Assembly: GCF_019443425.1 (NCBI RefSeq)
Contig: NZ_CP080382.1
Span: 2,852,001 to 2,916,000, forward strand
Source of the DNA: Arthrobacter sp. PAMC25284
Lineage (GTDB): Bacteria > Actinomycetota > Actinomycetes > Actinomycetales > Micrococcaceae
Reading direction: 5' to 3'
DNA: 64,000 bases
The first letter of the stretch is position 1; each line of letters begins with the position of its first letter. The notes under the pieces were generated by a model. That model made no database searches. It saw only the letters and a list, made by a program, of their open reading frames with translations, and was not told where the DNA came from. The position numbers were made by a program, and so were the translations under genes. Shown here one piece after another: positions 1-64,000 of the stretch.

Positions 1-641
1 GGAAAAGTGGAGCGCCGGCTATAAGGACGGCACTCCGGACACGGCGGCACAGATCGGCGCCACCAGTTCGGGTTACTACCCCTCGAAGGTACTGAGCGTC
101 CGCGACGGGGCCTTGGACTGGTTCCTGCATTCGGAAAACGGCGTGTTTATGGGGGCCGCCCCGACACCCAAGATCCCGAACTCGAGCAGTAATCCGCCGC
201 GAGACAACAGTTTGCTCTACGGGCGGTATTCCGTGCGCTTCCGGGCTGATTCGCTGGCAGGATTCAAGACAGCCTGGCTTCTGTGGCCGGACAGCGGCGT
301 GTGGCCGCGGGACGGCGAAATCGATTTCCCCGAAGGCGACTTGGCGAAGATCATTTACGGTGCGGCGCATTACGAGAAGGACGGCGCCGATGCCTTCGAA
401 AAGTTTGATTCAGACCAGGCTTTTACTTCCTGGCATGTGGCCACGATGGAGTGGGGCCCCGGACCGGGTTGAGTTCTACCTGGACGGAAAGTCCCTCGGC
501 GCCAGCAGGGCGGCTCCGCCGACGGTGCCGATGCACTTCATTTTGCAGACCGAGTCGTGCCTGCCCGTGCCGAACTGCCCGCTTCCTGAAACCCAGGGTC
601 ACGTTTCTCTGGACTGGATCAGCATCTGGGTTCCGGCTTGA
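1..641 (+). CDS. Glycoside hydrolase family 16-like (beta-glucanase) C-terminal part, frameshifted, 5' partial
   Basis: The frame open from base 2 runs off the left edge and encodes a beta-jelly-roll glycosidase segment. It contains the GH16 active-site pattern E-I-D-F-P-E (codons 317-334), whose two Glu are nucleophile and acid/base in that family. The frame hits a stop at 470-472, but the next frame continues the same fold (RVEFYLDG, then a C-terminal LDWISIWVP strand typical of the family) to a stop at 641. Removing one base from the GGGGCCCC run at 453-460 restores a single ORF. The substrate is probably a beta-1,3 or beta-1,3-1,4 glucan, but this cannot be told from the fragment. The N-terminus and any signal peptide lie outside the window. 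Confidence 0.72.
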
Positions 642-687
642 GCGGCCGCAGCCGGCCTGCCTGGGCCGCCGGACTTACTTGCCGGAT

Positions 688-1761
688 TTACTTTCGCTGA
701 AGCATAAAGGAATCGGTGAAGTTGTAGCCCTCGGCCGGAACGAACCGCGCGGCCAGTTCGCTTGGTGTTGCGGTTACATCCAGGGTCCCGAACGCGGGGT
801 TCTGGTTTTTACCCGCCGTTGCAGCAAAGTAGTCGACTTCCGGATCGTCGTTGTGGATGTTGTAGAAACCCACGCCGCCGACGCCGACCGTGACGAAAAC
901 CGTCCCTGCCCCCTGCTCCAAGGTGTCGTCGACGTCAGCCAGGCATCCCTGTGAGAAGGCAGCAGGTTCAAGCCGGGGGCACTGTGCCCCGACGCCCAGC
1001 TGATATGTGCGTTGATAGACGTGGTCATGTCCGGACAGCACCAGATCCACTTTTTTATCGATGAGCATGTTCGTGAACTCGCGGCCGGCCAGGCAGTCAT
1101 AATTGCCGATACTCAGGCACGGCACATGCATACCCACGACGGTCCACGGAATCCTCAGCGCTTTTGCCTCGTCGATGGCGGACTCGGTCCAGCGCCATCG
1201 ATCGCTGCCCGGAGAGTAATCCAGCGGCCCGTCCGGGAACTTGATGCCCGGGGAGACCATGATGAAGCGCACTACGGGGTTCTCCTCGGGGACGTCCACG
1301 CGCCACTGTTTGCCGTAGTCGCCTTCGAGGCCGGGCAGCTTGTTGGGCAGGCAACGGGCGAACTTTTCAATTTGTCCGTCCCGGCCGTCGCTCTCGTGGT
1401 TGCCGGTGAGGAGCTGGTAAGGCAGTTCTGTGCCCAGTTTCCCCGTGACCATGTCACAGAATTCCTGCTCCTTACCGGCCTTGTAGCTCAGGTCCCCCAG
1501 TGCCAGGTTCAGCTGGGGTTTGAGGCCGGCGATGACGTCCAGCACCTTCCGGGCGCCGTTCCCGAGGCTGATGTCGCCCTGGGCTGTGAAGTGGACGGAG
1601 GCATCGGGGACCGGTGTGGATGTGGCCGACGGCGTCGAGGGCGTCGGTGATGGCTCCGGACCCGGCTGGCAGGCGGTCAGCACCAGGCCCAGGCACGCCA
1701 CGATGGTCCCGAATCCCAGCCCCAGTCCCGGCCTGCGGCGCATTCGCTTGGCTCCGGCCAT
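688..1761 (-). CDS. Calcineurin-like metallophosphoesterase, lipoprotein
   Basis: 357 residues. The ATG at 1761 was chosen because a GAGGAAG ribosome site precedes it and because the start opens a lipoprotein signal: basic RMRRR, a hydrophobic stretch, and lipobox LTAC with Cys31. A Pro/Ser/Thr-rich linker (about 35-55) leads to the phosphoesterase domain. Visible metal motifs are GD (GDIS), GD (LALGDLSY), GNHE and GHDH near the C-terminus, the usual two-metal set of purple-acid/calcineurin-like phosphatases. It is predicted to be anchored on the outer face of the membrane. It stands alone and converges with the glucanase upstream. The natural phosphoester is unknown. The longer reading frame upstream of 1761 lacks a ribosome site. 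Confidence 0.85.
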   Translation of the reverse strand: MAGAKRMRRRPGLGLGFGTIVACLGLVLTACQPGPEPSPTPSTPSATSTPVPDASVHFTAQGDISLGNGARKVLDVIAGLKPQLNLALGDLSYKAGKEQEFCDMVTGKLGTELPYQLLTGNHESDGRDGQIEKFARCLPNKLPGLEGDYGKQWRVDVPEENPVVRFIMVSPGIKFPDGPLDYSPGSDRWRWTESAIDEAKALRIPWTVVGMHVPCLSIGNYDCLAGREFTNMLIDKKVDLVLSGHDHVYQRTYQLGVGAQCPRLEPAAFSQGCLADVDDTLEQGAGTVFVTVGVGGVGFYNIHNDDPEVDYFAATAGKNQNPAFGTLDVTATPSELAARFVPAEGYNFTDSFMLQRK

Positions 1762-1963
1762 GTCTTCCTCACCTCGGTAGGTCGTGCAGATGAAATCTCT
1801 CACCGGCCCGCGTTTACTCGCCAGACTAATCCGGGGCTCTGGCGAAGGCCAGAGCCCCGGGGCTAGTCTGGCCTGATCCGCGGGGTGTCCCGGGCCGGAC
1901 GCGCCGTGCGCGGGGAACTTCCCCGCTGGGCCGGACCGTCGCGGAAAAGAGGAGAATGAGGCC

Positions 1964-2377
1964 ATGAAGACACTCCTGAATATCATCTGGCTCCTGTTTG
2001 GCGGGCTGTGGCTGGCGCTCGGATATTTTGCGGCCGGCATCATTTGCTGCCTGCTCGTGATCACCATTCCGTGGGGGCTTGCCTCTTTCCGCATTGCCGC
2101 CTACGCGCTCTGGCCGTTCGGGCGCACCGTCGTCGACCGGTCGGGCAGCACTGGTTTGTTCGTTTTGCTGGGAAACGTCATTTGGTTGCTTGTGGCGGGG
2201 ATTTGGATCGCGGTGGGGCACGTGGTCACCGCCGCTGCCATGGCCGTCACGATTATCGGGATTCCGCTGGCTATCGCGAACCTCAAACTCATCCCCGTCT
2301 CGTTGATGCCGCTCGGTAAACAGATCGTCCCGAGCAACACATCGTTCGTGACCGGCTATCAGAAGGGACCGCGGTAG
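1964..2377 (+). CDS. YccF family membrane protein
   Basis: 137 residues made of two similar halves. Each has hydrophobic helices followed by a short Pro/Gly turn (ITIPWGLASFR and IIGIPLAIANLK), the duplicated YccF-domain pattern. Roughly four membrane segments are visible (about 5-18, 20-40, 65-85, 85-108). A strong AGAGGAGA site lies 7-10 nt before the ATG. YccF proteins are widespread inner membrane proteins with no settled function. The gene is divergent from the phosphoesterase and precedes a START-like protein on the same strand, about 84 nt away, so the two could be co-transcribed. Confidence 0.85.
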   Translation: MKTLLNIIWLLFGGLWLALGYFAAGIICCLLVITIPWGLASFRIAAYALWPFGRTVVDRSGSTGLFVLLGNVIWLLVAGIWIAVGHVVTAAAMAVTIIGIPLAIANLKLIPVSLMPLGKQIVPSNTSFVTGYQKGPR

Positions 2378-2461
2378 CCGGTGGCCGGAATCCCGGCACG
2401 GCCGCTGCCGGTCGAATCAATCGGAAAAGTACCGAAGCAAAGGAAGCCGAGGGAGAGAAAG

Positions 2462-2935
2462 ATGACTGCACAGGCGCCGGTGAGCGGGGAGCTCATCCTG
2501 GTGATCGTCCGTGAGTTGGCAGCCCCGATCGATGCCGTGTGGGGTGCACTGACGGATCCGGACCAGGCACCGGACTGGTGGGGTCCGCACGGCTTCCATG
2601 TACCCCGGGACAGCTTCGATACGGACCTGGAAGTCGGCGGGCTCTACCGGGCCTGCATGATCAGGGAGGGCACCGGGGAGAAGTTGTGGTGGAGCGGTGT
2701 TCATACCGACGTCGAGCCGCCGACTCTCTTCGCTTTCACCCATGCCTGGGACAGGCCCGATGGGACACGCGGTGTTGAAACCGAGGTGACGTTCGAGCTT
2801 GAGGAGATCGACGGCGGCACCCGGATGACCTTCAGCCAGGGGCCGTTCGGGTCCGCGGAGGAGCAGGACTCCCACGCGGCGGGCTGGCAGGAATCGTTCG
2901 AGCGGCTGGCGGACCACTTGTCGACGGCTGCCTGA
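2462..2935 (+). CDS. SRPBCC / AHSA1 (Aha1-like) domain protein
   Basis: 157 residues, starting at the ATG at 2462 behind GAGGGAGAG. The longer upstream frame is not preferred. The sequence shows the START-like helix-grip features: an opening strand with REL(A)API, then VWGALTDPDQAPDWWGP, the Trp-rich element of the AHSA1/CalC group. A later FELEEIDGGTRMTFSQGPF strand and a C-terminal helix with GWQESFERLADHL complete it. Members bind hydrophobic ligands or act as small stress or co-chaperone proteins; the ligand here is unknown. It ends only 8 nt before the stop of the convergent DUF4031-HD gene. Confidence 0.85.
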   Translation: MTAQAPVSGELILVIVRELAAPIDAVWGALTDPDQAPDWWGPHGFHVPRDSFDTDLEVGGLYRACMIREGTGEKLWWSGVHTDVEPPTLFAFTHAWDRPDGTRGVETEVTFELEEIDGGTRMTFSQGPFGSAEEQDSHAAGWQESFERLADHLSTAA

Positions 2936-2942
2936 AAATTAT

Positions 2943-3818
2943 CTAGCCGAGTTCCCCTTGGAGGTTCCGGCGTGCCGCCGCCAGCCAGAGCTCTTGCGCC
3001 CTGGCCGTGTGGAACAGCGGTTCGAGTTGCAGGAGCCGGCGGACGACGGCGGCGCGTCCAGCGGCAAAGTCGGCGTAGCCGATGTGCGCAAAGTCTTCCC
3101 GGACGGCGGCCAGATACCGGCCGTACGCGTCGGCTTCCCCGCCGAGAACGGAGAGATCGGCGTCGCTGATCAGCGCGCCGGCCTCGTCGCCCGGCTCGGG
3201 GCGGTGATCCGCGGTCAGCCTCACCAGGCGCGCGACGTCGGCGATCTCGTCGGCAGGAAGTCCGGTGTGCTGCAGCCGTTCCTCTGCCAGCCGGGCCGAT
3301 TCCTCTTCATCCTGGCCCGCGATGCCGCGGTAGACGGCGTCGTGGAACCAGGCGGCAAGCAGCACCGCCCGCGGCGGCTTGGCAGGTTCCGCCAGCAGGT
3401 CCAGTGCCTCAAGGACGGCGAGCAGGTGGGTGCGGCCGTGGTACTTCCGGTGCTCTTCGCCCCAGCGGTCCAGGAGGTCAAGGAAGAGTGCCTCATGGCC
3501 CGGGAGCGCCTCGTTCCAGCGGTTCAACAGCGGCACCTTCAGGGCTTTGCCGCGTCGGCGCGCAGGGATCCGCAGGCCGCTGGCGATCAGCGTGCGGACC
3601 AGGGCCCGGCCCTCCACGGGGATGGCCCCGGCGGCGACGAGTGCCTCGTACCGGGCCTCGGCGACGTCGTAGTGATCGCCGTCGAACGCCCGATCCGGGA
3701 TGCCTGCAGTCCCCGCGAAGGCGTGCAACTCCGCGAGCGAGGTGTCCGAGATCAGGTGCGAAAAATGGGTGCCGTGGGCGGGCCAGAGCGGCGGATCGAT
3801 GTAGATCATGATCCCCAT
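2943..3818 (-). CDS. DUF4031 domain fused to HD-type metal-dependent hydrolase domain
   Basis: 291 residues. Residues about 3-90 carry the DUF4031 signature (IYIDPP-WPAHG, FSHLISD, DHYDV). The rest is an HD superfamily domain with YHGRTH near 126, the WFHDAVY His-Asp pair near 158, and a later DADLSVLGG segment, enough to suggest metal binding. HD proteins usually hydrolyse phosphate esters, often of nucleotides. DUF4031 is usually found alone in actinobacteria, so the fusion couples two uncharacterised activities. The start context MGIMIYIDPP leaves either the first or the fourth residue as the true start. No operon partner is evident. Confidence 0.85.
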   Translation of the reverse strand: MGIMIYIDPPLWPAHGTHFSHLISDTSLAELHAFAGTAGIPDRAFDGDHYDVAEARYEALVAAGAIPVEGRALVRTLIASGLRIPARRRGKALKVPLLNRWNEALPGHEALFLDLLDRWGEEHRKYHGRTHLLAVLEALDLLAEPAKPPRAVLLAAWFHDAVYRGIAGQDEEESARLAEERLQHTGLPADEIADVARLVRLTADHRPEPGDEAGALISDADLSVLGGEADAYGRYLAAVREDFAHIGYADFAAGRAAVVRRLLQLEPLFHTARAQELWLAAARRNLQGELG

Positions 3819-3919
3819 TCTGACCCCCCGCGACGCTTCCGCAGCTTTCGCGGTTCCGCCCGGGACGCTTCCGCAGGAGAAATGCTGGGACCGGTGGAAA
3901 GCTGGGGGAGGGCCGGCGC

Positions 3920-5260
3920 CTAGGCTGACTGGAGATGGACAGGCCGAATGTTTTGGTTGCCGCGGAACACGTTGAGTGGGTCGAATTCGGCTTTAACCCG
4001 GGCCAACCGGGCATAATTCTCATCGCCAAAGGCAGCCCGGATCCGGGCATCACCTTCGTCGCCGACGAAGTTCAGCCACACCCCACCCGTTGTGTAGGGC
4101 GCGATGTGATGACGGAACTTCTTGACCCATTCCCTCGCTTTCTGGCCCCCTTCACGGGTTTCTTCGAGTCCGAAGGGGTGCGTCACCCAGTTCGCATCCC
4201 TGTTCCGCAGCGGCGTTGTTGTGCTGCCGCCCGCCACGGCGCCGCCCCACCGGGCAACCAGGTTTTGTGAATGCGGGCCGGGGAGCTGCCGGGCCGAGTC
4301 CACGATGACCTCAAGCGCCTCATCGCTCAGCTCCGCATGATAATCGGCACTCCAGTAGTTGTAAAGATCGGGCGGATCATCGATCATGCATTGGAAGTCG
4401 GCGTACGCCATTTCGCCCACCAGGTCCACGGTGGGCCCGAGTTCCCGGAACGGTTCAGCGTGCTCGACGCCCTCCGCCGGGTCTCCCGCGTAGAGGTAGA
4501 CGACGCCCGCTGCCATTTTCCCCACCATGTTCGCAGGCACGAAGGGTTCGGACGGCGCCGTGAGGTACGCCAATGCCGTGCCGACGGCATCGGGCGAGGC
4601 CAGTGCGATGTCCCGGTAACTGCGGGCGATTTCGCTGGCGGCTTCGCCAGGCCACAGCATCAGGCCGGCCTGGACCACAGGCCCCAGCCCGTGCAGCTGG
4701 AACGTGAAGCTCGTGGCCACACCGAAGTTGCCGCCGCCGCCATGCAGCGCCCAGAACAGCTCCGGGTTTTCCTGCCCGCTGGCAGTAATCCGCTCGCCTG
4801 AGGCCGTCACCAGCTCCACCGACAGCAGGTTGTCGCACGCGAAACCATAGGAGCGCTCGAGCCAGCCCGAGCCTCCACCGAGGGTGAACCCCGCGACCCC
4901 GGTGGTGGAGGCCCGTCCTCCGGTGGTGGCGAGACTGTGCTCCTGGGTGGCACGGTCAAACTCGCCCCACGTGACACCCGCACCGGCCGTCACGGTGCGG
5001 TTGGCCGGGTCCACCGAGATCGTTTTCATCGGACGGACATCGACCACCAGACCGCCGTCGTTGGTGGACATGCCGGCCACCGAGTGTCCGCCGGCCCGGA
5101 CGGCCACGGCGAGTTGGTGGTCCCGGGCATGCTGCAGGGCCTCGGCGACGTCGGCCGGGGTGCCGCATTGGGCGATCACGGCCGGCCGGCGGTCGATCAT
5201 CGCGTTGAAAAGTTTCCGTGTTTCGTCGTACTCCGGATGCCCCGGCTTAACCCATTTCAT
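3920..5260 (-). CDS. FAD-binding oxidoreductase, berberine-bridge/PCMH type
   Basis: 446 residues from the ATG at 5260, which has an AGGAGC site. The longer frame adds 12 residues without one. The N-terminal PCMH FAD domain shows RAGGHSVAG with His59, the residue that carries covalent FAD in this family, then GGRASTTGVAGFTLGGGSGWL and GGGGNFG. The Cys that makes a second flavin link in bicovalent enzymes is absent (position reads TTGVAG), so a single His link is expected. The C-terminus has the berberine-bridge ending with DPLNVFRGNQNI. The substrate is likely a sugar, phenolic or alkaloid-like alcohol, but is not predictable. It lies divergent to the molybdate operon. Confidence 0.88.
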   Translation of the reverse strand: MKWVKPGHPEYDETRKLFNAMIDRRPAVIAQCGTPADVAEALQHARDHQLAVAVRAGGHSVAGMSTNDGGLVVDVRPMKTISVDPANRTVTAGAGVTWGEFDRATQEHSLATTGGRASTTGVAGFTLGGGSGWLERSYGFACDNLLSVELVTASGERITASGQENPELFWALHGGGGNFGVATSFTFQLHGLGPVVQAGLMLWPGEAASEIARSYRDIALASPDAVGTALAYLTAPSEPFVPANMVGKMAAGVVYLYAGDPAEGVEHAEPFRELGPTVDLVGEMAYADFQCMIDDPPDLYNYWSADYHAELSDEALEVIVDSARQLPGPHSQNLVARWGGAVAGGSTTTPLRNRDANWVTHPFGLEETREGGQKAREWVKKFRHHIAPYTTGGVWLNFVGDEGDARIRAAFGDENYARLARVKAEFDPLNVFRGNQNIRPVHLQSA

Positions 5261-5406
5261 GGCGGTTGCTCCTAGGCGACCGCGGCTCCACCCCAACAGA
5301 AACAGCGTAGGACCTGTACTTTCCGGGAACCAGAGACAATTCTTACGGATTCAGAAGGAGTTGCTTTTGCGGATGTATATGGCCTCAGGGCTCGCTTTTG
5401 AGGACC

Positions 5407-5412
5407 TATGAT
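5407..5412 (+). promoter_or_regulatory. Candidate -10 element for leaderless transcription of the molybdate regulator
   Basis: TATGAT sits so that a start site 7 nt after the hexamer falls exactly on the A of the ATG at 5419, and no ribosome site is present before that ATG. This is the usual layout of leaderless actinobacterial genes. No good -35 is visible. Confidence 0.5.
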
Positions 5413-5418
5413 CGGGGT

Positions 5419-5826
5419 ATGCCTAATATTCGCATATCCGAAGCGGCACGATTCCTCGGCGTCAGTGACGACACCGTGCGGCGCTGGACCGAGAACGGAT
5501 CCCTCACGCCGCTCAAGGACGACTCCGGCCGGCTGGCGGTCGACGGGCTGGAACTCGCGGGGCTTGCCCGCGAGCAGGCCCAGCTCCCGGATGATCCGGC
5601 CAGGGCCGACAGCTCGGCACGGAACCGTTTCGTCGGCCTGGTCACGGCCATCACCGCGGACACCGTAATGGCGCAGGTCGAACTGCAATGCGGGCCCTTC
5701 CGGGTGGTGTCGCTGATGAGCAGCGAGGCAGTCCGCGACCTCGGGCTCGAGCTCGGCGCGGTGGCCACCGCCGTCGTCAAGGCCACCACCGTGATTATCG
5801 AGACGCCGAAGGGCAGAAACGTTTAA
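5419..5826 (+). CDS. HTH (MerR/excisionase-like) plus TOBE/Mop molybdate-responsive regulator
   Basis: 135 residues. The N-terminal 55 residues form a helix-turn-helix (ISEAARFLGVSDDTVRRWTENG, as in MerR/excisionase folds). Residues about 70-132 form one TOBE/Mop domain (RNRFVGLVTAIT through ATAVVKATTVIIE), which binds molybdate or tungstate as an oligomer. It is therefore a likely molybdate-sensing regulator of the operon it heads, analogous to ModE but with a different DNA-binding domain. Its TAA overlaps the next ATG by one base, so it is translationally coupled to modA. It could alternatively act as a molybdopterin-binding store, but the HTH favours regulation. Confidence 0.88.
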   Translation: MPNIRISEAARFLGVSDDTVRRWTENGSLTPLKDDSGRLAVDGLELAGLAREQAQLPDDPARADSSARNRFVGLVTAITADTVMAQVELQCGPFRVVSLMSSEAVRDLGLELGAVATAVVKATTVIIETPKGRNV

Positions 5827-6641
5827 TGAAACCGGCCCGAATGGCCCGCATCCGCACCATCGCTGTCCTGTTCGCCGCGGCAACGCTTGCCGCCGGACTC
5901 GCCGGCTGCGCCGCCAGTGTCCCGGACTCCCCCGGCCGATCCGCGGGCAACGGAAGCAGCGCGCTCTCCGGAACCGTGACGGTGTTCGCGGCGGCGTCGC
6001 TGAAAGAATCCTTTACCCGGCTCGCGGACCGGTTCGAGGCAGCCCATCCGGGGACCGCGGTGGTGCTGAGCTTCGCGGGCTCCTCAGACCTCGTCACGCA
6101 GATCACTCAAGGCGCGCCGGCGGACGTCTTCGCCGCGGCCGACGCCCGGAACATGGCCAAACTCGCCGACGCCGGGCTGCTCGACGGTCCGGCCAGGAAC
6201 TTCGCCACAAACACGCTGGAGATCGCCGTACCACCTGCCAACCCGGCGTCGATCAGTTCCTTCGCCGATCTCGCCAGGCCCGGAGTCAGGGTGGTGATCT
6301 GCGCACCCCAGGTGCCGTGCGGCGCCGCCGCCGAAACCGCGGCACGGGCCACCGGGACCGCGCTGCGGCCGGTCAGCGAGGAATCCTCCGTCACGGACGT
6401 GCTCGGCAAGGTCATCTCGGGCGAGGCCGACGCCGGACTGGTTTACGCCACGGACGTCCTGGCTGCCGGCGCGAAGGTCACAGGCATCCCCTTCGCCGAA
6501 TCGGCCCGCGCCGTCAACACCTACCCGATCGCCGCCGTCGGGCCCGGCCGAAACAAGCAGCTCGCGGCCGCCTTCATCGACCTGGTGACTGGCGACGCCG
6601 GCCGGAAAGTCTTCACCGACGCCGGATTCGGCACGCCGTGA
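5826..6641 (+). CDS. modA: Molybdate ABC transporter substrate-binding lipoprotein ModA
   Basis: 271 residues. The ATG at 5826 overlaps the upstream stop (TAATG). The N-terminus is a lipoprotein signal ending in LAGC (Cys28). The mature part has the ModA hallmarks [35 protein letters not shown] and the late [13 protein letters not shown] motif that lines the oxyanion site. It captures molybdate, and possibly tungstate, outside the membrane and delivers it to ModB. It is the second gene of a compact regulator-modA-modB-modC operon. Confidence 0.95.
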
Positions 6642-6648
6642 GGGCCGC

Positions 6649-7467
6649 ATGACGCACCCCGGCTTCAACGGCGTGCCGCGCTGGATCTATCTGATTGCCG
6701 GCGTCGGCGCCCTGTTCGTCCTGCTGCCGCTCGCTGCGATCATCGCCAAGGTCAGCTGGCCGCACTTCCTTCCCCTGATCACCTCGGAACCGGCGCTGAC
6801 GGCCTTGGGGTTGAGCCTGCGGACGGCGGCTGCCAGCACCGTGCTGTGCGTCCTGCTGGGCGTGCCGCTCGCTTTGATTTTGGCCCGGGGACGCTTCCGC
6901 GGGCAAGGCCTGTTGCGCTCCCTCGTCCTGCTGCCACTGGTGCTGCCGCCCGTGGTGGGCGGCATCGCGCTGCTGTACACCTTCGGCCGGCAGGGCCTGC
7001 TTGGACGGTCGCTGGAAATCGCGGGGATCCAGATCGCGTTTTCGACCACGGCCGTGGTGCTCGCGCAGACGTTCGTGGCCATGCCGTTCCTCGTGGTGAG
7101 CCTGGAGGGGGCACTGCGTTCCGCCGGCAGCCGGTACGAGGCCGTCGCCGCGACGCTCGGCGCGCGGCCGACCACGGTGCTGCGCCGGGTGACGCTTCCG
7201 CTCGTTTTACCGGGGCTGGCCTCCGGCGCGGTCCTGTCCTTCGCCCGAAGCCTCGGCGAGTTCGGTGCCACCCTCACGTTCGCCGGCAGTCTTGAGGGCG
7301 TGACCCGGACCCTGCCGCTGGAGATCTATCTGCAGCGCGAGACCGACGCCGACGCCGCCGTCGCGCTGTCACTGCTGCTGGTGGCCGTCGCGGTGGCCGT
7401 CGTCGGGGTTTCCTACCGGCGCCCCGCCACGGGCGGCATCGCCCGGGCAGAGCGGGGGTCCGCATGA
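6649..7467 (+). CDS. modB: Molybdate ABC transporter permease ModB
   Basis: 272 residues with about six membrane helices. The EAA loop that docks on the ATPase is visible as [27 protein letters not shown], and the ModB-typical [14 protein letters not shown] follows. It forms the molybdate channel with ModA and ModC. It begins 7 nt after modA and overlaps modC by 4 nt (ATGA). Confidence 0.95.
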
Positions 7468-8513
7468 CGGTCCGGATCGCGGCCTCGGTCACGGCCCGCG
7501 GGTTTGACGTTGAACTGAGCCTGGCCCCGGGGGAGACGATCGCCGTGCTCGGCCCCAACGGTGCCGGCAAGTCAACACTGCTGTCGGTAATCGCCGGGCT
7601 GGTCCGACCGGACGCGGGCCGGGCTGAGGTGGACGGCAGGGTGCTCTTTGAGCTCGGCCACGGCGCGGAAACCTGGACGGCGCCGCACCGTCGCGGGACC
7701 GCGCTGCTGGCGCAGGAGGCGCTACTCTTTCCGCACTTAAGCGCCCTCGACAACGTCGCTTTCGGCCCGCGCAGCGCGGGGGCGACGAAGGACGCAGCTC
7801 GAGAGACCGCCGGGCGCTGGCTCGATGAGGTCGACGCCGGCGACCTTGCCTCACGGCGCCCGCACCAGCTCTCCGGCGGTCAGGCGCAGCGAGTGGCGGT
7901 AGCGCGGGCGCTGGCTGCGGGCCCGGAGGTGCTGTTGCTGGACGAGCCCATGGCGGCACTGGATATCCATGCGGCGCCGCTGCTTCGCCGGCTGCTCAAG
8001 AGGGTCCTGGCCGGCCGCCGGGCAATCATTGTCACCCATGATGTCCTGGACGCGTACATGCTTGCGGATCGGGTAATTGTGCTGGAGGACGGAAAAATCA
8101 CCGAGCAGGGACCTGTCCGGGACGTCCTGCGGCGCCCGCGCAGCCGCTTTGCCGCCGGACTGGCCGGGGTGAACCTGGTTGCGGGAACCACCACCGCCAC
8201 GGGAATCCGGTCCGCGGAGGGGCTGGATATCGCCGGTCAGCATGACCTCGCGCCGGTGCCCGGGCTGGCGGGCGTGGCCGCGTTCCCGCCGTCGGCGGTG
8301 TCCGTCTTCCTCGATGCGGCGCACGGCAGCCCGCGGAACTCGTTCCGGGTGAGAATCACCGACCTCGAACCGCACGGCGACCAGATCCGGGTGCGGGCCG
8401 GAGATCTCGCTGCGGATGTCACCCCGGCAGCCTCGGCGGATCTGGGGCTGGCGCCCGGCCTTGAAGTCTTTTTCGTGGTCAAGGCGGCCGCCGTGGCGAT
8501 CTACCCGGCGTAG
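7464..8513 (+). CDS. modC: Molybdate ABC transporter ATP-binding protein ModC
   Basis: 349 residues. Walker A is GPNGAGKST (30-38), the signature is [15 protein letters not shown], Walker B is [11 protein letters not shown], and the switch His lies in VTHD. The C-terminal third, after [10 protein letters not shown], is a TOBE domain ([19 protein letters not shown]) that in ModC binds oxyanion and can trans-inhibit transport. Overlap with modB indicates coupled translation. The operon ends at a strong hairpin 46 nt downstream. Confidence 0.95.
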
Positions 8514-8559
8514 CCCGGGCCCGGTTGCCGCGGACCCGGGGCGGGCGCCGCGCACGATC

Positions 8560-8594
8560 CCTGGTGTCCCCGACTACAGTGCGGGGACACCAGG
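8560..8594. terminator. Perfect 13-bp stem between modC and the convergent AhpD-like gene
   Basis: Arms 8560-8572 and 8582-8594 are perfect complements around a 9-nt loop. It sits between two convergent genes and lacks a T tract on either side. It probably works as a bidirectional terminator or RNA-stabilising hairpin. Confidence 0.7.
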
Positions 8595-8603
8595 CGGGCG
8601 CCG

Positions 8604-9104
8604 CTACTCGGGTTGCTGCTGGCGGGGTTTGCGGACCGGATGATGGCTGACAATGGAGACGCGGTTGAAGGCGTTCATGGTGATGGCGAGCCAGCTGACG
8701 GCCGAGAATTCCTCATCCGTGAGGTGCTTGCGTGCCTGGGCGCCTTCGTGTTCGCGGGTGCCGGCGTCGGAGATGTTGGTGATGGCCTCGGCGAGCGTCA
8801 GCGCCGCGCGCTCCTTCTCCGTAAAGAGCTCCGTGTCGCGCCAGGCGGTGAGCACCGCGAGGCGTTGGGCGGACTCGCCGTTCTTCACGGCGTCGCCGAC
8901 GTGAAGGTCCAGGCAAAAGGCGCAGCCGTTGAGCTGGGATATCCGGACATTCAGCAGCTCAATCAGCGTCCCGTCCAGGCCCGCATCCTCGGCCGCTTCC
9001 TTTGCCTTGAGCCCGAGGCCGTTCAAGGCCCGCCACGCTGCGGGGTGCGCCTTGTCCAAAAATACGCTGCGGTGCTGGGGCGCGTGGGCCGCTGTCTCAT
9101 TCAT
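8604..9104 (-). CDS. Carboxymuconolactone decarboxylase / AhpD-like alkylhydroperoxidase
   Basis: 166 residues. The AhpD core is clear: LLNVRISQLNGCAFCLDLH with the C61-x-x-C64 pair and His68, which form the peroxidase relay in AhpD. It is followed by LTLAEAITNISD and SWLAITMNAFNRVSIVSHHP. It likely reduces organic peroxides or is a stress-induced protein of that family. A perfect 16-bp palindrome lies 46-61 nt upstream of the start, so it is probably under a dedicated repressor. It is transcribed against modC and divergent from clpB. Confidence 0.88.
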   Translation of the reverse strand: MNETAAHAPQHRSVFLDKAHPAAWRALNGLGLKAKEAAEDAGLDGTLIELLNVRISQLNGCAFCLDLHVGDAVKNGESAQRLAVLTAWRDTELFTEKERAALTLAEAITNISDAGTREHEGAQARKHLTDEEFSAVSWLAITMNAFNRVSIVSHHPVRKPRQQQPE

Positions 9105-9452
9105 GCCTCACAGAATACCCACGGGCCGCGCGTGAGAGCGGAACGGCATATGACAATGTTGTCATAGTTGTGACAGAATCTATTTACGCGTGATGCCCTG
9201 GCACTGCGGCCGACTCCTTGGGGGACTCGCCCATGAGGGCCAGGGCGGACCACGCTGCCACGCGCTCATTCGTGCGCTCCACCCCGGGGGACATGTCCAT
9301 CCCTAAGCCTGGCAACTGGGCATGGGGGCACTATGTCCAGCGGCCCGGGCGCACGGAGGGCATGTCCCGTGGGAGGGCGGGGATTGTCGGGCACGCCGGC
9401 CCTAGACAGTCGTTTCGCTGTGGGCAAACATGGAGCCAAAGAGACCGGCTGC
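9105..9452. other. Intergenic region between the AhpD-like gene and clpB
   Basis: About 350 nt without a convincing gene. It carries the palindrome at 9150-9165 and the upstream part of the clpB promoter region. Short open frames here lack ribosome sites and show no coding bias. Confidence 0.5.
9150..9165. promoter_or_regulatory. Palindromic operator candidate upstream of the AhpD-like gene
   Basis: ATGACAA-TG-TTGTCAT is a perfect inverted repeat with 7-bp arms, followed at 9168-9174 by a third TTGTGAC half-like site. Size and position fit a dimeric repressor (TetR, MarR or Fur-like). No regulator gene is adjacent. Confidence 0.5.
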
Positions 9453-9479
9453 AAAGTTGAGCGGTCTAGACTCAACTTT
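9453..9479 (+). promoter_or_regulatory. HAIR-like HspR operator of clpB
   Basis: A perfect inverted repeat with 9-bp arms (AAAGTTGAG ... CTCAACTTT) around 9 nt. The core TTGAG-N9-CTCAA has exactly the spacing of the actinobacterial HAIR element (CTTGAGT-N7-ACTCAAG) bound by HspR. It ends 30 nt before the clpB start, consistent with repression of clpB until heat shock. Confidence 0.75.
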
Positions 9480-9509
9480 GAAGCAGCAATATTCCGGAAG
9501 GAGCTCTCT

Positions 9510-12179
9510 TTGGACGCCAAATTCACCACCAAGAGCCAGGAGGCGCTCTCGGCAGCGGCAATGAACGCCTCGACGGCGGGAAATCCGCAGCTCGAGCCCG
9601 CGCACCTCCTCAAGGCACTCATGGACCAGCGCGAGGGCGTCGCCGTCGCGCTTCTTCGCGCTACCGGCACCGATCCGGAGGTTGTCAGCGTCCAGGCGAG
9701 CACCGCCATTAAAGCCCTTCCTTCGACGTCCGGCAGCTCGGTCCAGCAGGCCCAGCTGTCGCGGACCGCGATGCAGGCCATCAGGAATGCCCAGAACGAG
9801 GCCGAAAAGCTCGGCGACACCTTCGTCTCCACCGAGCACCTTCTCCTGGGGCTCTCGGCCGGCGCGGACGGCGTCGGCCGGCTCATCCGCGATGCCGGCG
9901 CCTCCCATGAGGCCCTGCTCGCCGCGCTGCCCGGGGTCCGCGGGGGACGCACGGTCGATACCGCGGACCCGGAAAACACGTTCGAGGCGCTGGAGAAGTT
10001 CGGCACCGACCTCACGGCCATCGCCCGTGCCGGCAAACTGGATCCAGTGATCGGACGCGACGCCGAGATCCGTCGGATCATCCAGGTCCTGAGCCGCCGC
10101 ACCAAGAACAATCCGGTCATTATCGGCGAGCCCGGCGTCGGCAAGACCGCCGTCGTCGAAGGTCTTGCCCAGCGGATCGTCGCCGGCGACGTGCCCGAAA
10201 GCCTGCGCGGCAAGACCTTGATCGCGCTGGACCTCGCGTCCATGGTGGCCGGGGCAAAGTACCGCGGCGAGTTCGAGGAACGGCTCAAAGCTGTGCTGGA
10301 GGAGATCAAGAATTCCGACGGGCAGATCGTCACCTTTATCGACGAGATCCATACCGTGGTGGGGGCCGGCGCCACCGGTGACAGCTCGATGGATGCCGGC
10401 AACATGCTCAAGCCCATGCTCGCACGCGGCGAACTCCGCCTCATCGGCGCCACCACGCTGGACGAATACCGCGAGAACATCGAAAAGGACCCGGCCCTGG
10501 AGCGGCGCTTCCAGCAGGTGTTCGTGGGCGAGCCCAGCGTCGATGACACCATCGGCATCCTGCGCGGCCTCAAGGAACGCTACGAGGCCCACCACAAGGT
10601 CGCGATCGCCGACTCCGCCCTCGTCGCCGCAGCCACCCTCTCCAGCCGCTACATCTCCGGACGGCAGCTTCCGGACAAGGCAATCGACCTCGTCGACGAA
10701 GCCGCCTCCCGGCTGCGGATGGAAATTGATTCCGCCCCGGAGGAGATCGACCAGCTGCGCCGCTCCGTGGATCGTCTGACCATGGAGGAGCTGGCCCTCG
10801 CCAACGAGAAGGACGCCGAGTCGGTGGAACGTCTGTCCGCGCTGCGGGCAGACATGGCGGACAAAAAGGAACAGCTGGCCGCCCTCAACGCCCGGTGGGA
10901 GGCCGAGAAAGCCGGACTGAACCGGGTCGGCGACCTCAAAGCGAAGCTGGACGAGCTGCGCTCCGCGGCGGACAAACATCAGCGTGAAGGCGACCTCGAA
11001 GCGGCCTCGCGGATCCTGTACGGAGAACTGCCCGCCCTGGAACGGGACATGAAGGCAGCCGCGGAGGCGGAGAACGCCCGGGTGGCAGGCGGTGCACCCC
11101 AACAGGCGCCGATGGTGGCCGACGAGGTCACCGCAGAGGATATCGCCGAGGTCATTTCGGCCTGGACGGGGATTCCTGCCGGGCGAATGCTGCAGGGCGA
11201 GAGCCAGAAGCTGCTGGACATGGAACACGTGCTGGGGGAGCGCCTGATCGGCCAGCAGAAGGCCGTCACCGCGGTGTCCGACGCCGTCCGCCGTGCCCGC
11301 GCCGGCATCAGCGATCCGAACCGGCCCACCGGTTCGTTCCTGTTCCTGGGGCCCACGGGCGTCGGCAAGACCGAGCTTGCCAAGTCCCTCGCGGACTTCC
11401 TGTTCGACGACGAACGAGCCATGGTGCGGATCGACATGTCCGAATACTCGGAGAAGCATGCGGTAGCGCGGCTTGTCGGGGCGCCTCCGGGCTACGTGGG
11501 ATACGAGGAAGGCGGCCAGCTGACCGAAGCCGTCCGCCGTCGGCCATACTCCGTGCTGCTGCTGGACGAGGTGGAAAAGGCCCACCCGGAAGTCTTCGAC
11601 ATCCTCCTGCAGGTGCTCGACGACGGGCGCCTCACCGACGGTCAGGGCCGCACCGTGGACTTCCGCAACGTGATCCTGGTGTTGACCTCGAACCTGGGCA
11701 GCCAGTTCCTGGTGGACCAGAGTCTGTCTGCCGCTGCCAAGCGCGAGGCGGTGATGGCCGCTGTGCACGCCGCTTTCAAGCCGGAGTTCCTAAACCGGCT
11801 CGACGAGGTGGTGCTCTTCGACCCGCTGACTGTCACGGAACTGGCCCGGATCGTGGAGCTGCAGGTCCAGGAACTGGGCGAACGCCTCAAGGGCCGCCGC
11901 CTCAACCTGGAAGTCACGGAGGGCGCCCGGTCCTGGCTGGCCGTGACCGGCTTTGACCCGGCCTACGGCGCAAGGCCCTTGCGACGGCTGGTGCAGCGCG
12001 AGATCGGCGACCGGCTGGCCAAGGCCATCCTCGCGGGCGAGATCACTGACGGGGACACTGTGCTCGTGGACACCACCACCGACCTCGATGAGCTCACCCT
12101 CGGTGGGGCCGAGGCAACGGACCGGCCCGACGGCGGACCCGCGGCAGGCGGCGGACTCTCGGTCCAGCGGAAGGACTAG
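9510..12179 (+). CDS. clpB: ATP-dependent disaggregase ClpB
   Basis: 889 residues if translation starts at the TTG at 9510, which has AAGGAG six bases upstream and gives the family start (L/M)[12 protein letters not shown]. The longer frame to 9333 crosses the operator and is rejected. Features are a Clp N-domain (1-150), AAA+ 1 with Walker A GEPGVGKT near 207 and Walker B TFIDEIHT, the middle coiled coil (about 400-530), and AAA+ 2 with GPTGVGKTE near 614, [11 protein letters not shown] and sensor-2 GARPLRR. It works with DnaK to pull proteins out of aggregates. It lies alone under an HspR-type operator. Confidence 0.97.
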
Positions 12180-12293
12180 CGGAAGGATTAGCCGCCACGC
12201 TTTAGCCGCGCCCGCGGCGGGCCGGGCCGGGCCGGGCGCGGGTCGATCCGTATCCCGGGCCGCCGGCCACCCCGGCCCGCGGCGTGCACCGCT

Positions 12294-13007
12294 TCAGGGG
12301 AGGAGTGAGTCCACGATGACATTGCCGCTTTCGGCAATGACGTAGCAGTCCACGCGCCGGTCACCCTTATCCCAGCTGGTGGAGCTTGGGTAGGCCAGCT
12401 TGTAGCCCAGCGGGTAATCAGCGGTTTTGGCCGCCAGGTCTGTTGCTTTGCAGGCGTCCAGGGCTTTTTGCTTCAGCGGCTCGCGCCCAGGGTATTCAGC
12501 CGGCTCGGGATAGCTCTCGATTGCCACCAGTTGCGCCGAATGCTCGGTTCCGCAGTCGACCACCGTCGACTGCAGGGCCTCGGGATCGAAGTCCTTGAAG
12601 CAGTCGCCGAGCTGGAAGTCCAGGGCACTGACGCCTTCCAGCGGCAGCGCCCCGCGGCTGGCCTCGGCCGAGGGCGTCCCTCCGGTCTGGGCCCCGGATG
12701 CTGACGGCGCGCTTTCGGCCGCCGCGGGCTTCGTGCCGCCGGGTGTGGCGGTGCCCCACCAGATGGCGGCCACAAGCGCGATCAGTATTAGGATGGCGGC
12801 GCCGACCCGCCGTCGGCCCTGCCGCCGGACCCAGCGGCGCGCGCGGGCGGCATGTCCGGCCAGCGCCGGGGCGTACCGGGACATCAGTGCCCCTTCGCCA
12901 GCCGACCGGGCATGCGGAAGCCCTGTTTCCGGCTCGCCGACGCGAGGTGCGCCTGGCAGTCCGGCGTCGTGCCGTGCGTTCTCGTCGGTCACTGAGTTCT
13001 CCACCAC
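12294..13007 (-). CDS. Single-pass membrane protein with Septum_form-like extracellular domain
   Basis: 237 residues from a GTG at 13007; an internal ATG (MSRYAPALAG) is an alternative. Residues about 55-85 are an Arg-rich segment followed by one membrane helix (AAILILIALVAAIWWG). After a low-complexity Ala/Ser/Thr linker, the extracellular part has the pattern LGDCFKDF ... VVDCGTEHSAQLVAI ... ACKATD ... DRRVDCYV. These paired Cys and the C..EH motif are typical of the actinobacterial Septum_form/DUF4190-associated domain. The role is unknown despite the family name. It converges with clpB. Confidence 0.75.
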   Translation of the reverse strand: MVENSVTDENARHDAGLPGAPRVGEPETGLPHARSAGEGALMSRYAPALAGHAARARRWVRRQGRRRVGAAILILIALVAAIWWGTATPGGTKPAAAESAPSASGAQTGGTPSAEASRGALPLEGVSALDFQLGDCFKDFDPEALQSTVVDCGTEHSAQLVAIESYPEPAEYPGREPLKQKALDACKATDLAAKTADYPLGYKLAYPSSTSWDKGDRRVDCYVIAESGNVIVDSLLP

Positions 13008-13285
13008 TTCCGTGCGTTTCTGCCGTGGCCAAAGTCACGGCGGGGCGCCTCTTTTGGCGAGGCCACTACGGAACTCTACCGAAGATCCCGGCCCACTTGC
13101 ATGCCAGGCCGCCTCTCGGGCCGGCGCGCGGATGCGCCACGTGTGCCGCGCGTGTGGGACCGGGGCGCAACCGGGGCGGAAAGCATGTAATCTAGGTGTT
13201 ACGACAAATTGACCAAACATTCCGGGGCCTCACCATTTTTCAGTGGTGACCACCTCCGGTCCAAGTACAAAAAGGGGGTCACGCC

Positions 13286-13519
13286 ATGGGGCGCGGCCGT
13301 CAAAAGGCAAAAGCTACCAAGCAGGCTCGGGACATCAAGTATTACTCCCCGAACACTGACTATTCGGCCCTTCAGCGCGAGCTCACGGGCCCGGGCGGTC
13401 GTGCCGCAAGGCACTTCGCGGATGATCCGGTTGAACCGGACTATTCGGCCTATGTGGATAAGTACGCGGACGATGTGGATGACGACGACGACGAGGTAGA
13501 TTCCCGTCGCATAGGTTAG
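13286..13519 (+). CDS. DUF3073 family protein
   Basis: 77 residues, small and highly charged. A basic N-terminus (MGRGRQKAKATKQARD) leads to the DUF3073 core (YYSPNTDYSALQREL) and an acidic tail rich in Asp. It is conserved across actinobacteria, often near the purine genes as here, but its function is unknown. The charge split suggests nucleic-acid or ribosome association, which is inference only. A textbook terminator follows. Confidence 0.9.
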   Translation: MGRGRQKAKATKQARDIKYYSPNTDYSALQRELTGPGGRAARHFADDPVEPDYSAYVDKYADDVDDDDDEVDSRRIG

Positions 13520-13533
13520 TCGCACCTTCTTTC

Positions 13534-13573
13534 CGGCAGGCCGCACCCCAAGGGTGCGGCCTGCCGTTGTTTT
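13534..13573 (+). terminator. Rho-independent terminator of the DUF3073 gene
   Basis: A 15-bp perfect stem (13534-13548 with 13552-13566) has a 3-nt loop and is followed by TTGTTTT. It lies 15 nt after the DUF3073 stop. Confidence 0.92.
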
Positions 13574-13744
13574 ACGGCGCCTGTCATGACCGTTTCGACG
13601 TGCCGGTGCCCCTTCGACGTTCCGGCGCGACGTGTGCGCAGGGATACATCGAATTGACGAAGTATTGTCGGCGCCGATGGTGCAGACTAGGTTAATTCTG
13701 CCGGGATAATCCGGCGCGACGCTATTCCGTCCGGAAGGATTGCC

Positions 13745-14527
13745 ATGACGGCACACGCGGGGTCCGATGCGGCCGACGCCTACTGGACAGACTTCAGGAC
13801 CACGGACGTCGAGGCTGCAAAGAGCTTCTATGCCGCTGTTTTCGGCTGGCGGTTTGAGGAATACGTTGCCCGGCACGGCAGCACTTACTTCCTGGCCTGT
13901 CTGGCGGACGGACTCGTAACGATTTTCGCCCCGTATATCAGCGGGCAGGACCCCGTGGATATGAACGGGCGGTGGAACGTCTATTTCGCGACGGGGGACG
14001 TCCGGGAATTTGTCGACGGGTTGGCGCACTCCGGTGGTGTTCTCGAATCCGAACCGGCGGTCCTTGACGACGCCGGGGAGATGGTCTTCTTTTCACCGCC
14101 CGGAGGCGGAAACACCGGAGCCTGGCACCCATGGCGCCGCTTCCGCTCCGCCCGCAGCGAGGACCCGGGCGCCGTGGCCTGGATTGAGCTCCTCACCCCG
14201 GAACCCCAAGCCGCCGTCGCATTCTTTCAGCAGCAGTTCGGGCACGAGGTGACAGAGTATCCGCAGGACGACGGCGGCACGTACTCGACGCTGCTGGCCA
14301 ACGGCACGGAGGTGGCAGGGATCGCGGCCGTTCCGGCGGGCTCCGAGGGCATCCTGGATCCGGGGTGGCAGGTGTACTTCGGCGTATCCAGCGTCGCCGA
14401 GTCGGTAGCAGCGGCGGTGGCCGCGGGCGCCGTCGTCCTCCTCGAACCGGACGGAACGGAGGAGGGCGGAACGATTGCCACGCTCCGGGATCCGCAGGGC
14501 GCCGTGTTCAACCTGTTGGAGCTTTAA
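13745..14527 (+). CDS. Two-domain VOC (glyoxalase/bleomycin resistance) family protein
   Basis: 260 residues with two VOC repeats: about 10-125 (YWTDFRTTDVEAAKSFYAAVFGW) and about 140-258 (AWIELLTPEPQAAVAFFQQQFG). GAWHP sits in the link, as in antibiotic-resistance-like VOC pairs. GGAAGG precedes the ATG by 7 nt. Members are metal-dependent lyases, dioxygenases or drug-binding proteins, and the substrate is not predictable. It is a monocistronic gene ending at a hairpin shared with purM. Confidence 0.85.
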   Translation: MTAHAGSDAADAYWTDFRTTDVEAAKSFYAAVFGWRFEEYVARHGSTYFLACLADGLVTIFAPYISGQDPVDMNGRWNVYFATGDVREFVDGLAHSGGVLESEPAVLDDAGEMVFFSPPGGGNTGAWHPWRRFRSARSEDPGAVAWIELLTPEPQAAVAFFQQQFGHEVTEYPQDDGGTYSTLLANGTEVAGIAAVPAGSEGILDPGWQVYFGVSSVAESVAAAVAAGAVVLLEPDGTEEGGTIATLRDPQGAVFNLLEL

Positions 14528-14533
14528 CCGCAA

Positions 14534-14585
14534 CGGGCGCCCCGCACCCGCCGCTTCGCAGGAAACGGCGGTTGCGGGGCGCCCG
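14534..14585. terminator. Stem-loop between the VOC gene and purM
   Basis: Arms 14534-14546 and 14573-14585 pair over 13 bp, with further partial pairing inside. It lies in the 66-nt gap between two convergent genes, so it is probably a bidirectional terminator. Confidence 0.7.
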
Positions 14586-14593
14586 ATGGGCGT

Positions 14594-15757
14594 TTAGGCG
14601 TAGCTGTTGACCAGGCGGACGGCACCGCCGTCGACACCCTTGGCACCCTGTACGTAGTCCGGGCCGGTCTTCAGGATCGCATCCGAGTTCTGCTCCACGG
14701 TGCCCATGATCCAGGACGGCAGGCCGCGGTCATTGAGGCGGGCCACCGCGTCATCGGCGACCTCGGCCGAGACGATGGCAACCATGCCCACGCCCAGGTT
14801 CAGGGTGCGCTCCAGGTCCGCCAGCGGGACGTTGCCAAGCTCGGAGACCAGCTTGAAGATGGCCGGCAGTTCCCAGGTGGCGCGATCCACGGTGGCCAGC
14901 AGGCCCTGCGGCAGTACACGGGCCAGGTTGGCCGCGAGCCCGCCGCCGGTAACGTGGCTGAAGCCGTGGACGCCGTGGGCCGAGTTCACCGGGAAGGTGC
15001 GGGCCAGGTCCAGGCAGTCCGCCGCGTAGACGCGGGTCGGTTCGAGGAGTTCCTCGCCGAGCGTGCGTCCGAGTTCGCTGACCTGACGGTCCAGGGCCCA
15101 GCCGGCGTGGTTAATCACTCGGCGGACGAGCGAGTAGCCGTTGGAGTGCAGGCCGGAGGAGGCCATGCCGATCACGACGTCGCCGGCGCGGACACGGTCC
15201 GGCCCGAGCAGGTCGGCGGCTTCGACAACGCCGGTGGCGGCACCCGCGACGTCGTACTCGTGCTCGCCCAGCAGGCCCGGGTGCTCGGCGGTTTCGCCGC
15301 CCACCAGGGCGGTGCCGGCCACGGAGCAGGCGGCCGCGATGCCGCGGACGATGTCCGCGATGCGTTCCGGAACGACCTTGCCGCAGGCAATGTAATCGGT
15401 CATGAAGAGCGGCTCGGCGCCGACCACAACGATGTCGTCCACGACCATGCCCACGAGGTCGTAACCGATCGTGTCGTGGATATCCATGGCCTGCGCGATG
15501 GCGACCTTGGTGCCGACGCCGTCGGTGGAGGTGGCCAGCAGCGGGCGCTTGTAGGTGAGCAGCTTCGAGACGTCGTAGAGGCCTGCAAAGCCGCCGACGC
15601 CGCCAATCACCGACGAGTTGTGGGTCGCCTTGACGGCGCCTTTCATCAGTTCAACGGCACGGTCGCCGGCTTCGACGTCCACGCCGGCGGAAGCGTAGGT
15701 GATGCCCGCGGAGTTCTGGGCGGCATTCATGTCAGCGGCCGGGGAGGCGGAAGTCAT
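14594..15757 (-). CDS. purM: Phosphoribosylformylglycinamidine cyclo-ligase (AIR synthetase)
   Basis: 387 residues. It converts FGAM to AIR with ATP, step five of purine synthesis. Clear PurM elements are ITYASAGVDVEAGDRAVELMK, the ATP-site STDGVGTKVAIA, VGMVVDDIVVVGAEPLFMTDYIACG, GGETAEHPG and the late HVTGGGLAANLARVLP. It overlaps the end of purF by 4 nt, so the two are translationally coupled. The first residues (MTSASPAADMNAAQNS) are a non-conserved lead-in. Confidence 0.96.
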   Translation of the reverse strand: MTSASPAADMNAAQNSAGITYASAGVDVEAGDRAVELMKGAVKATHNSSVIGGVGGFAGLYDVSKLLTYKRPLLATSTDGVGTKVAIAQAMDIHDTIGYDLVGMVVDDIVVVGAEPLFMTDYIACGKVVPERIADIVRGIAAACSVAGTALVGGETAEHPGLLGEHEYDVAGAATGVVEAADLLGPDRVRAGDVVIGMASSGLHSNGYSLVRRVINHAGWALDRQVSELGRTLGEELLEPTRVYAADCLDLARTFPVNSAHGVHGFSHVTGGGLAANLARVLPQGLLATVDRATWELPAIFKLVSELGNVPLADLERTLNLGVGMVAIVSAEVADDAVARLNDRGLPSWIMGTVEQNSDAILKTGPDYVQGAKGVDGGAVRLVNSYA

Positions 15758-17457
15758 ACGGGCTCTTTCTTGTCGGCAGCGAACGAAGCAGCATCCGTCT
15801 CTGAGGGGACGCCGTGAACAATGGGTGGGATTCGGTCAGCCTCAGTGAGGAGACCTTCGAATTCGGCATCCGGGCCCGGGTCGCAGCCGGTGGCGCCGGG
15901 CTTCCCGGCGGGGTCCTCCTCCAGGGAGGTGCCGGGCCCGGCGTCGGAGGCAGCCGGTACCGGCATGGAGGCCGCGGCAGGCAGCTTGCCGGCATCCGAG
16001 CGCTCCAGGAGGTTCTTGCCGAGCTTGTCGGCGCCCGGTAGTTCGATCGGGTACTTGCCGGTGAAGCACGCGGTGCAGAGGCGCTCACGTGGCTGGCGGG
16101 TGGCCTCGATCATGCCGTCTTCGGAAATGTAGGCCAGCGAGTCGGCGCCAATCGCCTGGGAGATTTCGTCAATGGTGGCGCCATTGGCGATCAGTTCCGC
16201 GCGCGAAGCGAAGTCGATGCCGTAGAAGCACGGCCACTGCACGGGCGGGGAGGAGATCTTCACGTGCACGGACGCGGCGCCGGCTTCCCGGAGCATCCGG
16301 ACGATGGCACGCTGGGTGTTGCCGCGGACGATCGAGTCATCCACCACCACAATGCGCTTGCCGCGGATTACGGACTCAAGGGCGTTGAGCTTGAGGCGGA
16401 TGCCGAGCTGGCGCAGGGTCTGCGAGGGCTGGATGAAGGTACGTCCCACGTAGGCGTTCTTGACGAAACCGTGCGCGAACGGGATGCCGGACTCCTCGGC
16501 GTAACCGACAGCAGCGGGAGTGCCGGATTCCGGGACCGGGATGACAAGGTCAGCTTCCTGGGTGTTTTCGCGGGCGAGCTGGCGGCCCATCTCCACGCGG
16601 GACTCGTAGACCGAGCGGCCCGCAATGGCGGCGTCCGGGCGGGCGAGATAGACATATTCGAACACGCAGCCGGCCGGTGTTGCCTCGGCAAACCGCTGGG
16701 ACCGGACGCCTTCCTCGTCAATCGCAATGAATTCGCCGGGTTCGATCTCACGGATGAAGCTCGCGCCGACGGTGGCCAGGGCGGACTGTTCCGAGGCGAC
16801 CACCCAGCCGCGCTCCAGCCGGCCGAGGCATAGCGGACGGATGCCGTAGGTGTCGCGGGCGGCGTAGAGGGTGCCTTCGTCCATGAAGACGAAGCAGAAG
16901 CCGCCCTTGATTTTGGGCAGCAGTTCCATTGCGGTCTGCTCGAGTGACTTGCCTTCTTCGCCCTCAAGCAGCGCCGTGACGAGGGCCGTGTCCGAGGTAT
17001 TGCCCTGCTTCATCTCGCCGCTGAGTTGGCCGTCGTTGCGGTCCATAATCATGGCCTTGAGCTCGGCCGTGTTGGTGAGATTGCCGTTATGGGCCAGGGC
17101 CACGGTGCCCGTGGCGGTCGCGCCAAGGGTGGGCTGGGCGTTGGCCCAGTGGCTGGCGCCGGTCGTGGAGTAGCGGCAGTGGCCGACGGCCAGGTGCCCG
17201 GTCAGGGTGTTCAGCGTGGTCTCGTCGAAGACCTGGGATACGAGGCCCATGTCCTTATAGACGTTGATCCGCTTGCCGTCGCTGGTGGCTATACCAGCCG
17301 ACTCCTGACCGCGGTGCTGCAATGCATACAGCCCGTAATAGGTGAGTTTTGCTACTTCTTCGCCGGGAGCCCAGACCCCAAAGACGCCGCAAGCGTCCTG
17401 GGGGCTTTTTTCGCCGGGGAGAAGATCATGAGAAAGAGTTCCATCGCCGCGTGCCAC
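15754..17457 (-). CDS. purF: Amidophosphoribosyltransferase
   Basis: 567 residues from a GTG at 17457. It makes phosphoribosylamine from PRPP and glutamine, the committed purine step. A 22-residue propeptide precedes Cys23 (DACGVFGVW), the N-terminal nucleophile after cleavage. The glutaminase half shows LQHRGQESAGIA, and the transferase half has the PRPP motif VVVDDSIVRGNT near 370. The last 80 residues (after LGKNLLER) are an Ala/Pro/Gly/Asp-rich tail not needed for the fold, making this longer than most PurF proteins. It overlaps purM by 4 nt. Confidence 0.96.
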   Translation of the reverse strand: MARGDGTLSHDLLPGEKSPQDACGVFGVWAPGEEVAKLTYYGLYALQHRGQESAGIATSDGKRINVYKDMGLVSQVFDETTLNTLTGHLAVGHCRYSTTGASHWANAQPTLGATATGTVALAHNGNLTNTAELKAMIMDRNDGQLSGEMKQGNTSDTALVTALLEGEEGKSLEQTAMELLPKIKGGFCFVFMDEGTLYAARDTYGIRPLCLGRLERGWVVASEQSALATVGASFIREIEPGEFIAIDEEGVRSQRFAEATPAGCVFEYVYLARPDAAIAGRSVYESRVEMGRQLARENTQEADLVIPVPESGTPAAVGYAEESGIPFAHGFVKNAYVGRTFIQPSQTLRQLGIRLKLNALESVIRGKRIVVVDDSIVRGNTQRAIVRMLREAGAASVHVKISSPPVQWPCFYGIDFASRAELIANGATIDEISQAIGADSLAYISEDGMIEATRQPRERLCTACFTGKYPIELPGADKLGKNLLERSDAGKLPAAASMPVPAASDAGPGTSLEEDPAGKPGATGCDPGPDAEFEGLLTEADRIPPIVHGVPSETDAASFAADKKEPV

Positions 17458-17504
17458 TGGTCGATTATCTCACGTCGTGCGCCTCGACTCGCCCGGCGGC
17501 CGGT

Positions 17505-17912
17505 TTATGACCTGTCGCCCGCGTCGGGAAGGTCCCCGGCGTCGTCCTCCGGGACGGACTCGACGACGGCGTGACTGGACCGGCGCACGCTGAGCCGGTC
17601 CAGAACGAGTGCTGCGGCACCGCCGACGACGACGCCGCCGGCAACGCCCATCACCATAAAGAAGCCGAAAACGGAGCCGCGGTCGTAAGTGGCGTCGCCC
17701 GGGAGTCCGAAGGCGATGATGGCTGCCACGGCGATGCCCAGCAGTCCGCCCAGGATCAGGAACGGCACGTAGCGCGGCGCCCGGCGCACAGTGACCCCGC
17801 GCCGCTCGGGCGACCCGGCCGGCTCTCCAGCGCGGTCGCGGGCCGGTTCCTTGCCGGCGCCCCCGCCCGGGGCGTCGTCGCCGGAGGGTCCGTGGGATTC
17901 TAGGGAAGACAT
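17505..17912 (-). CDS. Small two-helix membrane protein next to purF
   Basis: 135 residues. A 40-residue Gly/Ala/Pro-rich cytoplasmic head leads to VRRAPRYVPFLILGGLLGIAVAAIIAFGLPG, then GSVFGFFMVMGVAGGVVVGGAAALVLDR, giving two transmembrane helices, and an acidic tail. Proteins of this build commonly sit beside purF in Arthrobacter relatives; I know no function. It lies 47 nt upstream of purF on the same strand, so co-transcription is possible. Confidence 0.7.
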   Translation of the reverse strand: MSSLESHGPSGDDAPGGGAGKEPARDRAGEPAGSPERRGVTVRRAPRYVPFLILGGLLGIAVAAIIAFGLPGDATYDRGSVFGFFMVMGVAGGVVVGGAAALVLDRLSVRRSSHAVVESVPEDDAGDLPDAGDRS

Positions 17913-17926
17913 GGGTTAAGCCTACT

Positions 17927-18028
17927 GCCCGGCCCGGCCCCGCGGCCCAGCCCCGCGGCCCGGCGGCCCAGCCCCGCGGCCCCGCGGCCCGGCGGCCCGG
18001 CCCCGCGGCCCAGCCCCGCGGCCCGCGC
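17927..18028. repeat. Almost pure G/C low-complexity repeat (CCCCGCGGCCC-type)
   Basis: About 100 nt built of imperfect copies of GCCCCGCGGCCCGGCGGCCC with nearly no A or T. It lies between the starts of two divergent genes, so it occupies the promoter region of at least one. It forms many alternative CCGCGG palindromes and would be slippage-prone. Confidence 0.75.
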
Positions 18029-18096
18029 GAGCCTGCAGCGCGCGGGACCATTGATCGGGACCTGTTCCAGGAGCACACTGGGCGTGGGGGAGGGCG

Positions 18097-18966
18097 ATGA
18101 ACGCTAGAGGAACCGCCATGTCAGCCGCATCCGACCGCATCCCGGAGCAACAGCGAAAAATCTGGGATCAGTTCTCTGCCGGCTGGCGGAAATGGGACGC
18201 AGAGGTTCTGGGCTGGCACGGGCCCGTCGGGGACGCCATGATCGAGGACGCGCGGCTCCGCCCAGACGCCCGGATCATCGACATCGCTTCCGGCACCGGG
18301 GAACCGGGGCTCACTGCGGCCGCGATGGTGCCATCTGGCCATGTGATCCTGATGGACATTTCCACGGGGATGCTGCGGGTCGCGGCGGAAAAGGCCGAGT
18401 CACGTGGGCTGGACAACGTCCGGACCGTGGTCTGCGATGTGACTGAACTGCCCTTCGGCGACAAGTCCTTCGACACCGTGTTTTGCCGGTTCGGATTTAT
18501 GTTCTTCCCTGAGATGTCCGCGGCCCTGGCGGAACTGGTGCGCGTAGCGAAGCCCGGTGGCAGGATCGTCGCGTCTGTCTGGGCCCGGGCTGCGGAAAAT
18601 CCGTGGGCGAGCCTCATTCTGGGCACGATCGCACGCCACTCCGAGCTTCCCTTCCCGCCCGCCGACGCCCCCGGCCCCTTCCGCTGCGCGGCGCACGGTT
18701 ACATGAGCCGGTTCTTCACCGGCGCCGGGCTCGTGGATGTCAGCGAACGAAAGATCAGCTCGGACATGGTGCAGCCCTCCCCGGAAACCTACTGGGAGTT
18801 CATGACCGACATCGCTGCTCCGGTGGTGCTGGGCCTGTCCAAAGCGGACCCGGCCGCGCGGGAAATGATCCGCTCCGAGGTCTTCCAGATGCTCAGCCGA
18901 TACGAGCACGACGGCGCCATCAGGCTGCGTTCGACGGCCGCCATAACGGCCGGGACCGTCGCGTAG
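18097..18966 (+). CDS. Class I SAM-dependent methyltransferase (UbiE/Methyltransf_11 type)
   Basis: 289 residues, starting behind GGGGGAGGG; an ATG at 18118 is a possible alternative. Motif I is IIDIASGTGEPGL (about 65-77), followed by VILMDISTGMLRVA, CDVTELPFGDKSFDTVFCRFGFMFF and VAKPGGRIVASVW, the full small-molecule methyltransferase order. The C-terminal half is helical and probably holds the substrate. It is like UbiE and other actinobacterial methyltransferases, but the acceptor is unknown. The stop abuts the convergent gene's stop with no gap. Confidence 0.85.
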   Translation: MNARGTAMSAASDRIPEQQRKIWDQFSAGWRKWDAEVLGWHGPVGDAMIEDARLRPDARIIDIASGTGEPGLTAAAMVPSGHVILMDISTGMLRVAAEKAESRGLDNVRTVVCDVTELPFGDKSFDTVFCRFGFMFFPEMSAALAELVRVAKPGGRIVASVWARAAENPWASLILGTIARHSELPFPPADAPGPFRCAAHGYMSRFFTGAGLVDVSERKISSDMVQPSPETYWEFMTDIAAPVVLGLSKADPAAREMIRSEVFQMLSRYEHDGAIRLRSTAAITAGTVA

Positions 18967-19395
18967 CTAGGCGGCCGGTTCCGGGGCGGCACCGCTGACC
19001 GCCCGGACGCTGTTATTTCGTTTGTCGTGGGTGAGTTCCACCATTCCCAGTGCCTCCAGCAGCGGCGGCAGGTACATGCCGAACCTGCCGCGGTAACCCT
19101 GGCGCAGCCCGTACCAGCCGCCCACCGGATTGGACGGGTCGCGGCCCCACGCCTCGACGGTCCCCTCGGCTGCGGGCTTGTTTTCATCCGCGGCGCCGAG
19201 CGGTACCCAGCCGGACTGATCCGCCAGCCAGGCCTGCAGGTCCTCGACGGCCCGGAGGTGATACTTCAGCGTGGTTGATCCCACCTGGCAGACCAGGGCG
19301 GGCGGATCGGACTCTTCGTCCCGGTACATCGAATATTTCGAGGTGCCCGGTGCGGTGGTGAGAGTCCAGGGATCCTTCTTGGTGCCGTCTGCCAC
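18967..19395 (-). CDS. Conserved hypothetical protein
   Basis: 142 residues, soluble, with a conserved-looking core: DPWTLTTAPGTSKYSMYRDE, LVCQVGSTTLKYHLRAVEDLQAWL and WYGLRQGYRGRFGMYLPPLLEALGMVELTHDKRNN. I recall similar proteins in Arthrobacter relatives annotated only as DUFs. The ending resembles a small winged fold, but no active site is visible. It is transcribed toward the methyltransferase, the two stop codons being adjacent. Confidence 0.7.
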   Translation of the reverse strand: MADGTKKDPWTLTTAPGTSKYSMYRDEESDPPALVCQVGSTTLKYHLRAVEDLQAWLADQSGWVPLGAADENKPAAEGTVEAWGRDPSNPVGGWYGLRQGYRGRFGMYLPPLLEALGMVELTHDKRNNSVRAVSGAAPEPAA

Positions 19396-19477
19396 GATGT
19401 ATCCGCCTTAGGTCCGGCCGGGAGGCCCGGCGTTGTGGGGCCGAGCCTACCCAGTGCCGCGGCAGCTTGGCGAGGGT

Positions 19478-19957
19478 TCAGACGCCCAAATCCTGCCTTA
19501 GCGCCGCAACGTGGCCCTGGGCTTTCACCTGGTACTGCGCCAGCACCACGTTGCCGTCCGGGTCCACGACGACCGTGGAACGGACGATTCCTTCCGTGAT
19601 TTCGCCGTCGACCAGTTTCTCGCCCCACGCGCCATAGGCCAGGGCCACGGCGTGGTCCTCGTCGGCGAGGAGCGGGAAGGTCAGGTCAAAGTCGCCGCTG
19701 AAGCCGGCCAGGGCTTCCATCCCGTCGGGGGAGACGCCCAGGACCTCGTAGCCGGAGCCCTGCAGGGAGGCGAGGTTGTCGCGGAAATCGCAGGCTTCGG
19801 TGGTGCAGCCCGGCGTCGCGGCCTGCGGATAAAAGTACACAATGACGTTCCGGCCGCGGTAGTCCGCCAGCGACACCGGGCTGCCGTCGGCCTTGGGCAG
19901 GGTGAACTCCGGGGCAGCTGTGCCGGGCTGGAGCTTGACCGTGAGGTTGGTAGTCAT
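19478..19957 (-). CDS. bcp: Thioredoxin-dependent peroxiredoxin, BCP/PrxQ type
   Basis: 159 residues from the ATG at 19957 with AAGGA upstream; a 14-residue extension is rejected. It reduces H2O2 and organic peroxides. Peroxidatic Cys51 lies in TPGCTTEAC, with resolving Cys56 five residues on, the atypical two-Cys layout of PrxQ. Other marks are PAPEFTLP-like APEFTLPKADG, GVSPDG and STVVVDPDGNV. It has no operon partner. Confidence 0.93.
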   Translation of the reverse strand: MTTNLTVKLQPGTAAPEFTLPKADGSPVSLADYRGRNVIVYFYPQAATPGCTTEACDFRDNLASLQGSGYEVLGVSPDGMEALAGFSGDFDLTFPLLADEDHAVALAYGAWGEKLVDGEITEGIVRSTVVVDPDGNVVLAQYQVKAQGHVAALRQDLGV

Positions 19958-20109
19958 GGGGATCCTTCGAGGGTGGGAACGTTGCAATCCGTGCTGCACA
20001 ACGCCGCGGCCGGGTGCTGTATTCCGCCGGGGGCCTTCGGCCCGCGCGGCAGACCGGCTGACAGCTTCTTCATAGCTGCCGCATAGCCGGCGCCGCTAGC
20101 TTGGGCGCT

Positions 20110-21057
20110 ATGGACCACTTCATTCCGCCCCACCCGCGGCACGATCCCCGGGGAGGGCCGTCCGGGCGGCGGCAGCGCGAGCCGGGAACCCGGTTTCGCG
20201 CGCCTATCATCACCGCCTGTGCCGCGGTATGCGCGGCGGTACTGGCCGTGGTGCTGGCCGCCGGACTCCAAGCCGCACCAGAGGCCGGCGCGGCATCGGC
20301 GGGCCTGTCAGCGGAGAGCCTGTCAGCGGCCGGATCCTCAGACTTCACTGGGCAGGCGGCGGGGGACAGCCTCGACCCGGACCTGGCCGCGGAGATCAAC
20401 GGGATCATCGACGCCAACAGCCAGTACCAGATCGGCGTGGCGCTGATGGACCTGTCCGGCGGAGCGGTTCAGCAGTACGGCGTCGAGGCGGAGTTCGTGG
20501 CCGCCAGCACCGCAAAAGTCCTGGCCGCCGAGGCGTACTTCCATCTGGTCGAAATAGGCCGCGCGTCGCTGGACGACACCCTGGGAGCCTACAGTGCGGG
20601 ATTCCAGCTGCAGGCGATGATCCAGGCGAGCAACAACGACTCCTGGTCCCTGGTCATGTCCGCCGTCGGCCTCCAGGAACTCAGCGACTATGCCGCGTCG
20701 ATCGGGGTGGACTATCAGCCCGAAACCAACACGCTGACCCCGGCGGCGATGGCCCGGATCCTGGCCGGGCTGTATTCCGGCGCGCTGCTCAATTCGGACC
20801 ACACCGCGCAGCTGCTGTCCTATCTGCAGGACACCAACTACGAGACACTCATCCCGGCTGCGGTCCCCGCCGGCGTCGAAGTCTTTCACAAGTACGGGCT
20901 GCTCGGCGGAAACCTGCACGACGCCGCCGTCCTCACCCATGACGGCAGGGCGTACGCGCTGGTGATCTACACCAAGGGTGAGGACCTGAGTGACCTGCCG
21001 GAGCGGACCGCAGTCTTCCATGCCGTGGCCGGGGCAGTGGCGGATGCGCAGTTCTAG
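20110..21057 (+). CDS. Secreted or membrane-anchored serine hydrolase, class A beta-lactamase-like
   Basis: 315 residues from the ATG at 20110. An N-terminal hydrophobic segment (about 31-52) acts as signal or anchor, followed by an Ala/Ser linker. The penicillin-recognising fold shows S133-T-A-K136 as the nucleophile motif, S174-N-N as the second motif, and HKYG in place of KTG. It is closest in style to the PF13354 beta-lactamase-like enzymes, which may be esterases or cell-wall enzymes rather than true lactamases. A paralogue sits at 37846-38781. Confidence 0.82.
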   Translation: MDHFIPPHPRHDPRGGPSGRRQREPGTRFRAPIITACAAVCAAVLAVVLAAGLQAAPEAGAASAGLSAESLSAAGSSDFTGQAAGDSLDPDLAAEINGIIDANSQYQIGVALMDLSGGAVQQYGVEAEFVAASTAKVLAAEAYFHLVEIGRASLDDTLGAYSAGFQLQAMIQASNNDSWSLVMSAVGLQELSDYAASIGVDYQPETNTLTPAAMARILAGLYSGALLNSDHTAQLLSYLQDTNYETLIPAAVPAGVEVFHKYGLLGGNLHDAAVLTHDGRAYALVIYTKGEDLSDLPERTAVFHAVAGAVADAQF

Positions 21058-21113
21058 CCGCGCGGGTGGGCTCCGGACGTTGCGGAGGACGGGCCGCGCG
21101 TGCCGCATGGATC

Positions 21114-22133
<1,020 letters not shown>

Positions 22134-22151
22134 CTATCGAAGGAGACCTGA

Positions 22152-22322
22152 ATGTGCCAGGCAGTTGCATGCAAGAAGTGTGGAAAAACAACATGGGCGG
22201 GCTGTGGGCAGCACGTTGACCAGGTCCTGCGCGGCGTCCCGAAATCGAACCGCTGCGCCGGCCATGAGCGGGAAACCAGCAGCGGGACCGGCTTCTTTGC
22301 CAGGCTCTTCGGCCGCAAGTAG
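22152..22322 (+). CDS. Small Cys-rich protein, 56 residues
   Basis: It is absent from longer-ORF lists but well supported: ATG with AAGGAG upstream, a promoter and palindrome 30-50 nt upstream, and a Cys-rich N-terminus (MCQAVACKKCGKTTWAGCGQHVDQVL) with C-x-x-C and further Cys/His that could bind a metal. The C-terminus is basic with FFARLFGRK. I recall similar short proteins in many bacteria, annotated only as hypothetical. The CsoR-like operator suggests a role in copper, sulfur or aldehyde response, which is inference. Confidence 0.75.
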   Translation: MCQAVACKKCGKTTWAGCGQHVDQVLRGVPKSNRCAGHERETSSGTGFFARLFGRK

Positions 22323-22392
22323 GGGCAGGTGACCGGCGCGCGCCCGGCTGCGGTCTGCGCGCCGGCCTGCCGTTTGGGCTATTGTCCTTGAA

Positions 22393-22739
22393 ATGGCAAC
22401 CCAGGATTTTGAGGCAGAGTCACCGCGCGGGGCCCCGGCAGCGAGAACCGTTGGACGTTCCTTACCAACCACGCCCACGTCCTGCTCACCATCGCCCGCG
22501 ATCCGCAGATCCGGATGCGTGACGTCGCCGCCCGGGTGGGAGTGACGGAGCGTGCCGCGCAAAAGATCGTTGCCGACCTCGTGGAAGCCGGCTATATCAC
22601 CAGGCTCCGGGCCGGCCGGCGCAACAGCTACACCGTCGCCACCGGGCGCCCCCTGCGCCATCCCCTGGATTCCGGCCACGAGCTGGACGAGCTTCTCGCG
22701 GTTCTCGTGCCGGAATCCACGGCACGCGCCGAGGGCTAG
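22393..22739 (+). CDS. MarR-like winged-helix regulator, frameshifted
   Basis: The ATG at 22393 opens MATQDFEAESPRG in one frame, while the conserved protein lies in another: NRWTFLTNHAHVLLTIARDP, then RDVAARVGVTERAAQKIVADLVEAGYITRLRAGRRNSY, a winged-helix DNA-binding domain. The second frame has no start before 22515. Adding one base in the GGGGCCCC run at 22429-22436 joins them into a protein of about 115 residues with RHPLDSGHELDELLAVL at the end. It is probably an intact small regulator with a sequencing error; otherwise a pseudogene. Target unknown. Confidence 0.65.
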
Positions 22740-22757
22740 AACTTCCCCGGAACTGCT

Positions 22758-23060
22758 CTAGAACTTCTCCGGGCGCAGGACCTCGACGTCGCTCAGGAAC
22801 AGGATCATGGCGTAGTCCGCGTAATAGTGCTCCTGCAGGTAAGCGGCGATGGCGCCTGCCGTCTCTTCGTCGCACACCACCTCGAGGCGGATGTTGCTGT
22901 TCGCCTCCCAACCCGCGCTGCGGACGCCCCGGTGGCCTTTTCCGCGCGCGTCCGTGATGGTGTAGCCGTGGGCGTTCATTCGTTCGATGTCCTTGACGAG
23001 GGTGCTCTCAAGTACGGCTTCGGTGACGACGGTCAGCAGCTTGCGTGTGTGGCTTTGCAT
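22758..23060 (-). CDS. PII-like protein, SbtB type
   Basis: 100 residues from the ATG at 23060. The fold signature is that of nitrogen PII/SbtB signalling proteins: a first strand KLLTVVTEAVLESTLVKDIERMNAHGYTI, a T-loop DARGKGHRGVRSAGW, a second half IRLEVVCDEETAGAIAAYLQEHY, and the ending AMILFLSDVEVLRPEKF. It begins 5 nt after the SbtA-like permease. Cyanobacterial SbtB binds adenine nucleotides (cAMP, AMP, ATP) and gates SbtA. The C-terminal CGPxGC redox loop of cyanobacterial SbtB is missing. Confidence 0.85.
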   Translation of the reverse strand: MQSHTRKLLTVVTEAVLESTLVKDIERMNAHGYTITDARGKGHRGVRSAGWEANSNIRLEVVCDEETAGAIAAYLQEHYYADYAMILFLSDVEVLRPEKF

Positions 23061-23065
23061 GGGTC

Positions 23066-24010
23066 TTATCCTCTCGCGAAAGTGTGGGCCCACACCGCGA
23101 GGGCGTGGTAGATCGGGATGCCCAGCAGGACGTTGAACGGGAAAGTAATTCCCAGCGATGCTGCCAAGGACAGCGTGGGGTTGGCTTCCGGCACCGAGAT
23201 GCGCATGGCTGCCGGCACCGCGATGTAGGAAGCGCTCGCGGCCAGCGTCGCCAGCACGGCTGTGCCGCCGATGGACAGGCCAAGGGCCCAGCCCAGTCCG
23301 GTCCCGACGAGAGCCGAGAAGAGCGGCATGCCAATTCCGAAGGCGATCAGGAAGAGGCCGTACTGGCGCAGGCTGCCCACCTGTGTTGCCGTAATCAGGC
23401 CCATCTCCAGCAGGAAGAGGGCCAGGATCCCCTTGAAGAGATCGAAGAACAGGGGCTCGATCGAGGTCAACCCCTCGGGCCCCGCGATCCAGCCGATCAG
23501 CAGACCGCCGAGGAGCAGCACTATCCCTTTGCCGAGGAACACTTCATGGGCGATCGACTTCCACCGGGTCTGGCGCGAGAGTCCGCGGGCCAGAACGATT
23601 CCCACAATGATGGCAGGCACCTCCAGGAGTACCAGCAGGAGCGGCATGTGCGCCTCGAACTCAATTTGACGGCTGCCGAGGTAGGCGATCACGACGGCAA
23701 AGGTGCCGACGCTGACCGAACCGTAGTGGGCCGCGATGGACGCCGCATCGGCCCGCTTGAAGCGGCCGAGGAATCGCAGCACGGGGAAGGCGGCCAGGGT
23801 GAGGAAGAAGCCCAGCGCCACCACGGCCAGCATCTGGGGCAGGAGGTCCATAAACGGCTGTTTGGCGAGTTCAATGCCGCCCTTGAGGCCGATCGAGAGC
23901 AGCAGCACGATACTGACGAGCTCGTAAACCGCCGCAGGAAGTCGCAGCTCCGACCGCAGCAGGCCGGCGGTGGCGCCAAGCAGGAAGAAGAGAATGATGG
24001 GATCGATCAC
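23066..24010 (-). CDS. SbtA-family sodium-dependent bicarbonate (or related anion) permease
   Basis: 314 residues from a GTG at 24010, with about ten membrane helices in two repeats, each with a Gly/Ser-rich crossover (AAHYGSVSVGTFAVVIAYL and LAASASYIAVPAAMRISVPEANPTLSLAASLGITFPFNVLLG). The second element, with IAVPAAMR and the GITFPFN turn, is typical of SbtA. Cyanobacterial SbtA is a high-affinity Na+/HCO3- symporter; the substrate in a heterotroph may be bicarbonate for carboxylases. It is the first gene of a two-gene operon with the SbtB-like regulator. Confidence 0.85.
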   Translation of the reverse strand: MIDPIILFFLLGATAGLLRSELRLPAAVYELVSIVLLLSIGLKGGIELAKQPFMDLLPQMLAVVALGFFLTLAAFPVLRFLGRFKRADAASIAAHYGSVSVGTFAVVIAYLGSRQIEFEAHMPLLLVLLEVPAIIVGIVLARGLSRQTRWKSIAHEVFLGKGIVLLLGGLLIGWIAGPEGLTSIEPLFFDLFKGILALFLLEMGLITATQVGSLRQYGLFLIAFGIGMPLFSALVGTGLGWALGLSIGGTAVLATLAASASYIAVPAAMRISVPEANPTLSLAASLGITFPFNVLLGIPIYHALAVWAHTFARG

Positions 24011-24071
24011 GTAGGTGCTCTCTTGGTCGTGGGATTGCAGCCTGGGGCTGGCGCAAAGGTGCCCGTGATCA

Positions 24072-24113
24072 ATTAATGCACGCTTTGTGATTCACGATCA
24101 AGAATTCGTGTAT
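24072..24113 (-). promoter_or_regulatory. Promoter and operator candidate for the sbtA-sbtB-like operon
   Basis: On the minus strand TTGATC (24101-24096) and ATTAAT (24077-24072) are 18 nt apart, a plausible -35/-10 pair 60 nt from the start. Overlapping the -35, 24090-24097 and 24106-24113 form an 8-bp inverted repeat with one mismatch (ATtCACGA/TCGTGtAT). The short A/T-rich stretch contrasts with the surrounding GC. Confidence 0.45.
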
Positions 24114-25279
24114 TACATTACGTAATAACTTTCGCTGAGCGTCCGCACGCGCACGAGGTAGTCCCCGGCGTCGGGCCCCCACGGCGGGCGGAAGGCGTAG
24201 AGGCAGGCCAGCCGGACACGGGTGGCTGCCGCGTAGGCGGCGAACCGCTCCGGGCTGACGCGCAGCTGTTCGGCCACGGCCAGGATGTGGCCATGGGCGA
24301 TCCGGTACCGGCGCACTGTCAGCCGGTGTTGGAGGCGGCGCAGCTCCAGATGGACGTCGAGGTTGGCCAGGTCCAGGGCCGGCTCGGCGATGCAGCTGCC
24401 GTCAAAGTCCACCAGTCCGGGCGCGCCGGGCCCGCCGGAGGACAGCAATTGCTTGTCATGCAGATCCCCGTGCGCCCAGGCCGGCGGATCCGGACGGGAG
24501 GAGACCAGCAGGCCGACGGCATGATCCCTCTGTGCGAGAAGTGCTGCCCGGGCCTGGGACGCCTCCGGAATACCGTCGCTGTGGGTCAGCCAGTGGCCGG
24601 TCCAGCGTCGGAGTGTGTCGACCTCGGCTCCGGCCGGGTGCTCCGGCAGGGCAACCGCTGTTGTGCGCAACGCCCGGCCGGGTGCCGCCCGCGCTGCCGT
24701 GACCCAGGCCCGCGACCACGCACCCCACATCGCCGCGTAGCCGGCCTCGGTCACCGTCGTATGATCCTGCCCCAGCTCCAGGTAAGACCGGCCGGGAATG
24801 CTGCTGAAGACCACCACATCGGACCACGAGGCCAGGAGGCGCGGGGTGTCGAAGAAGCCGCCGGCCAGCACGTCGGCGGCGCTGGCATGGCTTTCGGCGA
24901 CCCGAAGGCCGTAGCCGGGTCGGAGCACCTTGATGTACCGGTCTCCAGCGTGGACGACGGCGCGTTTATGCGCCCGGTGCACCACGACCTCGCCTCCGGC
25001 CGCCGCCGCTGCGAGCGAGGGGAGCCGGGGATCGGCGAGCGGAACGAGACTGAACATGCCGTGCCGCACGTGACCCGCGCGGACGCCCGCTGCCGCGCGT
25101 CCGCGCTTCGCGGCGGGGGCGTCCGGCGGTGTTTCAAAGCCGGGTGATGCAGGGGCCGGGCGCGGAACGACCTCCACGCTGTATTCGCCGGCGGACTTCT
25201 CCGGCCACGCCCTGCGGACCTGCCAGAGTGCCCCAGCCGCGTCGGTGAGCTGCAGCGGAATGTCCGGGTGCCAGCTCAT
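24113..25279 (-). CDS. Aminoglycoside phosphotransferase-fold kinase (second of two)
   Basis: 388 residues. The C-terminal half carries the APH/choline-kinase catalytic loop AHGDLHDKQLL (Asp near 268) and the Mg-binding LVDFDGSCIAEPALDLANL. The N-terminal half has a nucleotide-binding lobe with HAGDRYIKVLRPGYGL. It is the last gene of the six-gene overlapping operon, and its ATG overlaps the stop of the other kinase by 4 nt. It probably phosphorylates a small hydroxylated molecule such as a sugar. Its place with glycosyltransferases and an exporter suggests the product of that pathway. Confidence 0.82.
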   Translation of the reverse strand: MSWHPDIPLQLTDAAGALWQVRRAWPEKSAGEYSVEVVPRPAPASPGFETPPDAPAAKRGRAAAGVRAGHVRHGMFSLVPLADPRLPSLAAAAAGGEVVVHRAHKRAVVHAGDRYIKVLRPGYGLRVAESHASAADVLAGGFFDTPRLLASWSDVVVFSSIPGRSYLELGQDHTTVTEAGYAAMWGAWSRAWVTAARAAPGRALRTTAVALPEHPAGAEVDTLRRWTGHWLTHSDGIPEASQARAALLAQRDHAVGLLVSSRPDPPAWAHGDLHDKQLLSSGGPGAPGLVDFDGSCIAEPALDLANLDVHLELRRLQHRLTVRRYRIAHGHILAVAEQLRVSPERFAAYAAATRVRLACLYAFRPPWGPDAGDYLVRVRTLSESYYVM

Positions 25280-26562
25280 CGGACGAGCTCGGCGGCCCGG
25301 TCAAGATGCCGCCCGATGGCTTCGGCCCAGTCCGCGGCACGATCCCGGAACGGGTCGACGCTGTTGCAGAAGAGCCGCCAGGCTGCCCAGACCGTGACCG
25401 CGGCGGGGTCGAACCGGCCCCCGGCATCGCTGTAGCCCTCGAGGAGGTCATCAGTGACCGGGCCGGGCCCGGGATCTGCCTGCCACCGGCGGATTTCCTC
25501 GACGGCGGCGAAGGACCCGAGGTCGGATTCCGCGGCTCCGTAGCGGGCGCGGTCGAAGTCAATCAGGCGGACGTCGGCGCCGCTGACCAGCACCTGGTCT
25601 GGGGAGAAGTCGCCGTGGATCAGGACGGGCGCCACGCCGGCCGTGACGTCCTCCAGCCGGCGGCGGAGCCGGGCGGCCACCCGGGCGGCGGGCGCTTCAA
25701 GGTCCGGGACCAGCGCCGCGACCATACCCAGGGTGGCTGCCAGCTGGTCCGGGGCTTCCCCGCGCGGAGCCCCGCGCACAGCGCCGGGCCCAGCGCCTGC
25801 GCCGGATTCCGGCCCGGTGATGCCGTGGAGGGCGGCGAGGGCATTGCCGGCGTGCCGGGCGCTCAGCGGGGTGCCGCCGCCCGCCAGGTCCCCGTTGCCC
25901 CAGGCCGGGCTGGCGCGGGTGCCCCGGCGGGAACAGTGGGCGTCGCCGAGCCAGGGCAGCACGGGCACCCTCTGGGCCTGCAATCGCTCGTGCAGCCACC
26001 TCTCGGCGGACTCATTGATCGGCTGCGCGGCGGTCTTGATGACGATCGCGGCCCCCGGGGCCGGCTCCAGCAGCACGAGACGGCGCTCCGGGTTATAGCG
26101 GAGGACCTGGGCGGTCCCGTCGAGGAGTTCCCCGGGCCGCGGCACTGCGCCGAGCCGTCCCAGGCCGCGCTGGGCGAGCCAGCGCAGGTTCTTGCGCAAT
26201 GCCCAGTCGTCCGCGGCACTGCCGACGGCGATGAACGCGTCCCGGTTCAGCGGCTCGGGATGGAGGAACCGGATCCCGCCGCCGTTTTGGGCCGAGTCGG
26301 CAGCCCGGCCGGCCAGTTTGGCGCCGGGGTCGGCGGCTCTCGTGACGGCCCAGCCGTGGTCCTCGCTGCCGTCGCGGGTGCGGACGAAGGCAACGAGCAC
26401 GGATGTGTGGGGCTTGTACCGGACCCGGGTGATGCGGACGTCCTCGCCCATGAGCTCGGAGAGCCGGCCGTCGTCGAGCACGGCAGCGAGGCACGGCAGG
26501 TCCGGGTCGCGGCCGGCCAGGGAGAGGTCCGCGTCCTGCGAGCGGGTCTGCAAGGCGCTCAC
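25276..26562 (-). CDS. Aminoglycoside phosphotransferase-fold kinase (first of two)
   Basis: 428 residues. An N-lobe with ITRVRYKPHTSVLVAFV and a second strand set (RLVLLEPAPGAAIVIKTA) lead to the catalytic loop LIHGDFSPDQVL (near 314) and LIDFDRARYGAAESDLGSF, as in APH enzymes. It overlaps the exporter upstream (4 nt) and the next kinase (4 nt). It shares the fold but little sequence with the downstream kinase, so the pair probably acts on different positions or substrates. No acyl- or aminoglycoside-specific residues can be assigned. Confidence 0.82.
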   Translation of the reverse strand: MSALQTRSQDADLSLAGRDPDLPCLAAVLDDGRLSELMGEDVRITRVRYKPHTSVLVAFVRTRDGSEDHGWAVTRAADPGAKLAGRAADSAQNGGGIRFLHPEPLNRDAFIAVGSAADDWALRKNLRWLAQRGLGRLGAVPRPGELLDGTAQVLRYNPERRLVLLEPAPGAAIVIKTAAQPINESAERWLHERLQAQRVPVLPWLGDAHCSRRGTRASPAWGNGDLAGGGTPLSARHAGNALAALHGITGPESGAGAGPGAVRGAPRGEAPDQLAATLGMVAALVPDLEAPAARVAARLRRRLEDVTAGVAPVLIHGDFSPDQVLVSGADVRLIDFDRARYGAAESDLGSFAAVEEIRRWQADPGPGPVTDDLLEGYSDAGGRFDPAAVTVWAAWRLFCNSVDPFRDRAADWAEAIGRHLDRAAELVR

Positions 26563-28457
26563 GTCCGCGCCCCGACACTGCCCGGCATGTCATCAGGGAT
26601 ATCTTCGGGGATGTCCGCGGCCCGGGGTCCGGGCGCTTCGCCCAGCCATTTGAAGAAGCGGCTCTCCGGATCCCGCAACAGCTCCAGCGGCTTGCCCTCC
26701 TCGAGGATGCGGCCGTCCTCCAGCCAGATCACCCGGTCGCACAGCCGCGCGGCGAAGGCATCATGGGTGATCGTGATGGAGGTCCGCCCGCGGGTGAGGA
26801 CGTCCAGGGCATCCAGGATCGATTCGCGGGACGCCGGGTCCAGCCCGGCGGTCGCCTCGTCAAGGATGATGATCGGTGCCTGCCGCAGGATGGCGCGGGC
26901 GATCGCGAGCCGTTGGCGCTGACCGCCCGAGAGGTCCTTCGCGGCGTCCCCCAGGACGGTGTCGTAGCCCTCGGGCAGGTTCCGGATGAACGCGTCCGCC
27001 TGCGCCAGCACGGCCGCTTCCTCAATGTCCTCATCCGGTGCATCGAGCCGCCCGAACCGGATGTTGTCCCGGACCGTGGTGCCGAACAGGACGGAGTCCT
27101 GAAGCAGGATGGACACATGGGACCGCACCGATGCTGTCTGCAGGTCCCTCAAATCCTCGCCGCCCACCCGGACCGTGCCGGAGGTGGGGTCGATCATGCG
27201 CAGGACGAGGCTGGCCAGGGTCGACTTCCCGGCGCCGGAGGGCCCCAGGATGGCCAGGTGTTCGCCGGCCCGGATCTTGAGGTTGATCCCGTGCAGGACG
27301 GTGGTTCCCTCGCCGTGGCCGGCATAGACGTTGTCGAACTCGATGTCCGGGTTGCGGCTGGCGAGCGGGCGCGCATCGGGCGCCTCCGGGAGGTCCGTCT
27401 GGGCCTCCAGCAGATCCGCCACGCGCTCGCCGGAAGCGGTGGCGCGGGCGATCCTGCTGGTTTGCTTCGCCAGGTCCTTCAGGGGCTTCATCCCGGTCTT
27501 GAGGTAGGTCAGGAAAATGATTAGGTCACCCGGGGTGATCGAATGGTCCAAAATACGCATGCCGCCGCCGGCCAGGACCACGGCGATGGCGACGCCGATC
27601 AGCACGTCGGTCCGGCGCTCCAGGCTGGCTGCCAGCCGTAGCGCCACGACGCCGGTTCCCAGCGTCGCGCTGTTCGTGCTGCGGAAGTTGGAGCTGATGG
27701 TGTCCTCGAGGCCGTAGGCCTGGACCTCCCGCATGGCCCCGAGGGTCTGGGCTGCCGTGGTGGCCAGTGCGCCTTCACCGGTGCGGGACATACGGGCGGC
27801 TTTCCTGATGGGGCCGGAGCTTCGCCGCGACAGGAAAGCGAACACGCTGGTGGTCACGATCACCACGAGGGCCAGCAGCGGATCGAGCCAGAAGAGGATG
27901 CCGGTCATCGCAACCAGGGTGACGGAATTGCCCAGCAACGGCATGCCGGCGGTGGTCGCGGCTTCCTGCAGGCGCGAGACATCGCCGACCAGCCGCTGAA
28001 CCGTGTCCCCGGTCGAGGCGCGGGTGTGGTGCCGCATGGACAGGCCCTGGACATGGCGGAAGGTGCGGGCCCGGAGGTCAGCGGCGACCCGGGAGCCGAC
28101 GAGGGCGAACGAGATTGCGGTGTAGTAGGTGGCAACGGCGCGCAGGAGGCTGATGACCACGATCGCCCCTCCGCACAACAGCATGGTCCCCAACCCGGCC
28201 TCGAGCTTGGGCCCGGGGCGATGCAGGTCGGCGCCGAGCGCCCGGGACGCTGCATCGATAACGAGTTTCACTGGCCATGGTTCCAGCAGCCGGAAAAAGA
28301 CGTCGAAGGCCAGGGCCGTGAAGCCGCTGGTGATCAGGAACCGGTGCCCGCGCAGGTGGGGGCGGACGCAGCGCAGCGTCCGGCGGAGGCCCGACGGGGG
28401 TGTGGCCGCCTTGCGGCGCGGCCGCCGTCCAAACCGGCGGGTCCTTGCCGCTTTCAT
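26559..28457 (-). CDS. ABC exporter half-transporter (membrane domain + ATPase)
   Basis: 632 residues. A basic N-terminal tail precedes about six membrane helices (about 40-330). The ATPase has Walker A GPSGAGKST, Q-loop SILLQDSVLFG, signature LSGGQRQRLAIARA, Walker B IIILDEATAGLD and switch ITHD. All catalytic residues are intact, so it should work as a homodimer. It is of the MsbA/lipid or glycoconjugate exporter type. Placed between the glycosyltransferases and the kinases with 4-nt overlaps on both sides, it probably exports the cluster's glycosylated product. Confidence 0.9.
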   Translation of the reverse strand: MKAARTRRFGRRPRRKAATPPSGLRRTLRCVRPHLRGHRFLITSGFTALAFDVFFRLLEPWPVKLVIDAASRALGADLHRPGPKLEAGLGTMLLCGGAIVVISLLRAVATYYTAISFALVGSRVAADLRARTFRHVQGLSMRHHTRASTGDTVQRLVGDVSRLQEAATTAGMPLLGNSVTLVAMTGILFWLDPLLALVVIVTTSVFAFLSRRSSGPIRKAARMSRTGEGALATTAAQTLGAMREVQAYGLEDTISSNFRSTNSATLGTGVVALRLAASLERRTDVLIGVAIAVVLAGGGMRILDHSITPGDLIIFLTYLKTGMKPLKDLAKQTSRIARATASGERVADLLEAQTDLPEAPDARPLASRNPDIEFDNVYAGHGEGTTVLHGINLKIRAGEHLAILGPSGAGKSTLASLVLRMIDPTSGTVRVGGEDLRDLQTASVRSHVSILLQDSVLFGTTVRDNIRFGRLDAPDEDIEEAAVLAQADAFIRNLPEGYDTVLGDAAKDLSGGQRQRLAIARAILRQAPIIILDEATAGLDPASRESILDALDVLTRGRTSITITHDAFAARLCDRVIWLEDGRILEEGKPLELLRDPESRFFKWLGEAPGPRAADIPEDIPDDMPGSVGART

Positions 28458-29632
28458 TGCATCACCACCCGGCGGGCGGGCGGCAGTGCCGCCGTGATTT
28501 TGGTGAGCACGCCGGTCCAGCTGAACCGCTCCACGGCATCACTCCGGGCCTGGGCCCCCAGCCGTTCCCGCAGTTCGGGATCTGCCCCGAGCCGGGTGAG
28601 GGCGGCGGCCAAGGGCACCGGCTCCCCGGGCGGCACCAGGATCCCGGTGCGGCCGTCGTCGAGGATCGTCGGGATCTGGCCCACCGCACTCGCGATGATC
28701 GGCATGGCGGCCGCCATGTACTCGTAGACCTTCAGCGGCGAAAAGTAGTCGTCCCGGCCGGGGGTGTCCGGCGGGTAGGGGGCGGCCGCGGCGTCGCAGC
28801 CGGTCAGGAGGCCCGGGACGGCCGCCGGCGGAACGGCGCCGGTGAAGACAGTCTCCACACCAAGCGACGCGGCGAGTGCCTTGAGTTCGGCCCGGCCGGG
28901 TCCGTCGCCAATAATCAGCACGGTCCAGCGGCGGTCCGGTGCGTCCGTCTGCCGGTTGGCCAGGGCCACCGCCTGCAGGAGCGCAGGGAGCCCGTGCCAT
29001 GGCTTCAGGGTGCCGACAAACGCCACCGTCAGGTGGCGGGGGTCCCGCCGGCCGGGCCGTCGGGCGGTGACCCGGCCGGCGTTGACCCCGTTCGGTACCA
29101 GTACCGTGCGGGCGGCCGGCACCCGGCCCCGCACCCAGCGGACCACAGGTTCCGAAACGCAGGCGACGACGTCGGCCGTGCCGGCGTTGATCCGGAGGAC
29201 CGTTTCGGCTTTCTTGACGTCGAGCAGTTCCCGGTACCGGAGTTGCTCTTCGATGAGCGGGGCGTTGACTTCGAGGACCGAGGGGACGTTGAGGATCCGG
29301 GCGACGACCGACAGTGCCGGGCTGAACAGCGAATACCGCTCGTAGACCAGCCCGCACCCGTGCCGCAGGACCTCGTCCGCGAGGGCCAGTGCCGCGTCCT
29401 GGACGGCGCGCTCCCTGGCCTCGCCGCCGGGGGCGGTGGTGACGGGCGGGACCTCGACGACGGCGAGGTCGGCCAGGTCGGCGGGCCGGTCCGGGCCGAG
29501 CCGGGAACAGTAGACCGTGACGGCGGCGCCGGACTGGCGCCAGGCCCGGACGATCTCCTGGACATGGACCGAGGAACCCTTCGTTCCGAAAACTGGGACT
29601 CCCGGGTCCGCGCAGAGGTAGGCGACGCGCAT
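28454..29632 (-). CDS. Glycosyltransferase family 4 (third of three)
   Basis: 392 residues from the ATG at 29632, which shares one base with the upstream stop (TGATG). The GT-B fold is visible: N-domain MRVAYLCADPGVPVFGTKGSSVHVQEIV, linker NGVNAGRV, the C-domain donor site IGDGPGRAELKALA, then KVYEYMAAAMPIIAS (family-4 E-x7-E-like region) and DGRTGILVPPGE. It transfers a sugar from an activated donor. It is followed by the exporter with an ATGA overlap. Confidence 0.88.
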   Translation of the reverse strand: MRVAYLCADPGVPVFGTKGSSVHVQEIVRAWRQSGAAVTVYCSRLGPDRPADLADLAVVEVPPVTTAPGGEARERAVQDAALALADEVLRHGCGLVYERYSLFSPALSVVARILNVPSVLEVNAPLIEEQLRYRELLDVKKAETVLRINAGTADVVACVSEPVVRWVRGRVPAARTVLVPNGVNAGRVTARRPGRRDPRHLTVAFVGTLKPWHGLPALLQAVALANRQTDAPDRRWTVLIIGDGPGRAELKALAASLGVETVFTGAVPPAAVPGLLTGCDAAAAPYPPDTPGRDDYFSPLKVYEYMAAAMPIIASAVGQIPTILDDGRTGILVPPGEPVPLAAALTRLGADPELRERLGAQARSDAVERFSWTGVLTKITAALPPARRVVMQ

Positions 29633-30852
29633 CACGCGACCTGCCGTTCCGGGCGGCACAGGGACCGCAGGACCGCGGCCTGGCGGTGGACGTCGAACTC
29701 GTCCTCGATCAGGGTCCGGGCGTTGCGTGCCAGGGTGGCTCGGTCGGTGCGGGGGGAGCCGAGCTGCAGGATGGCCCGGGCGAGTGCGTGCGGGTTCCCC
29801 GGCCGGACGAGGACACCCGTCCGGCCGTTCCGGATCACTTCCGGGATTCCCGTGACGGTTGTGCTGATGCAGGGCACGCCGGTGGCCATCGCCTCCAGCA
29901 GGACGGTCGGCATGCCGTCCGCGTTGCCGTCGGCGCCGACGACGCAGGGGGCGACGAAGATGTCGGAGGAACTGAGCAGATCGTGGATCTGGTCCTGGGT
30001 TTGCGCGCCGATCAGGCTGACGTGGCCGCCGAGGCCGAGCCGCGCAATGTCGGATTCGAATTCCCCGGCCAGTGTGCCTGTCCCGGCGATGCGGAGGTCG
30101 AAGCTGAATCCCTGCCCCAGCAGTTCGGCCGCGGCCGGGAGCAGATGCTGGAAGCCCTTTTTCTCGACAAGACGGCCAACGGCGGAAATGCGCACCGTGC
30201 TGCCGGGGGACTTCGGCTCGCGGTACGGGAAGCGGGCCAGTTCCAGGCCGTTCCGGACCAGATGGAGCCGGGAGGTGGACGCCGGGAAACGCCGGCGCAG
30301 GTAGTTCAGGTTGAAGCTGCTGATCGTGATGGCGTGGTGGGCTTGTTCGAGCTTGGTCCGCAGGTCCTCGTCGACGACGGGTTCACGGAAGATGTCCACG
30401 GCGTGAGCGGTGAACGAGTAGGGAATGCCGGTGATGGCCGAGGCCAGCCGGGCCACGCTGGTTGCGACGGAGGCGAAATGGACGTGCATGTGCCGGATAT
30501 TGCGGCCCTGCAGGGCAACGGCGAGGTTGATGGCCTGGGCGGCGTCATCGGCGGTCGCGGCCGCGAGATCGGCGAAATTCCTGGCCACCGCCCCGGTGAG
30601 ACCGGCCGCCTCGGCCATCCTGAGGCTCTCCCACAGATCAATGGTTTTGGTCGGACGCTCAATGTACGTCACCGGCGCCTGGACCCGGGCCAGTTCGTGA
30701 TGGAAGCGTGGATCGTTGGGCGGGCGGAGCGAGAAAATTTCGATCCGGTCCCCGGCGGCCTCGCGGGCCAGGATCTCCGAAACGATGAACGTTTCGGAGA
30801 AGCGCGGGTACATCTTCAGGACGTAGGCTGTCCCTGTTTCAGACGGCGACAC
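29632..30852 (-). CDS. Glycosyltransferase family 4 (second of three)
   Basis: 406 residues from the GTG at 30852. GGAGGAGG sits 6 nt upstream, inside the end of the previous gene, which it overlaps by 14 nt. N-domain: YVLKMYPRFSETFIVSEILA, typical of family-4 enzymes of exopolysaccharide clusters, and HMHVHFASVATSVARLAS. C-domain: RISAVGRLVEKKGFQHLLPA and the retaining GT4 motif PTVLLEAMATGVPCIST. It probably extends the same glycan as its neighbours. Confidence 0.88.
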   Translation of the reverse strand: MSPSETGTAYVLKMYPRFSETFIVSEILAREAAGDRIEIFSLRPPNDPRFHHELARVQAPVTYIERPTKTIDLWESLRMAEAAGLTGAVARNFADLAAATADDAAQAINLAVALQGRNIRHMHVHFASVATSVARLASAITGIPYSFTAHAVDIFREPVVDEDLRTKLEQAHHAITISSFNLNYLRRRFPASTSRLHLVRNGLELARFPYREPKSPGSTVRISAVGRLVEKKGFQHLLPAAAELLGQGFSFDLRIAGTGTLAGEFESDIARLGLGGHVSLIGAQTQDQIHDLLSSSDIFVAPCVVGADGNADGMPTVLLEAMATGVPCISTTVTGIPEVIRNGRTGVLVRPGNPHALARAILQLGSPRTDRATLARNARTLIEDEFDVHRQAAVLRSLCRPERQVA

Positions 30853-32053
30853 GGCCGGCCTCCTCCATCGCTGGTGCCGATGAGGCACTTTCGGCGGCAC
30901 CCACGAGCGGTTGCAGCAGCTCGGCCGCCAGTTGGGGGACCCGGATCAGCCCGTTCAGCATGGCCCGGCGGCGGTCCACTGTGGTGCCGAGCCGTGCGGC
31001 CAGCCAGCCGGCCAGGATGTCGGGGGTCAAGGTGCTGATTTCCTGCTGTTCGAGGTAGCCGGCTTTGACCATGGACGCGGCCCGGATGCGCTGCTCCGCA
31101 CGGGCTTGTGTCCGCGGGACGAGCAGGGCCGGAACGTCGGTGCTCATGATCTCGCACACTGTGTTGTAGCCGGCCATCGAGACCACGGCGGCGGCGTGGC
31201 GGATGTGGAAGACGACGTCGTCCACGGCGGCGACAACCTTGACGCCGGGCCGTGCCCGGCGGCGCAGGTCATCGAGTTGTTCGGCGGGCATCTGCGGTCC
31301 CGCGACAATCAGGTGGCCCAGCCCCGGGGGCACCGGGGCGGCGGCCGCCATACTGGCCAGGGCATACCCGTCGGAGCCCCCGCCGACCGTTGTCATGAAA
31401 TAGGGTCCGGGCATGCAACTCGTTCCGGAGATCGAGGGCCGGCCTGCGGCCAGGTATCCGGTGTACCGGATCAGCTTTCGCAGCGAGAACGGAATTTCCC
31501 CGGCCGCCATCGGGTCGTGGATGCTCGGGTCCCCGTACACCCAGATCGCGTCGAAGAGGTCCTTGACGACCCGCGGACCGCCGCAGCGCGCCCATTCGGC
31601 GAAGGCGGTCTCCGGATCGTCCAGGACTTCGCGGAGGCCCAGCACGATCCGGACTTGCCCGCCGAGGCGGGTCCGCCGCAGGGCCGTTTCAAGCTCGTGG
31701 TGGATCCCGGTGGCGTGGCGGTCCACGATCACCAGGTGCGGGTGGAATCCGGCCAGGGTCGCCTGGAGCAGAGTGGCGCGCAAGGACACGAGTTCGCGCA
31801 TCGGCACGTCAACGTTCCGGGGCTGGTAGCCGCCGGGGCCTTTGGAGACACCCGGGATCAGGACCCAGTCCCACCCTGCCGGCGCCTGGAACGCGGGCGC
31901 CTGCGCGGTCCCCGTGATGAGAATGCCGGTCACCGGGCGGCCGGTGAGGACCGGAAGCTGGTTGTTCAGGGCGTGGGCCAACGCAAGGTTGCGGCGGACG
32001 TGGCCAAGGCCTACCGAGTCATGTGAGTAAAGCACGATCCGCATGGCCTCCAC
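30839..32053 (-). CDS. Glycosyltransferase, MurG/GT28-like (first of three)
   Basis: 404 residues from a GTG at 32053 with GGGAGGAAC upstream; MRIVLY three codons later is an alternative. The N-terminus RIVLYSHDSVGLGHVRRNLALAHAL is characteristic of MurG/GT28-like enzymes that act on lipid or small acceptors. The C-domain has IVAGPQMPAEQL, DDVVFHIRHAAAVVSMAGYNTVCEIMSTDVPALLVPR, the donor-binding loop. As the promoter-proximal gene it may start the assembly. Confidence 0.85.
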   Translation of the reverse strand: MEAMRIVLYSHDSVGLGHVRRNLALAHALNNQLPVLTGRPVTGILITGTAQAPAFQAPAGWDWVLIPGVSKGPGGYQPRNVDVPMRELVSLRATLLQATLAGFHPHLVIVDRHATGIHHELETALRRTRLGGQVRIVLGLREVLDDPETAFAEWARCGGPRVVKDLFDAIWVYGDPSIHDPMAAGEIPFSLRKLIRYTGYLAAGRPSISGTSCMPGPYFMTTVGGGSDGYALASMAAAAPVPPGLGHLIVAGPQMPAEQLDDLRRRARPGVKVVAAVDDVVFHIRHAAAVVSMAGYNTVCEIMSTDVPALLVPRTQARAEQRIRAASMVKAGYLEQQEISTLTPDILAGWLAARLGTTVDRRRAMLNGLIRVPQLAAELLQPLVGAAESASSAPAMEEAGRVAV

Positions 32054-32144
32054 GACGTTCCTCCCCCACGGCCCGGCGGCTGCACGGCGTTGTGCCGGTC
32101 GGCGGTGTCCCTGATGTCACTTCCAGTCTGGGACCGCGGGGTGA

Positions 32145-32186
32145 GGGAAGGATGAGCGGAAGATGAAGGATTCCTCATGAGGAATC
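32145..32186 (-). promoter_or_regulatory. Response-regulator-like direct repeat and 18-bp palindrome upstream of the glycosyltransferase operon
   Basis: Two abutting 11-mers, GGGAAGGATGA (32145-32155) and GCGGAAGATGA (32156-32166), match at 8 of 11 bases, the spacing used by OmpR/PhoB-type regulators. Next to them GATTCCTCA-TGAGGAATC (32169-32186) is a perfect palindrome reaching the histidine-kinase stop codon. Both lie 92-133 nt upstream of the first glycosyltransferase. Confidence 0.5.
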
Positions 32187-33726
32187 AGATCCGGATCCCC
32201 GCGTCCTGCAGCGGGATCCGGATCAGGAAGGACGAGCCGTGTCCATATTCGGACTCCACGGCCGCCGTGCCGCCATGGGCCTGGGCGATGGCGGTGACGA
32301 TGGCCAGGCCGAGTCCGGCGCCTTCCTGTCCGCGGCCCGGGTGGGCCCGGCCGAATCGTTCGAAGATCCGCTGCTGGTCCTCGACGGCGATTCCGGTGCC
32401 GTCATCGCGGACCCACAGCAGGAGCGTATCCGCCGCGGCCAGCGGGGCGCCGTCCGGCGCCGTCGGGCCTTCCACACTGCAGCCCAACCCGATGGTCGAG
32501 CCGGGCCCGGTGTACTTGACGGCGTTTGCGGCGAGTTGGACAAGCGCCTGGGTGAGCCGCTGGGGGTCAGCTTCCACGAGGTAGTCGGCAGTTTCGTCGA
32601 GGTGCCAGTTCCGGTGCGCGAGGACATGGACCTTCTCCATGACCTGGTGCAGGAGCGCGCTGGTCCGGATCGGCTCTTTCCGGAGGAAATCGGGATGGCC
32701 GGAATTGGCCAGCAGGAGCAGATCGTCGACCAGACGCTGCATCCGGTCCACCTCGTCCAGGAGCACGTCGCGGGTGGCGATCACATCCGCCGGGTCATCG
32801 ACTGCCACCAGTTCGAGGTGTCCGCGAAGAATGGTGATTGGCGTCCGGAGTTCGTGGCCGGCGTCGTCCAGGAACTGCTGTTGTTGCTGGGCGCCTTCAT
32901 CGAGCCGCTCCAGCATCGTGTTAAAAGTCTTTGCGAGCAGCGTGACGTCGTCCGCCCCGTCGCGTACTTCCACCCGCTGGGTGAGGTCCTCGTGGCTGAC
33001 CACGCGGGTGGCCTCGCGCAAGCGCCGCAACGGATCCAGCAGCCGTCCTGCGATCACGCTCCCGATGGCCGCAGCCGCGAGCAGCGTCCCGAGCGCGACC
33101 AGCACGTAGGTCCGGACCGAGGCGAGGTTGTGTTCCCATTGGTCCCCGGCGTCCCGGCCGACGAGCAGATACGTTGAGGGCGGCCCGGCCGGACTGATCA
33201 GCGGGACCACCACGACCCTGAGCGGACGTCCCGCCAGATCGAACTCGCCGAACGCGGGGCCGTCCGGGTCCCTGAGCCCGGCGGCGGCGGGGAACAGCGC
33301 CTCCATCATGAGTTTGGAGTGCGGGCTGCCTTCCACGGTCCAGGCCACGCCTCCGTTCACGATGCCGGCCATAACTTCATTGCTGCGGGGCTCGATGTCT
33401 TCGGCGACCTCGTGGAGTCGCCTGCTCTCGGAGTCTTTGCTGTTGGTGCCGTTGACGGTCACAATACGCACCAGCGAGGTGGCCTTGTCCAGGATGGCCT
33501 GGTCAATTTTGGCTTCGGTGTCCTCGAACTGGATGGTGAAGGCGATCAGACCGGAACCCGCCAGGCCGGCGAGCATCATGCCCACCATGGCGGCCACCAC
33601 CCGGAAACGCACGGAATGGATCTTTGCGGACCAGCCGGTAGCGTCCTGCTCTGCGGGCCGGGGCGTGATGTCCAGCGGCTCGGGTGTGATGCGGCCTACG
33701 CCGGGCCGGTCTTCGATGGACGTCAC
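32185..33726 (-). CDS. Sensor histidine kinase, OmpR-partner type
   Basis: 513 residues from a GTG at 33726 with AGGGG upstream. A first membrane helix (about 42-66), an extracellular sensor of about 110 residues, a second helix (about 180-205), then HAMP (RLLDPLRRLREATRVVSHEDLTQRV). The dimerisation domain has FLDDAGHELRTPITILRGHLE (His near 290), and the ATPase has N (QLAANAVKY), G1 (RDDGTGIA), F (IFERFGRAH) and G2 (GAGLGLAIV). It follows its response regulator by 22 nt and ends 131 nt before the glycosyltransferase operon. Confidence 0.93.
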   Translation of the reverse strand: MTSIEDRPGVGRITPEPLDITPRPAEQDATGWSAKIHSVRFRVVAAMVGMMLAGLAGSGLIAFTIQFEDTEAKIDQAILDKATSLVRIVTVNGTNSKDSESRRLHEVAEDIEPRSNEVMAGIVNGGVAWTVEGSPHSKLMMEALFPAAAGLRDPDGPAFGEFDLAGRPLRVVVVPLISPAGPPSTYLLVGRDAGDQWEHNLASVRTYVLVALGTLLAAAAIGSVIAGRLLDPLRRLREATRVVSHEDLTQRVEVRDGADDVTLLAKTFNTMLERLDEGAQQQQQFLDDAGHELRTPITILRGHLELVAVDDPADVIATRDVLLDEVDRMQRLVDDLLLLANSGHPDFLRKEPIRTSALLHQVMEKVHVLAHRNWHLDETADYLVEADPQRLTQALVQLAANAVKYTGPGSTIGLGCSVEGPTAPDGAPLAAADTLLLWVRDDGTGIAVEDQQRIFERFGRAHPGRGQEGAGLGLAIVTAIAQAHGGTAAVESEYGHGSSFLIRIPLQDAGIRI

Positions 33727-33748
33727 GGCATCCCCTGTCCGTAGGTCT

Positions 33749-34414
33749 CTAGCCGAGGCGGTAGCCTGCGCCCCTGGCGGTCACGATATGGTCCGGGCCG
33801 ATCTTCTGCCGCAACTGGCGCACATAGACGTCGACGACGTTGGAGGTGCCATCGAAGTCATAGCCCCAGACGTGGCTGAGGAGTTGCTGCCGGCTCAGGA
33901 TCTGTCCCGGATGGTGCAGGAACATCTCGACCAGTGCGAACTCCCGGGCCGAGAGTTCCACTTCTTTCGCGCCGATGCTGACGGTGCGGGTGTGCAGGTT
34001 CAGCTCAAGCGCCCCGTACCGGATGGTGTTCCCTGCTGCCGGATCCCCGCCGTCGGCCGGGCGCAGCCGGAGCCGGATCCGCGCCAGCAGTTCCTCGAAG
34101 CGGAACGGCTTGACCATGTAGTCGTCGGCGCCGTTGTCCAGCGCTGTCACGGTGTCGGCCGGGGCCGCACGCGCCGTCAGGAAGATGACGGGAATTGTGG
34201 CCTGGTTGTGGCGGAGCGCGCTCAGCACGGTGAACCCGTCGAGGCGGGGGAGGCCGACGTCCAGCAGCAGGAGATCGAAGTCGCCGCTGGAAGCGTAGTC
34301 CAGGGCCGTGACTCCGTCCCCGACCACGGTAGGGGCATAGCCAGCTGCCCGTAGCCCCTTCTCAATGAATCGGGAGATGCGGTCTTCATCTTCGGCAATC
34401 AAAATGCGGATCAC
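33749..34414 (-). CDS. OmpR/PhoB-family response regulator
   Basis: 221 residues from a GTG at 34414. The receiver domain has the acidic pair (AEDED), phospho-acceptor Asp52 (LLLLDVGLP), Thr in FLTARA and Lys in DYMVKPFRF. The C-terminal winged helix has the family recognition segment LLSHVWGYDFDGTSNVVDVYVRQLRQKIG. It forms a two-gene unit with the downstream kinase and is the likely regulator of the glycosyltransferase operon, judged from position only. Confidence 0.94.
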   Translation of the reverse strand: MIRILIAEDEDRISRFIEKGLRAAGYAPTVVGDGVTALDYASSGDFDLLLLDVGLPRLDGFTVLSALRHNQATIPVIFLTARAAPADTVTALDNGADDYMVKPFRFEELLARIRLRLRPADGGDPAAGNTIRYGALELNLHTRTVSIGAKEVELSAREFALVEMFLHHPGQILSRQQLLSHVWGYDFDGTSNVVDVYVRQLRQKIGPDHIVTARGAGYRLG

Positions 34415-34560
34415 AGTGGACTCTGTTGGACGGCTGACTCAGGGCGGAGGCCCCCAGCAGGCCTTGGTGGACCCGGTCTTCGGGCAAAAACGAACGACTG
34501 GTGCGGTCTTCTTATCCTGCCCCTGGTTCGGCGCCCGCGCCACCCCTGTCTGCGGGCGTT

Positions 34561-34577
34561 TCTCAGCTGAATCTCAG
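34561..34577. promoter_or_regulatory. TCTCAG-N5-TCTCAG direct repeat upstream of the response regulator
   Basis: Two identical hexamers start 11 nt apart, one helical turn, in the gap before the response regulator gene. OmpR-family regulators bind such tandem half-sites, so autoregulation is possible. Confidence 0.4.
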
Positions 34578-34594
34578 CAAGCGATCCCGCCGGG

Positions 34595-36263
34595 CTATCC
34601 CGTCCGCGGGTCGTAGACCACACCCGCGTCCTGGTGCTGGACCGCCCAGCTGAACCACATCTCGAAGTAGAACGGGATCGTGGTGTTGTCCGGTCCGGTG
34701 ATCTCCAGGTTGCTGTCTGCCTTGGTCAGCGTGACGGTCTTGCCTCCGACGTCGGTGGTGTAGCTCCGGCCGTTCTCCAGGGCCAGCCAGGGCGCGGCCG
34801 CCGGGGTGCCGTCCACGGTGAAGGCGACGAAGATGTCCTTGGCGAAGTACCGGGGATCGTTGAAGCTGGGACGGAAGATGAACCGGTCGTCCTGGTCGTA
34901 GCCGCCGTAGGGGTTGGAGGCGTAGTCGCGCCGGTGGCCGGTATTTTCGCTGAGGATTGTCGCCGAGGGGTGCTGGGGCCTTGATCTCGCCAACGCTCAG
35001 CAGCTGGAATTTGTGCAGCGCGAGTTGCTGGCCGAAGTGGGTGCCGGCGAGGGCTTTGCCCGTGCTTTGCTGCCACAGGGTCTCGGTGCTGCGGTCAAAC
35101 ATCACCAGGTTGCTCTCCAGCAGGGCCCCGCTGACCCCGAAGGTGGTGGCTTCGCCGCCGGGCAGGACGCCTTCGTAGACGATGGCGCTGCCGCACAGCG
35201 GGCAGAACGTCACGGCGACGGGTTCGCCGTCGATGGTGTCGTTGACGATTTCGTGCCAGACCAGGATGTTGTAGGGGTAGGCCTTGATCTCCGTGCTGCC
35301 TTCGAGCAGCAGCGCCTGGACACTGTCCGGCCGGGTGAACTCGGAGACAGGCACAAATGCGGGGTTGTCCAGGGCCGGGATGCCGTCCTTGGCCGGTCCG
35401 CCGCTCAGGACGTTGGCGATGGCGGGATCGGCGCGGCTGAAGTCCGTGGTGGGGAAGGACTGGCGAAGGAAGTTCGGCACGTTGGCGACGTCGGTGCCGC
35501 CGCCGTCGGTGCTGCCGGTGCTGCCGGTGCCCTGCTGGCCTTGGGCCGAGTCGATGAAGCCACGTTCCAACGCCACGGTGCCCAGGAAGCCGCGATCGAT
35601 CAGCCAGGTTTCAATCGTGCGGATCTGGCCGGAGGCGATCAGCAGGCCCACGAGGACCAGGAAGACGCCGAGGCCGCGGCGGAACCTGCCGTTGGGGTTT
35701 GTCGCCCAGCCGAGGCGTTTGGTCACTTTGCGCCCGCCCAGGGCCACGAGCAGCAGGACGGCGGCCAGGCCCACCGTGTACGCGGCGAGGTTGCTCAGGC
35801 CGACGGTGAAGTTGGCCGGGAGGACGGCGGCGAGGATCAGCCCGTAGGTGGGGCTGCAGCTGGTGAAAGCCGGGCCGAGGGAGAAACCCAGCAGCACGTT
35901 GCGGGAGGTCCCGGTGCGGGTCGCCGTGCCGGCGGACAGCCGGCCCGAGGCTTCGTGGAGTTTGAGCCCTTCCGCGAGCCGGTCCCAGATCCGCGGGAAG
36001 GCGAGCGAGGCGCCGATGAAGGCCACCAGGGCCCCGGAGATGATCAGCCAGACATTGCTGGGAACGCCCAGCAGCACGGTGGTGGCCTTGATCAGCAGGG
36101 TGAAGAGCACCACCGAGACGGCCAGGCTGGCGATGATGATGTACGGCGCCCGCCGGTTCTCCTCGGCGGCCGACCCGGCGAGGACCACGGGCAGCAGCGG
36201 CAGGACACAGGGGGAGAGGACGGTGAGGATACCGGCGAGGAACGCGAGGGGTAGGAGCTCCAT
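34595..36263 (-). CDS. CcdA-like membrane domain fused to DUF3179 domain, frameshifted
   Basis: About 556 residues after correction. Residues 1-240 form a CcdA/DsbD-type thiol transporter, with the redox Cys in LSPCVLPLLP and FTSCSPTYG and about six helices. After a Gly/Thr linker, residues about 290-556 form DUF3179: IKAYPYNILVWHEIVND, FCPLCGSAIVYEG, VSGALLESNLVMFDR and, in the next frame, HPSATILSENTG, NPYGGYDQDDRFIF and the WFSWAVQH ending. The frame breaks at the GGGG run 34975-34978; dropping one base restores it. The thioredoxin-like lipoprotein lies 15 nt upstream. It probably carries reductant across the membrane to that protein and to DUF3179. Confidence 0.8.
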
Positions 36264-36278
36264 GGCGTGCCGCCCGGG

Positions 36279-36773
36279 CTAGCGGATTTCCTTGACGAGG
36301 GCGTTCAGGTCCCGGCTCAGGTTCCACTTGGCGATCTGGGAGCCGTCCGGCCGGACCTGCACGAGGGTGTGCTGGAGGGTCACGCCATATTTCTGCTTGA
36401 GCGCGGTCTCGGAGTCGTAGTCCACTTTCAGGATCTTGACGCCGGCGGGGATGTTGGCGGCGTTGGCCTCAATGTCGGAGGCGAGCAGTTTGCAGGTGGA
36501 GCACCATGTGGCGTGGAAGAACAGGACTACTTTGTCCGTCTCCGACGCCGAGGACACAGCTTCGGGGGTATACGGGGTGTAGGTACCGGCCTGGGCTGTG
36601 CCCGCGGGCTGCCCGGCCCCCGCCGCGGCGGAGGCCGGAGCGCTGGGCTCTGCGGCTGCGGTGGACGTTCCGGGCGCGGTCCCGGCCGTTGTCCCGGCAG
36701 GGGCGGCGCAGGATGAGGCACCCAGGGCGACGAGGATCCCCGCAATTGCGACGGCCAGGACTGGTCTCTTCAC
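36279..36773 (-). CDS. Thioredoxin-like lipoprotein
   Basis: 164 residues from the GTG at 36773 with AAAGGTG upstream; the open frame to 37724 is spurious. A short signal ends in lipobox ASSC, followed by a 50-residue Ala/Thr/Ser linker. The thioredoxin fold has the active site ATWCSTCKLL and continues EANAANIPAGVKILKVDYDSE to the cis-Pro region, where the usual TxP reads TLVQVRPDG. It lies 15 nt upstream of the CcdA-DUF3179 gene, a classic CcdA/thioredoxin pairing for moving electrons outside the membrane. Confidence 0.85.
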   Translation of the reverse strand: MKRPVLAVAIAGILVALGASSCAAPAGTTAGTAPGTSTAAAEPSAPASAAAGAGQPAGTAQAGTYTPYTPEAVSSASETDKVVLFFHATWCSTCKLLASDIEANAANIPAGVKILKVDYDSETALKQKYGVTLQHTLVQVRPDGSQIAKWNLSRDLNALVKEIR

Positions 36774-36841
36774 GGGATGCACCTTTCCGCGACGGCGGAT
36801 GGGTCCGGCGTCTTCTGCTATCACCGTAGCAAGGCCCCTGC

Positions 36842-36875
36842 CCGGCGTTCTGTGTCCCGGCACACAGAACGCCGG
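36842..36875. promoter_or_regulatory. Perfect 14-bp inverted repeat between divergent promoters
   Basis: Arms 36842-36855 and 36862-36875 pair perfectly around 6 nt (core GTTCTGTGT/ACACAGAAC). It lies between the divergent starts of the thioredoxin lipoprotein (36773) and the dehydrogenase (36915), so it may be an operator for both. Confidence 0.55.
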
Positions 36876-36914
36876 CCGGCTTGTTCTGCCGGCGGCTCGA
36901 TTAGGCTGGCACCC

Positions 36915-37835
36915 ATGAACCGGAAGATCACTGTCAGCCTGCCGGATGCGTCGCTGCGCGAGTTCCTCCAGCCGCACCCGGACGTCACCGTTCTCGAATG
37001 GGACTTCGCCGGTGAGCCGCCGCAGTCCCGGATCGACATTGCGGTGCCTCCCTACATGGGCGGTCCGCAGCCCCTGCGGAGTCTGGAGGCTGTGGAAACG
37101 GCGCTGGTGCAGAGCCAGTCGATTGGTTACGACGGGGCCGTGGACTTCCTCCCGGCCGGCCGGGTCCTCGCCAACGCCGCCGGGGTCCATGAAACCTCGA
37201 CGGCGGAACTGGCTCTTGCCTTGATCCTCGCCAGCCAGCGCGAATTCCCCCGCGTGCTGCAGAACCAGCAGGAGGGCCGGTGGGATGCCCGGCCCACCGC
37301 CAGCCTGGCCGACCGCCGCGTCCTGATCGTCGGCTACGGCGGCGTGGGCAAGGCGATCGAGGACCGGCTGCTGCCCTTCGAAGCCAGTGTGACCCGGGTG
37401 GCGAGCCGGGAACGGACGGACGGGCGGGGCCACATCCACGGCATTGCCGGGCTGCACGCGCTGCTGCCGGAGCACGACATCGTGGTGGTGGGGGTTCCGC
37501 TGAGCGATGCCACCCGGCACCTGATTGATGACGCCTTCCTCGCGGCCATGCCGGACGGTGCCCTGATCGTGAACGTTTCCCGGGGGCCGGTGGCGGACAC
37601 GGATGCCCTGGTCCGGCACACCGCCTCCGGACGGATCCGTGCCGCCCTTGACGTCACCGATCCCGAGCCCCTGCCGGAGGATCACCCGCTGTGGCGGACC
37701 CCCGGCGTGATCATCAGCCCGCACGTGGGCGGGGCCAGTTCGGCGATGCGGCCGCGGATGGGACGGCTGCTCCAGCGGCAGATTGAGCTCATGCTGGCGG
37801 GGGAGCCGCCGGTGAATGTGGTGCTGAACGGCTGA
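36915..37835 (+). CDS. D-2-hydroxyacid dehydrogenase family protein
   Basis: 306 residues from the ATG at 36915; the upstream extension lacks a start signal and crosses the inverted repeat. The NAD(P)-binding core is VLIVGYGGVGKAI. The conserved active-site Arg and Glu are in NVSRGPVADTDAL and ALDVTDPEPLPEDHPLW, and the catalytic His in ISPHVGGASS. It reduces or oxidises 2-oxo/2-hydroxy acids; GYGGVGKAIEDRL and the short N-domain suggest the glyoxylate/hydroxypyruvate reductase-like group. The promoter may be leaderless (TAGGCT at 36902). Confidence 0.9.
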   Translation: MNRKITVSLPDASLREFLQPHPDVTVLEWDFAGEPPQSRIDIAVPPYMGGPQPLRSLEAVETALVQSQSIGYDGAVDFLPAGRVLANAAGVHETSTAELALALILASQREFPRVLQNQQEGRWDARPTASLADRRVLIVGYGGVGKAIEDRLLPFEASVTRVASRERTDGRGHIHGIAGLHALLPEHDIVVVGVPLSDATRHLIDDAFLAAMPDGALIVNVSRGPVADTDALVRHTASGRIRAALDVTDPEPLPEDHPLWRTPGVIISPHVGGASSAMRPRMGRLLQRQIELMLAGEPPVNVVLNG

Positions 37836-37845
37836 GGCGCCGAAG

Positions 37846-38781
37846 TCAGAGCCCGAACAATGCCCCGGTGATTTCCTGGGTGAGCTGGTGGATGAGGTCG
37901 ATGCGGGCGTCGCTGTCGGCGTCGTCGGGACCCCAGGTGTAGATCACGACGGCGTAGGTGTGGCCGCCTGCTTCGAGCAGGGCGGCGTCGTGGACGTAGC
38001 CTTCGACCACCCCGTACTTGTGGTGGACCGTGATGCCAGGGTCGAGGGCGGCCGGAATGAGGTCCTCGTCGTTGGTTTGCTGCATGTAGCCCAGCAGCTC
38101 CGCGGTGTGTCCGGCGTCGAGCAGCTTGCCCGTGGCGAGCCGCTGCAGCAGGAGCGCCATGTCCTGAGGGGTCAGGAGGTTCTCTTCCGGGTCGTAGTCG
38201 ATGCCGAGGGAGGTGGCGTAGGCGGTCAGTTCGGGGTAGCCGATGTCCCGCATGAGCAGCAGCCAGGAATCGTCGCTGCTGGTGTTGACCATGGCCTGGA
38301 TCTGGAAGGCGGCGTCGAAGGAACCCAACGGGGCGTCCAGGGACTTCTCTCCGGTTTCCACCAGGTGGTAGTAAGCGGCCGCCGTGAGGATTTTCGCGGT
38401 GCTGGCCGCGGCGTAGGCGGCGTCGTCGCCATAGGTCTGCGGTGTTCCGCCGGCGGTGTCCGTGATAGCGACGCCAATCCGGTGGTCGGGGTTCTCTGCC
38501 ACGATCTTCTGGATCCCGGCGGCAGGGTCGACGGCGGTGTGCGGTGCGGCCCCGGGTGCAGAGTCGGCCACCGGGCCGGCGGCCTGCTTCGATTGGCCGT
38601 GCGGCATACCCGCCAGGAAGCCCGACGCCGGAACCGGCCCCGTGCGGACCGCGGCAAAGGTGAGGACGGCGGCCAGGACCAGTAAGGTGGCGGCCAGGGC
38701 CACGAAAGTGTTGCGCCGGCCGGTGCTGGGTCGGTCGTTGCTGGCCGGTGGTGCGGGCCGGTACGGTCCTCGGTAATTCAT
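37846..38781 (-). CDS. Membrane-anchored serine hydrolase, class A beta-lactamase-like (paralogue of 20110-21057)
   Basis: 311 residues. Signal anchor about 24-46, low-complexity linker, then the same fold as the gene at 20 kb, with long shared stretches (TAKIL, YYHLVE, HKYG, HDAALL). The nucleophile motif is S127-T-A-K130. The second motif reads S168-S-D rather than S-x-N, so the Asn used by lactamases and DD-peptidases is replaced. Catalysis may differ, or it may be a binding protein. It converges with the dehydrogenase. Confidence 0.82.
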   Translation of the reverse strand: MNYRGPYRPAPPASNDRPSTGRRNTFVALAATLLVLAAVLTFAAVRTGPVPASGFLAGMPHGQSKQAAGPVADSAPGAAPHTAVDPAAGIQKIVAENPDHRIGVAITDTAGGTPQTYGDDAAYAAASTAKILTAAAYYHLVETGEKSLDAPLGSFDAAFQIQAMVNTSSDDSWLLLMRDIGYPELTAYATSLGIDYDPEENLLTPQDMALLLQRLATGKLLDAGHTAELLGYMQQTNDEDLIPAALDPGITVHHKYGVVEGYVHDAALLEAGGHTYAVVIYTWGPDDADSDARIDLIHQLTQEITGALFGL

Positions 38782-38981
38782 GCGGCGGGAACTTTCGCTT
38801 CAGGCGGGGGTTTCCTTGAACGTTAGCCGCCGCAGCGGCGTTTCCACGGAAGATGACGGGGTGTTCCGGGCCCGGCTGGATTTCCCCGCCTGGATTCCCC
38901 GCCAACGATTGCCCACAGCAACCGGTCGTAAACTGGCTCTCGAACCACTGTGTGTGGGTGGACCCCTGGGCGGGAGGCCGG

Positions 38982-40724
38982 ATGCTCTGGAAACTGCTGG
39001 TCGAATACCTGCGGCCGCACCGCGGGCTGCTGCTCGCCGTCGTCGTCTTCCAGCTGGCGCAGTCCATCGCATCCCTGTACCTGCCCACCCTGAACGCGGA
39101 CATCATCGATGAGGGCGTCGCGAAAGGGGACACCGGGTACATCCTGCGGGTCGGGACCCTGATGCTGGTCATCACCGTGGTCCAGATAGCCTGCGCCGTC
39201 ACGGCCGTGTACTTCGGTGCGAAGGCCGCCATGGGGGTGGGCCGGGACCTGCGCGGCGCCATCTTCACCCGGGTGGGGGCGTTCTCCGAACAGGAGGTCA
39301 CCCGCTTCGGCGCGCCGTCCCTGATCACCCGCTCCACGAACGACGTCCAGCAGGTCCAGCAGCTCGTGCTGATGGGCGCCACCCTCATGGTCGCCGCGCC
39401 CATGCTGAGCATCGGCGGGGTGATCATGGCGGTGCGCCAGGACGTGCAGCTGTCCTGGCTGATCGCCGTGAGCGTGCCGGCGCTGCTGGCCGCCGTCGGG
39501 CTCATCATCACCCGGATGGTGCCGCTGTTCCGGCTCATGCAGGCCCGGATCGACACCGTCAACCGGGTCCTGCGCGAACAGCTCACCGGCATCCGGGTGG
39601 TGCGGGCCTTCGTCCGGGAGGACGTCGAGACCGCCCGGTTCGGGAAGGCCAACGCGGACGTCACGGACACGGCCCTGCGCGCCGGCCGGCTCATGGCGCT
39701 CGCGTTCCCCACGGTGATGCTGGTCCTGAACGTCTCCTCCGTGGCCGTGATCTGGTTCGGCTCCTTCCGGATCCAGGACGGCTCCATGCAAGTGGGCACG
39801 CTGATCGCGTTCCTGAGCTACCTCATGCAGATCCTGATGTCCGTCATGATGGCCACGTTTATGGCGATCATGATCCCGCGCGCGGCCGTCTCCGCGGACC
39901 GGATCGGGGCGGTGCTGGGCACCGAGTCCAGCGTCCGGCCGCCGCTGAACCCTGTCGGGTTCGGTGCCGGCCGGACCGGGCGCGGGGAACTGGAACTGCG
40001 CGGCGTCGGCTTCGCCTACCCGGGGGCCGACCAGCCCGTCCTGGCCGGGATCAGCTTCACCGCCCGGGCCGGGCAGACGACGGCGATCATCGGGGCCACC
40101 GGCTCCGGCAAAACCACCCTGGTGAACCTCATGCCGCGGCTTTTCGACGCCACGGACGGTGCCGTCCTGATCGACGGCGTGGACGTGCGCGAGCTGGACC
40201 CGGACCTGCTCTGGGGACACATCGGCCTGGTCCCGCAAAAGCCCTACCTGTTCTCCGGGACGGTCCGCAGCAACCTGCTCTACGGCAAACCCGACGCCAC
40301 CGAGGACGAGCTGTGGCGGGCGCTGTCCATCGCGCAGGCGGAGGGCTTTGTCCGCGAGATGGAGGGCGGCCTGGACGCGTCGGTCTCCCAAGGCGGCACC
40401 AACGTTTCCGGCGGGCAGCGGCAGCGGATCGCGATCGCCCGGGCGCTCGTGAAACGGCCCGAGCTGTACATTTTTGACGACTCGTTCTCCTCGCTGGACA
40501 CCGCCACGGATGCCAGGCTCCGGCAGGCGCTCCGGAGGCACACCGCCGGGGCCACCCTGGTCATAATCGCCCAGCGCGTCTCCAGCATCACCGACGCGGA
40601 TCAGATCCTGGTGCTCGACGGCGGCCGGCTCGAGGGGCGCGGCACGCATGCGGAGCTGCTGGAGACTTCGGAGACGTACCAGGAGATCGTGAACTCGCAG
40701 CTGGCGGCGGAGGAGACGGTATGA
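38982..40724 (+). CDS. ABC exporter subunit with degenerate catalytic residues
   Basis: 580 residues from the ATG at 38982 with GGGAGG upstream. Six membrane helices (about 15-300) and an ATPase with Walker A GATGSGKTT (near 371) and a normal signature VSGGQRQR (near 475). Walker B reads YIFDDSFSSLD (Asp where the catalytic Glu belongs) and the switch is IIAQRVS (Gln for His). These changes mark the subunit that supplies the non-hydrolysing site's Walker motifs in heterodimeric exporters. It overlaps its partner by 4 nt (ATGA). Confidence 0.92.
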   Translation: MLWKLLVEYLRPHRGLLLAVVVFQLAQSIASLYLPTLNADIIDEGVAKGDTGYILRVGTLMLVITVVQIACAVTAVYFGAKAAMGVGRDLRGAIFTRVGAFSEQEVTRFGAPSLITRSTNDVQQVQQLVLMGATLMVAAPMLSIGGVIMAVRQDVQLSWLIAVSVPALLAAVGLIITRMVPLFRLMQARIDTVNRVLREQLTGIRVVRAFVREDVETARFGKANADVTDTALRAGRLMALAFPTVMLVLNVSSVAVIWFGSFRIQDGSMQVGTLIAFLSYLMQILMSVMMATFMAIMIPRAAVSADRIGAVLGTESSVRPPLNPVGFGAGRTGRGELELRGVGFAYPGADQPVLAGISFTARAGQTTAIIGATGSGKTTLVNLMPRLFDATDGAVLIDGVDVRELDPDLLWGHIGLVPQKPYLFSGTVRSNLLYGKPDATEDELWRALSIAQAEGFVREMEGGLDASVSQGGTNVSGGQRQRIAIARALVKRPELYIFDDSFSSLDTATDARLRQALRRHTAGATLVIIAQRVSSITDADQILVLDGGRLEGRGTHAELLETSETYQEIVNSQLAAEETV

Positions 40725-42763
40725 GCCGCACCGAGAAGGCCACGACGCCGGCCGCCTCCTCGTCCGCTGGTGGCGCTGGGGGCGCTGGTGGGGGCAACGG
40801 GTCTGGCGGCAACGGCGAGCGGATTCCGCGGCCGGCCGGCGGACCCGGGCGCGGCGGCCCGTTCGCGGGAATGAATATTCCCGCGGAAAAGGCGATGCGC
40901 TTCGGCCCCTCCGCCAAGCGGTTGCTGGGGGAGCTGCACCCCGAGCGGCTGTGGCTGACGCTGGTAGTGGCGCTCGCCGTCGTGAGCGTGACGTTCTCGG
41001 TGATCGGACCCCGGCTCCTCGGCGAGGGCACCAACCTGATTTTCGCCGGTGTTGTGTCCCGGGACCTGCCCGCCGGGGTTAGTAAGGCCGAGCTGCTCGC
41101 GCAGTTGCGCGCGTCGGGGGAGAACCAGCGGGCGGACATGCTCAGCGCGATGACGCTGACGCCGGGCACCGGGATCGACTTCACGGCGCTGTCCACTGTG
41201 CTGCTGTGGGCGCTCGCGCTGTATGTGCTGGCGTCGGCGTTTATGTGGATGCAGGCATACATCCTGAACGGAATCGTGCAGCGCACCGTGTACCGGCTGC
41301 GGGAGCGGATCGAGGCGAAGATCAACCGTCTGCCGCTGCGCTACTTCGACTCGGTGCAGCGCGGGGAACTGCTCAGCCGGGTCACGAACGACGTGGACAA
41401 CGTCTCGCAAAGCCTGCAGCAGTCCATCAGCCAGGCGGTGACCTCGCTGTTGACGGTGCTGGGGGTGCTGGTGATGATGTTCCTGCTCTCGCCCACGCTG
41501 GCACTGATCGCGCTCGTGACGATTCCCCTGACCCTCGTGACCACCGCGCTGATCGCGAAGCGTTCGCAGAAGCTGTTCGTGGCGCAGTGGAAGCACACCG
41601 GCGAGCTCAACGGCCAGATCGAGGAGACCTACACCGGGCACGCACTCGTGAAGGTCTTCGGCCGGCAGCGCGAGGTGGAGGAAACATTCCGGCAGAAGAA
41701 TACGGAGCTGTACCAGGCGAGCTTCGGCGCGCAGTTCGTGTCCGGGCTGATCATGCCGGCCATGACATTCATCGGGAACCTCGTCTATGTGGGCATCGCC
41801 GTGGTGGGCGGCCTGCAGGTCGCTATCGGGGCGATGCAGCTCGGCGATGTTCAGGCGTTCATCCAGTACTCGCGGCAGTTCACCCAGCCGCTGGCCCAGC
41901 TGGGGTCCATGGCGAACCTGCTGCAGTCCGGCGTAGCCTCGGCCGAGCGGGTGTTCGACCTGCTGGACACCGAGGAGCAGCTGAGCGACCCGGACTTGGC
42001 GTTGACGCCGGAGGTGACCCGCGGGCGGCTGGAGTTCGAGGACGTCTCGTTCTCCTACTCGCCGGACAAGCCGCTGATCTCATCGTTGAACCTGGTGGCC
42101 GAACCGGGGCAGACGGTGGCGATCGTCGGCCCCACGGGGGCGGGGAAGACGACACTGGTGAACCTGATGATGCGCTTCTACGAGCTGGATGGAGGCCGGA
42201 TCACGCTCGACGGCGTGGACGTCACTGTGATGGCCCGGCACGAACTGCGCTCGCGGATGGGCATGGTCCTCCAGGACACGTGGCTGTTCGGCGGGACCAT
42301 CCGGGACAACATCGCCTACGGCCGGCCCTCTGCTACCGAGGCCGAGATTCTGGAGGCGGCGAAGGCGACCTTCGTGGACCGGTTCGTGCACTCCCTGCCG
42401 GACGGCTATGACACCGTGCTCGACGACGAGGGGTCCAACGTGTCCGCGGGGGAGAAACAGCTGCTGACCATCGCCCGGGCGTTCCTGTCCCGGCCGTCGG
42501 TGCTGATTCTGGACGAGGCGACTTCTTCCGTGGATACCCGGACCGAGGTGCTGGTGCAGAAGGCGATGAGCGCGCTGCGGTCTGACCGTACTTCTTTTGT
42601 CATTGCGCACCGCCTGTCCACCATCCGCGACGCCGACCTCATCCTGGTGATGGAAGCCGGCCAGATCGTGGAGCAGGGGACGCATACGGGGCTTCTGTCG
42701 GCGGGCGGGGCGTATGCGGCGCTGTACGAGGCGCAGTTCGCGGCTCCCGTGGCGGAGGTTTAA
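40721..42763 (+). CDS. ABC exporter subunit with catalytic ATPase, partner of the preceding gene
   Basis: 680 residues. A Gly/Ser-rich N-terminal extension of about 50 residues is followed by six helices and an unusually long first extracellular loop (about 100-160). The ATPase has Walker A GPTGAGKTT (near 469), Walker B LILDEATSSVD with catalytic Glu (near 596) and switch FVIAHRLS, but its signature is VSAGEKQLL instead of LSGGQ. Paired with the upstream subunit this gives one canonical and one degenerate site. It is likely a multidrug or lipid exporter; the substrate is unknown. Confidence 0.93.
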   Translation: MSRTEKATTPAASSSAGGAGGAGGGNGSGGNGERIPRPAGGPGRGGPFAGMNIPAEKAMRFGPSAKRLLGELHPERLWLTLVVALAVVSVTFSVIGPRLLGEGTNLIFAGVVSRDLPAGVSKAELLAQLRASGENQRADMLSAMTLTPGTGIDFTALSTVLLWALALYVLASAFMWMQAYILNGIVQRTVYRLRERIEAKINRLPLRYFDSVQRGELLSRVTNDVDNVSQSLQQSISQAVTSLLTVLGVLVMMFLLSPTLALIALVTIPLTLVTTALIAKRSQKLFVAQWKHTGELNGQIEETYTGHALVKVFGRQREVEETFRQKNTELYQASFGAQFVSGLIMPAMTFIGNLVYVGIAVVGGLQVAIGAMQLGDVQAFIQYSRQFTQPLAQLGSMANLLQSGVASAERVFDLLDTEEQLSDPDLALTPEVTRGRLEFEDVSFSYSPDKPLISSLNLVAEPGQTVAIVGPTGAGKTTLVNLMMRFYELDGGRITLDGVDVTVMARHELRSRMGMVLQDTWLFGGTIRDNIAYGRPSATEAEILEAAKATFVDRFVHSLPDGYDTVLDDEGSNVSAGEKQLLTIARAFLSRPSVLILDEATSSVDTRTEVLVQKAMSALRSDRTSFVIAHRLSTIRDADLILVMEAGQIVEQGTHTGLLSAGGAYAALYEAQFAAPVAEV

Positions 42764-42985
42764 GGGCGCTGGATGGCCAGGCGGGACCATCACGTATCTG
42801 GATGGAATTTTTCACGCCGAAGAGAGCCCGGAATGGGTTGCGGCCGGGGACCGTCCAGGGAAGTCGACGGCCGTACAGAGTGCCTCACTGCGGCCGGGTC
42901 GCCTTGTGGGGGACGTTGCTGGTCAAGGAACTCTCAGCGGCCCCGACATAGTCCCGCCGCCGCCGCTTGTATGCTGGCCGCGAGT

Positions 42986-43507
42986 TCAGCTTCCGGTGCG
43001 CAACCGGTCGCGTGCGCATTCCACAACGGCGGACAAGTCGATCCCGTAGACCGCCCCTTCGCCGGAACCGTACTCCTCGAGTCGGGAGGCCCCGCGTTCG
43101 ACGAGCCGGAGCGCACCGATGCTGTTCCCCCGGGCGGCGTGTGTGAGCCCGACGCAGATCTGGGCGAGACCCTGCCAAAGGTTGCGTTCTTCGGCCGGCC
43201 CGGCTTTCCAGCGGGCCTCGAGGACCTCATGGGCGGCGAAGGGCCGGCCTGCTTCGACCAGGCTCCGGGCCGAGGTAAGCGTCTGCGCCGGCGGCAGCGG
43301 CTCTTCCGAGACGGGCTCGACGCCGGCGTTTCCGTACGGCAGCGGCTCTTCCGAGACGGGCTCGACGCCGGCGTTTCCGTACGGCAGCGGCTCTTCCGAG
43401 ACGGGCTCGACGCCGGCGTTTCCGTACGGCAGCGGCCGTCCAAGGGCGTCACGCGGCCGGGCCTGCCGAGGGCGACTGGAAGCATCACGATCTCTGTCAC
43501 CGGTCAC
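42986..43507 (-). CDS. DUF309 domain protein with a three-copy 15-residue repeat
   Basis: 173 residues from the GTG at 43507, placed by comparison with the paralogue at 55353. The N-terminus VTGDRDRDASSRPRQARPRDALGR is followed by three identical copies of a 15-residue unit PLPYGNAGVEPVSEE, then the DUF309 domain (ARSLVEAGRPFAAHEVLEARWKAGP, ERNLWQGLAQICVGLTHAARGN). The His-Glu in AAHEVLE and the Gln/His later are the conserved DUF309 polar residues. It overlaps a 15-residue upstream ORF by 4 nt. Function unknown. Confidence 0.8.
   Translation of the reverse strand: MTGDRDRDASSRPRQARPRDALGRPLPYGNAGVEPVSEEPLPYGNAGVEPVSEEPLPYGNAGVEPVSEEPLPPAQTLTSARSLVEAGRPFAAHEVLEARWKAGPAEERNLWQGLAQICVGLTHAARGNSIGALRLVERGASRLEEYGSGEGAVYGIDLSAVVECARDRLRTGS
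43293..43427. repeat. Three identical 45-bp tandem repeats inside the DUF309 gene
   Basis: Units 43293-43337, 43338-43382 and 43383-43427 are identical, followed by an 8-nt partial fourth copy. 45 nt is 15 codons, so copy-number change keeps the frame. The paralogue at 55 kb has the unit once. Confidence 0.95.
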
Positions 43508-43551
43508 TGCCGCTTCCACCCCGGGCGTACCTGGACCTTGCCAACATTCAT
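43504..43551 (-). CDS. 15-residue leader ORF coupled to the DUF309 gene
   Basis: ATG at 43551 to TGA at 43504, encoding MNVGKVQVRPGWKRQ. Its stop overlaps the GTG of the DUF309 gene (GTGA). The paralogue at 55 kb has an equal-length, similar leader (MKVAKVHRHSERKLQ) with the same overlap, which supports real translation. It probably couples or regulates translation of the DUF309 protein. Confidence 0.5.
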   Translation of the reverse strand: MNVGKVQVRPGWKRQ

Positions 43552-43885
43552 GTGCCCCATGGTATGACCGCACCGGACCGAAAGTAGCTCCCGCCCGCCC
43601 GACACGGACGAAACCTTTGACCAATCGATAAGACTCGAGATGACGCGGTCCCAACTTGTTGTGTGTGCTTCGGGCGCCCAGTTTCCGTACTTTTGCCCGA
43701 CGTCCGCGGATGTCGCGGGCCGTGACACCCGGCACGGACGCAGTCCGCCCGCACGCGGGGTGCACTGGGCAGGAGGAAGGGCCGCGGCCGCCTTGGCGAT
43801 CGCCTGCTCGCGTGATTCCGGGAGTTGGAGTCCCGGGCGCGGTTCGGGCTGGCCGGCGGCTCGGTCAGGAAGGTGTTGGACAGGC
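43552..43885. other. Intergenic region upstream of the DUF309 gene
   Basis: About 330 nt with no convincing gene. It should contain the promoter of the minus-strand DUF309 unit and the end of the GAF-EAL transcript. Frames here show no conserved segments. Confidence 0.45.
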
Positions 43886-45076
43886 CTATGCATGGAACAG
43901 GTCTGCGGGATCAAGGGTGGGGCGTCCCAGCAGGTAGCCTTGGGCGGCGGTGATCCCGAGCTCGCGGGCGGTTTTCAAATCCGGGGTGGTTTCAACGCCT
44001 TCGGCGACGGTTGCGGCGCCGAGGTCCTCGGCGAGGGCGGTGAAGGCCCGAACGGCGCTGCGGCGCGAGCGGTTTAAGGCCATGCCGTTGATGAGAGACC
44101 GGTCGATCTTGATAATGTCTGGACGCAGTTCCACGATGTGGTGGAGGGAAGCGTAGCCGGCTCCGGCATCGTCGATAGCCAGGCGCAGTCCTTGTTCGCG
44201 CAGGGGCGCCAGGCTGCGCCTGAGCGTCTCGTAGCTCTCCACGGCAGCGGTTTCCGTGACCTCAAGGACGATTCTTCCCAGGTCCAGATCGGGCCGGTCG
44301 ACGGCCCGGCTCGACAGCTCGAGGGCGGCGGCTGGGCTCAGGTTCACGGCGAGATACTGGTCGGTGGCCAATCGGGGAAGGACCGTGATCGCGCAACGCA
44401 CGGCGAGTGCTTCGAGGTCGACACCCAGCCCGGCGGCATGGGCGGTCTGGAAGATGACGTCGGGGGGACCGGCCGAGAACCGTGATAACGCCTCAAGTCC
44501 AAGCCGCCGGCCGTCGTGCAGGTTCACTATCGGCTGGTAAGCGATCGCGATTGACTGTGTGGTCAGGATCCCCGCAATGAGTGAGCGCTCCTGGTTCAAC
44601 CGGTGTTGGCTGTCCAGCTCCTCGACCAGCACTTCGGCCAACAGCGCCATAAAGCCCACATCCCGTGAACTCAACGACTCGGCGTTGTGACCCAAACAGC
44701 AGAATGTGCCGTAAAGGCTTCCATCCGAGAGGCGCAGGGGAACACCGATATAGCTGCCGATACGCCGGTCGATGGTCGTGGCCAGATCCCGTACCACCGG
44801 TTCCGCCGCGCTGTCCGGTACGGCATTGGGAATATGCCCCTCAACCATTTTCTGGCAGTAGGTGGTCGGCAACTCAGGTCCGTCGCCAAGGGTGATTCCG
44901 AAGGATTCCGCGTCGCCGTCCGCTGCCCGGTAGATCTGTTTGTCCGAAGTGAATTGAGAGAGGAACGAGACTTCCATCTGCAAATGGGTCCTGGCCAGTT
45001 CCAGCACCCGCTCGATTTTCAGGGTCACCAGCCCGGCCAGAGCACCGCTTGATGGCGTGACAACTTCGGTGTTCAT
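43886..45076 (-). CDS. GAF-EAL cyclic-di-GMP phosphodiesterase
   Basis: 396 residues from the ATG at 45076; a start 19 codons upstream is possible. Residues about 15-160 form a GAF domain (LQMEVSFLSQF, YCQKMVEGHIPN, YIGVPLRLSDGSLYGTFCCL). The EAL domain shows EAL (near 195), NLSP, EVTET, DDAGAGYASL, KIDRSLI and EGVET, all residues needed for metal binding and hydrolysis. It should degrade c-di-GMP under control of a small ligand or redox signal at GAF. It is soluble and the third of a run of minus-strand c-di-GMP/motility-like genes. Confidence 0.9.
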   Translation of the reverse strand: MNTEVVTPSSGALAGLVTLKIERVLELARTHLQMEVSFLSQFTSDKQIYRAADGDAESFGITLGDGPELPTTYCQKMVEGHIPNAVPDSAAEPVVRDLATTIDRRIGSYIGVPLRLSDGSLYGTFCCLGHNAESLSSRDVGFMALLAEVLVEELDSQHRLNQERSLIAGILTTQSIAIAYQPIVNLHDGRRLGLEALSRFSAGPPDVIFQTAHAAGLGVDLEALAVRCAITVLPRLATDQYLAVNLSPAAALELSSRAVDRPDLDLGRIVLEVTETAAVESYETLRRSLAPLREQGLRLAIDDAGAGYASLHHIVELRPDIIKIDRSLINGMALNRSRRSAVRAFTALAEDLGAATVAEGVETTPDLKTARELGITAAQGYLLGRPTLDPADLFHA

Positions 45077-45644
45077 GTGTGGCCCCCCGACCATCGGCGG
45101 ATGCCTCGGCATGAGATCCGTTGCGGCAACCATAGTTCATGCCGGATGGCAGCATAAACGCATTACGAATTATCGGTAATTTGCCGGACTCATCGGATTC
45201 CTCTTCTAGCGGACGTAACTTAGGCTGTCGGAATGCTGCCGTTCCAACCCGGCGAGAATCCGTAGGGAACGAGGTCGGTGCCGCCGCCGAGGTAGCCGGT
45301 TTCATCCGTCCTCTAAACCGGACCGACGGCCGTGCCGGGCTTTCTTCTGACGGACGCCGGCATGCGGACAATTGTCGAAGTGACGCCGGGGCAATTTCAG
45401 ACCTCGTGCCGCGGCCAGGACGACGTCCGGTCTGCGGTGCATCCGATCCTCAGTGTGTTCCGTGAGCGTTCCGGACGACGGGCCCCTGACCCTGGCGACG
45501 GCTCTTTGGCCGGTTCTGTCGGCCCCGGCAACCACGGGGCTCGAGCATTTCCGCGTATAACCCCCGACACTGTGGGCAGCGTTGGTGTTCTGTCCCCTTC
45601 CAGGGTGCTGGTTCCTCTTCTTATTGGATTGGACCGGCCCGAAG
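45077..45644. other. Non-coding gap between the FlgN-like gene and the GAF-EAL gene
   Basis: About 570 nt without a convincing ORF. It holds an imperfect inverted repeat ATTAC-N9-GTAAT (45162-45180), probably in the GAF-EAL promoter region. The length suggests a leader or an unrecognised RNA, but I could not identify a known class. Confidence 0.45.
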
Positions 45645-46256
45645 TCATGTCTGACGTGCGGATCCGGCGGCAAGGCGTCCGAGGATGGGCCGTGCTAGGG
45701 GGCCGTGGATGAAATGCAGGAGTGTCCGGGGTATGAGGTTGGACGGGCGGGTCGTGCTTGTATGAACGTCGGTGGTGGAAATTCCATAGGGGACTTTGCT
45801 GCGTTGGTGCGGAGAGGCAGGTGCGGTGGCCGGGCGGCTGGGGGAGTGTCCTATTTGATCGAGCAGGTCTTCCATGGAGTCCAAGTGGGAGGAAAAGATG
45901 AAGACCCAAGGTTGGGTGTGCGCGTGGACGACCACTTCCGGAAGTGTCGGTTCGTCCGACATGCCCCAGGCCTGGGACAGTGCATCGGCGGCGAGGGTTC
46001 GTGCCAGACCCGCAGTGCGGAGCTCGTCCACTTTTCGTTGGAGCCTGGCTGGTATCGCGGGATTTCCTTGTTCCGGCATCTGGGTTGCGCGTTCGTTTAG
46101 GATTCCGAGCAGTTCTGTCAGGTGCCGACGCTCGGTCCATAGCGCGGCGGAGAGATCATTCGCCTCCGGGTCTGCGCGCCTGCGTGGCGGTAATCCGGAG
46201 CGGCGGTCATGGGGTACTTCCGGAACGCCGCGGGCGCGGATTTTGCATTCGGTCAT
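45645..46256 (-). CDS. FlgN-like protein (flagellar chaperone family), tentative
   Basis: 203 residues, start behind AAGGAAAAGGAAA. The middle region has the pattern seen in actinobacterial FlgN-like proteins: LSAALWTERRHLTELLGILNE, then VDELRTAGLARTLAADALSQAWG and PEVVVHAHTQPWVFIFSSHLDSMEDLLDQI. That gives three helices with conserved Trp, GLAR and PW. The tail is low complexity. True FlgN serves hook-filament junction proteins, but no flagellar genes are in view, so this is either a remote family member or part of a motility locus elsewhere. It lies 88 nt after the LOV-GGDEF-EAL gene on the same strand. Confidence 0.5.
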   Translation of the reverse strand: MTECKIRARGVPEVPHDRRSGLPPRRRADPEANDLSAALWTERRHLTELLGILNERATQMPEQGNPAIPARLQRKVDELRTAGLARTLAADALSQAWGMSDEPTLPEVVVHAHTQPWVFIFSSHLDSMEDLLDQIGHSPSRPATAPASPHQRSKVPYGISTTDVHTSTTRPSNLIPRTLLHFIHGPLARPILGRLAAGSARQT

Positions 46257-46344
46257 TGGATGGTTTCCTTTTCCTTCCGGCTGGCTGAGAGGTCCGGATC
46301 TTGAGTGGCAAACCGGCCCGGAGGTGCCGGGGCAGTGGGGCCGG

Positions 46345-48393
46345 TCAAAGTTTTTCTGCTTTCCCGGCGTGCCCGTCGCCGGTCGTTTGGATGGTGAGCC
46401 ATTGGAGAAGTTCGGCTGAGGAAGCGAGATGATCGCCGAGGGCGGTGTGTTGTTGCCGGTGCCAGTGTTCTGCTTTGCTGGCTCCGATGTGGTTCAAAAG
46501 CTCTGTCATGGGGCAGGCGCCGGCTGGTCCGGTGTGCGGGGCGCCGAGCCGGGCGAACTGCCAGTGGTAGGCAAGTGCTCCGGAGAGTGTACGCATAAGC
46601 CCAGAGCGGTTTGGCGGGGTGAAATCCGTAATCCAGGGCGGTACATCGGCGGCCGGTAGAGGCCGAGTCAGGTGGTAGCCCTGGCCATAGGGGATTCCGA
46701 GGACGGTTGCGGCTTCGGTGATTCCGTCGTCTTCGAGGCCTTCGGCGATGACGTCCCAGCCCATGTTTTGACCCATCTGGGCCATCGTGGCCAGGAATGT
46801 CATGGTGGGGATGGGGGATGTACGGAGTTGGCTCAGGATTCTGTGGTCAATCTTGACGGTGCTGAATGCTAGAGCGGTCAGTCGTCGAAGGCTGCTGTGG
46901 CCGGCGCCCAGATCATCCATGGCCAGGCCGACGCCCAGTGCCAATATTGCGGTGAATGCCTGGCTCTGGGTTGCGTCGTCATCGATATGGTCTTCCAGGA
47001 CCTCGAGTATGAGGCGGTGCGGGGCAATGTTGTGTCGTTCCAGGGTGGACGTGATCCAGTGTGCGCAGTCAGGGTGGAGAAGGGTCGAGGGCGAGACATT
47101 GACGCTGACCCTGAGATGGCGCCCGTCGAGGTCCCAGACACCAAGCTGGCCTAACGCCAGATCCAGTCCGGCCTTGAAGAGCTGGTCAAAGTCCTGGGGG
47201 GTGAGCATCGGCAGGAAGTCGCCCGGCGACAAGATGGTGCCGTCTTCAAGCCTGAGTCGGGCCAACGCTTCCAGGAACCGGAGATCCCCGGTGCGCAGAT
47301 CGATCACGGGTTGAAACAAGAGATGCAGTCCTCCGTTGAAGAGCCTCCGGTGGTAGATATGCGAGTCGTATACGGATCTAACTTTTTCCTCTGCGTTTCG
47401 GTCTGGTTCGGCTGTGCCCGGCTGCAGCGTTCTGCCGTCGGGTGCAGTCGGTGGCGTGGTGTCCAAGTGCCACCAAGGATCGCGGACGTCGTTGCCGGAC
47501 TTGAGGTGGTGCAGGGCAGCATCAGCGCGCCGGAAGACGGCATTTCCGGGTTCCTGACCGGGTGGCAACAACGTGATGCCCAGGCTCATTTTTAGCGTGA
47601 CGCTGATGCCGGGACCGGGACCGGGGCTGAAGGCGGTGTCCACTGCTTCGTGAAGGCGGGCGAGAATGGGCTGAAGTTGTTCGCGGGCGTGGCGCAGGTC
47701 CAGACCTTCGATTACTACGACGAACTCGTCTCCGCCCCGGTGTGCAAGAAAGTCTGTTGCGCGCAGCTTCCCCCGAAGACGACGGGAGAACTCGGTCAGG
47801 ATGGCATCGCCTGCCTCGTGGCCGAAAGTGTCATTGATGGTTTTGAAGTCGTCAAGGTCGATGACGCCGATCGCTGAATGTTCTGTGCCGGTGACGATGC
47901 GCCGGGCAAGTCCGGAAAGATGACGATCCAGTCCGGTGCGGTTGGAAAGCCCGGTGAGGGAATCGTGAAGGGCTAGAAACTGGAGGCGTTCGTGAACCTT
48001 CCTCTGGGCCGTGACGTCGCGCTGGACACTGACAAAATTCGTTATCCTGCCGGTGTCGTCCCGTAAGGGAGAGACCGTGAGTGCGTTCCAGAACGGGGTG
48101 CCGTCTTTACGGTAGTTCAGAACCTCGCCCCGGAAGCTCCCACCGCGGAGAAGGCTGCTCCGCAGTGCGGCCAGAACGATCGAATCGGTTTCCGGGCCTT
48201 GGAGGAGCCGGCAGTTCCGTCCCGACACTTCCTCCACGCTGTATCCGGTGACTGCGGTGAACGCAGCGTTTGCATACAGGATGCGCTGATTTGCATCGGT
48301 GATGAGCGATCCCTCGGAGATAGCGTCCAGGGCACGACCGAACAGGCGCTGAGGCTCCGGCCCGGACATACCCGTGGGACGGCCCTGCCGCAT
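46345..48393 (-). CDS. LOV-GGDEF-EAL blue-light photoreceptor for cyclic-di-GMP
   Basis: 682 residues from the ATG at 48393 with GGGAGGAAGG upstream. Residues about 18-125 are a LOV-type PAS: photoactive Cys61 in GRNCRLLQGPETD, then GEVLNYRKDGTPFWN and NFVSVQRDVT, the flavin-contact Asn and Gln positions. GGDEF is intact (RGGDEF, near 219) with DLDDFKTINDTFGHEAGD. EAL is intact (LEALARL near 374, NVSP, DDLGAGHSSL, KIDHRIL, EGLED), except that the usual E-x-TE reads EVLED. It can in principle make and break c-di-GMP in response to blue light. An insertion sequence ends 46 nt upstream of the start. Confidence 0.93.
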   Translation of the reverse strand: MRQGRPTGMSGPEPQRLFGRALDAISEGSLITDANQRILYANAAFTAVTGYSVEEVSGRNCRLLQGPETDSIVLAALRSSLLRGGSFRGEVLNYRKDGTPFWNALTVSPLRDDTGRITNFVSVQRDVTAQRKVHERLQFLALHDSLTGLSNRTGLDRHLSGLARRIVTGTEHSAIGVIDLDDFKTINDTFGHEAGDAILTEFSRRLRGKLRATDFLAHRGGDEFVVVIEGLDLRHAREQLQPILARLHEAVDTAFSPGPGPGISVTLKMSLGITLLPPGQEPGNAVFRRADAALHHLKSGNDVRDPWWHLDTTPPTAPDGRTLQPGTAEPDRNAEEKVRSVYDSHIYHRRLFNGGLHLLFQPVIDLRTGDLRFLEALARLRLEDGTILSPGDFLPMLTPQDFDQLFKAGLDLALGQLGVWDLDGRHLRVSVNVSPSTLLHPDCAHWITSTLERHNIAPHRLILEVLEDHIDDDATQSQAFTAILALGVGLAMDDLGAGHSSLRRLTALAFSTVKIDHRILSQLRTSPIPTMTFLATMAQMGQNMGWDVIAEGLEDDGITEAATVLGIPYGQGYHLTRPLPAADVPPWITDFTPPNRSGLMRTLSGALAYHWQFARLGAPHTGPAGACPMTELLNHIGASKAEHWHRQQHTALGDHLASSAELLQWLTIQTTGDGHAGKAEKL

Positions 48394-48438
48394 CCGCCCG
48401 GCCTTCCTCCCGCCCGGAGTCACGGCGTACCTCAAACC

Positions 48439-49911
48439 GGCCCTTCGTCTCTAAGCGTGGTTGGGTCCGGCTAGGTTTTCGGGTTGGGGCTATTCCGGCG
48501 TGGCATCGGGAGAGATGCGTCAGGGCCTCTTTGAATTGGTAGCGACCAAGCTTCCAATTTCAAATGAGACCCCGACTTGTCCCACTCTACTTCCTGCTCC
48601 GGCGGGTCGTGGTGTGAACGTGCCGACGCCCTTTTGGGTGTCCCGGGCGTGCACATCACCTCCGTCACCAAGGCCGCCGTCGGCCTGATCGTCCACGTCG
48701 AAACCGATCAAACCATCAATGGTTGCCCCGATTGTGGTGTCGTCGCAGTGGGCCACGGCCGGCGGCAGATCCGTCTGCATGACATCCCGTGTTTCGGCCG
48801 ACCTGCCCGGCTGATCTGGGCCAAACGGGTGTGGCGTTGCCCCGACGAACACTGCCCCAAGAAGGTCTTCAGCGAAGAACATCCGCTGGCCGGGAAGCGG
48901 GCGATCCTGACCAACCGGGCCGTGCGCTGGGCCGTCGATGCGCTGGAGAAATACGACGCCTCCGTCTCGGCCCTCGCCCACCAGCTCGGCGTCTCCTGGC
49001 GGGCGCTCTGGAAGGGCATCGAGGCCGAAGCAACCCGCCGGATTGGAAGGCCCGAACGGCTCGCGGGCATTGACGCCCTCGGCGTGGACGAGCACGTCTG
49101 GACACACACCGGGTTCCCCGGCACCGGCATGGTCACCGGCATCATCGACCACACCCGCGACGCCCACGGCAACGTCCACGCACGGCTTCTGGACCTGGTG
49201 CCTGGCCGGTCCGGAAAGGCCTACGGGGACTGGCTCAAAGAACAAGGCTCTACCTTCACCAACGGCATCAAAGTCGCCACGTTGGACCCGTTCCGCGGCT
49301 ACGCCAACGCTATCCGCGACGAACTCCCCGAAGCCATCACCGTGGTCGACGCGTTCCACATCGTGAAGTTAGGAACAGGCATGGTTGACGACGTACGCCG
49401 CCGGGTCCAGCAGGACACTCTCGGTCACCGGGGACGGAAGGACGACCCGCTTTATGGCATCCGCAGAACCCTGCAGCAAGGCATAGAGTCCCTCACCGAG
49501 AAACAAGTCGCCAGGCTCGAAAAAAAGCTCGAGGCCGGCGACCCGAACAGCGAGGTGACCATCGCCTGGCACTCCTATCAAAAGCTCCGGGCCGTCTACC
49601 ACGCCCGCCCCGAGAAGGGACGGGCGCTCATCACCGAGATCCTCGCGAGCTTCCCTACCTGCCCGATCCCGGAGATCGCCAGGCTCGGGCGGAGCCTGCG
49701 GGCATGGAAGACAGCGATCTTGGCGTACTTCGATACCGGCGGAGCCTCGAACGGCCCCACCGAAGCCGTGAACGGAGTCATCGAAACCACACGCAGAATC
49801 GCCCGAGGCTTCCGCAACTTCAAAAACTACAGAATCAGAAACCTACTCGCCGCCGGAGGACACCGCCCCTACCGAAAGAAAACACCCAACCACGCTTAGA
49901 GACGAAGGGCC
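48439..49911. mobile_element. Complete ISL3-family insertion sequence, 1473 bp, with 8-bp target duplication
   Basis: The two ends are perfect inverted repeats of at least 26 bp (48439 onward and back from 49911). Direct repeats CTCAAACC lie at 48431-48438 and 49912-49919, the 8-bp duplication usual for ISL3 elements. One transposase gene fills the element. Perfect ends and duplication indicate a recent, likely still active, copy. Confidence 0.96.
48577..49899 (+). CDS. ISL3-family transposase
   Basis: 440 residues at most; the first start is a TTG and the true start may lie 10-25 codons later. A zinc-ribbon head (CPDCGVVAVGHGR, HDIPCFGRP, WRCPDEHCPKKVF) precedes the DDE_Tnp_ISL3 core: GIDALGVDEHVW (first Asp), VTVVDAFHIVKL-like second Asp and the last acidic residue in the SNGPTEAVNGVIETTRRIARGFRNFKNYRIRNL block. 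It cuts and pastes or copies its own element. The end of the gene lies 12 nt from the right terminus. Confidence 0.95.
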   Translation: MSHSTSCSGGSWCERADALLGVPGVHITSVTKAAVGLIVHVETDQTINGCPDCGVVAVGHGRRQIRLHDIPCFGRPARLIWAKRVWRCPDEHCPKKVFSEEHPLAGKRAILTNRAVRWAVDALEKYDASVSALAHQLGVSWRALWKGIEAEATRRIGRPERLAGIDALGVDEHVWTHTGFPGTGMVTGIIDHTRDAHGNVHARLLDLVPGRSGKAYGDWLKEQGSTFTNGIKVATLDPFRGYANAIRDELPEAITVVDAFHIVKLGTGMVDDVRRRVQQDTLGHRGRKDDPLYGIRRTLQQGIESLTEKQVARLEKKLEAGDPNSEVTIAWHSYQKLRAVYHARPEKGRALITEILASFPTCPIPEIARLGRSLRAWKTAILAYFDTGGASNGPTEAVNGVIETTRRIARGFRNFKNYRIRNLLAAGGHRPYRKKTPNHA

Positions 49912-50495
49912 CTCAAACCTTGCCGCCAGAAAAACCCGACTCCGCACTCAATGGACCCATTTTAACCTCCAGTCTAGAAACAAACCTCGGAAATACCAAA
50001 AATTTACTGTGATGTGACAAGCGATTACTCAAAGTCAAATAATCAATTTGCTTATGAAAATCAGCTTGTGGTCAGGCTGCTTATTAGTGCAAGCCTGTGT
50101 TCAAATATTCGACGCGCAGGGTTTCCTCGCAGAAGGTACTCGATCTTTACGCTCACACTGGGGTGACCAACAAATAAGCCGTGAATCCAAGGGGGTGGGA
50201 TGCCAAAGTAAAGGGGGGAGGGGGCTCCGCTGGGAGGGGATAGTAAGCGGAGCCCCCATGCTTTCGACAGGGGACACTCTCGAAAGCATATAAATAAAAT
50301 AGCTCTCAATCTCAACGCGACCAAAAATGTGAAAGGTGATTTTAGTCATACGCAAACAGCTGCCGGAGGGCAATGTTTACAGGAGAACTATAAGTATTCA
50401 CAAGCCAGTCACTTGCGGTAATGCGCCTAATTGCTTTGTAAAGTTATTCAGGATTGACGGATGAGACGACGCAGCGATATTCGATGCATTGCTGA
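49912..50495. other. Lower-GC non-coding stretch right of the insertion sequence
   Basis: Base composition drops clearly below the surroundings, with runs such as AATAATCAATTTG and ATATAAATAAAAT. No ORF has a convincing start or conserved segment. Before the insertion this was the upstream region of the LOV-GGDEF-EAL gene. On the minus strand GGAGGTTAAA precedes an ATG at 49959, giving a 15-codon ORF that may be its former leader. It may be foreign DNA or a regulatory/RNA locus. Confidence 0.55.
50220..50289. other. Two adjacent perfect stem-loops, candidate structured RNA
   Basis: Stem 1 pairs 50220-50231 with 50246-50257 (12 bp, 14-nt loop). Immediately next, stem 2 pairs 50258-50267 with 50280-50289 (10 bp, 12-nt loop). 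The two coaxial hairpins lie in an A/T-rich, gene-free stretch, so selection on RNA or DNA structure is more likely than coding. Strand unknown; no T tract on the plus strand. Confidence 0.5.
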
Positions 50496-50690
50496 TATTT
50501 TGAGAAGCAAGGGCGGCGAGTTCGGTTCAGCTCTTATGTCCCGCTGGGCCCGCTTGCGACGGGGACGGCTTGGTCGGAGGTTATCGGTTCCTTCGACGGG
50601 TACGTCGTCGTCACCGCGGAATACAACCACTCCGTGCCCGTGCCCGTGCCCGTGCCCGTGCCCGTGCCCGTGCCCGCGGACGATGGCTGA
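50496..50690 (+). pseudogene. Coding remnant ending in a Val-Pro repeat
   Basis: This frame has strong G/C third-position bias and reads as protein (SSYVPLGPLATGTAWSEV, FDGYVVVTAEYNHS) ending in seven or so Val-Pro pairs and ADDG, but has no start codon after the stop at 50493. It is probably a truncated or frameshifted gene; an ATG at 50461 in the next frame could be its start if one base is missing. The family is not recognised. Confidence 0.4.
50632..50676. repeat. Hexanucleotide microsatellite (GCCCGT)n
   Basis: About 7.5 uninterrupted copies of GCCCGT. In the coding-like frame each unit is Pro-Val. Slippage changes the protein length by two residues without changing frame. Confidence 0.95.
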
Positions 50691-50775
50691 AGGGATGCAG
50701 ACCGCGCCCGGGCGTGTCCGCTAGGGAGACTTGTTACCGCACGGACCAGTCCGGTAACGAGGCCCGCGACGACGG

Positions 50776-50991
50776 TCACCGGCTCGGCTGCTCCCAGGTC
50801 TCGCCAAACGGAACCGTGTCACTGAGTTCGAATGTGTACCGGGCAGGATCATGCCGGGTGACCCTAATGCCGGCAGACCCACGGGTCAGTGCTGCTTGCC
50901 GGAGCACGGCCTCCGCCTCGTTAAGCAGATCGTAAAGTTCTTCGGCCCTGTCGATGTGGACTTCCAAAGACTCGATCGTCTGACTACTCAT
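50776..50991 (-). CDS. Small hypothetical protein, 71 residues
   Basis: From the ATG at 50991 with AAGAAAG upstream: a helical N-half rich in Glu (SLEVHIDRAEELYDLLNEAEAVLRQAAL) and a beta-like C-half (GIRVTRHDPARYTFELSDTVPFGETWEQ). Coding bias is good. No family recognised. It lies downstream of another small ORF on the same strand, separated by a large hairpin. Confidence 0.6.
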   Translation of the reverse strand: MSSQTIESLEVHIDRAEELYDLLNEAEAVLRQAALTRGSAGIRVTRHDPARYTFELSDTVPFGETWEQPSR

Positions 50992-51113
50992 GGTGAACAC
51001 TTTCTTGTGACATGGACCGCTAAATTGCAACCACTCTGACATGAACAAGCGTTCAAGTCAATTGTTTTTCAAGGCTTCTAAGGGGATCTCGTGATGCGCG
51101 CCGTGGGACGTCT

Positions 51114-51163
51114 TTGCCCCTGCAGCAACAGCAGGTGCTGGATGGCTGTTGCTGCAGGGGCAA
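51114..51163. terminator. Perfect 19-bp stem-loop between two small minus-strand genes
   Basis: 51114-51132 pairs perfectly with 51145-51163 around 12 nt. It lies 60 nt after the end of the 51225-51413 ORF in its direction of transcription, so termination or RNA protection is likely. The stem is longer than usual and lacks a T tract, so a small-RNA role is possible. Confidence 0.55.
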
Positions 51164-51224
51164 GTCGTGGTGCCTGTAGTTGGTGCATAACCGCCTGGTG
51201 GGGGCAGCAACGGACCAGGGCCGC

Positions 51225-51413
51225 TTAGAGGTCCCTTAGTGAGGACATCGAGCCGTGAGCGGTGAAGAAGCCCATGCCGTAGTCGGGGGTCTCGAAGGTG
51301 ATTTCTGCTTCCTTGGGGAAGAACAGGACGTCGCGCTCTACGCGCCTCAGCAGTTGCCACTGGGAGGAGCGAGCTATGCCACTGCCGTCGTAGCACACGG
51401 ACACACAGCGCAC
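51225..51413 (-). CDS. Small conserved-looking hypothetical protein, 62 residues
   Basis: GTG start at 51413. CVSVCYDGSGIARSSQWQLLRRVERDVLFFPKEAEITFET, then GMGFFTAHGSMSSLRDL: a compact alpha/beta pattern with no signal or membrane segment. The start lies only 31 nt from the divergent metH start, so promoters overlap. Family unknown to me; coding bias is acceptable. Confidence 0.45.
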   Translation of the reverse strand: MRCVSVCYDGSGIARSSQWQLLRRVERDVLFFPKEAEITFETPDYGMGFFTAHGSMSSLRDL

Positions 51414-51431
51414 CGTCTACGCCCCCACCCG

Positions 51432-51437
51432 TAACCT
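51432..51437 (+). promoter_or_regulatory. Candidate -10 element for leaderless metH
   Basis: TAACCT ends 6 nt before the metH ATG, placing +1 on the A of the start codon. No ribosome site precedes that ATG. No cobalamin riboswitch is visible upstream. Confidence 0.5.
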
Positions 51438-51443
51438 GTTTAG

Positions 51444-54400
51444 ATGCCTCGTTTCGCGCTTGATATCGACACCGTTCCCCGTCCCGTCCGCGCCCAAGCA
51501 CTCCTGGACGCAGTGAACAACAGGGTGGTCATTGCCGACGGCGCGATGGGCACCATGCTGCAGAGCCGGGACCTCTCGCTGGAAGAAGACTTCCTGGGGC
51601 TGGAAGGCTGTAACGAGATCCTCAACGCCACGCGGCCGGATGTCCTCGCCGACATCCATGACGCCTACTTCGCGGTGGGCATCGATGCGGTGGAAACGAA
51701 CACCTTTGGTGCGAACTGGTCAAACCTCTCCGACTACGGCATTGACCACCGGATTGAAGAGCTTGCCCGGAAGGGCGCAGCGATCGCCCGCGAGCGCGCG
51801 GAAGCGGCGGAAAAAACAGACGGACGGATGCGGTGGGTCCTGGGTTCGATGGGGCCGGGCACCAAGCTCCCCAGCCTCGGACACACCAGCTACGACTACC
51901 TCAAGCAGACCTTTGCCCTGCAGGCCGAGGGCCTCATCGACGGGGGAGCGGATGCCTTCCTCATCGAGACCAGCCAGGACCTCCTGCAGACCAAAGCCGC
52001 GGTCAACGGCTGCAAGCAGGCCATCGTGTCCCGCGGCGTCCGGCTCCCGATCTTCGTCGAGGTGACGGTCGAAACCACCGGCACCATGCTGATGGGCTCC
52101 GAAATCGGCGCCGCACTCACCGCGCTCGAGCCTCTCGGCGTCGACGCCATCGGCCTGAACTGTGCCACCGGGCCGGATGAGATGAGCGAACACCTCCGCC
52201 ACCTCTCCAAGCAGTCCTCCGTGGCGATCGCCTGCATGCCCAACGCCGGCCTTCCCGTCCTCGGTCCCAACGGTGCGCACTATCCGCTCTCGCCCACCGA
52301 ACTCGCCACCGCCCACGAGCAGTTCGTGCGGGAATTCGGCCTGGGCCTGGTGGGCGGCTGCTGCGGTACGACGCCGGAGCACCTGGCCGCCGTCGTCGAA
52401 CGTCTTGCGCCCTTCCGCACCAGCCAGACGAGTGCCAGCAGCAACGGCAGCGCCCGCGTCCCCACCGAGCGCGAAGCCGGCATCGCGTCCCTCTACCACC
52501 ACGTGAATTTCGACCAGGAGTCCGCGTACCTCGCCATCGGCGAGCGCACCAACGCGAACGGCTCGAAGGCGTTCCGCCAGGCGATGCTCGACGAGCGCTG
52601 GGACGACTGCGTCGACATCGCCCGCGAGCAGGTCCGCGTCGGCGCGCACCTGCTGGACGTGTGCATCGACTATGTGGGACGCGACGGCGTGGCGGACATC
52701 AAGGAGGTCGTCTCGCGTTTCGCGTCGGCCTCCACCCTCCCGCTCGTCATCGACTCCACCGAACCGCCCGTGCTGCAGGCCGGGCTCGAACTCATCGGCG
52801 GCCGCCCGGTGGTCAACTCCGTCAACTATGAGGACGGCGACGGCCCGGAGAGCCGCTTCGCGCGCATCATGCCGCTCGTGAAGGAACACGGCACCGCCGT
52901 GATCGCCCTGACCATCGACGAAGAAGGCCAGGCCCGCACCACCGAGGGCAAGGTCGCCATCGCCTCGCGCCTGGTCGATTCCCTCGTGGGCGAGTGGGGG
53001 ATGCGGGTGGAGGACATCATCGTCGACGCCCTGACCTTCCCCGTTGCCACCGGCCAGGAAGAGACCCGCCGGGACGGCATCGAAACCATCGAGGCCATCC
53101 GCCAGATCACCGCGAAGTACCCCGGGATCAACACCACCCTCGGCGTCTCCAACGTGTCCTTCGGCCTGAACCCGGCGGCACGGATCGCCTTGAACTCGGT
53201 GTTCCTGCACGAGGCTGTGCAGGCGGGCCTGACCAGCGGCATCATCGACGCCGCCAAGATCGTGCCGCTCGCCTCCCTGCCGGAGGAACAGCGCAAAGTG
53301 GCGCTGGACCTGGTCTGGGACAAACGCGAATACGACGCCGACGGCAACGTCACGTACGACCCCCTGGCGAGCATGCTGGACCTCTTCGCCGGCGTCGACA
53401 CCGCGGCGCTGAAGGACCAGCGCGCTGCGGAACTCGCGGCGCTGCCCACCGGCGAGCGCCTGCAGCGGCGCATCATCGACGGCGAAGGCAAGGGCCTCGA
53501 AGATGACCTGGACCTAGCCCGCAGCGAGGGCATGACCGCGCTCGGCATCATCAACGACCAGCTGCTCGAGGGCATGAAGGTGGTAGGCGAGCGCTTCGGC
53601 GCCGGCGAGATGCAGCTGCCCTTCGTGCTGCAATCCGCCGAGGTGATGAAAAATGCGGTCGCGCTGCTCGAGCCCCACATGGAGAAGTCCGATTCCTCGG
53701 GCAAGGGCACCATGGTGATCGCCACCGTGCGCGGCGACGTGCATGACATCGGCAAGAACCTGGTGGACATCATCCTCACCAACAACGGCTACAAAGTCAT
53801 CAACATTGGCATCAAACAGGGGATCGCCGAGATCATCGCCGCCGCGGAGGAGCACAACGCCGATGTGATCGGCATGTCCGGCCTGCTGGTGAAGTCCACC
53901 GTGGTGATGAAGGAGAACCTCGCGGAATTGCAGTCCCGCGGCCTCGCGAAGAAGTGGCCGATCGTCCTCGGCGGTGCAGCCCTGACCCGCGCCTACGTGG
54001 AGCAGGACCTGGCGGAACAGTTCGATGGCGTGGTCAGGTACGCCAAGGACGCCTTTGAGGGCCTTTCGCTCATGGAACCGCTGGTGAAGGTGGCCCGCGG
54101 CGCCGACCCGGACGACGTCGGCCTTCCGCCGCTGAAGAAGCGGATCCACAAAGGCGGCCCGAAGTTCACGGTGACCGAACCGGAGGCCATGCCCGGCCGG
54201 TCCGACGTCGCCGCCGACAATGCCGTGCCTGCGCCGCCGTTCTGGGGCACCCGCATTGTGCGCGGCGTGGCACTCCACGACTACGCGGCCATGCTCGACG
54301 AGCGCGCCACGTTCATGGGGCAGTGGGGGCTCAAGCCCGGCCGCGGCGAGGACGGCGCCTCCTACGAGGAACTGGTGGAACGCGAGGGCCGGCCGCGCCT

Positions 54401-55085
54401 GCGGTACTGGCTGGACCGGATCCTCGGCGAGGGGATGCTGGATGCGTCCGTCGCCTACGGCTACTTCCCGGTGGTCACCGAGGGGGAACAGGTGGTGGTG
54501 CTCCACCACGGCGAGGACCCCGACGGCGTCCTCGGCACCGCGGGTCTGCTCGCCCCCGACGGCGGCTCGGGCGGCCCGCTCGGCACCGAGCGGCTGCGCT
54601 TCGACTTCCCGCGCCAGCGCCGCGACCGGCACCTGTGCCTGGCCGACTTTGTGCGGTCGCGCGAATCGGGCCAGGTGGACGTCCTGCCGGTGCAGCTGGT
54701 CACCGCCGGCGCGAAGATTGAAGAGTTCACGTCCAAAATGTTTGCTGCCAACCAATACCGCGACTACTACGAGCTCAACGGCCTGGTCATGCAGCTCACC
54801 GAGGCGCTCGCAGAATTCTGGCATGCACGCATCCGCACGGAGCTGGGTTTCGCCGCGGAGGAGCCCAAGGACAAGGCGGGGCTGTTCAAGCTCGACTACC
54901 GCGGTGCCCGGTTCTCGCTGGGCTACCCGGCCTGCCCGGACATGGAGGACCGCCGCAAGGTGGTGGAGCTGCTGAAGCCCGAGCGGATGGGTGTGGTCCT
55001 GAGCGATGAGCTGATGCTGCACCCCGAGCAGTCCACCGACGCGTTCGTGTTCCACCACCCGGAGGCGAAGTACTTCAAGGTGTGA
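51444..55085 (+). CDS. metH: Cobalamin-dependent methionine synthase
   Basis: 1213 residues, full length. Homocysteine domain about 20-340 with zinc ligands in NCATGPDEM (Cys near 239) and GGCCGTTPEH (about 305-306). Pterin-binding domain about 370-640 (AIGERTNANGSKAF, DSTEPPVLQAGLELIGGRPVVNSVNYEDG). B12 domain with GDVHDIGKNLVDIIL (His near 766 ligates cobalt). Activation domain to the end (YFPVV, RDYYELNGLVMQLTEALAEFWH, SLGYPACPDMEDR). It methylates homocysteine with methyl-tetrahydrofolate. Transport genes that look B12-related lie 900 nt downstream. Confidence 0.97.
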   Translation: MPRFALDIDTVPRPVRAQALLDAVNNRVVIADGAMGTMLQSRDLSLEEDFLGLEGCNEILNATRPDVLADIHDAYFAVGIDAVETNTFGANWSNLSDYGIDHRIEELARKGAAIARERAEAAEKTDGRMRWVLGSMGPGTKLPSLGHTSYDYLKQTFALQAEGLIDGGADAFLIETSQDLLQTKAAVNGCKQAIVSRGVRLPIFVEVTVETTGTMLMGSEIGAALTALEPLGVDAIGLNCATGPDEMSEHLRHLSKQSSVAIACMPNAGLPVLGPNGAHYPLSPTELATAHEQFVREFGLGLVGGCCGTTPEHLAAVVERLAPFRTSQTSASSNGSARVPTEREAGIASLYHHVNFDQESAYLAIGERTNANGSKAFRQAMLDERWDDCVDIAREQVRVGAHLLDVCIDYVGRDGVADIKEVVSRFASASTLPLVIDSTEPPVLQAGLELIGGRPVVNSVNYEDGDGPESRFARIMPLVKEHGTAVIALTIDEEGQARTTEGKVAIASRLVDSLVGEWGMRVEDIIVDALTFPVATGQEETRRDGIETIEAIRQITAKYPGINTTLGVSNVSFGLNPAARIALNSVFLHEAVQAGLTSGIIDAAKIVPLASLPEEQRKVALDLVWDKREYDADGNVTYDPLASMLDLFAGVDTAALKDQRAAELAALPTGERLQRRIIDGEGKGLEDDLDLARSEGMTALGIINDQLLEGMKVVGERFGAGEMQLPFVLQSAEVMKNAVALLEPHMEKSDSSGKGTMVIATVRGDVHDIGKNLVDIILTNNGYKVINIGIKQGIAEIIAAAEEHNADVIGMSGLLVKSTVVMKENLAELQSRGLAKKWPIVLGGAALTRAYVEQDLAEQFDGVVRYAKDAFEGLSLMEPLVKVARGADPDDVGLPPLKKRIHKGGPKFTVTEPEAMPGRSDVAADNAVPAPPFWGTRIVRGVALHDYAAMLDERATFMGQWGLKPGRGEDGASYEELVEREGRPRLRYWLDRILGEGMLDASVAYGYFPVVTEGEQVVVLHHGEDPDGVLGTAGLLAPDGGSGGPLGTERLRFDFPRQRRDRHLCLADFVRSRESGQVDVLPVQLVTAGAKIEEFTSKMFAANQYRDYYELNGLVMQLTEALAEFWHARIRTELGFAAEEPKDKAGLFKLDYRGARFSLGYPACPDMEDRRKVVELLKPERMGVVLSDELMLHPEQSTDAFVFHHPEAKYFKV

Positions 55086-55308
55086 ATTGGGGTCTGAAAC
55101 GACCTTTTGTGCCTGTACTGACGGGGGAGCCCGGAACCACTCTCAAAATCTGTGACTTCGGCGGTGAATGGCGGGGTTCTCACAGCGCTATTTGGCGCAT
55201 GGCGCAGCCCGCAAGGGGATCCTTAAACGCAAACCAAGAATTCAAAGCATGCGGCCCAGGGCGAAGTGCACGGCTCGGTTCGAAGGGCCGAGCTATAGCA
55301 TTAGGCGG

Positions 55309-55356
55309 ATGAAGGTTGCTAAGGTCCACAGACACTCAGAGCGGAAACTGCAATGA
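55309..55356 (+). CDS. 15-residue leader ORF coupled to the second DUF309 gene
   Basis: ATG at 55309, preceded by AGGCGG, to TGA at 55356; encodes MKVAKVHRHSERKLQ. The stop overlaps the DUF309 ATG (ATGA at 55353-55356). It matches the leader at 43504-43551 in length, position and several residues. Confidence 0.5.
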   Translation: MKVAKVHRHSERKLQ

Positions 55357-55784
55357 CCGGTGACCGGGATCGGGATGCTTCAAGGCGCCCGCGGCAGGCC
55401 CGGCCACGTGACGCTCTTGGACGGCCGTTGCCGTACGGAAGCGCCGGCGTGGAGCCGGTCTCCGAGGAGCCGCTGCCGCCGGCGGAGACGTTAGTCTCGG
55501 CCCGGAGCCTGGTTGAAGCGGGCCGGCCCTTTGCCGCACATGAGGTACTTGAGGCCCGATGGAAAGCTGGGCCGGCCCAAGAACGCAACCTTTGGCAAGG
55601 TCTCGCCCAGATCTGCGTCGGGCTCACCCACGCCGCCCGGGGGAACAGCGTTGGCGCGCTCCGGATCTTCGAGCGCGGTGCGGCCCGACTCGAGGAGTAC
55701 GGTTCAGGCGAGGGGCCGACCTACGGGCTCGATTTGTCCGCCCTTGTGAGTTGCGCGCGTGGCCGGATGGGCACCGGCCGCTGA
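55353..55784 (+). CDS. DUF309 domain protein, paralogue of 42986-43507
   Basis: 143 residues. Same architecture as the 43-kb gene but with one copy of the 15-residue unit (LPYGSAGVEPVSEEP). The DUF309 domain (ARSLVEAGRPFAAHEVLEARWKAGP, ERNLWQGLAQICVGLTHAARGN, YGLDLSALVSCARG) is nearly identical, and the DNA is also very similar, so the two are a duplication in inverted orientation. The function of DUF309 is unknown; the domain is a helical bundle with a conserved His-Glu. It lies 267 nt after metH. Confidence 0.85.
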   Translation: MTGDRDRDASRRPRQARPRDALGRPLPYGSAGVEPVSEEPLPPAETLVSARSLVEAGRPFAAHEVLEARWKAGPAQERNLWQGLAQICVGLTHAARGNSVGALRIFERGAARLEEYGSGEGPTYGLDLSALVSCARGRMGTGR

Positions 55785-55823
55785 GCTCGCGGCCAGCACT
55801 CTCGCGGCAGGCGGCGGGGGGCA

Positions 55824-55928
55824 CTATCTCCGGGAGACTGCTGAGTTTGCTTGACCATTAACTTCATAGAAAACCACCCAGACATCGAGGTTCGCGAGTA
55901 GCGCCTTGAGGTCCCGCCGATAGGTCAT
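55824..55928 (-). CDS. Short ORF or gene remnant, 34 residues
   Basis: MTYRRDLKALLANLDVWVVF and a short tail. The first half has good coding bias and reads like the start of a protein, but there is no clear ribosome site and it stops early. It may be a remnant left by rearrangement at the DUF309 boundary. Confidence 0.25.
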   Translation of the reverse strand: MTYRRDLKALLANLDVWVVFYEVNGQANSAVSRR

Positions 55929-55963
55929 GGGCCGCGTGCAGCCTGGGTATCCCAGTAGTGTCC

Positions 55964-58853
55964 TCAGACCCCGAGGTGAAGCCGGTCCCCGGCCGGGGCG
56001 GGTTGGGCCTGCCCGCCCTGCCCGCCGGGTCCAGAAACCGTGCTGGAGACCGGCTTCACCCGCCGGAGCGCGGCGAGGATGGCCCGCCCCACCACGGCGA
56101 TTCCGATGATTGTGGTGACGGCACGCAGGGTGTCCCATCCCGCCGTCGACGTCAATAGGGTGTACAGCAGGAAGCTGCTGAGGTTGGTGCCCAGCGGCGC
56201 GCCCGGCACGTAAGAGATGCCGGTGCCGGCGCCCACCGCGAACGGCCAGAACCACAGGTTGGTCAGCAGCCCGAACAGGTAGGACGCCAGAATGCCGTAG
56301 CCGGCCAGCATCCACAGTTCGGCCCGTCCCCGGACCCGGCGGGGGAGCAGGCCCTGCCCCGGCGCCCACCCACGCGCAGGCGAAGATCTGGAACGGCGTC
56401 CAGGGCCCGATGCCACCCCACAGGACGCTGGAGACGGCGATGGTGGTGGCGCCGAGAAGCATCCCGAACCGGGCGCCGAAGGCCCTGCCGGCCAGAATCA
56501 GCAGGATAAAGACCGCTTCCACGCCCCCGACGCCGGTGCCCGCCACGCGCACTGCGGAACCGACGGCGGCCAGGACCCCGAGCAGCGCCACCGTATGCGC
56601 CGAGCGGACCGAGCCGTCCATGGACACGGCGATCGCGACGGCGGCAAGCGGTGCGATGGCCAGCGCCGCGTACGGTAGGGCCGCGGCAGCGTCCTGCGGG
56701 AGGGCGGCGGCCAGCAAAGGCCAGCAAAACGCGGCGAGGGCCAGCAGATTGGCTGCCGCGAGGACAGCGAGCTCGACGCCGCGCGGCATCCGGAGGCGGC
56801 GCTGCTTAGTCGCGCCCTGTGAGTTTGTTTCGATGGCCCGTGGTTTTGGTCCGGCCACTGACTGCCGGAACGGCAGGGGAGACGGAAGCAGAGGTGCCGG
56901 TTCTTCGACCGGCGCGACAGCGGGCGCTACGCCGTCACGCATCGGCAGGATCCGGGCGCCGAGGCTGTGGGCAAAGTCGAGGCCGTGGGTGGCAAACAGG
57001 ACCGCGGCGCCGTCGTCCGCTGCCGCTCGCAACGCCGCCGAGACTGCCGTGCGCGCCGCAGGATCGAGGCCGCGGGTGGGCTCATCGATCAGGAGGACCT
57101 GGGGGTTGTCCATGGTCTGCAGCGCGATGGCCAGGATCCTGCGCTCGCCGGCGGAGAGGTCCCGGGGATGCTCGCGTCCTAGGGGCATCGTGGCGTCGCC
57201 TCGCAGGCGGGCCAGGTGGGAAGCCGCAAAGCCGGGCGCGGGGTGTTTGCCATTCTTTCGGTGTGCAAGGCGCCGCTCGGCCGCGCGGAGTTCCCCTTCG
57301 ACGGTATCCCGCGTGAAGAGGTCGTCGGAGGCGTCCGGCACGAGGGCGACCCTTCCGCGGTCGACCGTCTGCAAGCTGCCGCTGCCCTCGCCTCGGGTTC
57401 CTTCGCCGAGGGCGAGCGCCACCAGGAGGGAGGACTTCCCGGCCCCGTTCGGACCCACCAGGGCCACTACTTCGCCGTGGTGCAGGGTCAGGGATGCGTT
57501 CTGCACCAGAGGCGTTCCTTCGCGGTGCACCGCAAGCCCGGACACCGTCAACACGGGCGTGCGCTCGAGCGCAGGTGCCGGCGTCGAACACGCAGAAGCG
57601 CGGGCGGCGGTGTTGGACGAAAGCGCGGAAGCAGCAGGACCGGGTGCGGCCCCCGGGACCAGGGCGCCGTCGTCGATGGTCCACCAGGAGTCGGCAACCG
57701 GGACGAGCGCTGCAGCCCGGTGTTCCGCCACGATGACGCAGACACCTGCCTCGCGGGCGAGGGCGTTGAGGACGGCGATGACGCGTCCGCGTGCTGCGGT
57801 GTCCAGGTCGGCGAGGGGCTCGTCCACCAGGAGCAGCGCCGGTTGGTCCACCACGGACGCGGCGATGGCCACCAGGGTTGCCTCACCGGCCGAGAGGGAG
57901 CTGACATTCCGGTCCAGCAACGCCGAGACGCCGACCCGCTCCGCGACCTCTGTCACTCGGGCCTTGGCGGTCCCGGACGCCACCCCGCGCAGCTCGAGGG
58001 CGAGGGCGATCTCGTCCCGGACCCGGGTGCTGGCGAACGCCGCGCGAGGATTCTGCAGGACGACGCCGATCAGCCGGGCGGTATCGCGCGGCGGCGTCGC
58101 GGCGCGGTCAGCCCCCGCCACGGTCACGGTGCCGGAGAGGTGGCCGCCGTCGACGTGGGAGAGCAGCCCGGCGATGCCGCGCAGGATGGTGGACTTGCCG
58201 GAGCCCGTGGGCCCGGTGATGACCGTGATTGATCCGCTGGACGGCGTGAATTCTTGGACGCGTAGCGTTGTGTCCCCGATCCGGAACTGCGCGTCCCGGA
58301 GGAGGACCGGCGCTGCGTCAACGCCGCGGGGTTGGTGTGCTGCCCGGCTTCCGAAGCCGCGAAGCTCCAACGCGGCGGCAACCCGTCCGGCGTGTTCGAG
58401 GGTGCGTTCCAGCACGGGAACGAGGGCGCGGGGACCGAAGCGTTCGCCCCGCAATCGGAACGCCAGGCGGACGGAGGCCACGGCGTCGGCAAGTGCCGGG
58501 AGCGCCGCCCAGGCCACCACGAGCGTCCGGGCGATGCCCTGCAGGGGGCCGCCGCGGGCCAGTCGGATGAATCCGCGGGAGACGTCCACCCAGGCATTCA
58601 GCACGCCGAAAGCGAGAATCATCCCGGCAATCGGCAGGGCGGACTGGATCGCAGCCCACAGGCCCGGCGCCGTGACCGGGCCGAGGAAGACCACATGGGC
58701 GAACGGGGGCGGCAGCGGCACCGGCTGCAGGTTGAGTAGGACGGGTCCGCCGGTGCCCGCCCCGTTGAACAGGATGCGGTAGATGACCCGCGCCGCGATA
58801 AACACGACGGCGAGAGCCGCCGCTGCGCGTAACGGCGCGGGCCGGAAGGTCAT
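55964..58853 (-). CDS. Single-chain ECF transporter (T, two ATPases, S component), frameshifted
   Basis: About 960 residues after correction. Order: EcfT/CbiQ-like membrane domain (about 1-190, with LELRGFGSR coupling motif), ATPase 1 (Walker A GPTGSGKST near 216, LSAGEATLVAIA, LLLVDEPLADLD), ATPase 2 (GPNGAGKSS near 466, LSAGERRILAIA, VLLIDEPTRGLD), then an S-component domain of about six helices (from about 690; GIGPWTPFQIFACAWVGAG, ILASYLFGLLTNLWFWPF, TLLTSTAGWDTLRA). The frame breaks in the CCCC run at 56357-56360; removing one base joins the S domain to its end at 55964. It is coupled to the DUF4430 lipoprotein by a 4-nt overlap. It likely imports a vitamin, cobalamin being the best guess. 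Confidence 0.85.
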
Positions 58854-59425
58854 GGGGCCGGGGTGGCCGGTGCGCCGTCGACCGTGAAGAGCAGTTCCAG
58901 GCTCTCGCCCGGGCCCACCTGCAAGGTGGACAGGCCCTCCTGGGCGTAGGCCCAGTCACCGGAGGCCGGCTTCACCCAGAGGGACCAGTAAGCGAATGCG
59001 GCAGGCATCTTGCCGCATTCTTCCCGGTACGTGCCGCCCTGGTGGGTAATGTCCAGGTCCGCGGCGGGCACACCGTTCACACGGCACACCAGCTCGGTGG
59101 GATAGTCCACGGTGCCTTCGGTCTTCACATTGGCGGTTTCCAGCACCTTGGCCGCGGACGTCGTCGACTCCACGGGCACGCAAACGGACGCGTCAGCGGC
59201 AGCCTGCTTCAGGGCGCCCGAATCGATGATGACCTGCACCCCGGTGCACGGCTCGGATGCGGTGGTTGAGGAGGCGGTTCCGGAGGAGGCTGCGGCGCTG
59301 GACGCCGGGGCGGAGGTAGCGGCGGGCTGGGTGGCCGCCGGAGCGGAACAGGCGGCGAGGGCAAACAGGAGGCCTGCGGCGGCGAGGGAGCTCGCGGCGG
59401 CGGTGCGGATCGTAGTCAAAGTCAC
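58850..59425 (-). CDS. DUF4430 (transcobalamin C-terminal-like) lipoprotein
   Basis: 191 residues from the GTG at 59425. A lipoprotein signal ends in LAAC, followed by an Ala/Ser/Thr linker. The domain (VQVIIDSGALKQAAADASVCVPVESTTSAAKVLETANV ... FAYWSLWVKPASGDWAYAQEGLSTLQVGPGESLELLF) follows the DUF4430 pattern, a ubiquitin-like fold shared with the C-terminal half of transcobalamin. It overlaps the ECF transporter gene by 4 nt. It probably captures the transporter's substrate or a substrate carrier outside the cell. Confidence 0.82.
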   Translation of the reverse strand: MTLTTIRTAAASSLAAAGLLFALAACSAPAATQPAATSAPASSAAASSGTASSTTASEPCTGVQVIIDSGALKQAAADASVCVPVESTTSAAKVLETANVKTEGTVDYPTELVCRVNGVPAADLDITHQGGTYREECGKMPAAFAYWSLWVKPASGDWAYAQEGLSTLQVGPGESLELLFTVDGAPATPAP

Positions 59426-59519
59426 CTGTCCAGAGTAGGGCGTGGCCTCTCCGGACACGGAGGCCGTCACGTTGTGTGACGCCAGATCTCCCACGAAGCC
59501 CGACGTCGTATTGGGCGCC

Positions 59520-61272
59520 CTACCGGCCGGCCGCCAGGGCGTCCCGAATCTCGCGGCGCAGAACCTTCCCGATGAGGGATCGGGGCAGTTCCTCGAGCAC
59601 AACGACGCGGCGCGGCACCTTGTAGGCGGCCAGCTGCCGCCGTGCGAAGGCCAGCAGCGCATCCGCATCAATGGTCTCCCCTGGAGCCGGGACGACGGCG
59701 GCGACGACGTCTTCGCCCCCGCCGGGCCGGGGCAGCCCGACCACCGAGACCTCCGCGAGCCCGGGGAAGCCGGCCAGGACGTCCTCCACCTCGGTGGGTG
59801 AGACGTTGAACCCTCCGGTGATGATGAGCTCCTTGATCCGGTCCCGGATCGTGACGAAGTGGTCCGCGTCGACGGAGACGATGTCGCCGGTGCGGAACCA
59901 GCCGCCTTCGAGGAGCACGTCCTCGGTTTCCTCCGGCCGGTTCCAGTAGCCGCCGAACACCTGGGGGCCGCGGAGGAGCAGTTCGCCTTCTTCGCCAGGG
60001 GCGCGGTCGATGGCGACATCTTTCGGGTCCACCACGCGGACGTCGGTGAGGGGGAACGGCACGCCCACGGTGCCCGTTTTACGGCTGGCACCGAACGGAT
60101 TCCCCAGCGCGATGGGGGACGTTTCCGTCAGTCCGTAGCCTTCGATCAGGTACCCGCCGGTTGCCGCTTCCCAGGTCTCGACGGTCGATGCCGGAAGATT
60201 CATGGCCCCGGAAATGGCGAACCGGATGCTGCCGAGCCCCACACCACGTTCCGCCGCCGCACCGGCGATCCGGTCGTAAATCGGCGGGACTGCGGGGAGG
60301 AAGGTCGCCGGCGACTTCCGGTAAGCCTTCAGCACCAGGTCGACGTCGAACTTCGGGAACAGGACCAGCTTCGCCCCGATGCTCAAGGCAAAGGTCATGC
60401 AGAGGGTCAGCCCGTAGGCGTGAAACATGGGCAGGACCGCGTAGACGGTCTCGGCGCCATCCCGGAGGCCGGGAACCCAGGGCCCGGCTCTGGGCCGCGT
60501 TGGCCCGCAGGTTCGCATGCGTCAGCATCGCCCCCTTGGGCAGACCCGTTGTGCCGCTCGTGTATTGGAGGGCAGCGAGGTCCTGGGACGCGGGGCGGGG
60601 GTGCCTCTTGGGCAACGTTCCGGCACGCAGGAGCTCCGGCCAGCGCCGGACCGTGATGTGCCCCGGCCGCCCGGACCGGGTGTCGTGCAGGGTGTCGCGC
60701 TTCCCGGCGGCCAGGGCCGCGCGGGCTTTCCGTGCGGCGGGGAGGGGGAGCCGGAGTGCCAGCTGCTGGAGCCGGGGCATCGCCGGGATCAGCTCCACCG
60801 AGACGATCGTCCGGAGTCCGACGTCGTCCGGCAGCTGGCTCACGCGCTGGACCGCCTTGTCCCAGACGATCGCCACGGAGGCGCCGTGGTCTTCGAACTG
60901 GTGGCGCAGCTCCCGGTCCGTGTACAGCGGATTGTGTTCCACAACAATGGCCCCGAGGCGCATCACTGCGTGGAACGCGACGACGTGCTGCGGGCAGTTC
61001 GGCAGGACCAGGGCCACCCGGTCTCCGGCCCGGACACCGAGTTCCTTGAGGCCGGCCGCGGCCCGGCTGATCTGCGCGCCCAGTTCGCGGTAGCTCGTCT
61101 GCGCTCCGAAGAACTCGAGTGCCGTCTTGGATCCGAAGCGCTTGACCGAGGCGTCCATCAGGTCCACCAGCGAGCCTCCGGGGAGCTTCAGGTCCGCGGG
61201 GACACCCGGCCCGTAATGCTGTGTCCACGGGCGGTCAGGGCTGACTGCGCGCCGATCGAGTTTCTTCTTCAT
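59520..61272 (-). CDS. Long-chain fatty acid/acyl-CoA ligase (AMP-binding), frameshifted
   Basis: About 583 residues after correction, start at the ATG at 61272 with AAGGA. It activates a carboxylic acid to acyl-AMP and then CoA thioester. Visible: TSGTTGLPKGAMLTHANL P-loop (near 240), LPMFHAYGLTL, A5-like YGLTETSP, GELLLRGPQVFGGYWNRPEET, the hinge TGDIVSVDADHFVTIRDRIKELIITGGFNVSP and the C-terminal Lys in PRSLIGKVLRREI. The N- and C-terminal parts lie in different frames that meet in the GGG run at 60480-60482. Chain-length preference is unknown. Confidence 0.85.
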
Positions 61273-61371
61273 CGTTTGTCCTTGCCACTGCAATGCCGGA
61301 TGCGGTCCCTGAGGATAAGCCTTCCGGAAAATCCTACCTGCGGGTAAGTATTCATTGACGACACCTACCGG

Positions 61372-61500
61372 ATGACCTGGCCGGCGCCCGATTACTTCAT
61401 AGCCCTAAGCCTGAGCCTGCTTCTGGCCCTCGGAGCCGTCACCGCGACATTCAGTCTCGTCCGGGGCAATACCGCCATGACGGCTACTCGCTTCGAATAA
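61372..61500 (+). CDS. Possible small membrane protein, 42 residues
   Basis: ATG at 61372 to TAA at 61500. A short head (MTWPAPDY) leads to one hydrophobic helix FIALSLSLLLALGAVTATF, then a small hydrophilic tail. Coding bias is good but no clear ribosome site is present. It lies in the 436-nt gap between the ligase and the histidine kinase; the rest of that gap looks empty. Confidence 0.4.
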   Translation: MTWPAPDYFIALSLSLLLALGAVTATFSLVRGNTAMTATRFE

Positions 61501-61708
61501 TTGCGCCCCGGTCGGAAAACCATCGGTTTCCACGTACGGGACGGTCAAAAGGAACCCTACAAGCGCCCGTCCAGTGTGAGGGGACGGGTGGCTTTTCTTG
61601 TTGGCAGGGCCGCGGGTCCAGGCGACGGCCAAAAAACTGGCTCAAAGAATGAATCGTTTGGCTTTCAGGTTGAGATTGCAGCGATATGGCGAGAAGGGTG
61701 TGATTGCC

Positions 61709-63100
61709 GTGGATATGGTGACTGGCATGGAACCAGTTCTGAATTTTGCGCGGCGTTGGGCCGCCCCCGTGGCGGCCGGCGTCTTTTTCACCCTGTGGTG
61801 TGTGGCCGAGGCCGGCAGAATGGGAGGGTCTTGGTTGTCATGGTCGGGGACGTGGTCGCTGGCTCTGATGACCTTGGCGATCGCCACTGCCACCTGGAAA
61901 CCGCTGGTCTCCCTCGGGTTCACGGTTGCGCTCCTTGCCGGACAGCTGAGTCATGCTCTGCCGCCGATGGAATCCAATCACTGGGCCATCTACCTCGGTT
62001 CCTTTGTGGCCTTGGGCTTCATCTTGTGGACTGCCCCGCGGCGGATACGATTCATCGCCTCGGGCGCCAACGTGGTGTTCGTGGGCCTGATGACCGTCCT
62101 CATGCTGTCGTGGAGATACGGCAATGGCATCGGCTGGTTCCTGCCAATGAACTACGGTGACAGACCAATGTTCATGATGTACGGCTGGCAGTTATTCGCA
62201 CTCCTCCTGCTAATCGCCGGCGCCTGTGCCGCCGTCGGACTTCTGCTGGCGCTTTTTCAGGAACGGGGCAGTCTGTTCCGGGCCAGGGAACTGGCGCAGA
62301 GCAGCCTCAAGGAAACCGAAATCGACCTGATTGTCGAGCAGGAACGGACACGCATCGCCCGGGATCTGCACGACGTCCTGGCCCATTCCCTCGCGGTCAT
62401 CGCCGCCCAGGCGGACGGAACCCGGTACCTGAGCAAGGACCAGCCCAAGGCCGTCCTCAATGCTCTGGACACGATCGCCCGGTCAGCCCGCAGCGCCCTC
62501 GTGGATGCCCAACGCGTGATCGAGGGAGTCCGTGATGACGGCATGGTGACGCCCCAGCCTCAGCTGAAGGACATCCCTGCTCTCATCGAAGGTATGCAGC
62601 GCGGCAGTTTGAAGATCCACCCCAGCGAGTCCGGGACTCCCGTGGAGCTTTCCACCGGACAGGAGGTGGCGGTCTTCCGGATCGTTCAGGAGTGCCTGAC
62701 CAACGCCCTTAAGCATGGCGGGCGCGGCACGGATGTGCGGCTCCACTTTGACTGGAGCGGGCCGGGCCTGACTCTGCACGTGGCCTCGGCCGTCGCCCCG
62801 GCCGGCAAAGAAGACGCTGCAATTCCGGCCACACCCCGGGTCGGGCGGGGACTGCCCGGCATGCGCGAACGCGCCCACCTGGCCGGCGGCTGGCTGACGG
62901 CCGGACCGGACGGCGAACACTTCCGGGTAACAGTCTTCATTCCCTACGGAACCCGGGAAGCGAGAGCCGCTGACGATACTGCCGGCATCGAAGCCGGAGG
63001 TCCTGCAGGGGATATTGCCGGCGCGGAAGTCCAGCCGGCACTGGCCGCAGCAGGTTTCGAGCTGGCAGGGGCCACACGGGATGCGGGCGACCGTGGCTGA
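61709..63100 (+). CDS. NarL-type sensor histidine kinase (HisKA_3)
   Basis: About 463 residues from the GTG at 61709 (GAGAAGG upstream); the ATG at 61715 is equally possible. Five or six membrane helices (about 15-190) with little extracellular sequence, then a linker coil and the HisKA_3 dimerisation box EQERTRIARDLHDVLAHSLAVIAAQADG (His near 222). The ATPase has NALKHGG and GRGLPGMRERAHLAGG. A 60-residue Ala/Gly/Glu tail is unusual for the family. It overlaps its response regulator by 20 nt. Confidence 0.9.
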   Translation: MDMVTGMEPVLNFARRWAAPVAAGVFFTLWCVAEAGRMGGSWLSWSGTWSLALMTLAIATATWKPLVSLGFTVALLAGQLSHALPPMESNHWAIYLGSFVALGFILWTAPRRIRFIASGANVVFVGLMTVLMLSWRYGNGIGWFLPMNYGDRPMFMMYGWQLFALLLLIAGACAAVGLLLALFQERGSLFRARELAQSSLKETEIDLIVEQERTRIARDLHDVLAHSLAVIAAQADGTRYLSKDQPKAVLNALDTIARSARSALVDAQRVIEGVRDDGMVTPQPQLKDIPALIEGMQRGSLKIHPSESGTPVELSTGQEVAVFRIVQECLTNALKHGGRGTDVRLHFDWSGPGLTLHVASAVAPAGKEDAAIPATPRVGRGLPGMRERAHLAGGWLTAGPDGEHFRVTVFIPYGTREARAADDTAGIEAGGPAGDIAGAEVQPALAAAGFELAGATRDAGDRG

Positions 63101-63776
63101 TGCCGGGGCGCGCATCACCGTGGCCTTGGTGGATGACCAGCCCTTGTTCCGGGCGGGCATTCGCATGCTGATAGAAAGCCAGGCGGACTTGGAACTTTCG
63201 GGGGAGGCCGGCGACGGGAAAGACGCGGTGACCCTGGCCATCGAACGGCGCCCGGACGTCATGCTGATGGACCTGCGGATGCCGGTCATGGATGGTGTCG
63301 AAGCCACCCGGCGGATCGTGCAGCAGGCCGCGGCGGCCGGAACCGACAAGCCAAAGATCATCGCGTTGACCACGTTCAACAGGGATCAGGCCGTGGTCCA
63401 GGCCGTGCAGGCCGGGGCGAGCGGGTATCTGCTCAAGAGTGCGGAACCGGAATTCCTGCTGGCGGCGATCCGGACCGTCCACTCCGGCTACTCCGTCATC
63501 GCCCCAGGGTCCATCCATTCTCTCTTCGAGCATGCTGCCCGCAACGTTCCCGCTACCGGTCCGGACTTGTCCGTACTTAACGTCCTGTCCGTGCGGGAGC
63601 GTGACGTCTTTCTGCTCGCGGCTAAAGGCCTCAGCAATGGCGAAATGGCGCAGAGCCTGTTCGTCTCCGAAGCCACCATCAAAACTCACCTGCGCAGCGT
63701 CTTGGACAAGCTGGAACTCCGCACCCGGCTCCAGCTGGTCGCATTCGCCCACGAACGCCGACTCTTGGGCACCTGA
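63081..63776 (+). CDS. NarL/LuxR-family response regulator
   Basis: 231 residues from the ATG at 63081, or 227 from the GTG at 63093. Receiver with VALVDDQPLFRAGIRML, Asp64 in VMLMDLRMPVMDG, Thr in IALTTF and Lys in GYLLKSAEPE. The output domain is LuxR HTH (LSVRERDVFLLAAKGLSNGEMAQSLFVSEATIKTHLRSVLDKL). It pairs with the overlapping kinase. Targets unknown; no nearby gene is an obvious one. Confidence 0.93.
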   Translation: MRATVADAGARITVALVDDQPLFRAGIRMLIESQADLELSGEAGDGKDAVTLAIERRPDVMLMDLRMPVMDGVEATRRIVQQAAAAGTDKPKIIALTTFNRDQAVVQAVQAGASGYLLKSAEPEFLLAAIRTVHSGYSVIAPGSIHSLFEHAARNVPATGPDLSVLNVLSVRERDVFLLAAKGLSNGEMAQSLFVSEATIKTHLRSVLDKLELRTRLQLVAFAHERRLLGT

Positions 63777-63794
63777 ACAGGCAACAGCCGGCGC

Positions 63795-64000
63795 CTATAC
63801 GAGCGGCCACGGGTACCGCATGCCGGTGAGGTCAACCGGAAGCGTCCCGCCTTGCAGCATGCGCCGCACCCGCCGCCGCAGGGCGGCGACTTCGTCGTCG
63901 TCGAGCATCTCGGCCAGCTCGGAAGGCAGTGCGTCGGCGAGCGGTGCGATGTCTGCCAGCAGGGCTTCGGGGATGGGCTCGCCGGCGAAGTCCCAGATCA
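63795..64000 (-). CDS. SCO1664-family protein, C-terminal part (runs off the right edge)
   Basis: Minus-strand frame ending at 63795: IWDFAGEPIPEALLADIAPLADALP, then EMLDDDEVAALRRRVRRML and a Pro/Tyr-rich end RYPWPLV. This ending fits the actinobacterial SCO1664 family, whose body has a phosphatidylinositol-kinase-like domain. Only the last 68 codons are in the window, so activity cannot be judged. Confidence 0.7.
   Translation of the reverse strand, partial: IWDFAGEPIPEALLADIAPLADALPSELAEMLDDDEVAALRRRVRRMLQGGTLPVDLTGMRYPWPLV

Follow-up and report, generated by a model that had tools for sequence, protein, structure and literature searches.

The locus lies in a window of 64,000 nucleotides from the soil bacterium Arthrobacter sp. 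PAMC25284 (contig NZ_CP080382.1, positions 2,852,001 to 2,916,000); coordinates below are those of this window. All eight open reading frames were found at the positions and on the strand given by the initial annotation, and Pfam confirmed the families assigned there: glycosyltransferases, an ABC exporter, two APH-fold kinases and, directly upstream on the same strand, a histidine kinase and an OmpR-type regulator. The features are as follows:

33749..34414, minus strand: response regulator, OmpR/CopR-type, 221 aa (Pfam Response_reg and Trans_reg_C)
32185..33726, minus strand: sensor histidine kinase, 513 aa (Pfam HAMP, HisKA and HATPase_c; hydropathy; H-box)
32141..32177, minus strand: predicted operator, TGAG-N7-TMAT-N7-TCAT-N7-TCAY, with three direct repeats spaced at 11 bp and an inverted TGAG
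30839..32053, minus strand: MurGl, MurG-like GT-B glycosyltransferase, 404 aa (Pfam Glyco_tran_28_C; structure matches; invariant residues)
29632..30852, minus strand: GT4a, family-4 glycosyltransferase of EpsE/WcaL type, 406 aa from GTG 30852 (Pfam Glycos_transf_1)
28454..29632, minus strand: GT4b, second family-4 glycosyltransferase, 392 aa from ATG 29632 (Pfam Glyco_trans_1_4)
26559..28457, minus strand: ABCB/MsbA-type half-exporter, 632 aa (Pfam ABC_membrane and ABC_tran; motifs)
25276..26562, minus strand: aphA, APH-fold kinase, 428 aa (Pfam APH; invariant catalytic residues; AF2 model)
24113..25279, minus strand: aphB, second APH-fold kinase, 388 aa (Pfam APH; invariant catalytic residues; AF2 model)

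Read directly from the DNA, the six genes from MurGl to aphB overlap successively by 14, 1, 4, 4 and 4 nt, exactly as first described, which supports one tightly packed operon whose genes are probably co-transcribed. MurGl starts at GTG 32053 or ATG 32044, and its stop codon (TGA 30841-30839) lies within a 14-nt overlap with the GTG start of GT4a at 30852, with GGAGGA just 5'. The single base 29632 is common to the TGA of GT4a and the ATG of GT4b, and 4-nt overlaps join GT4b to the exporter (28457/28454), the exporter to aphA (26562/26559), and aphA to aphB (25279/25276). Scans for sigma-70 promoters (0 sites versus 0.5 expected) and terminators (8 versus 4.1 expected) were uninformative. A plasmid origin was rejected, as 72,556 plasmid records yielded only two 80-base partial matches, and no relatives of MurGl were found in the viral contigs searched. 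For a role in anti-phage defence, PADLOC gave only ATPase-region and receiver-region matches and no specific one.

Conservation of the cassette and its neighbours

The gene order, whose conservation had been proposed as a check on the system, is kept in 17 of 19 regions fetched from relatives. Among the 78 named loci in which MurGl was called (it was uncalled in L084 and L094, 2 of 80), MurGl, GT4a, GT4b and the exporter are contiguous and co-directional in 71, and the gene after this core is an APH kinase in 64 of the 68 loci having a further gene, the profiles for core and neighbour families having been built partly from the same loci that they label. The seven loci lacking the full core comprise five short contigs of 3.4-6.4 kb (L062, L080, L083, L116 and L124), L110, where an opposite-strand open reading frame was called over GT4b, and L127, which has a different gene order. 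GT4a and GT4b are fused in four named loci, and aphA and aphB in six. The match listing holds at least 546 loci. Open reading frames in relatives were called with our own scripts by codon-position GC scoring, or by the longest-ORF rule for regions of at most 60% GC; five loci of L050-L129 duplicate loci of L031-L049, and the two sets are given apart and not summed.

A less uniform version of the gene set is found in Planctomycetota, Gemmatimonadota and Chloroflexota, so the system extends beyond actinobacteria and is present in four phyla. The core is intact in 15 of 20 planctomycete regions (fetched from 33 genomes with a match), 5 of 10 Gemmatimonadota, 5 of 9 Chloroflexota, and 7 of 13 further actinobacterial regions, and its breaks in distant regions reflect partly cut contigs and partly real rearrangement. 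The cassette keeps its order in Arthrobacter, Rothia, Kocuria and Actinomyces and as far away as the planctomycetes.

A UDP-glucose dehydrogenase gene lies near the operon in 20 of 78 named loci, co-directional and downstream in 15, and in 1/20 planctomycete, 0/10 Gemmatimonadota, 3/9 Chloroflexota and 0/13 further actinobacterial regions; in the Chloroflexota loci L179 and L182 it is located 3' of the exporter. Arthrobacter sp. PAMC25284 itself encodes copies of this enzyme elsewhere than the operon. Near the operon end, a sulfotransferase is present in L122 and L193, with three homologous ORFs in tandem in each of L193 and L194, and a methyltransferase is present in L126 and L169. In 15 of 20 planctomycete regions the operon ends with a homologue of alginate-export-type outer-membrane barrels, six of these matches being seeds of the barrel profile itself and the weakest (L159) being the end of a fused ORF. 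L150 and L160 match Alginate_exp (PF13372), a broad family, and three further planctomycete loci (L122, L123 and L125) lack the barrel. Recurrent non-core neighbours (in at least four loci) form 30 families, and the 20 that were annotated are unrelated metabolic, regulatory and transport families, including one with no Pfam match. Two of these 20 families, seen in a few Arthrobacter loci, are labelled Polyketide_cyc (lipid-transport) or PhzC-PhzF.

Two-component system and candidate operator

The upstream pair is a genuine OmpR-type two-component system, with a HisKA/HATPase kinase and a receiver plus winged-helix regulator. In the sensor kinase, two hydrophobic segments flank a presumably extracellular region of ~135 aa, and a HAMP domain and the H-box His291 are also present. 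The winged-helix stretch SNVVDVYV of the regulator is conserved, with small variation, among the operon-linked regulators of other genera, the only ones compared. Close homologues of the kinase (E up to 1e-100) are found in 6 of 10 operon-bearing genomes versus 1 of 63 other genomes of the genus (p = 8e-6, a statistic that ignores phylogeny), and a two-component system lies near the operon in 37 of 78 named loci. One genome of the genus (L200) harbors a close regulator/kinase pair (81% and 63%) with neither operon nor motif in the 20 kb fetched.

The tandem 11-bp repeat reported earlier between the kinase and the operon (TMATC-N5-CTCATC-N5-CTCA) is real, matching the window once with zero mismatches where two were allowed (shuffled sequence: mean 0.09, with at least one match in 8 of 100 shuffles), and forms part of a larger operator-like motif. 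The 3,883,676-base genome contains a single copy of the full four-element motif at up to one mismatch, at window positions 32141-32177 on the minus strand. In its strict form, it precedes MurGl in 33 of 84 actinobacterial regions and is missing in 51; once duplicate loci are removed, 33 matches precede MurGl and a single one lies elsewhere in 1,585,186 bp on both strands (34 and 1 when duplicates are kept). The pattern was written after inspecting ten close loci and weaker matches in others; 8 of the 33 matches come from those ten close regions and 25 from the remaining 74. The 84 regions comprise the window and loci L031-L129 after repeated upstream sequences and loci with fewer than 150 upstream bases were dropped, leaving out nine loci (L048, L049, L117 and L122-L127). 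Constant pairing of the motif with an adjacent two-component system was rejected, since the motif occurs in loci with no such system in the fetched stretch (e.g., L060, L068, L073 and L075), and a looser form was found upstream of two-component genes in only 1 of 84 stretches. Of the 11 Brevibacterium loci, mostly with two-component genes nearby, just 2 carry the strict motif. Positions 32141-32177 are regarded as a candidate operator, carrying a conserved direct-repeat motif to which the regulator may bind.

Transferases, exporter and kinases

Among solved structures, MurGl matches MurG and GT1 enzymes, and invariant residues are kept across 15 aligned sequences; it scores 29 bits against the curated MurG equivalog TIGR01133 (cut-off 250.25), and another weak MurGl match lies at a separate site in the same genome. 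The best NCBIfam model for GT4a is EPS_EpsE (NF041876) at 206.7 bits, below the equivalog cut-off of 400. The half-exporter carries Walker A, LSGGQ and Walker B motifs, and its solved relatives include ABCB1, Sav1866 and TM0288. Named glycan and lipid pathways were rejected, since none of the six genes reaches an NCBIfam cut-off, which bears out the earlier statement that the family set matches no named pathway.

Both kinases belong to the APH superfamily, scoring above the gathering score of PF01636 and possessing the catalytic HxD and metal-binding Asp. The aphA product has an extra N-terminal part of ~115 residues and the motif HGDFSPDQ...DFD, with His316, Gly317, Asp318, Asp322, Gln323 and Asp335 invariant in 41 sequences (AF2 pLDDT 93.2). 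The aphB product has an N-terminal beta part and the motif HGDLHDKQ...DFD, with Lys117, His270, Asp272, Gln277, Asp291 and Asp293 invariant in 41 sequences (pLDDT 90.6). Neither reaches any NCBIfam cut-off, housekeeping or other, so a match to an unrelated housekeeping family, which would have spoken against the initial annotation, was not found. For aphA, the top Foldseek match is maltokinase (TM 0.43, close to other APH kinases), with N-acetylhexosamine kinase also listed; maltokinase is not among the 50 matches listed in a second structure comparison, an absence that leaves it a candidate. The highest structural Z of aphA is to the lanthipeptide kinase LxmK (20.5; 3.6 Å over 278 residues), and methylthioribose kinase (19.6) ties with it; however, the class V lanthipeptide kinase model NF038156 gives 34.8 bits (equivalog cut-off 315). 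Fold matches of aphB include glucosamine kinase and antibiotic phosphotransferases (capreomycin, macrolide and APH). Overall, the nearest kinase folds include those of free-sugar, choline-type and antibiotic kinases as well as LxmK, none of them standing out, and structure comparison singled out no substrate for either enzyme.

Several known systems resemble the locus in part. NdvA/ChvA, a homodimeric ABCB-type exporter, secretes a cyclic beta-1,2-glucan built in the cytoplasm, and shares with our proposal an ABCB-type exporter and a glycan. However, the cassette has three separate GT-B transferases and no cyclic-glucan synthase, and its exporter falls below the cut-offs of TIGR01192 (NdvA/ChvA; 219.5 versus 585.4 bits) and PRK13657 (cyclic beta-1,2-glucan export; 265.9 versus 733 bits). 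The heterocyst envelope polysaccharide system likewise combines an ABCB-type exporter, HepA, with glycosyltransferases and two-component control, but APH kinases, present here, are to our knowledge not part of it, and the exporter scores 303 bits against the HepA model NF045513 (equivalog cut-off 725).

A proposed glycan pathway and its alternatives

We propose, with about even confidence, that the locus encodes a two-component-regulated pathway for the assembly and export of a glycan that is probably glucuronate-containing and phosphorylated. The sensor kinase would sense an envelope signal and phosphorylate the OmpR-type regulator, which would bind the CTCATC direct-repeat operator at 32141-32177 and drive one polycistronic transcript. 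MurGl, GT4a and GT4b may then assemble a short or polymeric glycan in the cytoplasm from nucleotide sugars, with UDP-glucuronate presumably supplied by UDP-glucose dehydrogenase, whose gene adjoins the operon in a number of relatives and lies at other sites in the Arthrobacter sp. PAMC25284 genome. As tailoring enzymes, aphA and aphB would phosphorylate the glycan, a step to which other loci appear to add, or for which they substitute, sulfotransferases or a methyltransferase. The glycan would then cross the membrane through the homodimeric MsbA-type exporter, and in diderm Planctomycetota the alginate-export-family barrel could pass it through the outer membrane. A polymeric product is unsupported because the operon contains no polymerase, chain-length regulator or lipid-linked initiating transferase. 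Alginate secretion also uses a barrel, AlgE, recalling the planctomycete versions that end with a PF13372 barrel; however, the cassette has no alginate-type synthase, its inner-membrane step is an ABC exporter, and UDP-glucose dehydrogenase lies near only one of the 20 planctomycete regions.

The initial annotation had favored a glycosylated small molecule or lipid as the product. The planctomycete barrel, together with UDP-glucose dehydrogenase and sulfotransferase neighbours, instead favors a secreted acidic glycan, and a flipped glycolipid is kept as a rival, which we consider unlikely. In that case, the acceptor of the three transferases would be a membrane lipid (diacylglycerol, phosphatidylinositol or a polyprenol), the kinases would phosphorylate its headgroup, and the exporter would flip a product that stays in the membrane, much as MsbA flips a glycolipid and core kinases phosphorylate lipopolysaccharide. 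Glycosyltransferases, sugar-acting kinases and an MsbA-type flippase are common to both, the exporter's nearest curated models are relatives of MsbA (TIGR02204, followed by MsbA itself), MsbA is among the solved relatives, three transferases fit a short headgroup, and the cassette shows no polymerase. However, the kinases here are APH proteins instead of core-kinase families, the exporter reaches 351.5 bits against the MsbA lipid A model TIGR02203 (equivalog cut-off 602), the best model for GT4a, albeit below cut-off, is an exopolysaccharide transferase, and the barrel closing the planctomycete operons points to a product leaving the cell.

It is rather improbable that aphA and aphB act as 1-kinases of sugars, in the manner of maltokinase or N-acetylhexosamine 1-kinase, and so supply the three transferases with nucleotide-sugar donors, the exported product itself being unphosphorylated. 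The maltokinase, N-acetylhexosamine kinase and glucosamine kinase matches would agree with this role, as would the occurrence of UDP-glucose dehydrogenase, another donor-supply gene, in the same place, but choline, methylthioribose and antibiotic kinases match the folds at similar scores, tailoring enzymes are found near the same position in other loci, and no sugar-1-phosphate nucleotidyltransferase is present among the 20 annotated of 30 recurrent neighbour families. Secretion of an antibiotic-like small molecule, inactivated by self-protective phosphorylation as in streptomycin-type clusters, is highly improbable: the pairing of exporter with kinases and the antibiotic phosphotransferases among the nearest folds would suit it, but those same 20 of 30 neighbour families include no polyketide synthase, non-ribosomal peptide or cyclitol scaffold family, and clusters of this kind do not usually span four phyla.

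Returning to the secreted acidic glycan, a more tentative proposal, which we consider less likely than not, is that the locus represents an undescribed class of glycan secretion in at least four phyla. Such a class would be defined by a fixed MurG-like/GT4/GT4/ABC core and paired APH glycan kinases; its extracellular glycan would contain glucuronate and be phosphorylated, or sulfated in other loci; its own two-component system would act on just one chromosomal site; and in diderms the barrel would complete it. Full-text searching of one literature library, with queries needing all or most terms together, returned no description of the gene set. Conservation of the cassette implies that an envelope or matrix glycan serves a shared function, for which none of the curated models applied here names a pathway, and aphA and aphB would be glycan kinases outside lipopolysaccharide. 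With its single operator-like site, the system is directly testable through one regulator, one promoter and one deletion.

Conservation of the six-gene cassette

On the minus strand of the window, a two-component system and six overlapping genes are arranged as follows (MurGl, GT4a, GT4b, aphA and aphB are labels coined in this analysis), with the start of each of the six supported by a stop/start overlap:

24113-34414 (-), response regulator, histidine kinase and the six overlapping genes
30839-32053 (-), MurGl, MurG-like GT-B glycosyltransferase
29632-30852 (-), GT4a, family-4 glycosyltransferase
28454-29632 (-), GT4b, family-4 glycosyltransferase
26559-28457 (-), ABC exporter, MsbA-type half-exporter
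25276-26562 (-), aphA, APH-fold kinase
24113-25279 (-), aphB, APH-fold kinase

Stop and start positions bear out the overlaps of 14, 1, 4, 4 and 4 nt reported in the initial annotation, and Pfam returns the family proposed there for each gene. The exporter carries Walker A, LSGGQ and Walker B, and alignments of 41 sequences each for aphA and aphB show no variation in the catalytic HxD or in a metal-binding Asp. Among the matches listed (the best 25 for the exporter and GT4a), none of the six genes attains a curated NCBIfam cut-off.

Strong MurGl homologues (E < 1e-38) are encoded by 20 of 119 related genomes, comprising 10/73 in the genus (own genome included), which protein names put close to Arthrobacter/Pseudarthrobacter, and 10/46 in the order's other families. 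The genes stay together in relatives: the order MurGl-GT4a-GT4b-ABC-aphA-aphB is kept in 17 of the 19 regions fetched, one of which encodes both kinases as a single ORF, with L048 and L049 as the exceptions. The order is intact even in L047, where MurGl and the kinases are down to about 38% and 30% identity with their counterparts in the window. Close relatives L031, L032, L033, L034 and L037 show a tandem duplication of aphB, which is single in the window.

A MurGl profile search of genome contigs yielded at least 546 encoding stretches, the best 80 of which were retained as named loci. These 80 include Arthrobacter, Rathayibacter, Cryobacterium, Microbacterium, Rothia, Kocuria, Brevibacterium, Actinomyces, Brachybacterium, Propionibacteriaceae and others, as well as records titled Planctomycetota/Planctomycetales, Phycisphaerales, Gemmatimonadetes and Chloroflexia. 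A MurGl call was obtained for 78 of these best 80, and the core (MurGl-GT4a-GT4b-ABC) is contiguous and co-directional in 71 of the 78; a further co-directional gene follows in 68/71 and is an APH kinase in 64 of those 68. At least two APH domains are present in 56 of the 78 loci, and a histidine kinase with a regulator in 37. Single fused ORFs occur for GT4a-GT4b (L073, L075, L086, L098) and for aphA-aphB (L065, L077, L100, L106, L114, L115).

Among evenly drawn genomes, MurGl matches (E <= 1e-30) occur in 18/396 from its own phylum, 33/294 from that of the planctomycete L122, 9/150 from that of L126 and 11/201 from that of L117. The core is kept in 15/20 planctomycete, 5/10 gemmatimonadete, 5/9 Chloroflexota and 7/13 further actinobacterial regions fetched from such genomes; among those lacking the full core, contig ends truncate some and others are rearranged (e.g. 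L173-L177, L184, L193, L194). A complete set with both kinases is found in each phylum (L125, L150, L172, L178), and the distribution of the cassette is wide and patchy. The Gemmatimonadota variants L173, L174 and L176 carry a pair of MurGl-type genes, along with two or three APH genes near the exporter on its flanks.

Upstream motif and candidate regulator

When the sequences preceding MurGl are aligned for ten close loci, a single conserved block stands out, a predicted operator at 32141-32177 (-) in the window, consisting of TGAG followed by three TMAY/TCAY boxes spaced 11 bp, while the rest has diverged. The pattern built from these loci plus weaker matches elsewhere is found in 33/84 actinobacterial upstream regions (window counted), with 25 of the 33 matches in the 74 regions outside the first alignment. 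With repeated loci removed, 33/83 loci carry a match ahead of MurGl and on its strand (33 matches), and away from MurGl a single match occurs in 1,585,186 bp on both strands, about 250 bases upstream of a second exporter gene in L115. The motif occurs once in its own genome.

Within the genus, a close histidine kinase is present in 6/10 operon-bearing versus 1/63 other genomes, and a SNVVDVYV stretch is kept with small variation in regulators of other genera, a comparison limited to operon-linked regulators. The strict motif is missing from 51/84 actinobacterial upstream regions and present in only 2/11 Brevibacterium loci, and a looser form precedes the two-component genes in only 1/84 stretches; direct binding of the regulator to the motif is therefore what we infer. 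In one same-genus genome (L200), a closely related regulator and kinase (81% and 63% identity) stand alone, with neither operon nor motif in the 20 kb fetched.

Neighboring genes and the predicted product

UDP-glucose 6-dehydrogenase genes accompany 20/78 named loci (p = 7e-17, against a rough 2% positional expectation taken from several own-genome copies), 15 of them co-directional and downstream, and lie near the cassette in only 1/20 planctomycete and 0/10 gemmatimonadete regions. In Chloroflexota L179 and L182, the core, dehydrogenase, kinase and regulator stand in a row, with no APH genes. In planctomycete regions the kinases are followed by a gene whose start looks signal-like by eye and in which Pfam finds DUF5666 and Alginate_exp domains (L150 and L160). 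Its homologues occur in 15/20 regions; four of the other five end in or just past the cassette, the fifth (L166) is a distant variant, and the gene is also missing from L122, L123 and L125. Downstream, L122 and L193 carry sulfotransferases, with homologues in L194, and L126 and L169 have a methyltransferase ahead of the APH gene; we take the operon's end to be a tailoring position. Thirty other neighbor families recur in at least four loci, each in at most 13, and the 20 annotated ones include no sugar-activation or scaffold-synthesis family.

The gene content fits secretion of a predicted acidic, decorated glycan, a reading to which we give an even chance: three transferases and kinases accompany an exporter of the ABCB type, some lineages add uronate supply, sulfotransferases occur in places, and most planctomycete versions include an outer-membrane barrel. 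A flipped glycolipid is the main alternative, since a polymerase and an initiating transferase are both absent. The parts belong to known families, and we would place the system within a known kind, bacterial ABC-dependent glycan secretion; full-text searches of one literature library listed no description of this gene set.

Large beta-helix proteins recur upstream of the cassette in planctomycete regions (L150, L160, L165 and others), as does an NtrC-type regulator with a kinase in several planctomycete loci. Brachybacterium L110 and L115 have a second ABC half-exporter upstream of MurGl; L110 has two pieces of UDP-glucose dehydrogenase between that exporter and MurGl.

Genes flanking the operon

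The DsbD_TM/DUF3179 gene at 34563-36263 (-), overlapped by 34595-34993 (-), appears frameshifted: in one frame Pfam matches DUF3179 over its first half only, and by eye the overlapping 132-aa ORF, which lies in another frame, resembles the remaining part. An apparent ABC half-exporter pair lies at 38853-42763 (+); other Arthrobacter loci have similarly sized ABC genes on the opposite strand, at offsets -6 and -7, so the chromosomal address may be conserved. In L031 and L034 the gene immediately after the operon is a close relative of the alpha/beta hydrolase at 21114-22049 (-); in the window a Sbt_1 bicarbonate transporter gene (23066-24010) separates hydrolase and operon. Two alike, putatively secreted serine-hydrolase-like proteins flank the region at 20101-21057 (+) and 37846-38781 (-), and a neighbor family of similar appearance in other loci is Beta-lactamase2 (L034).
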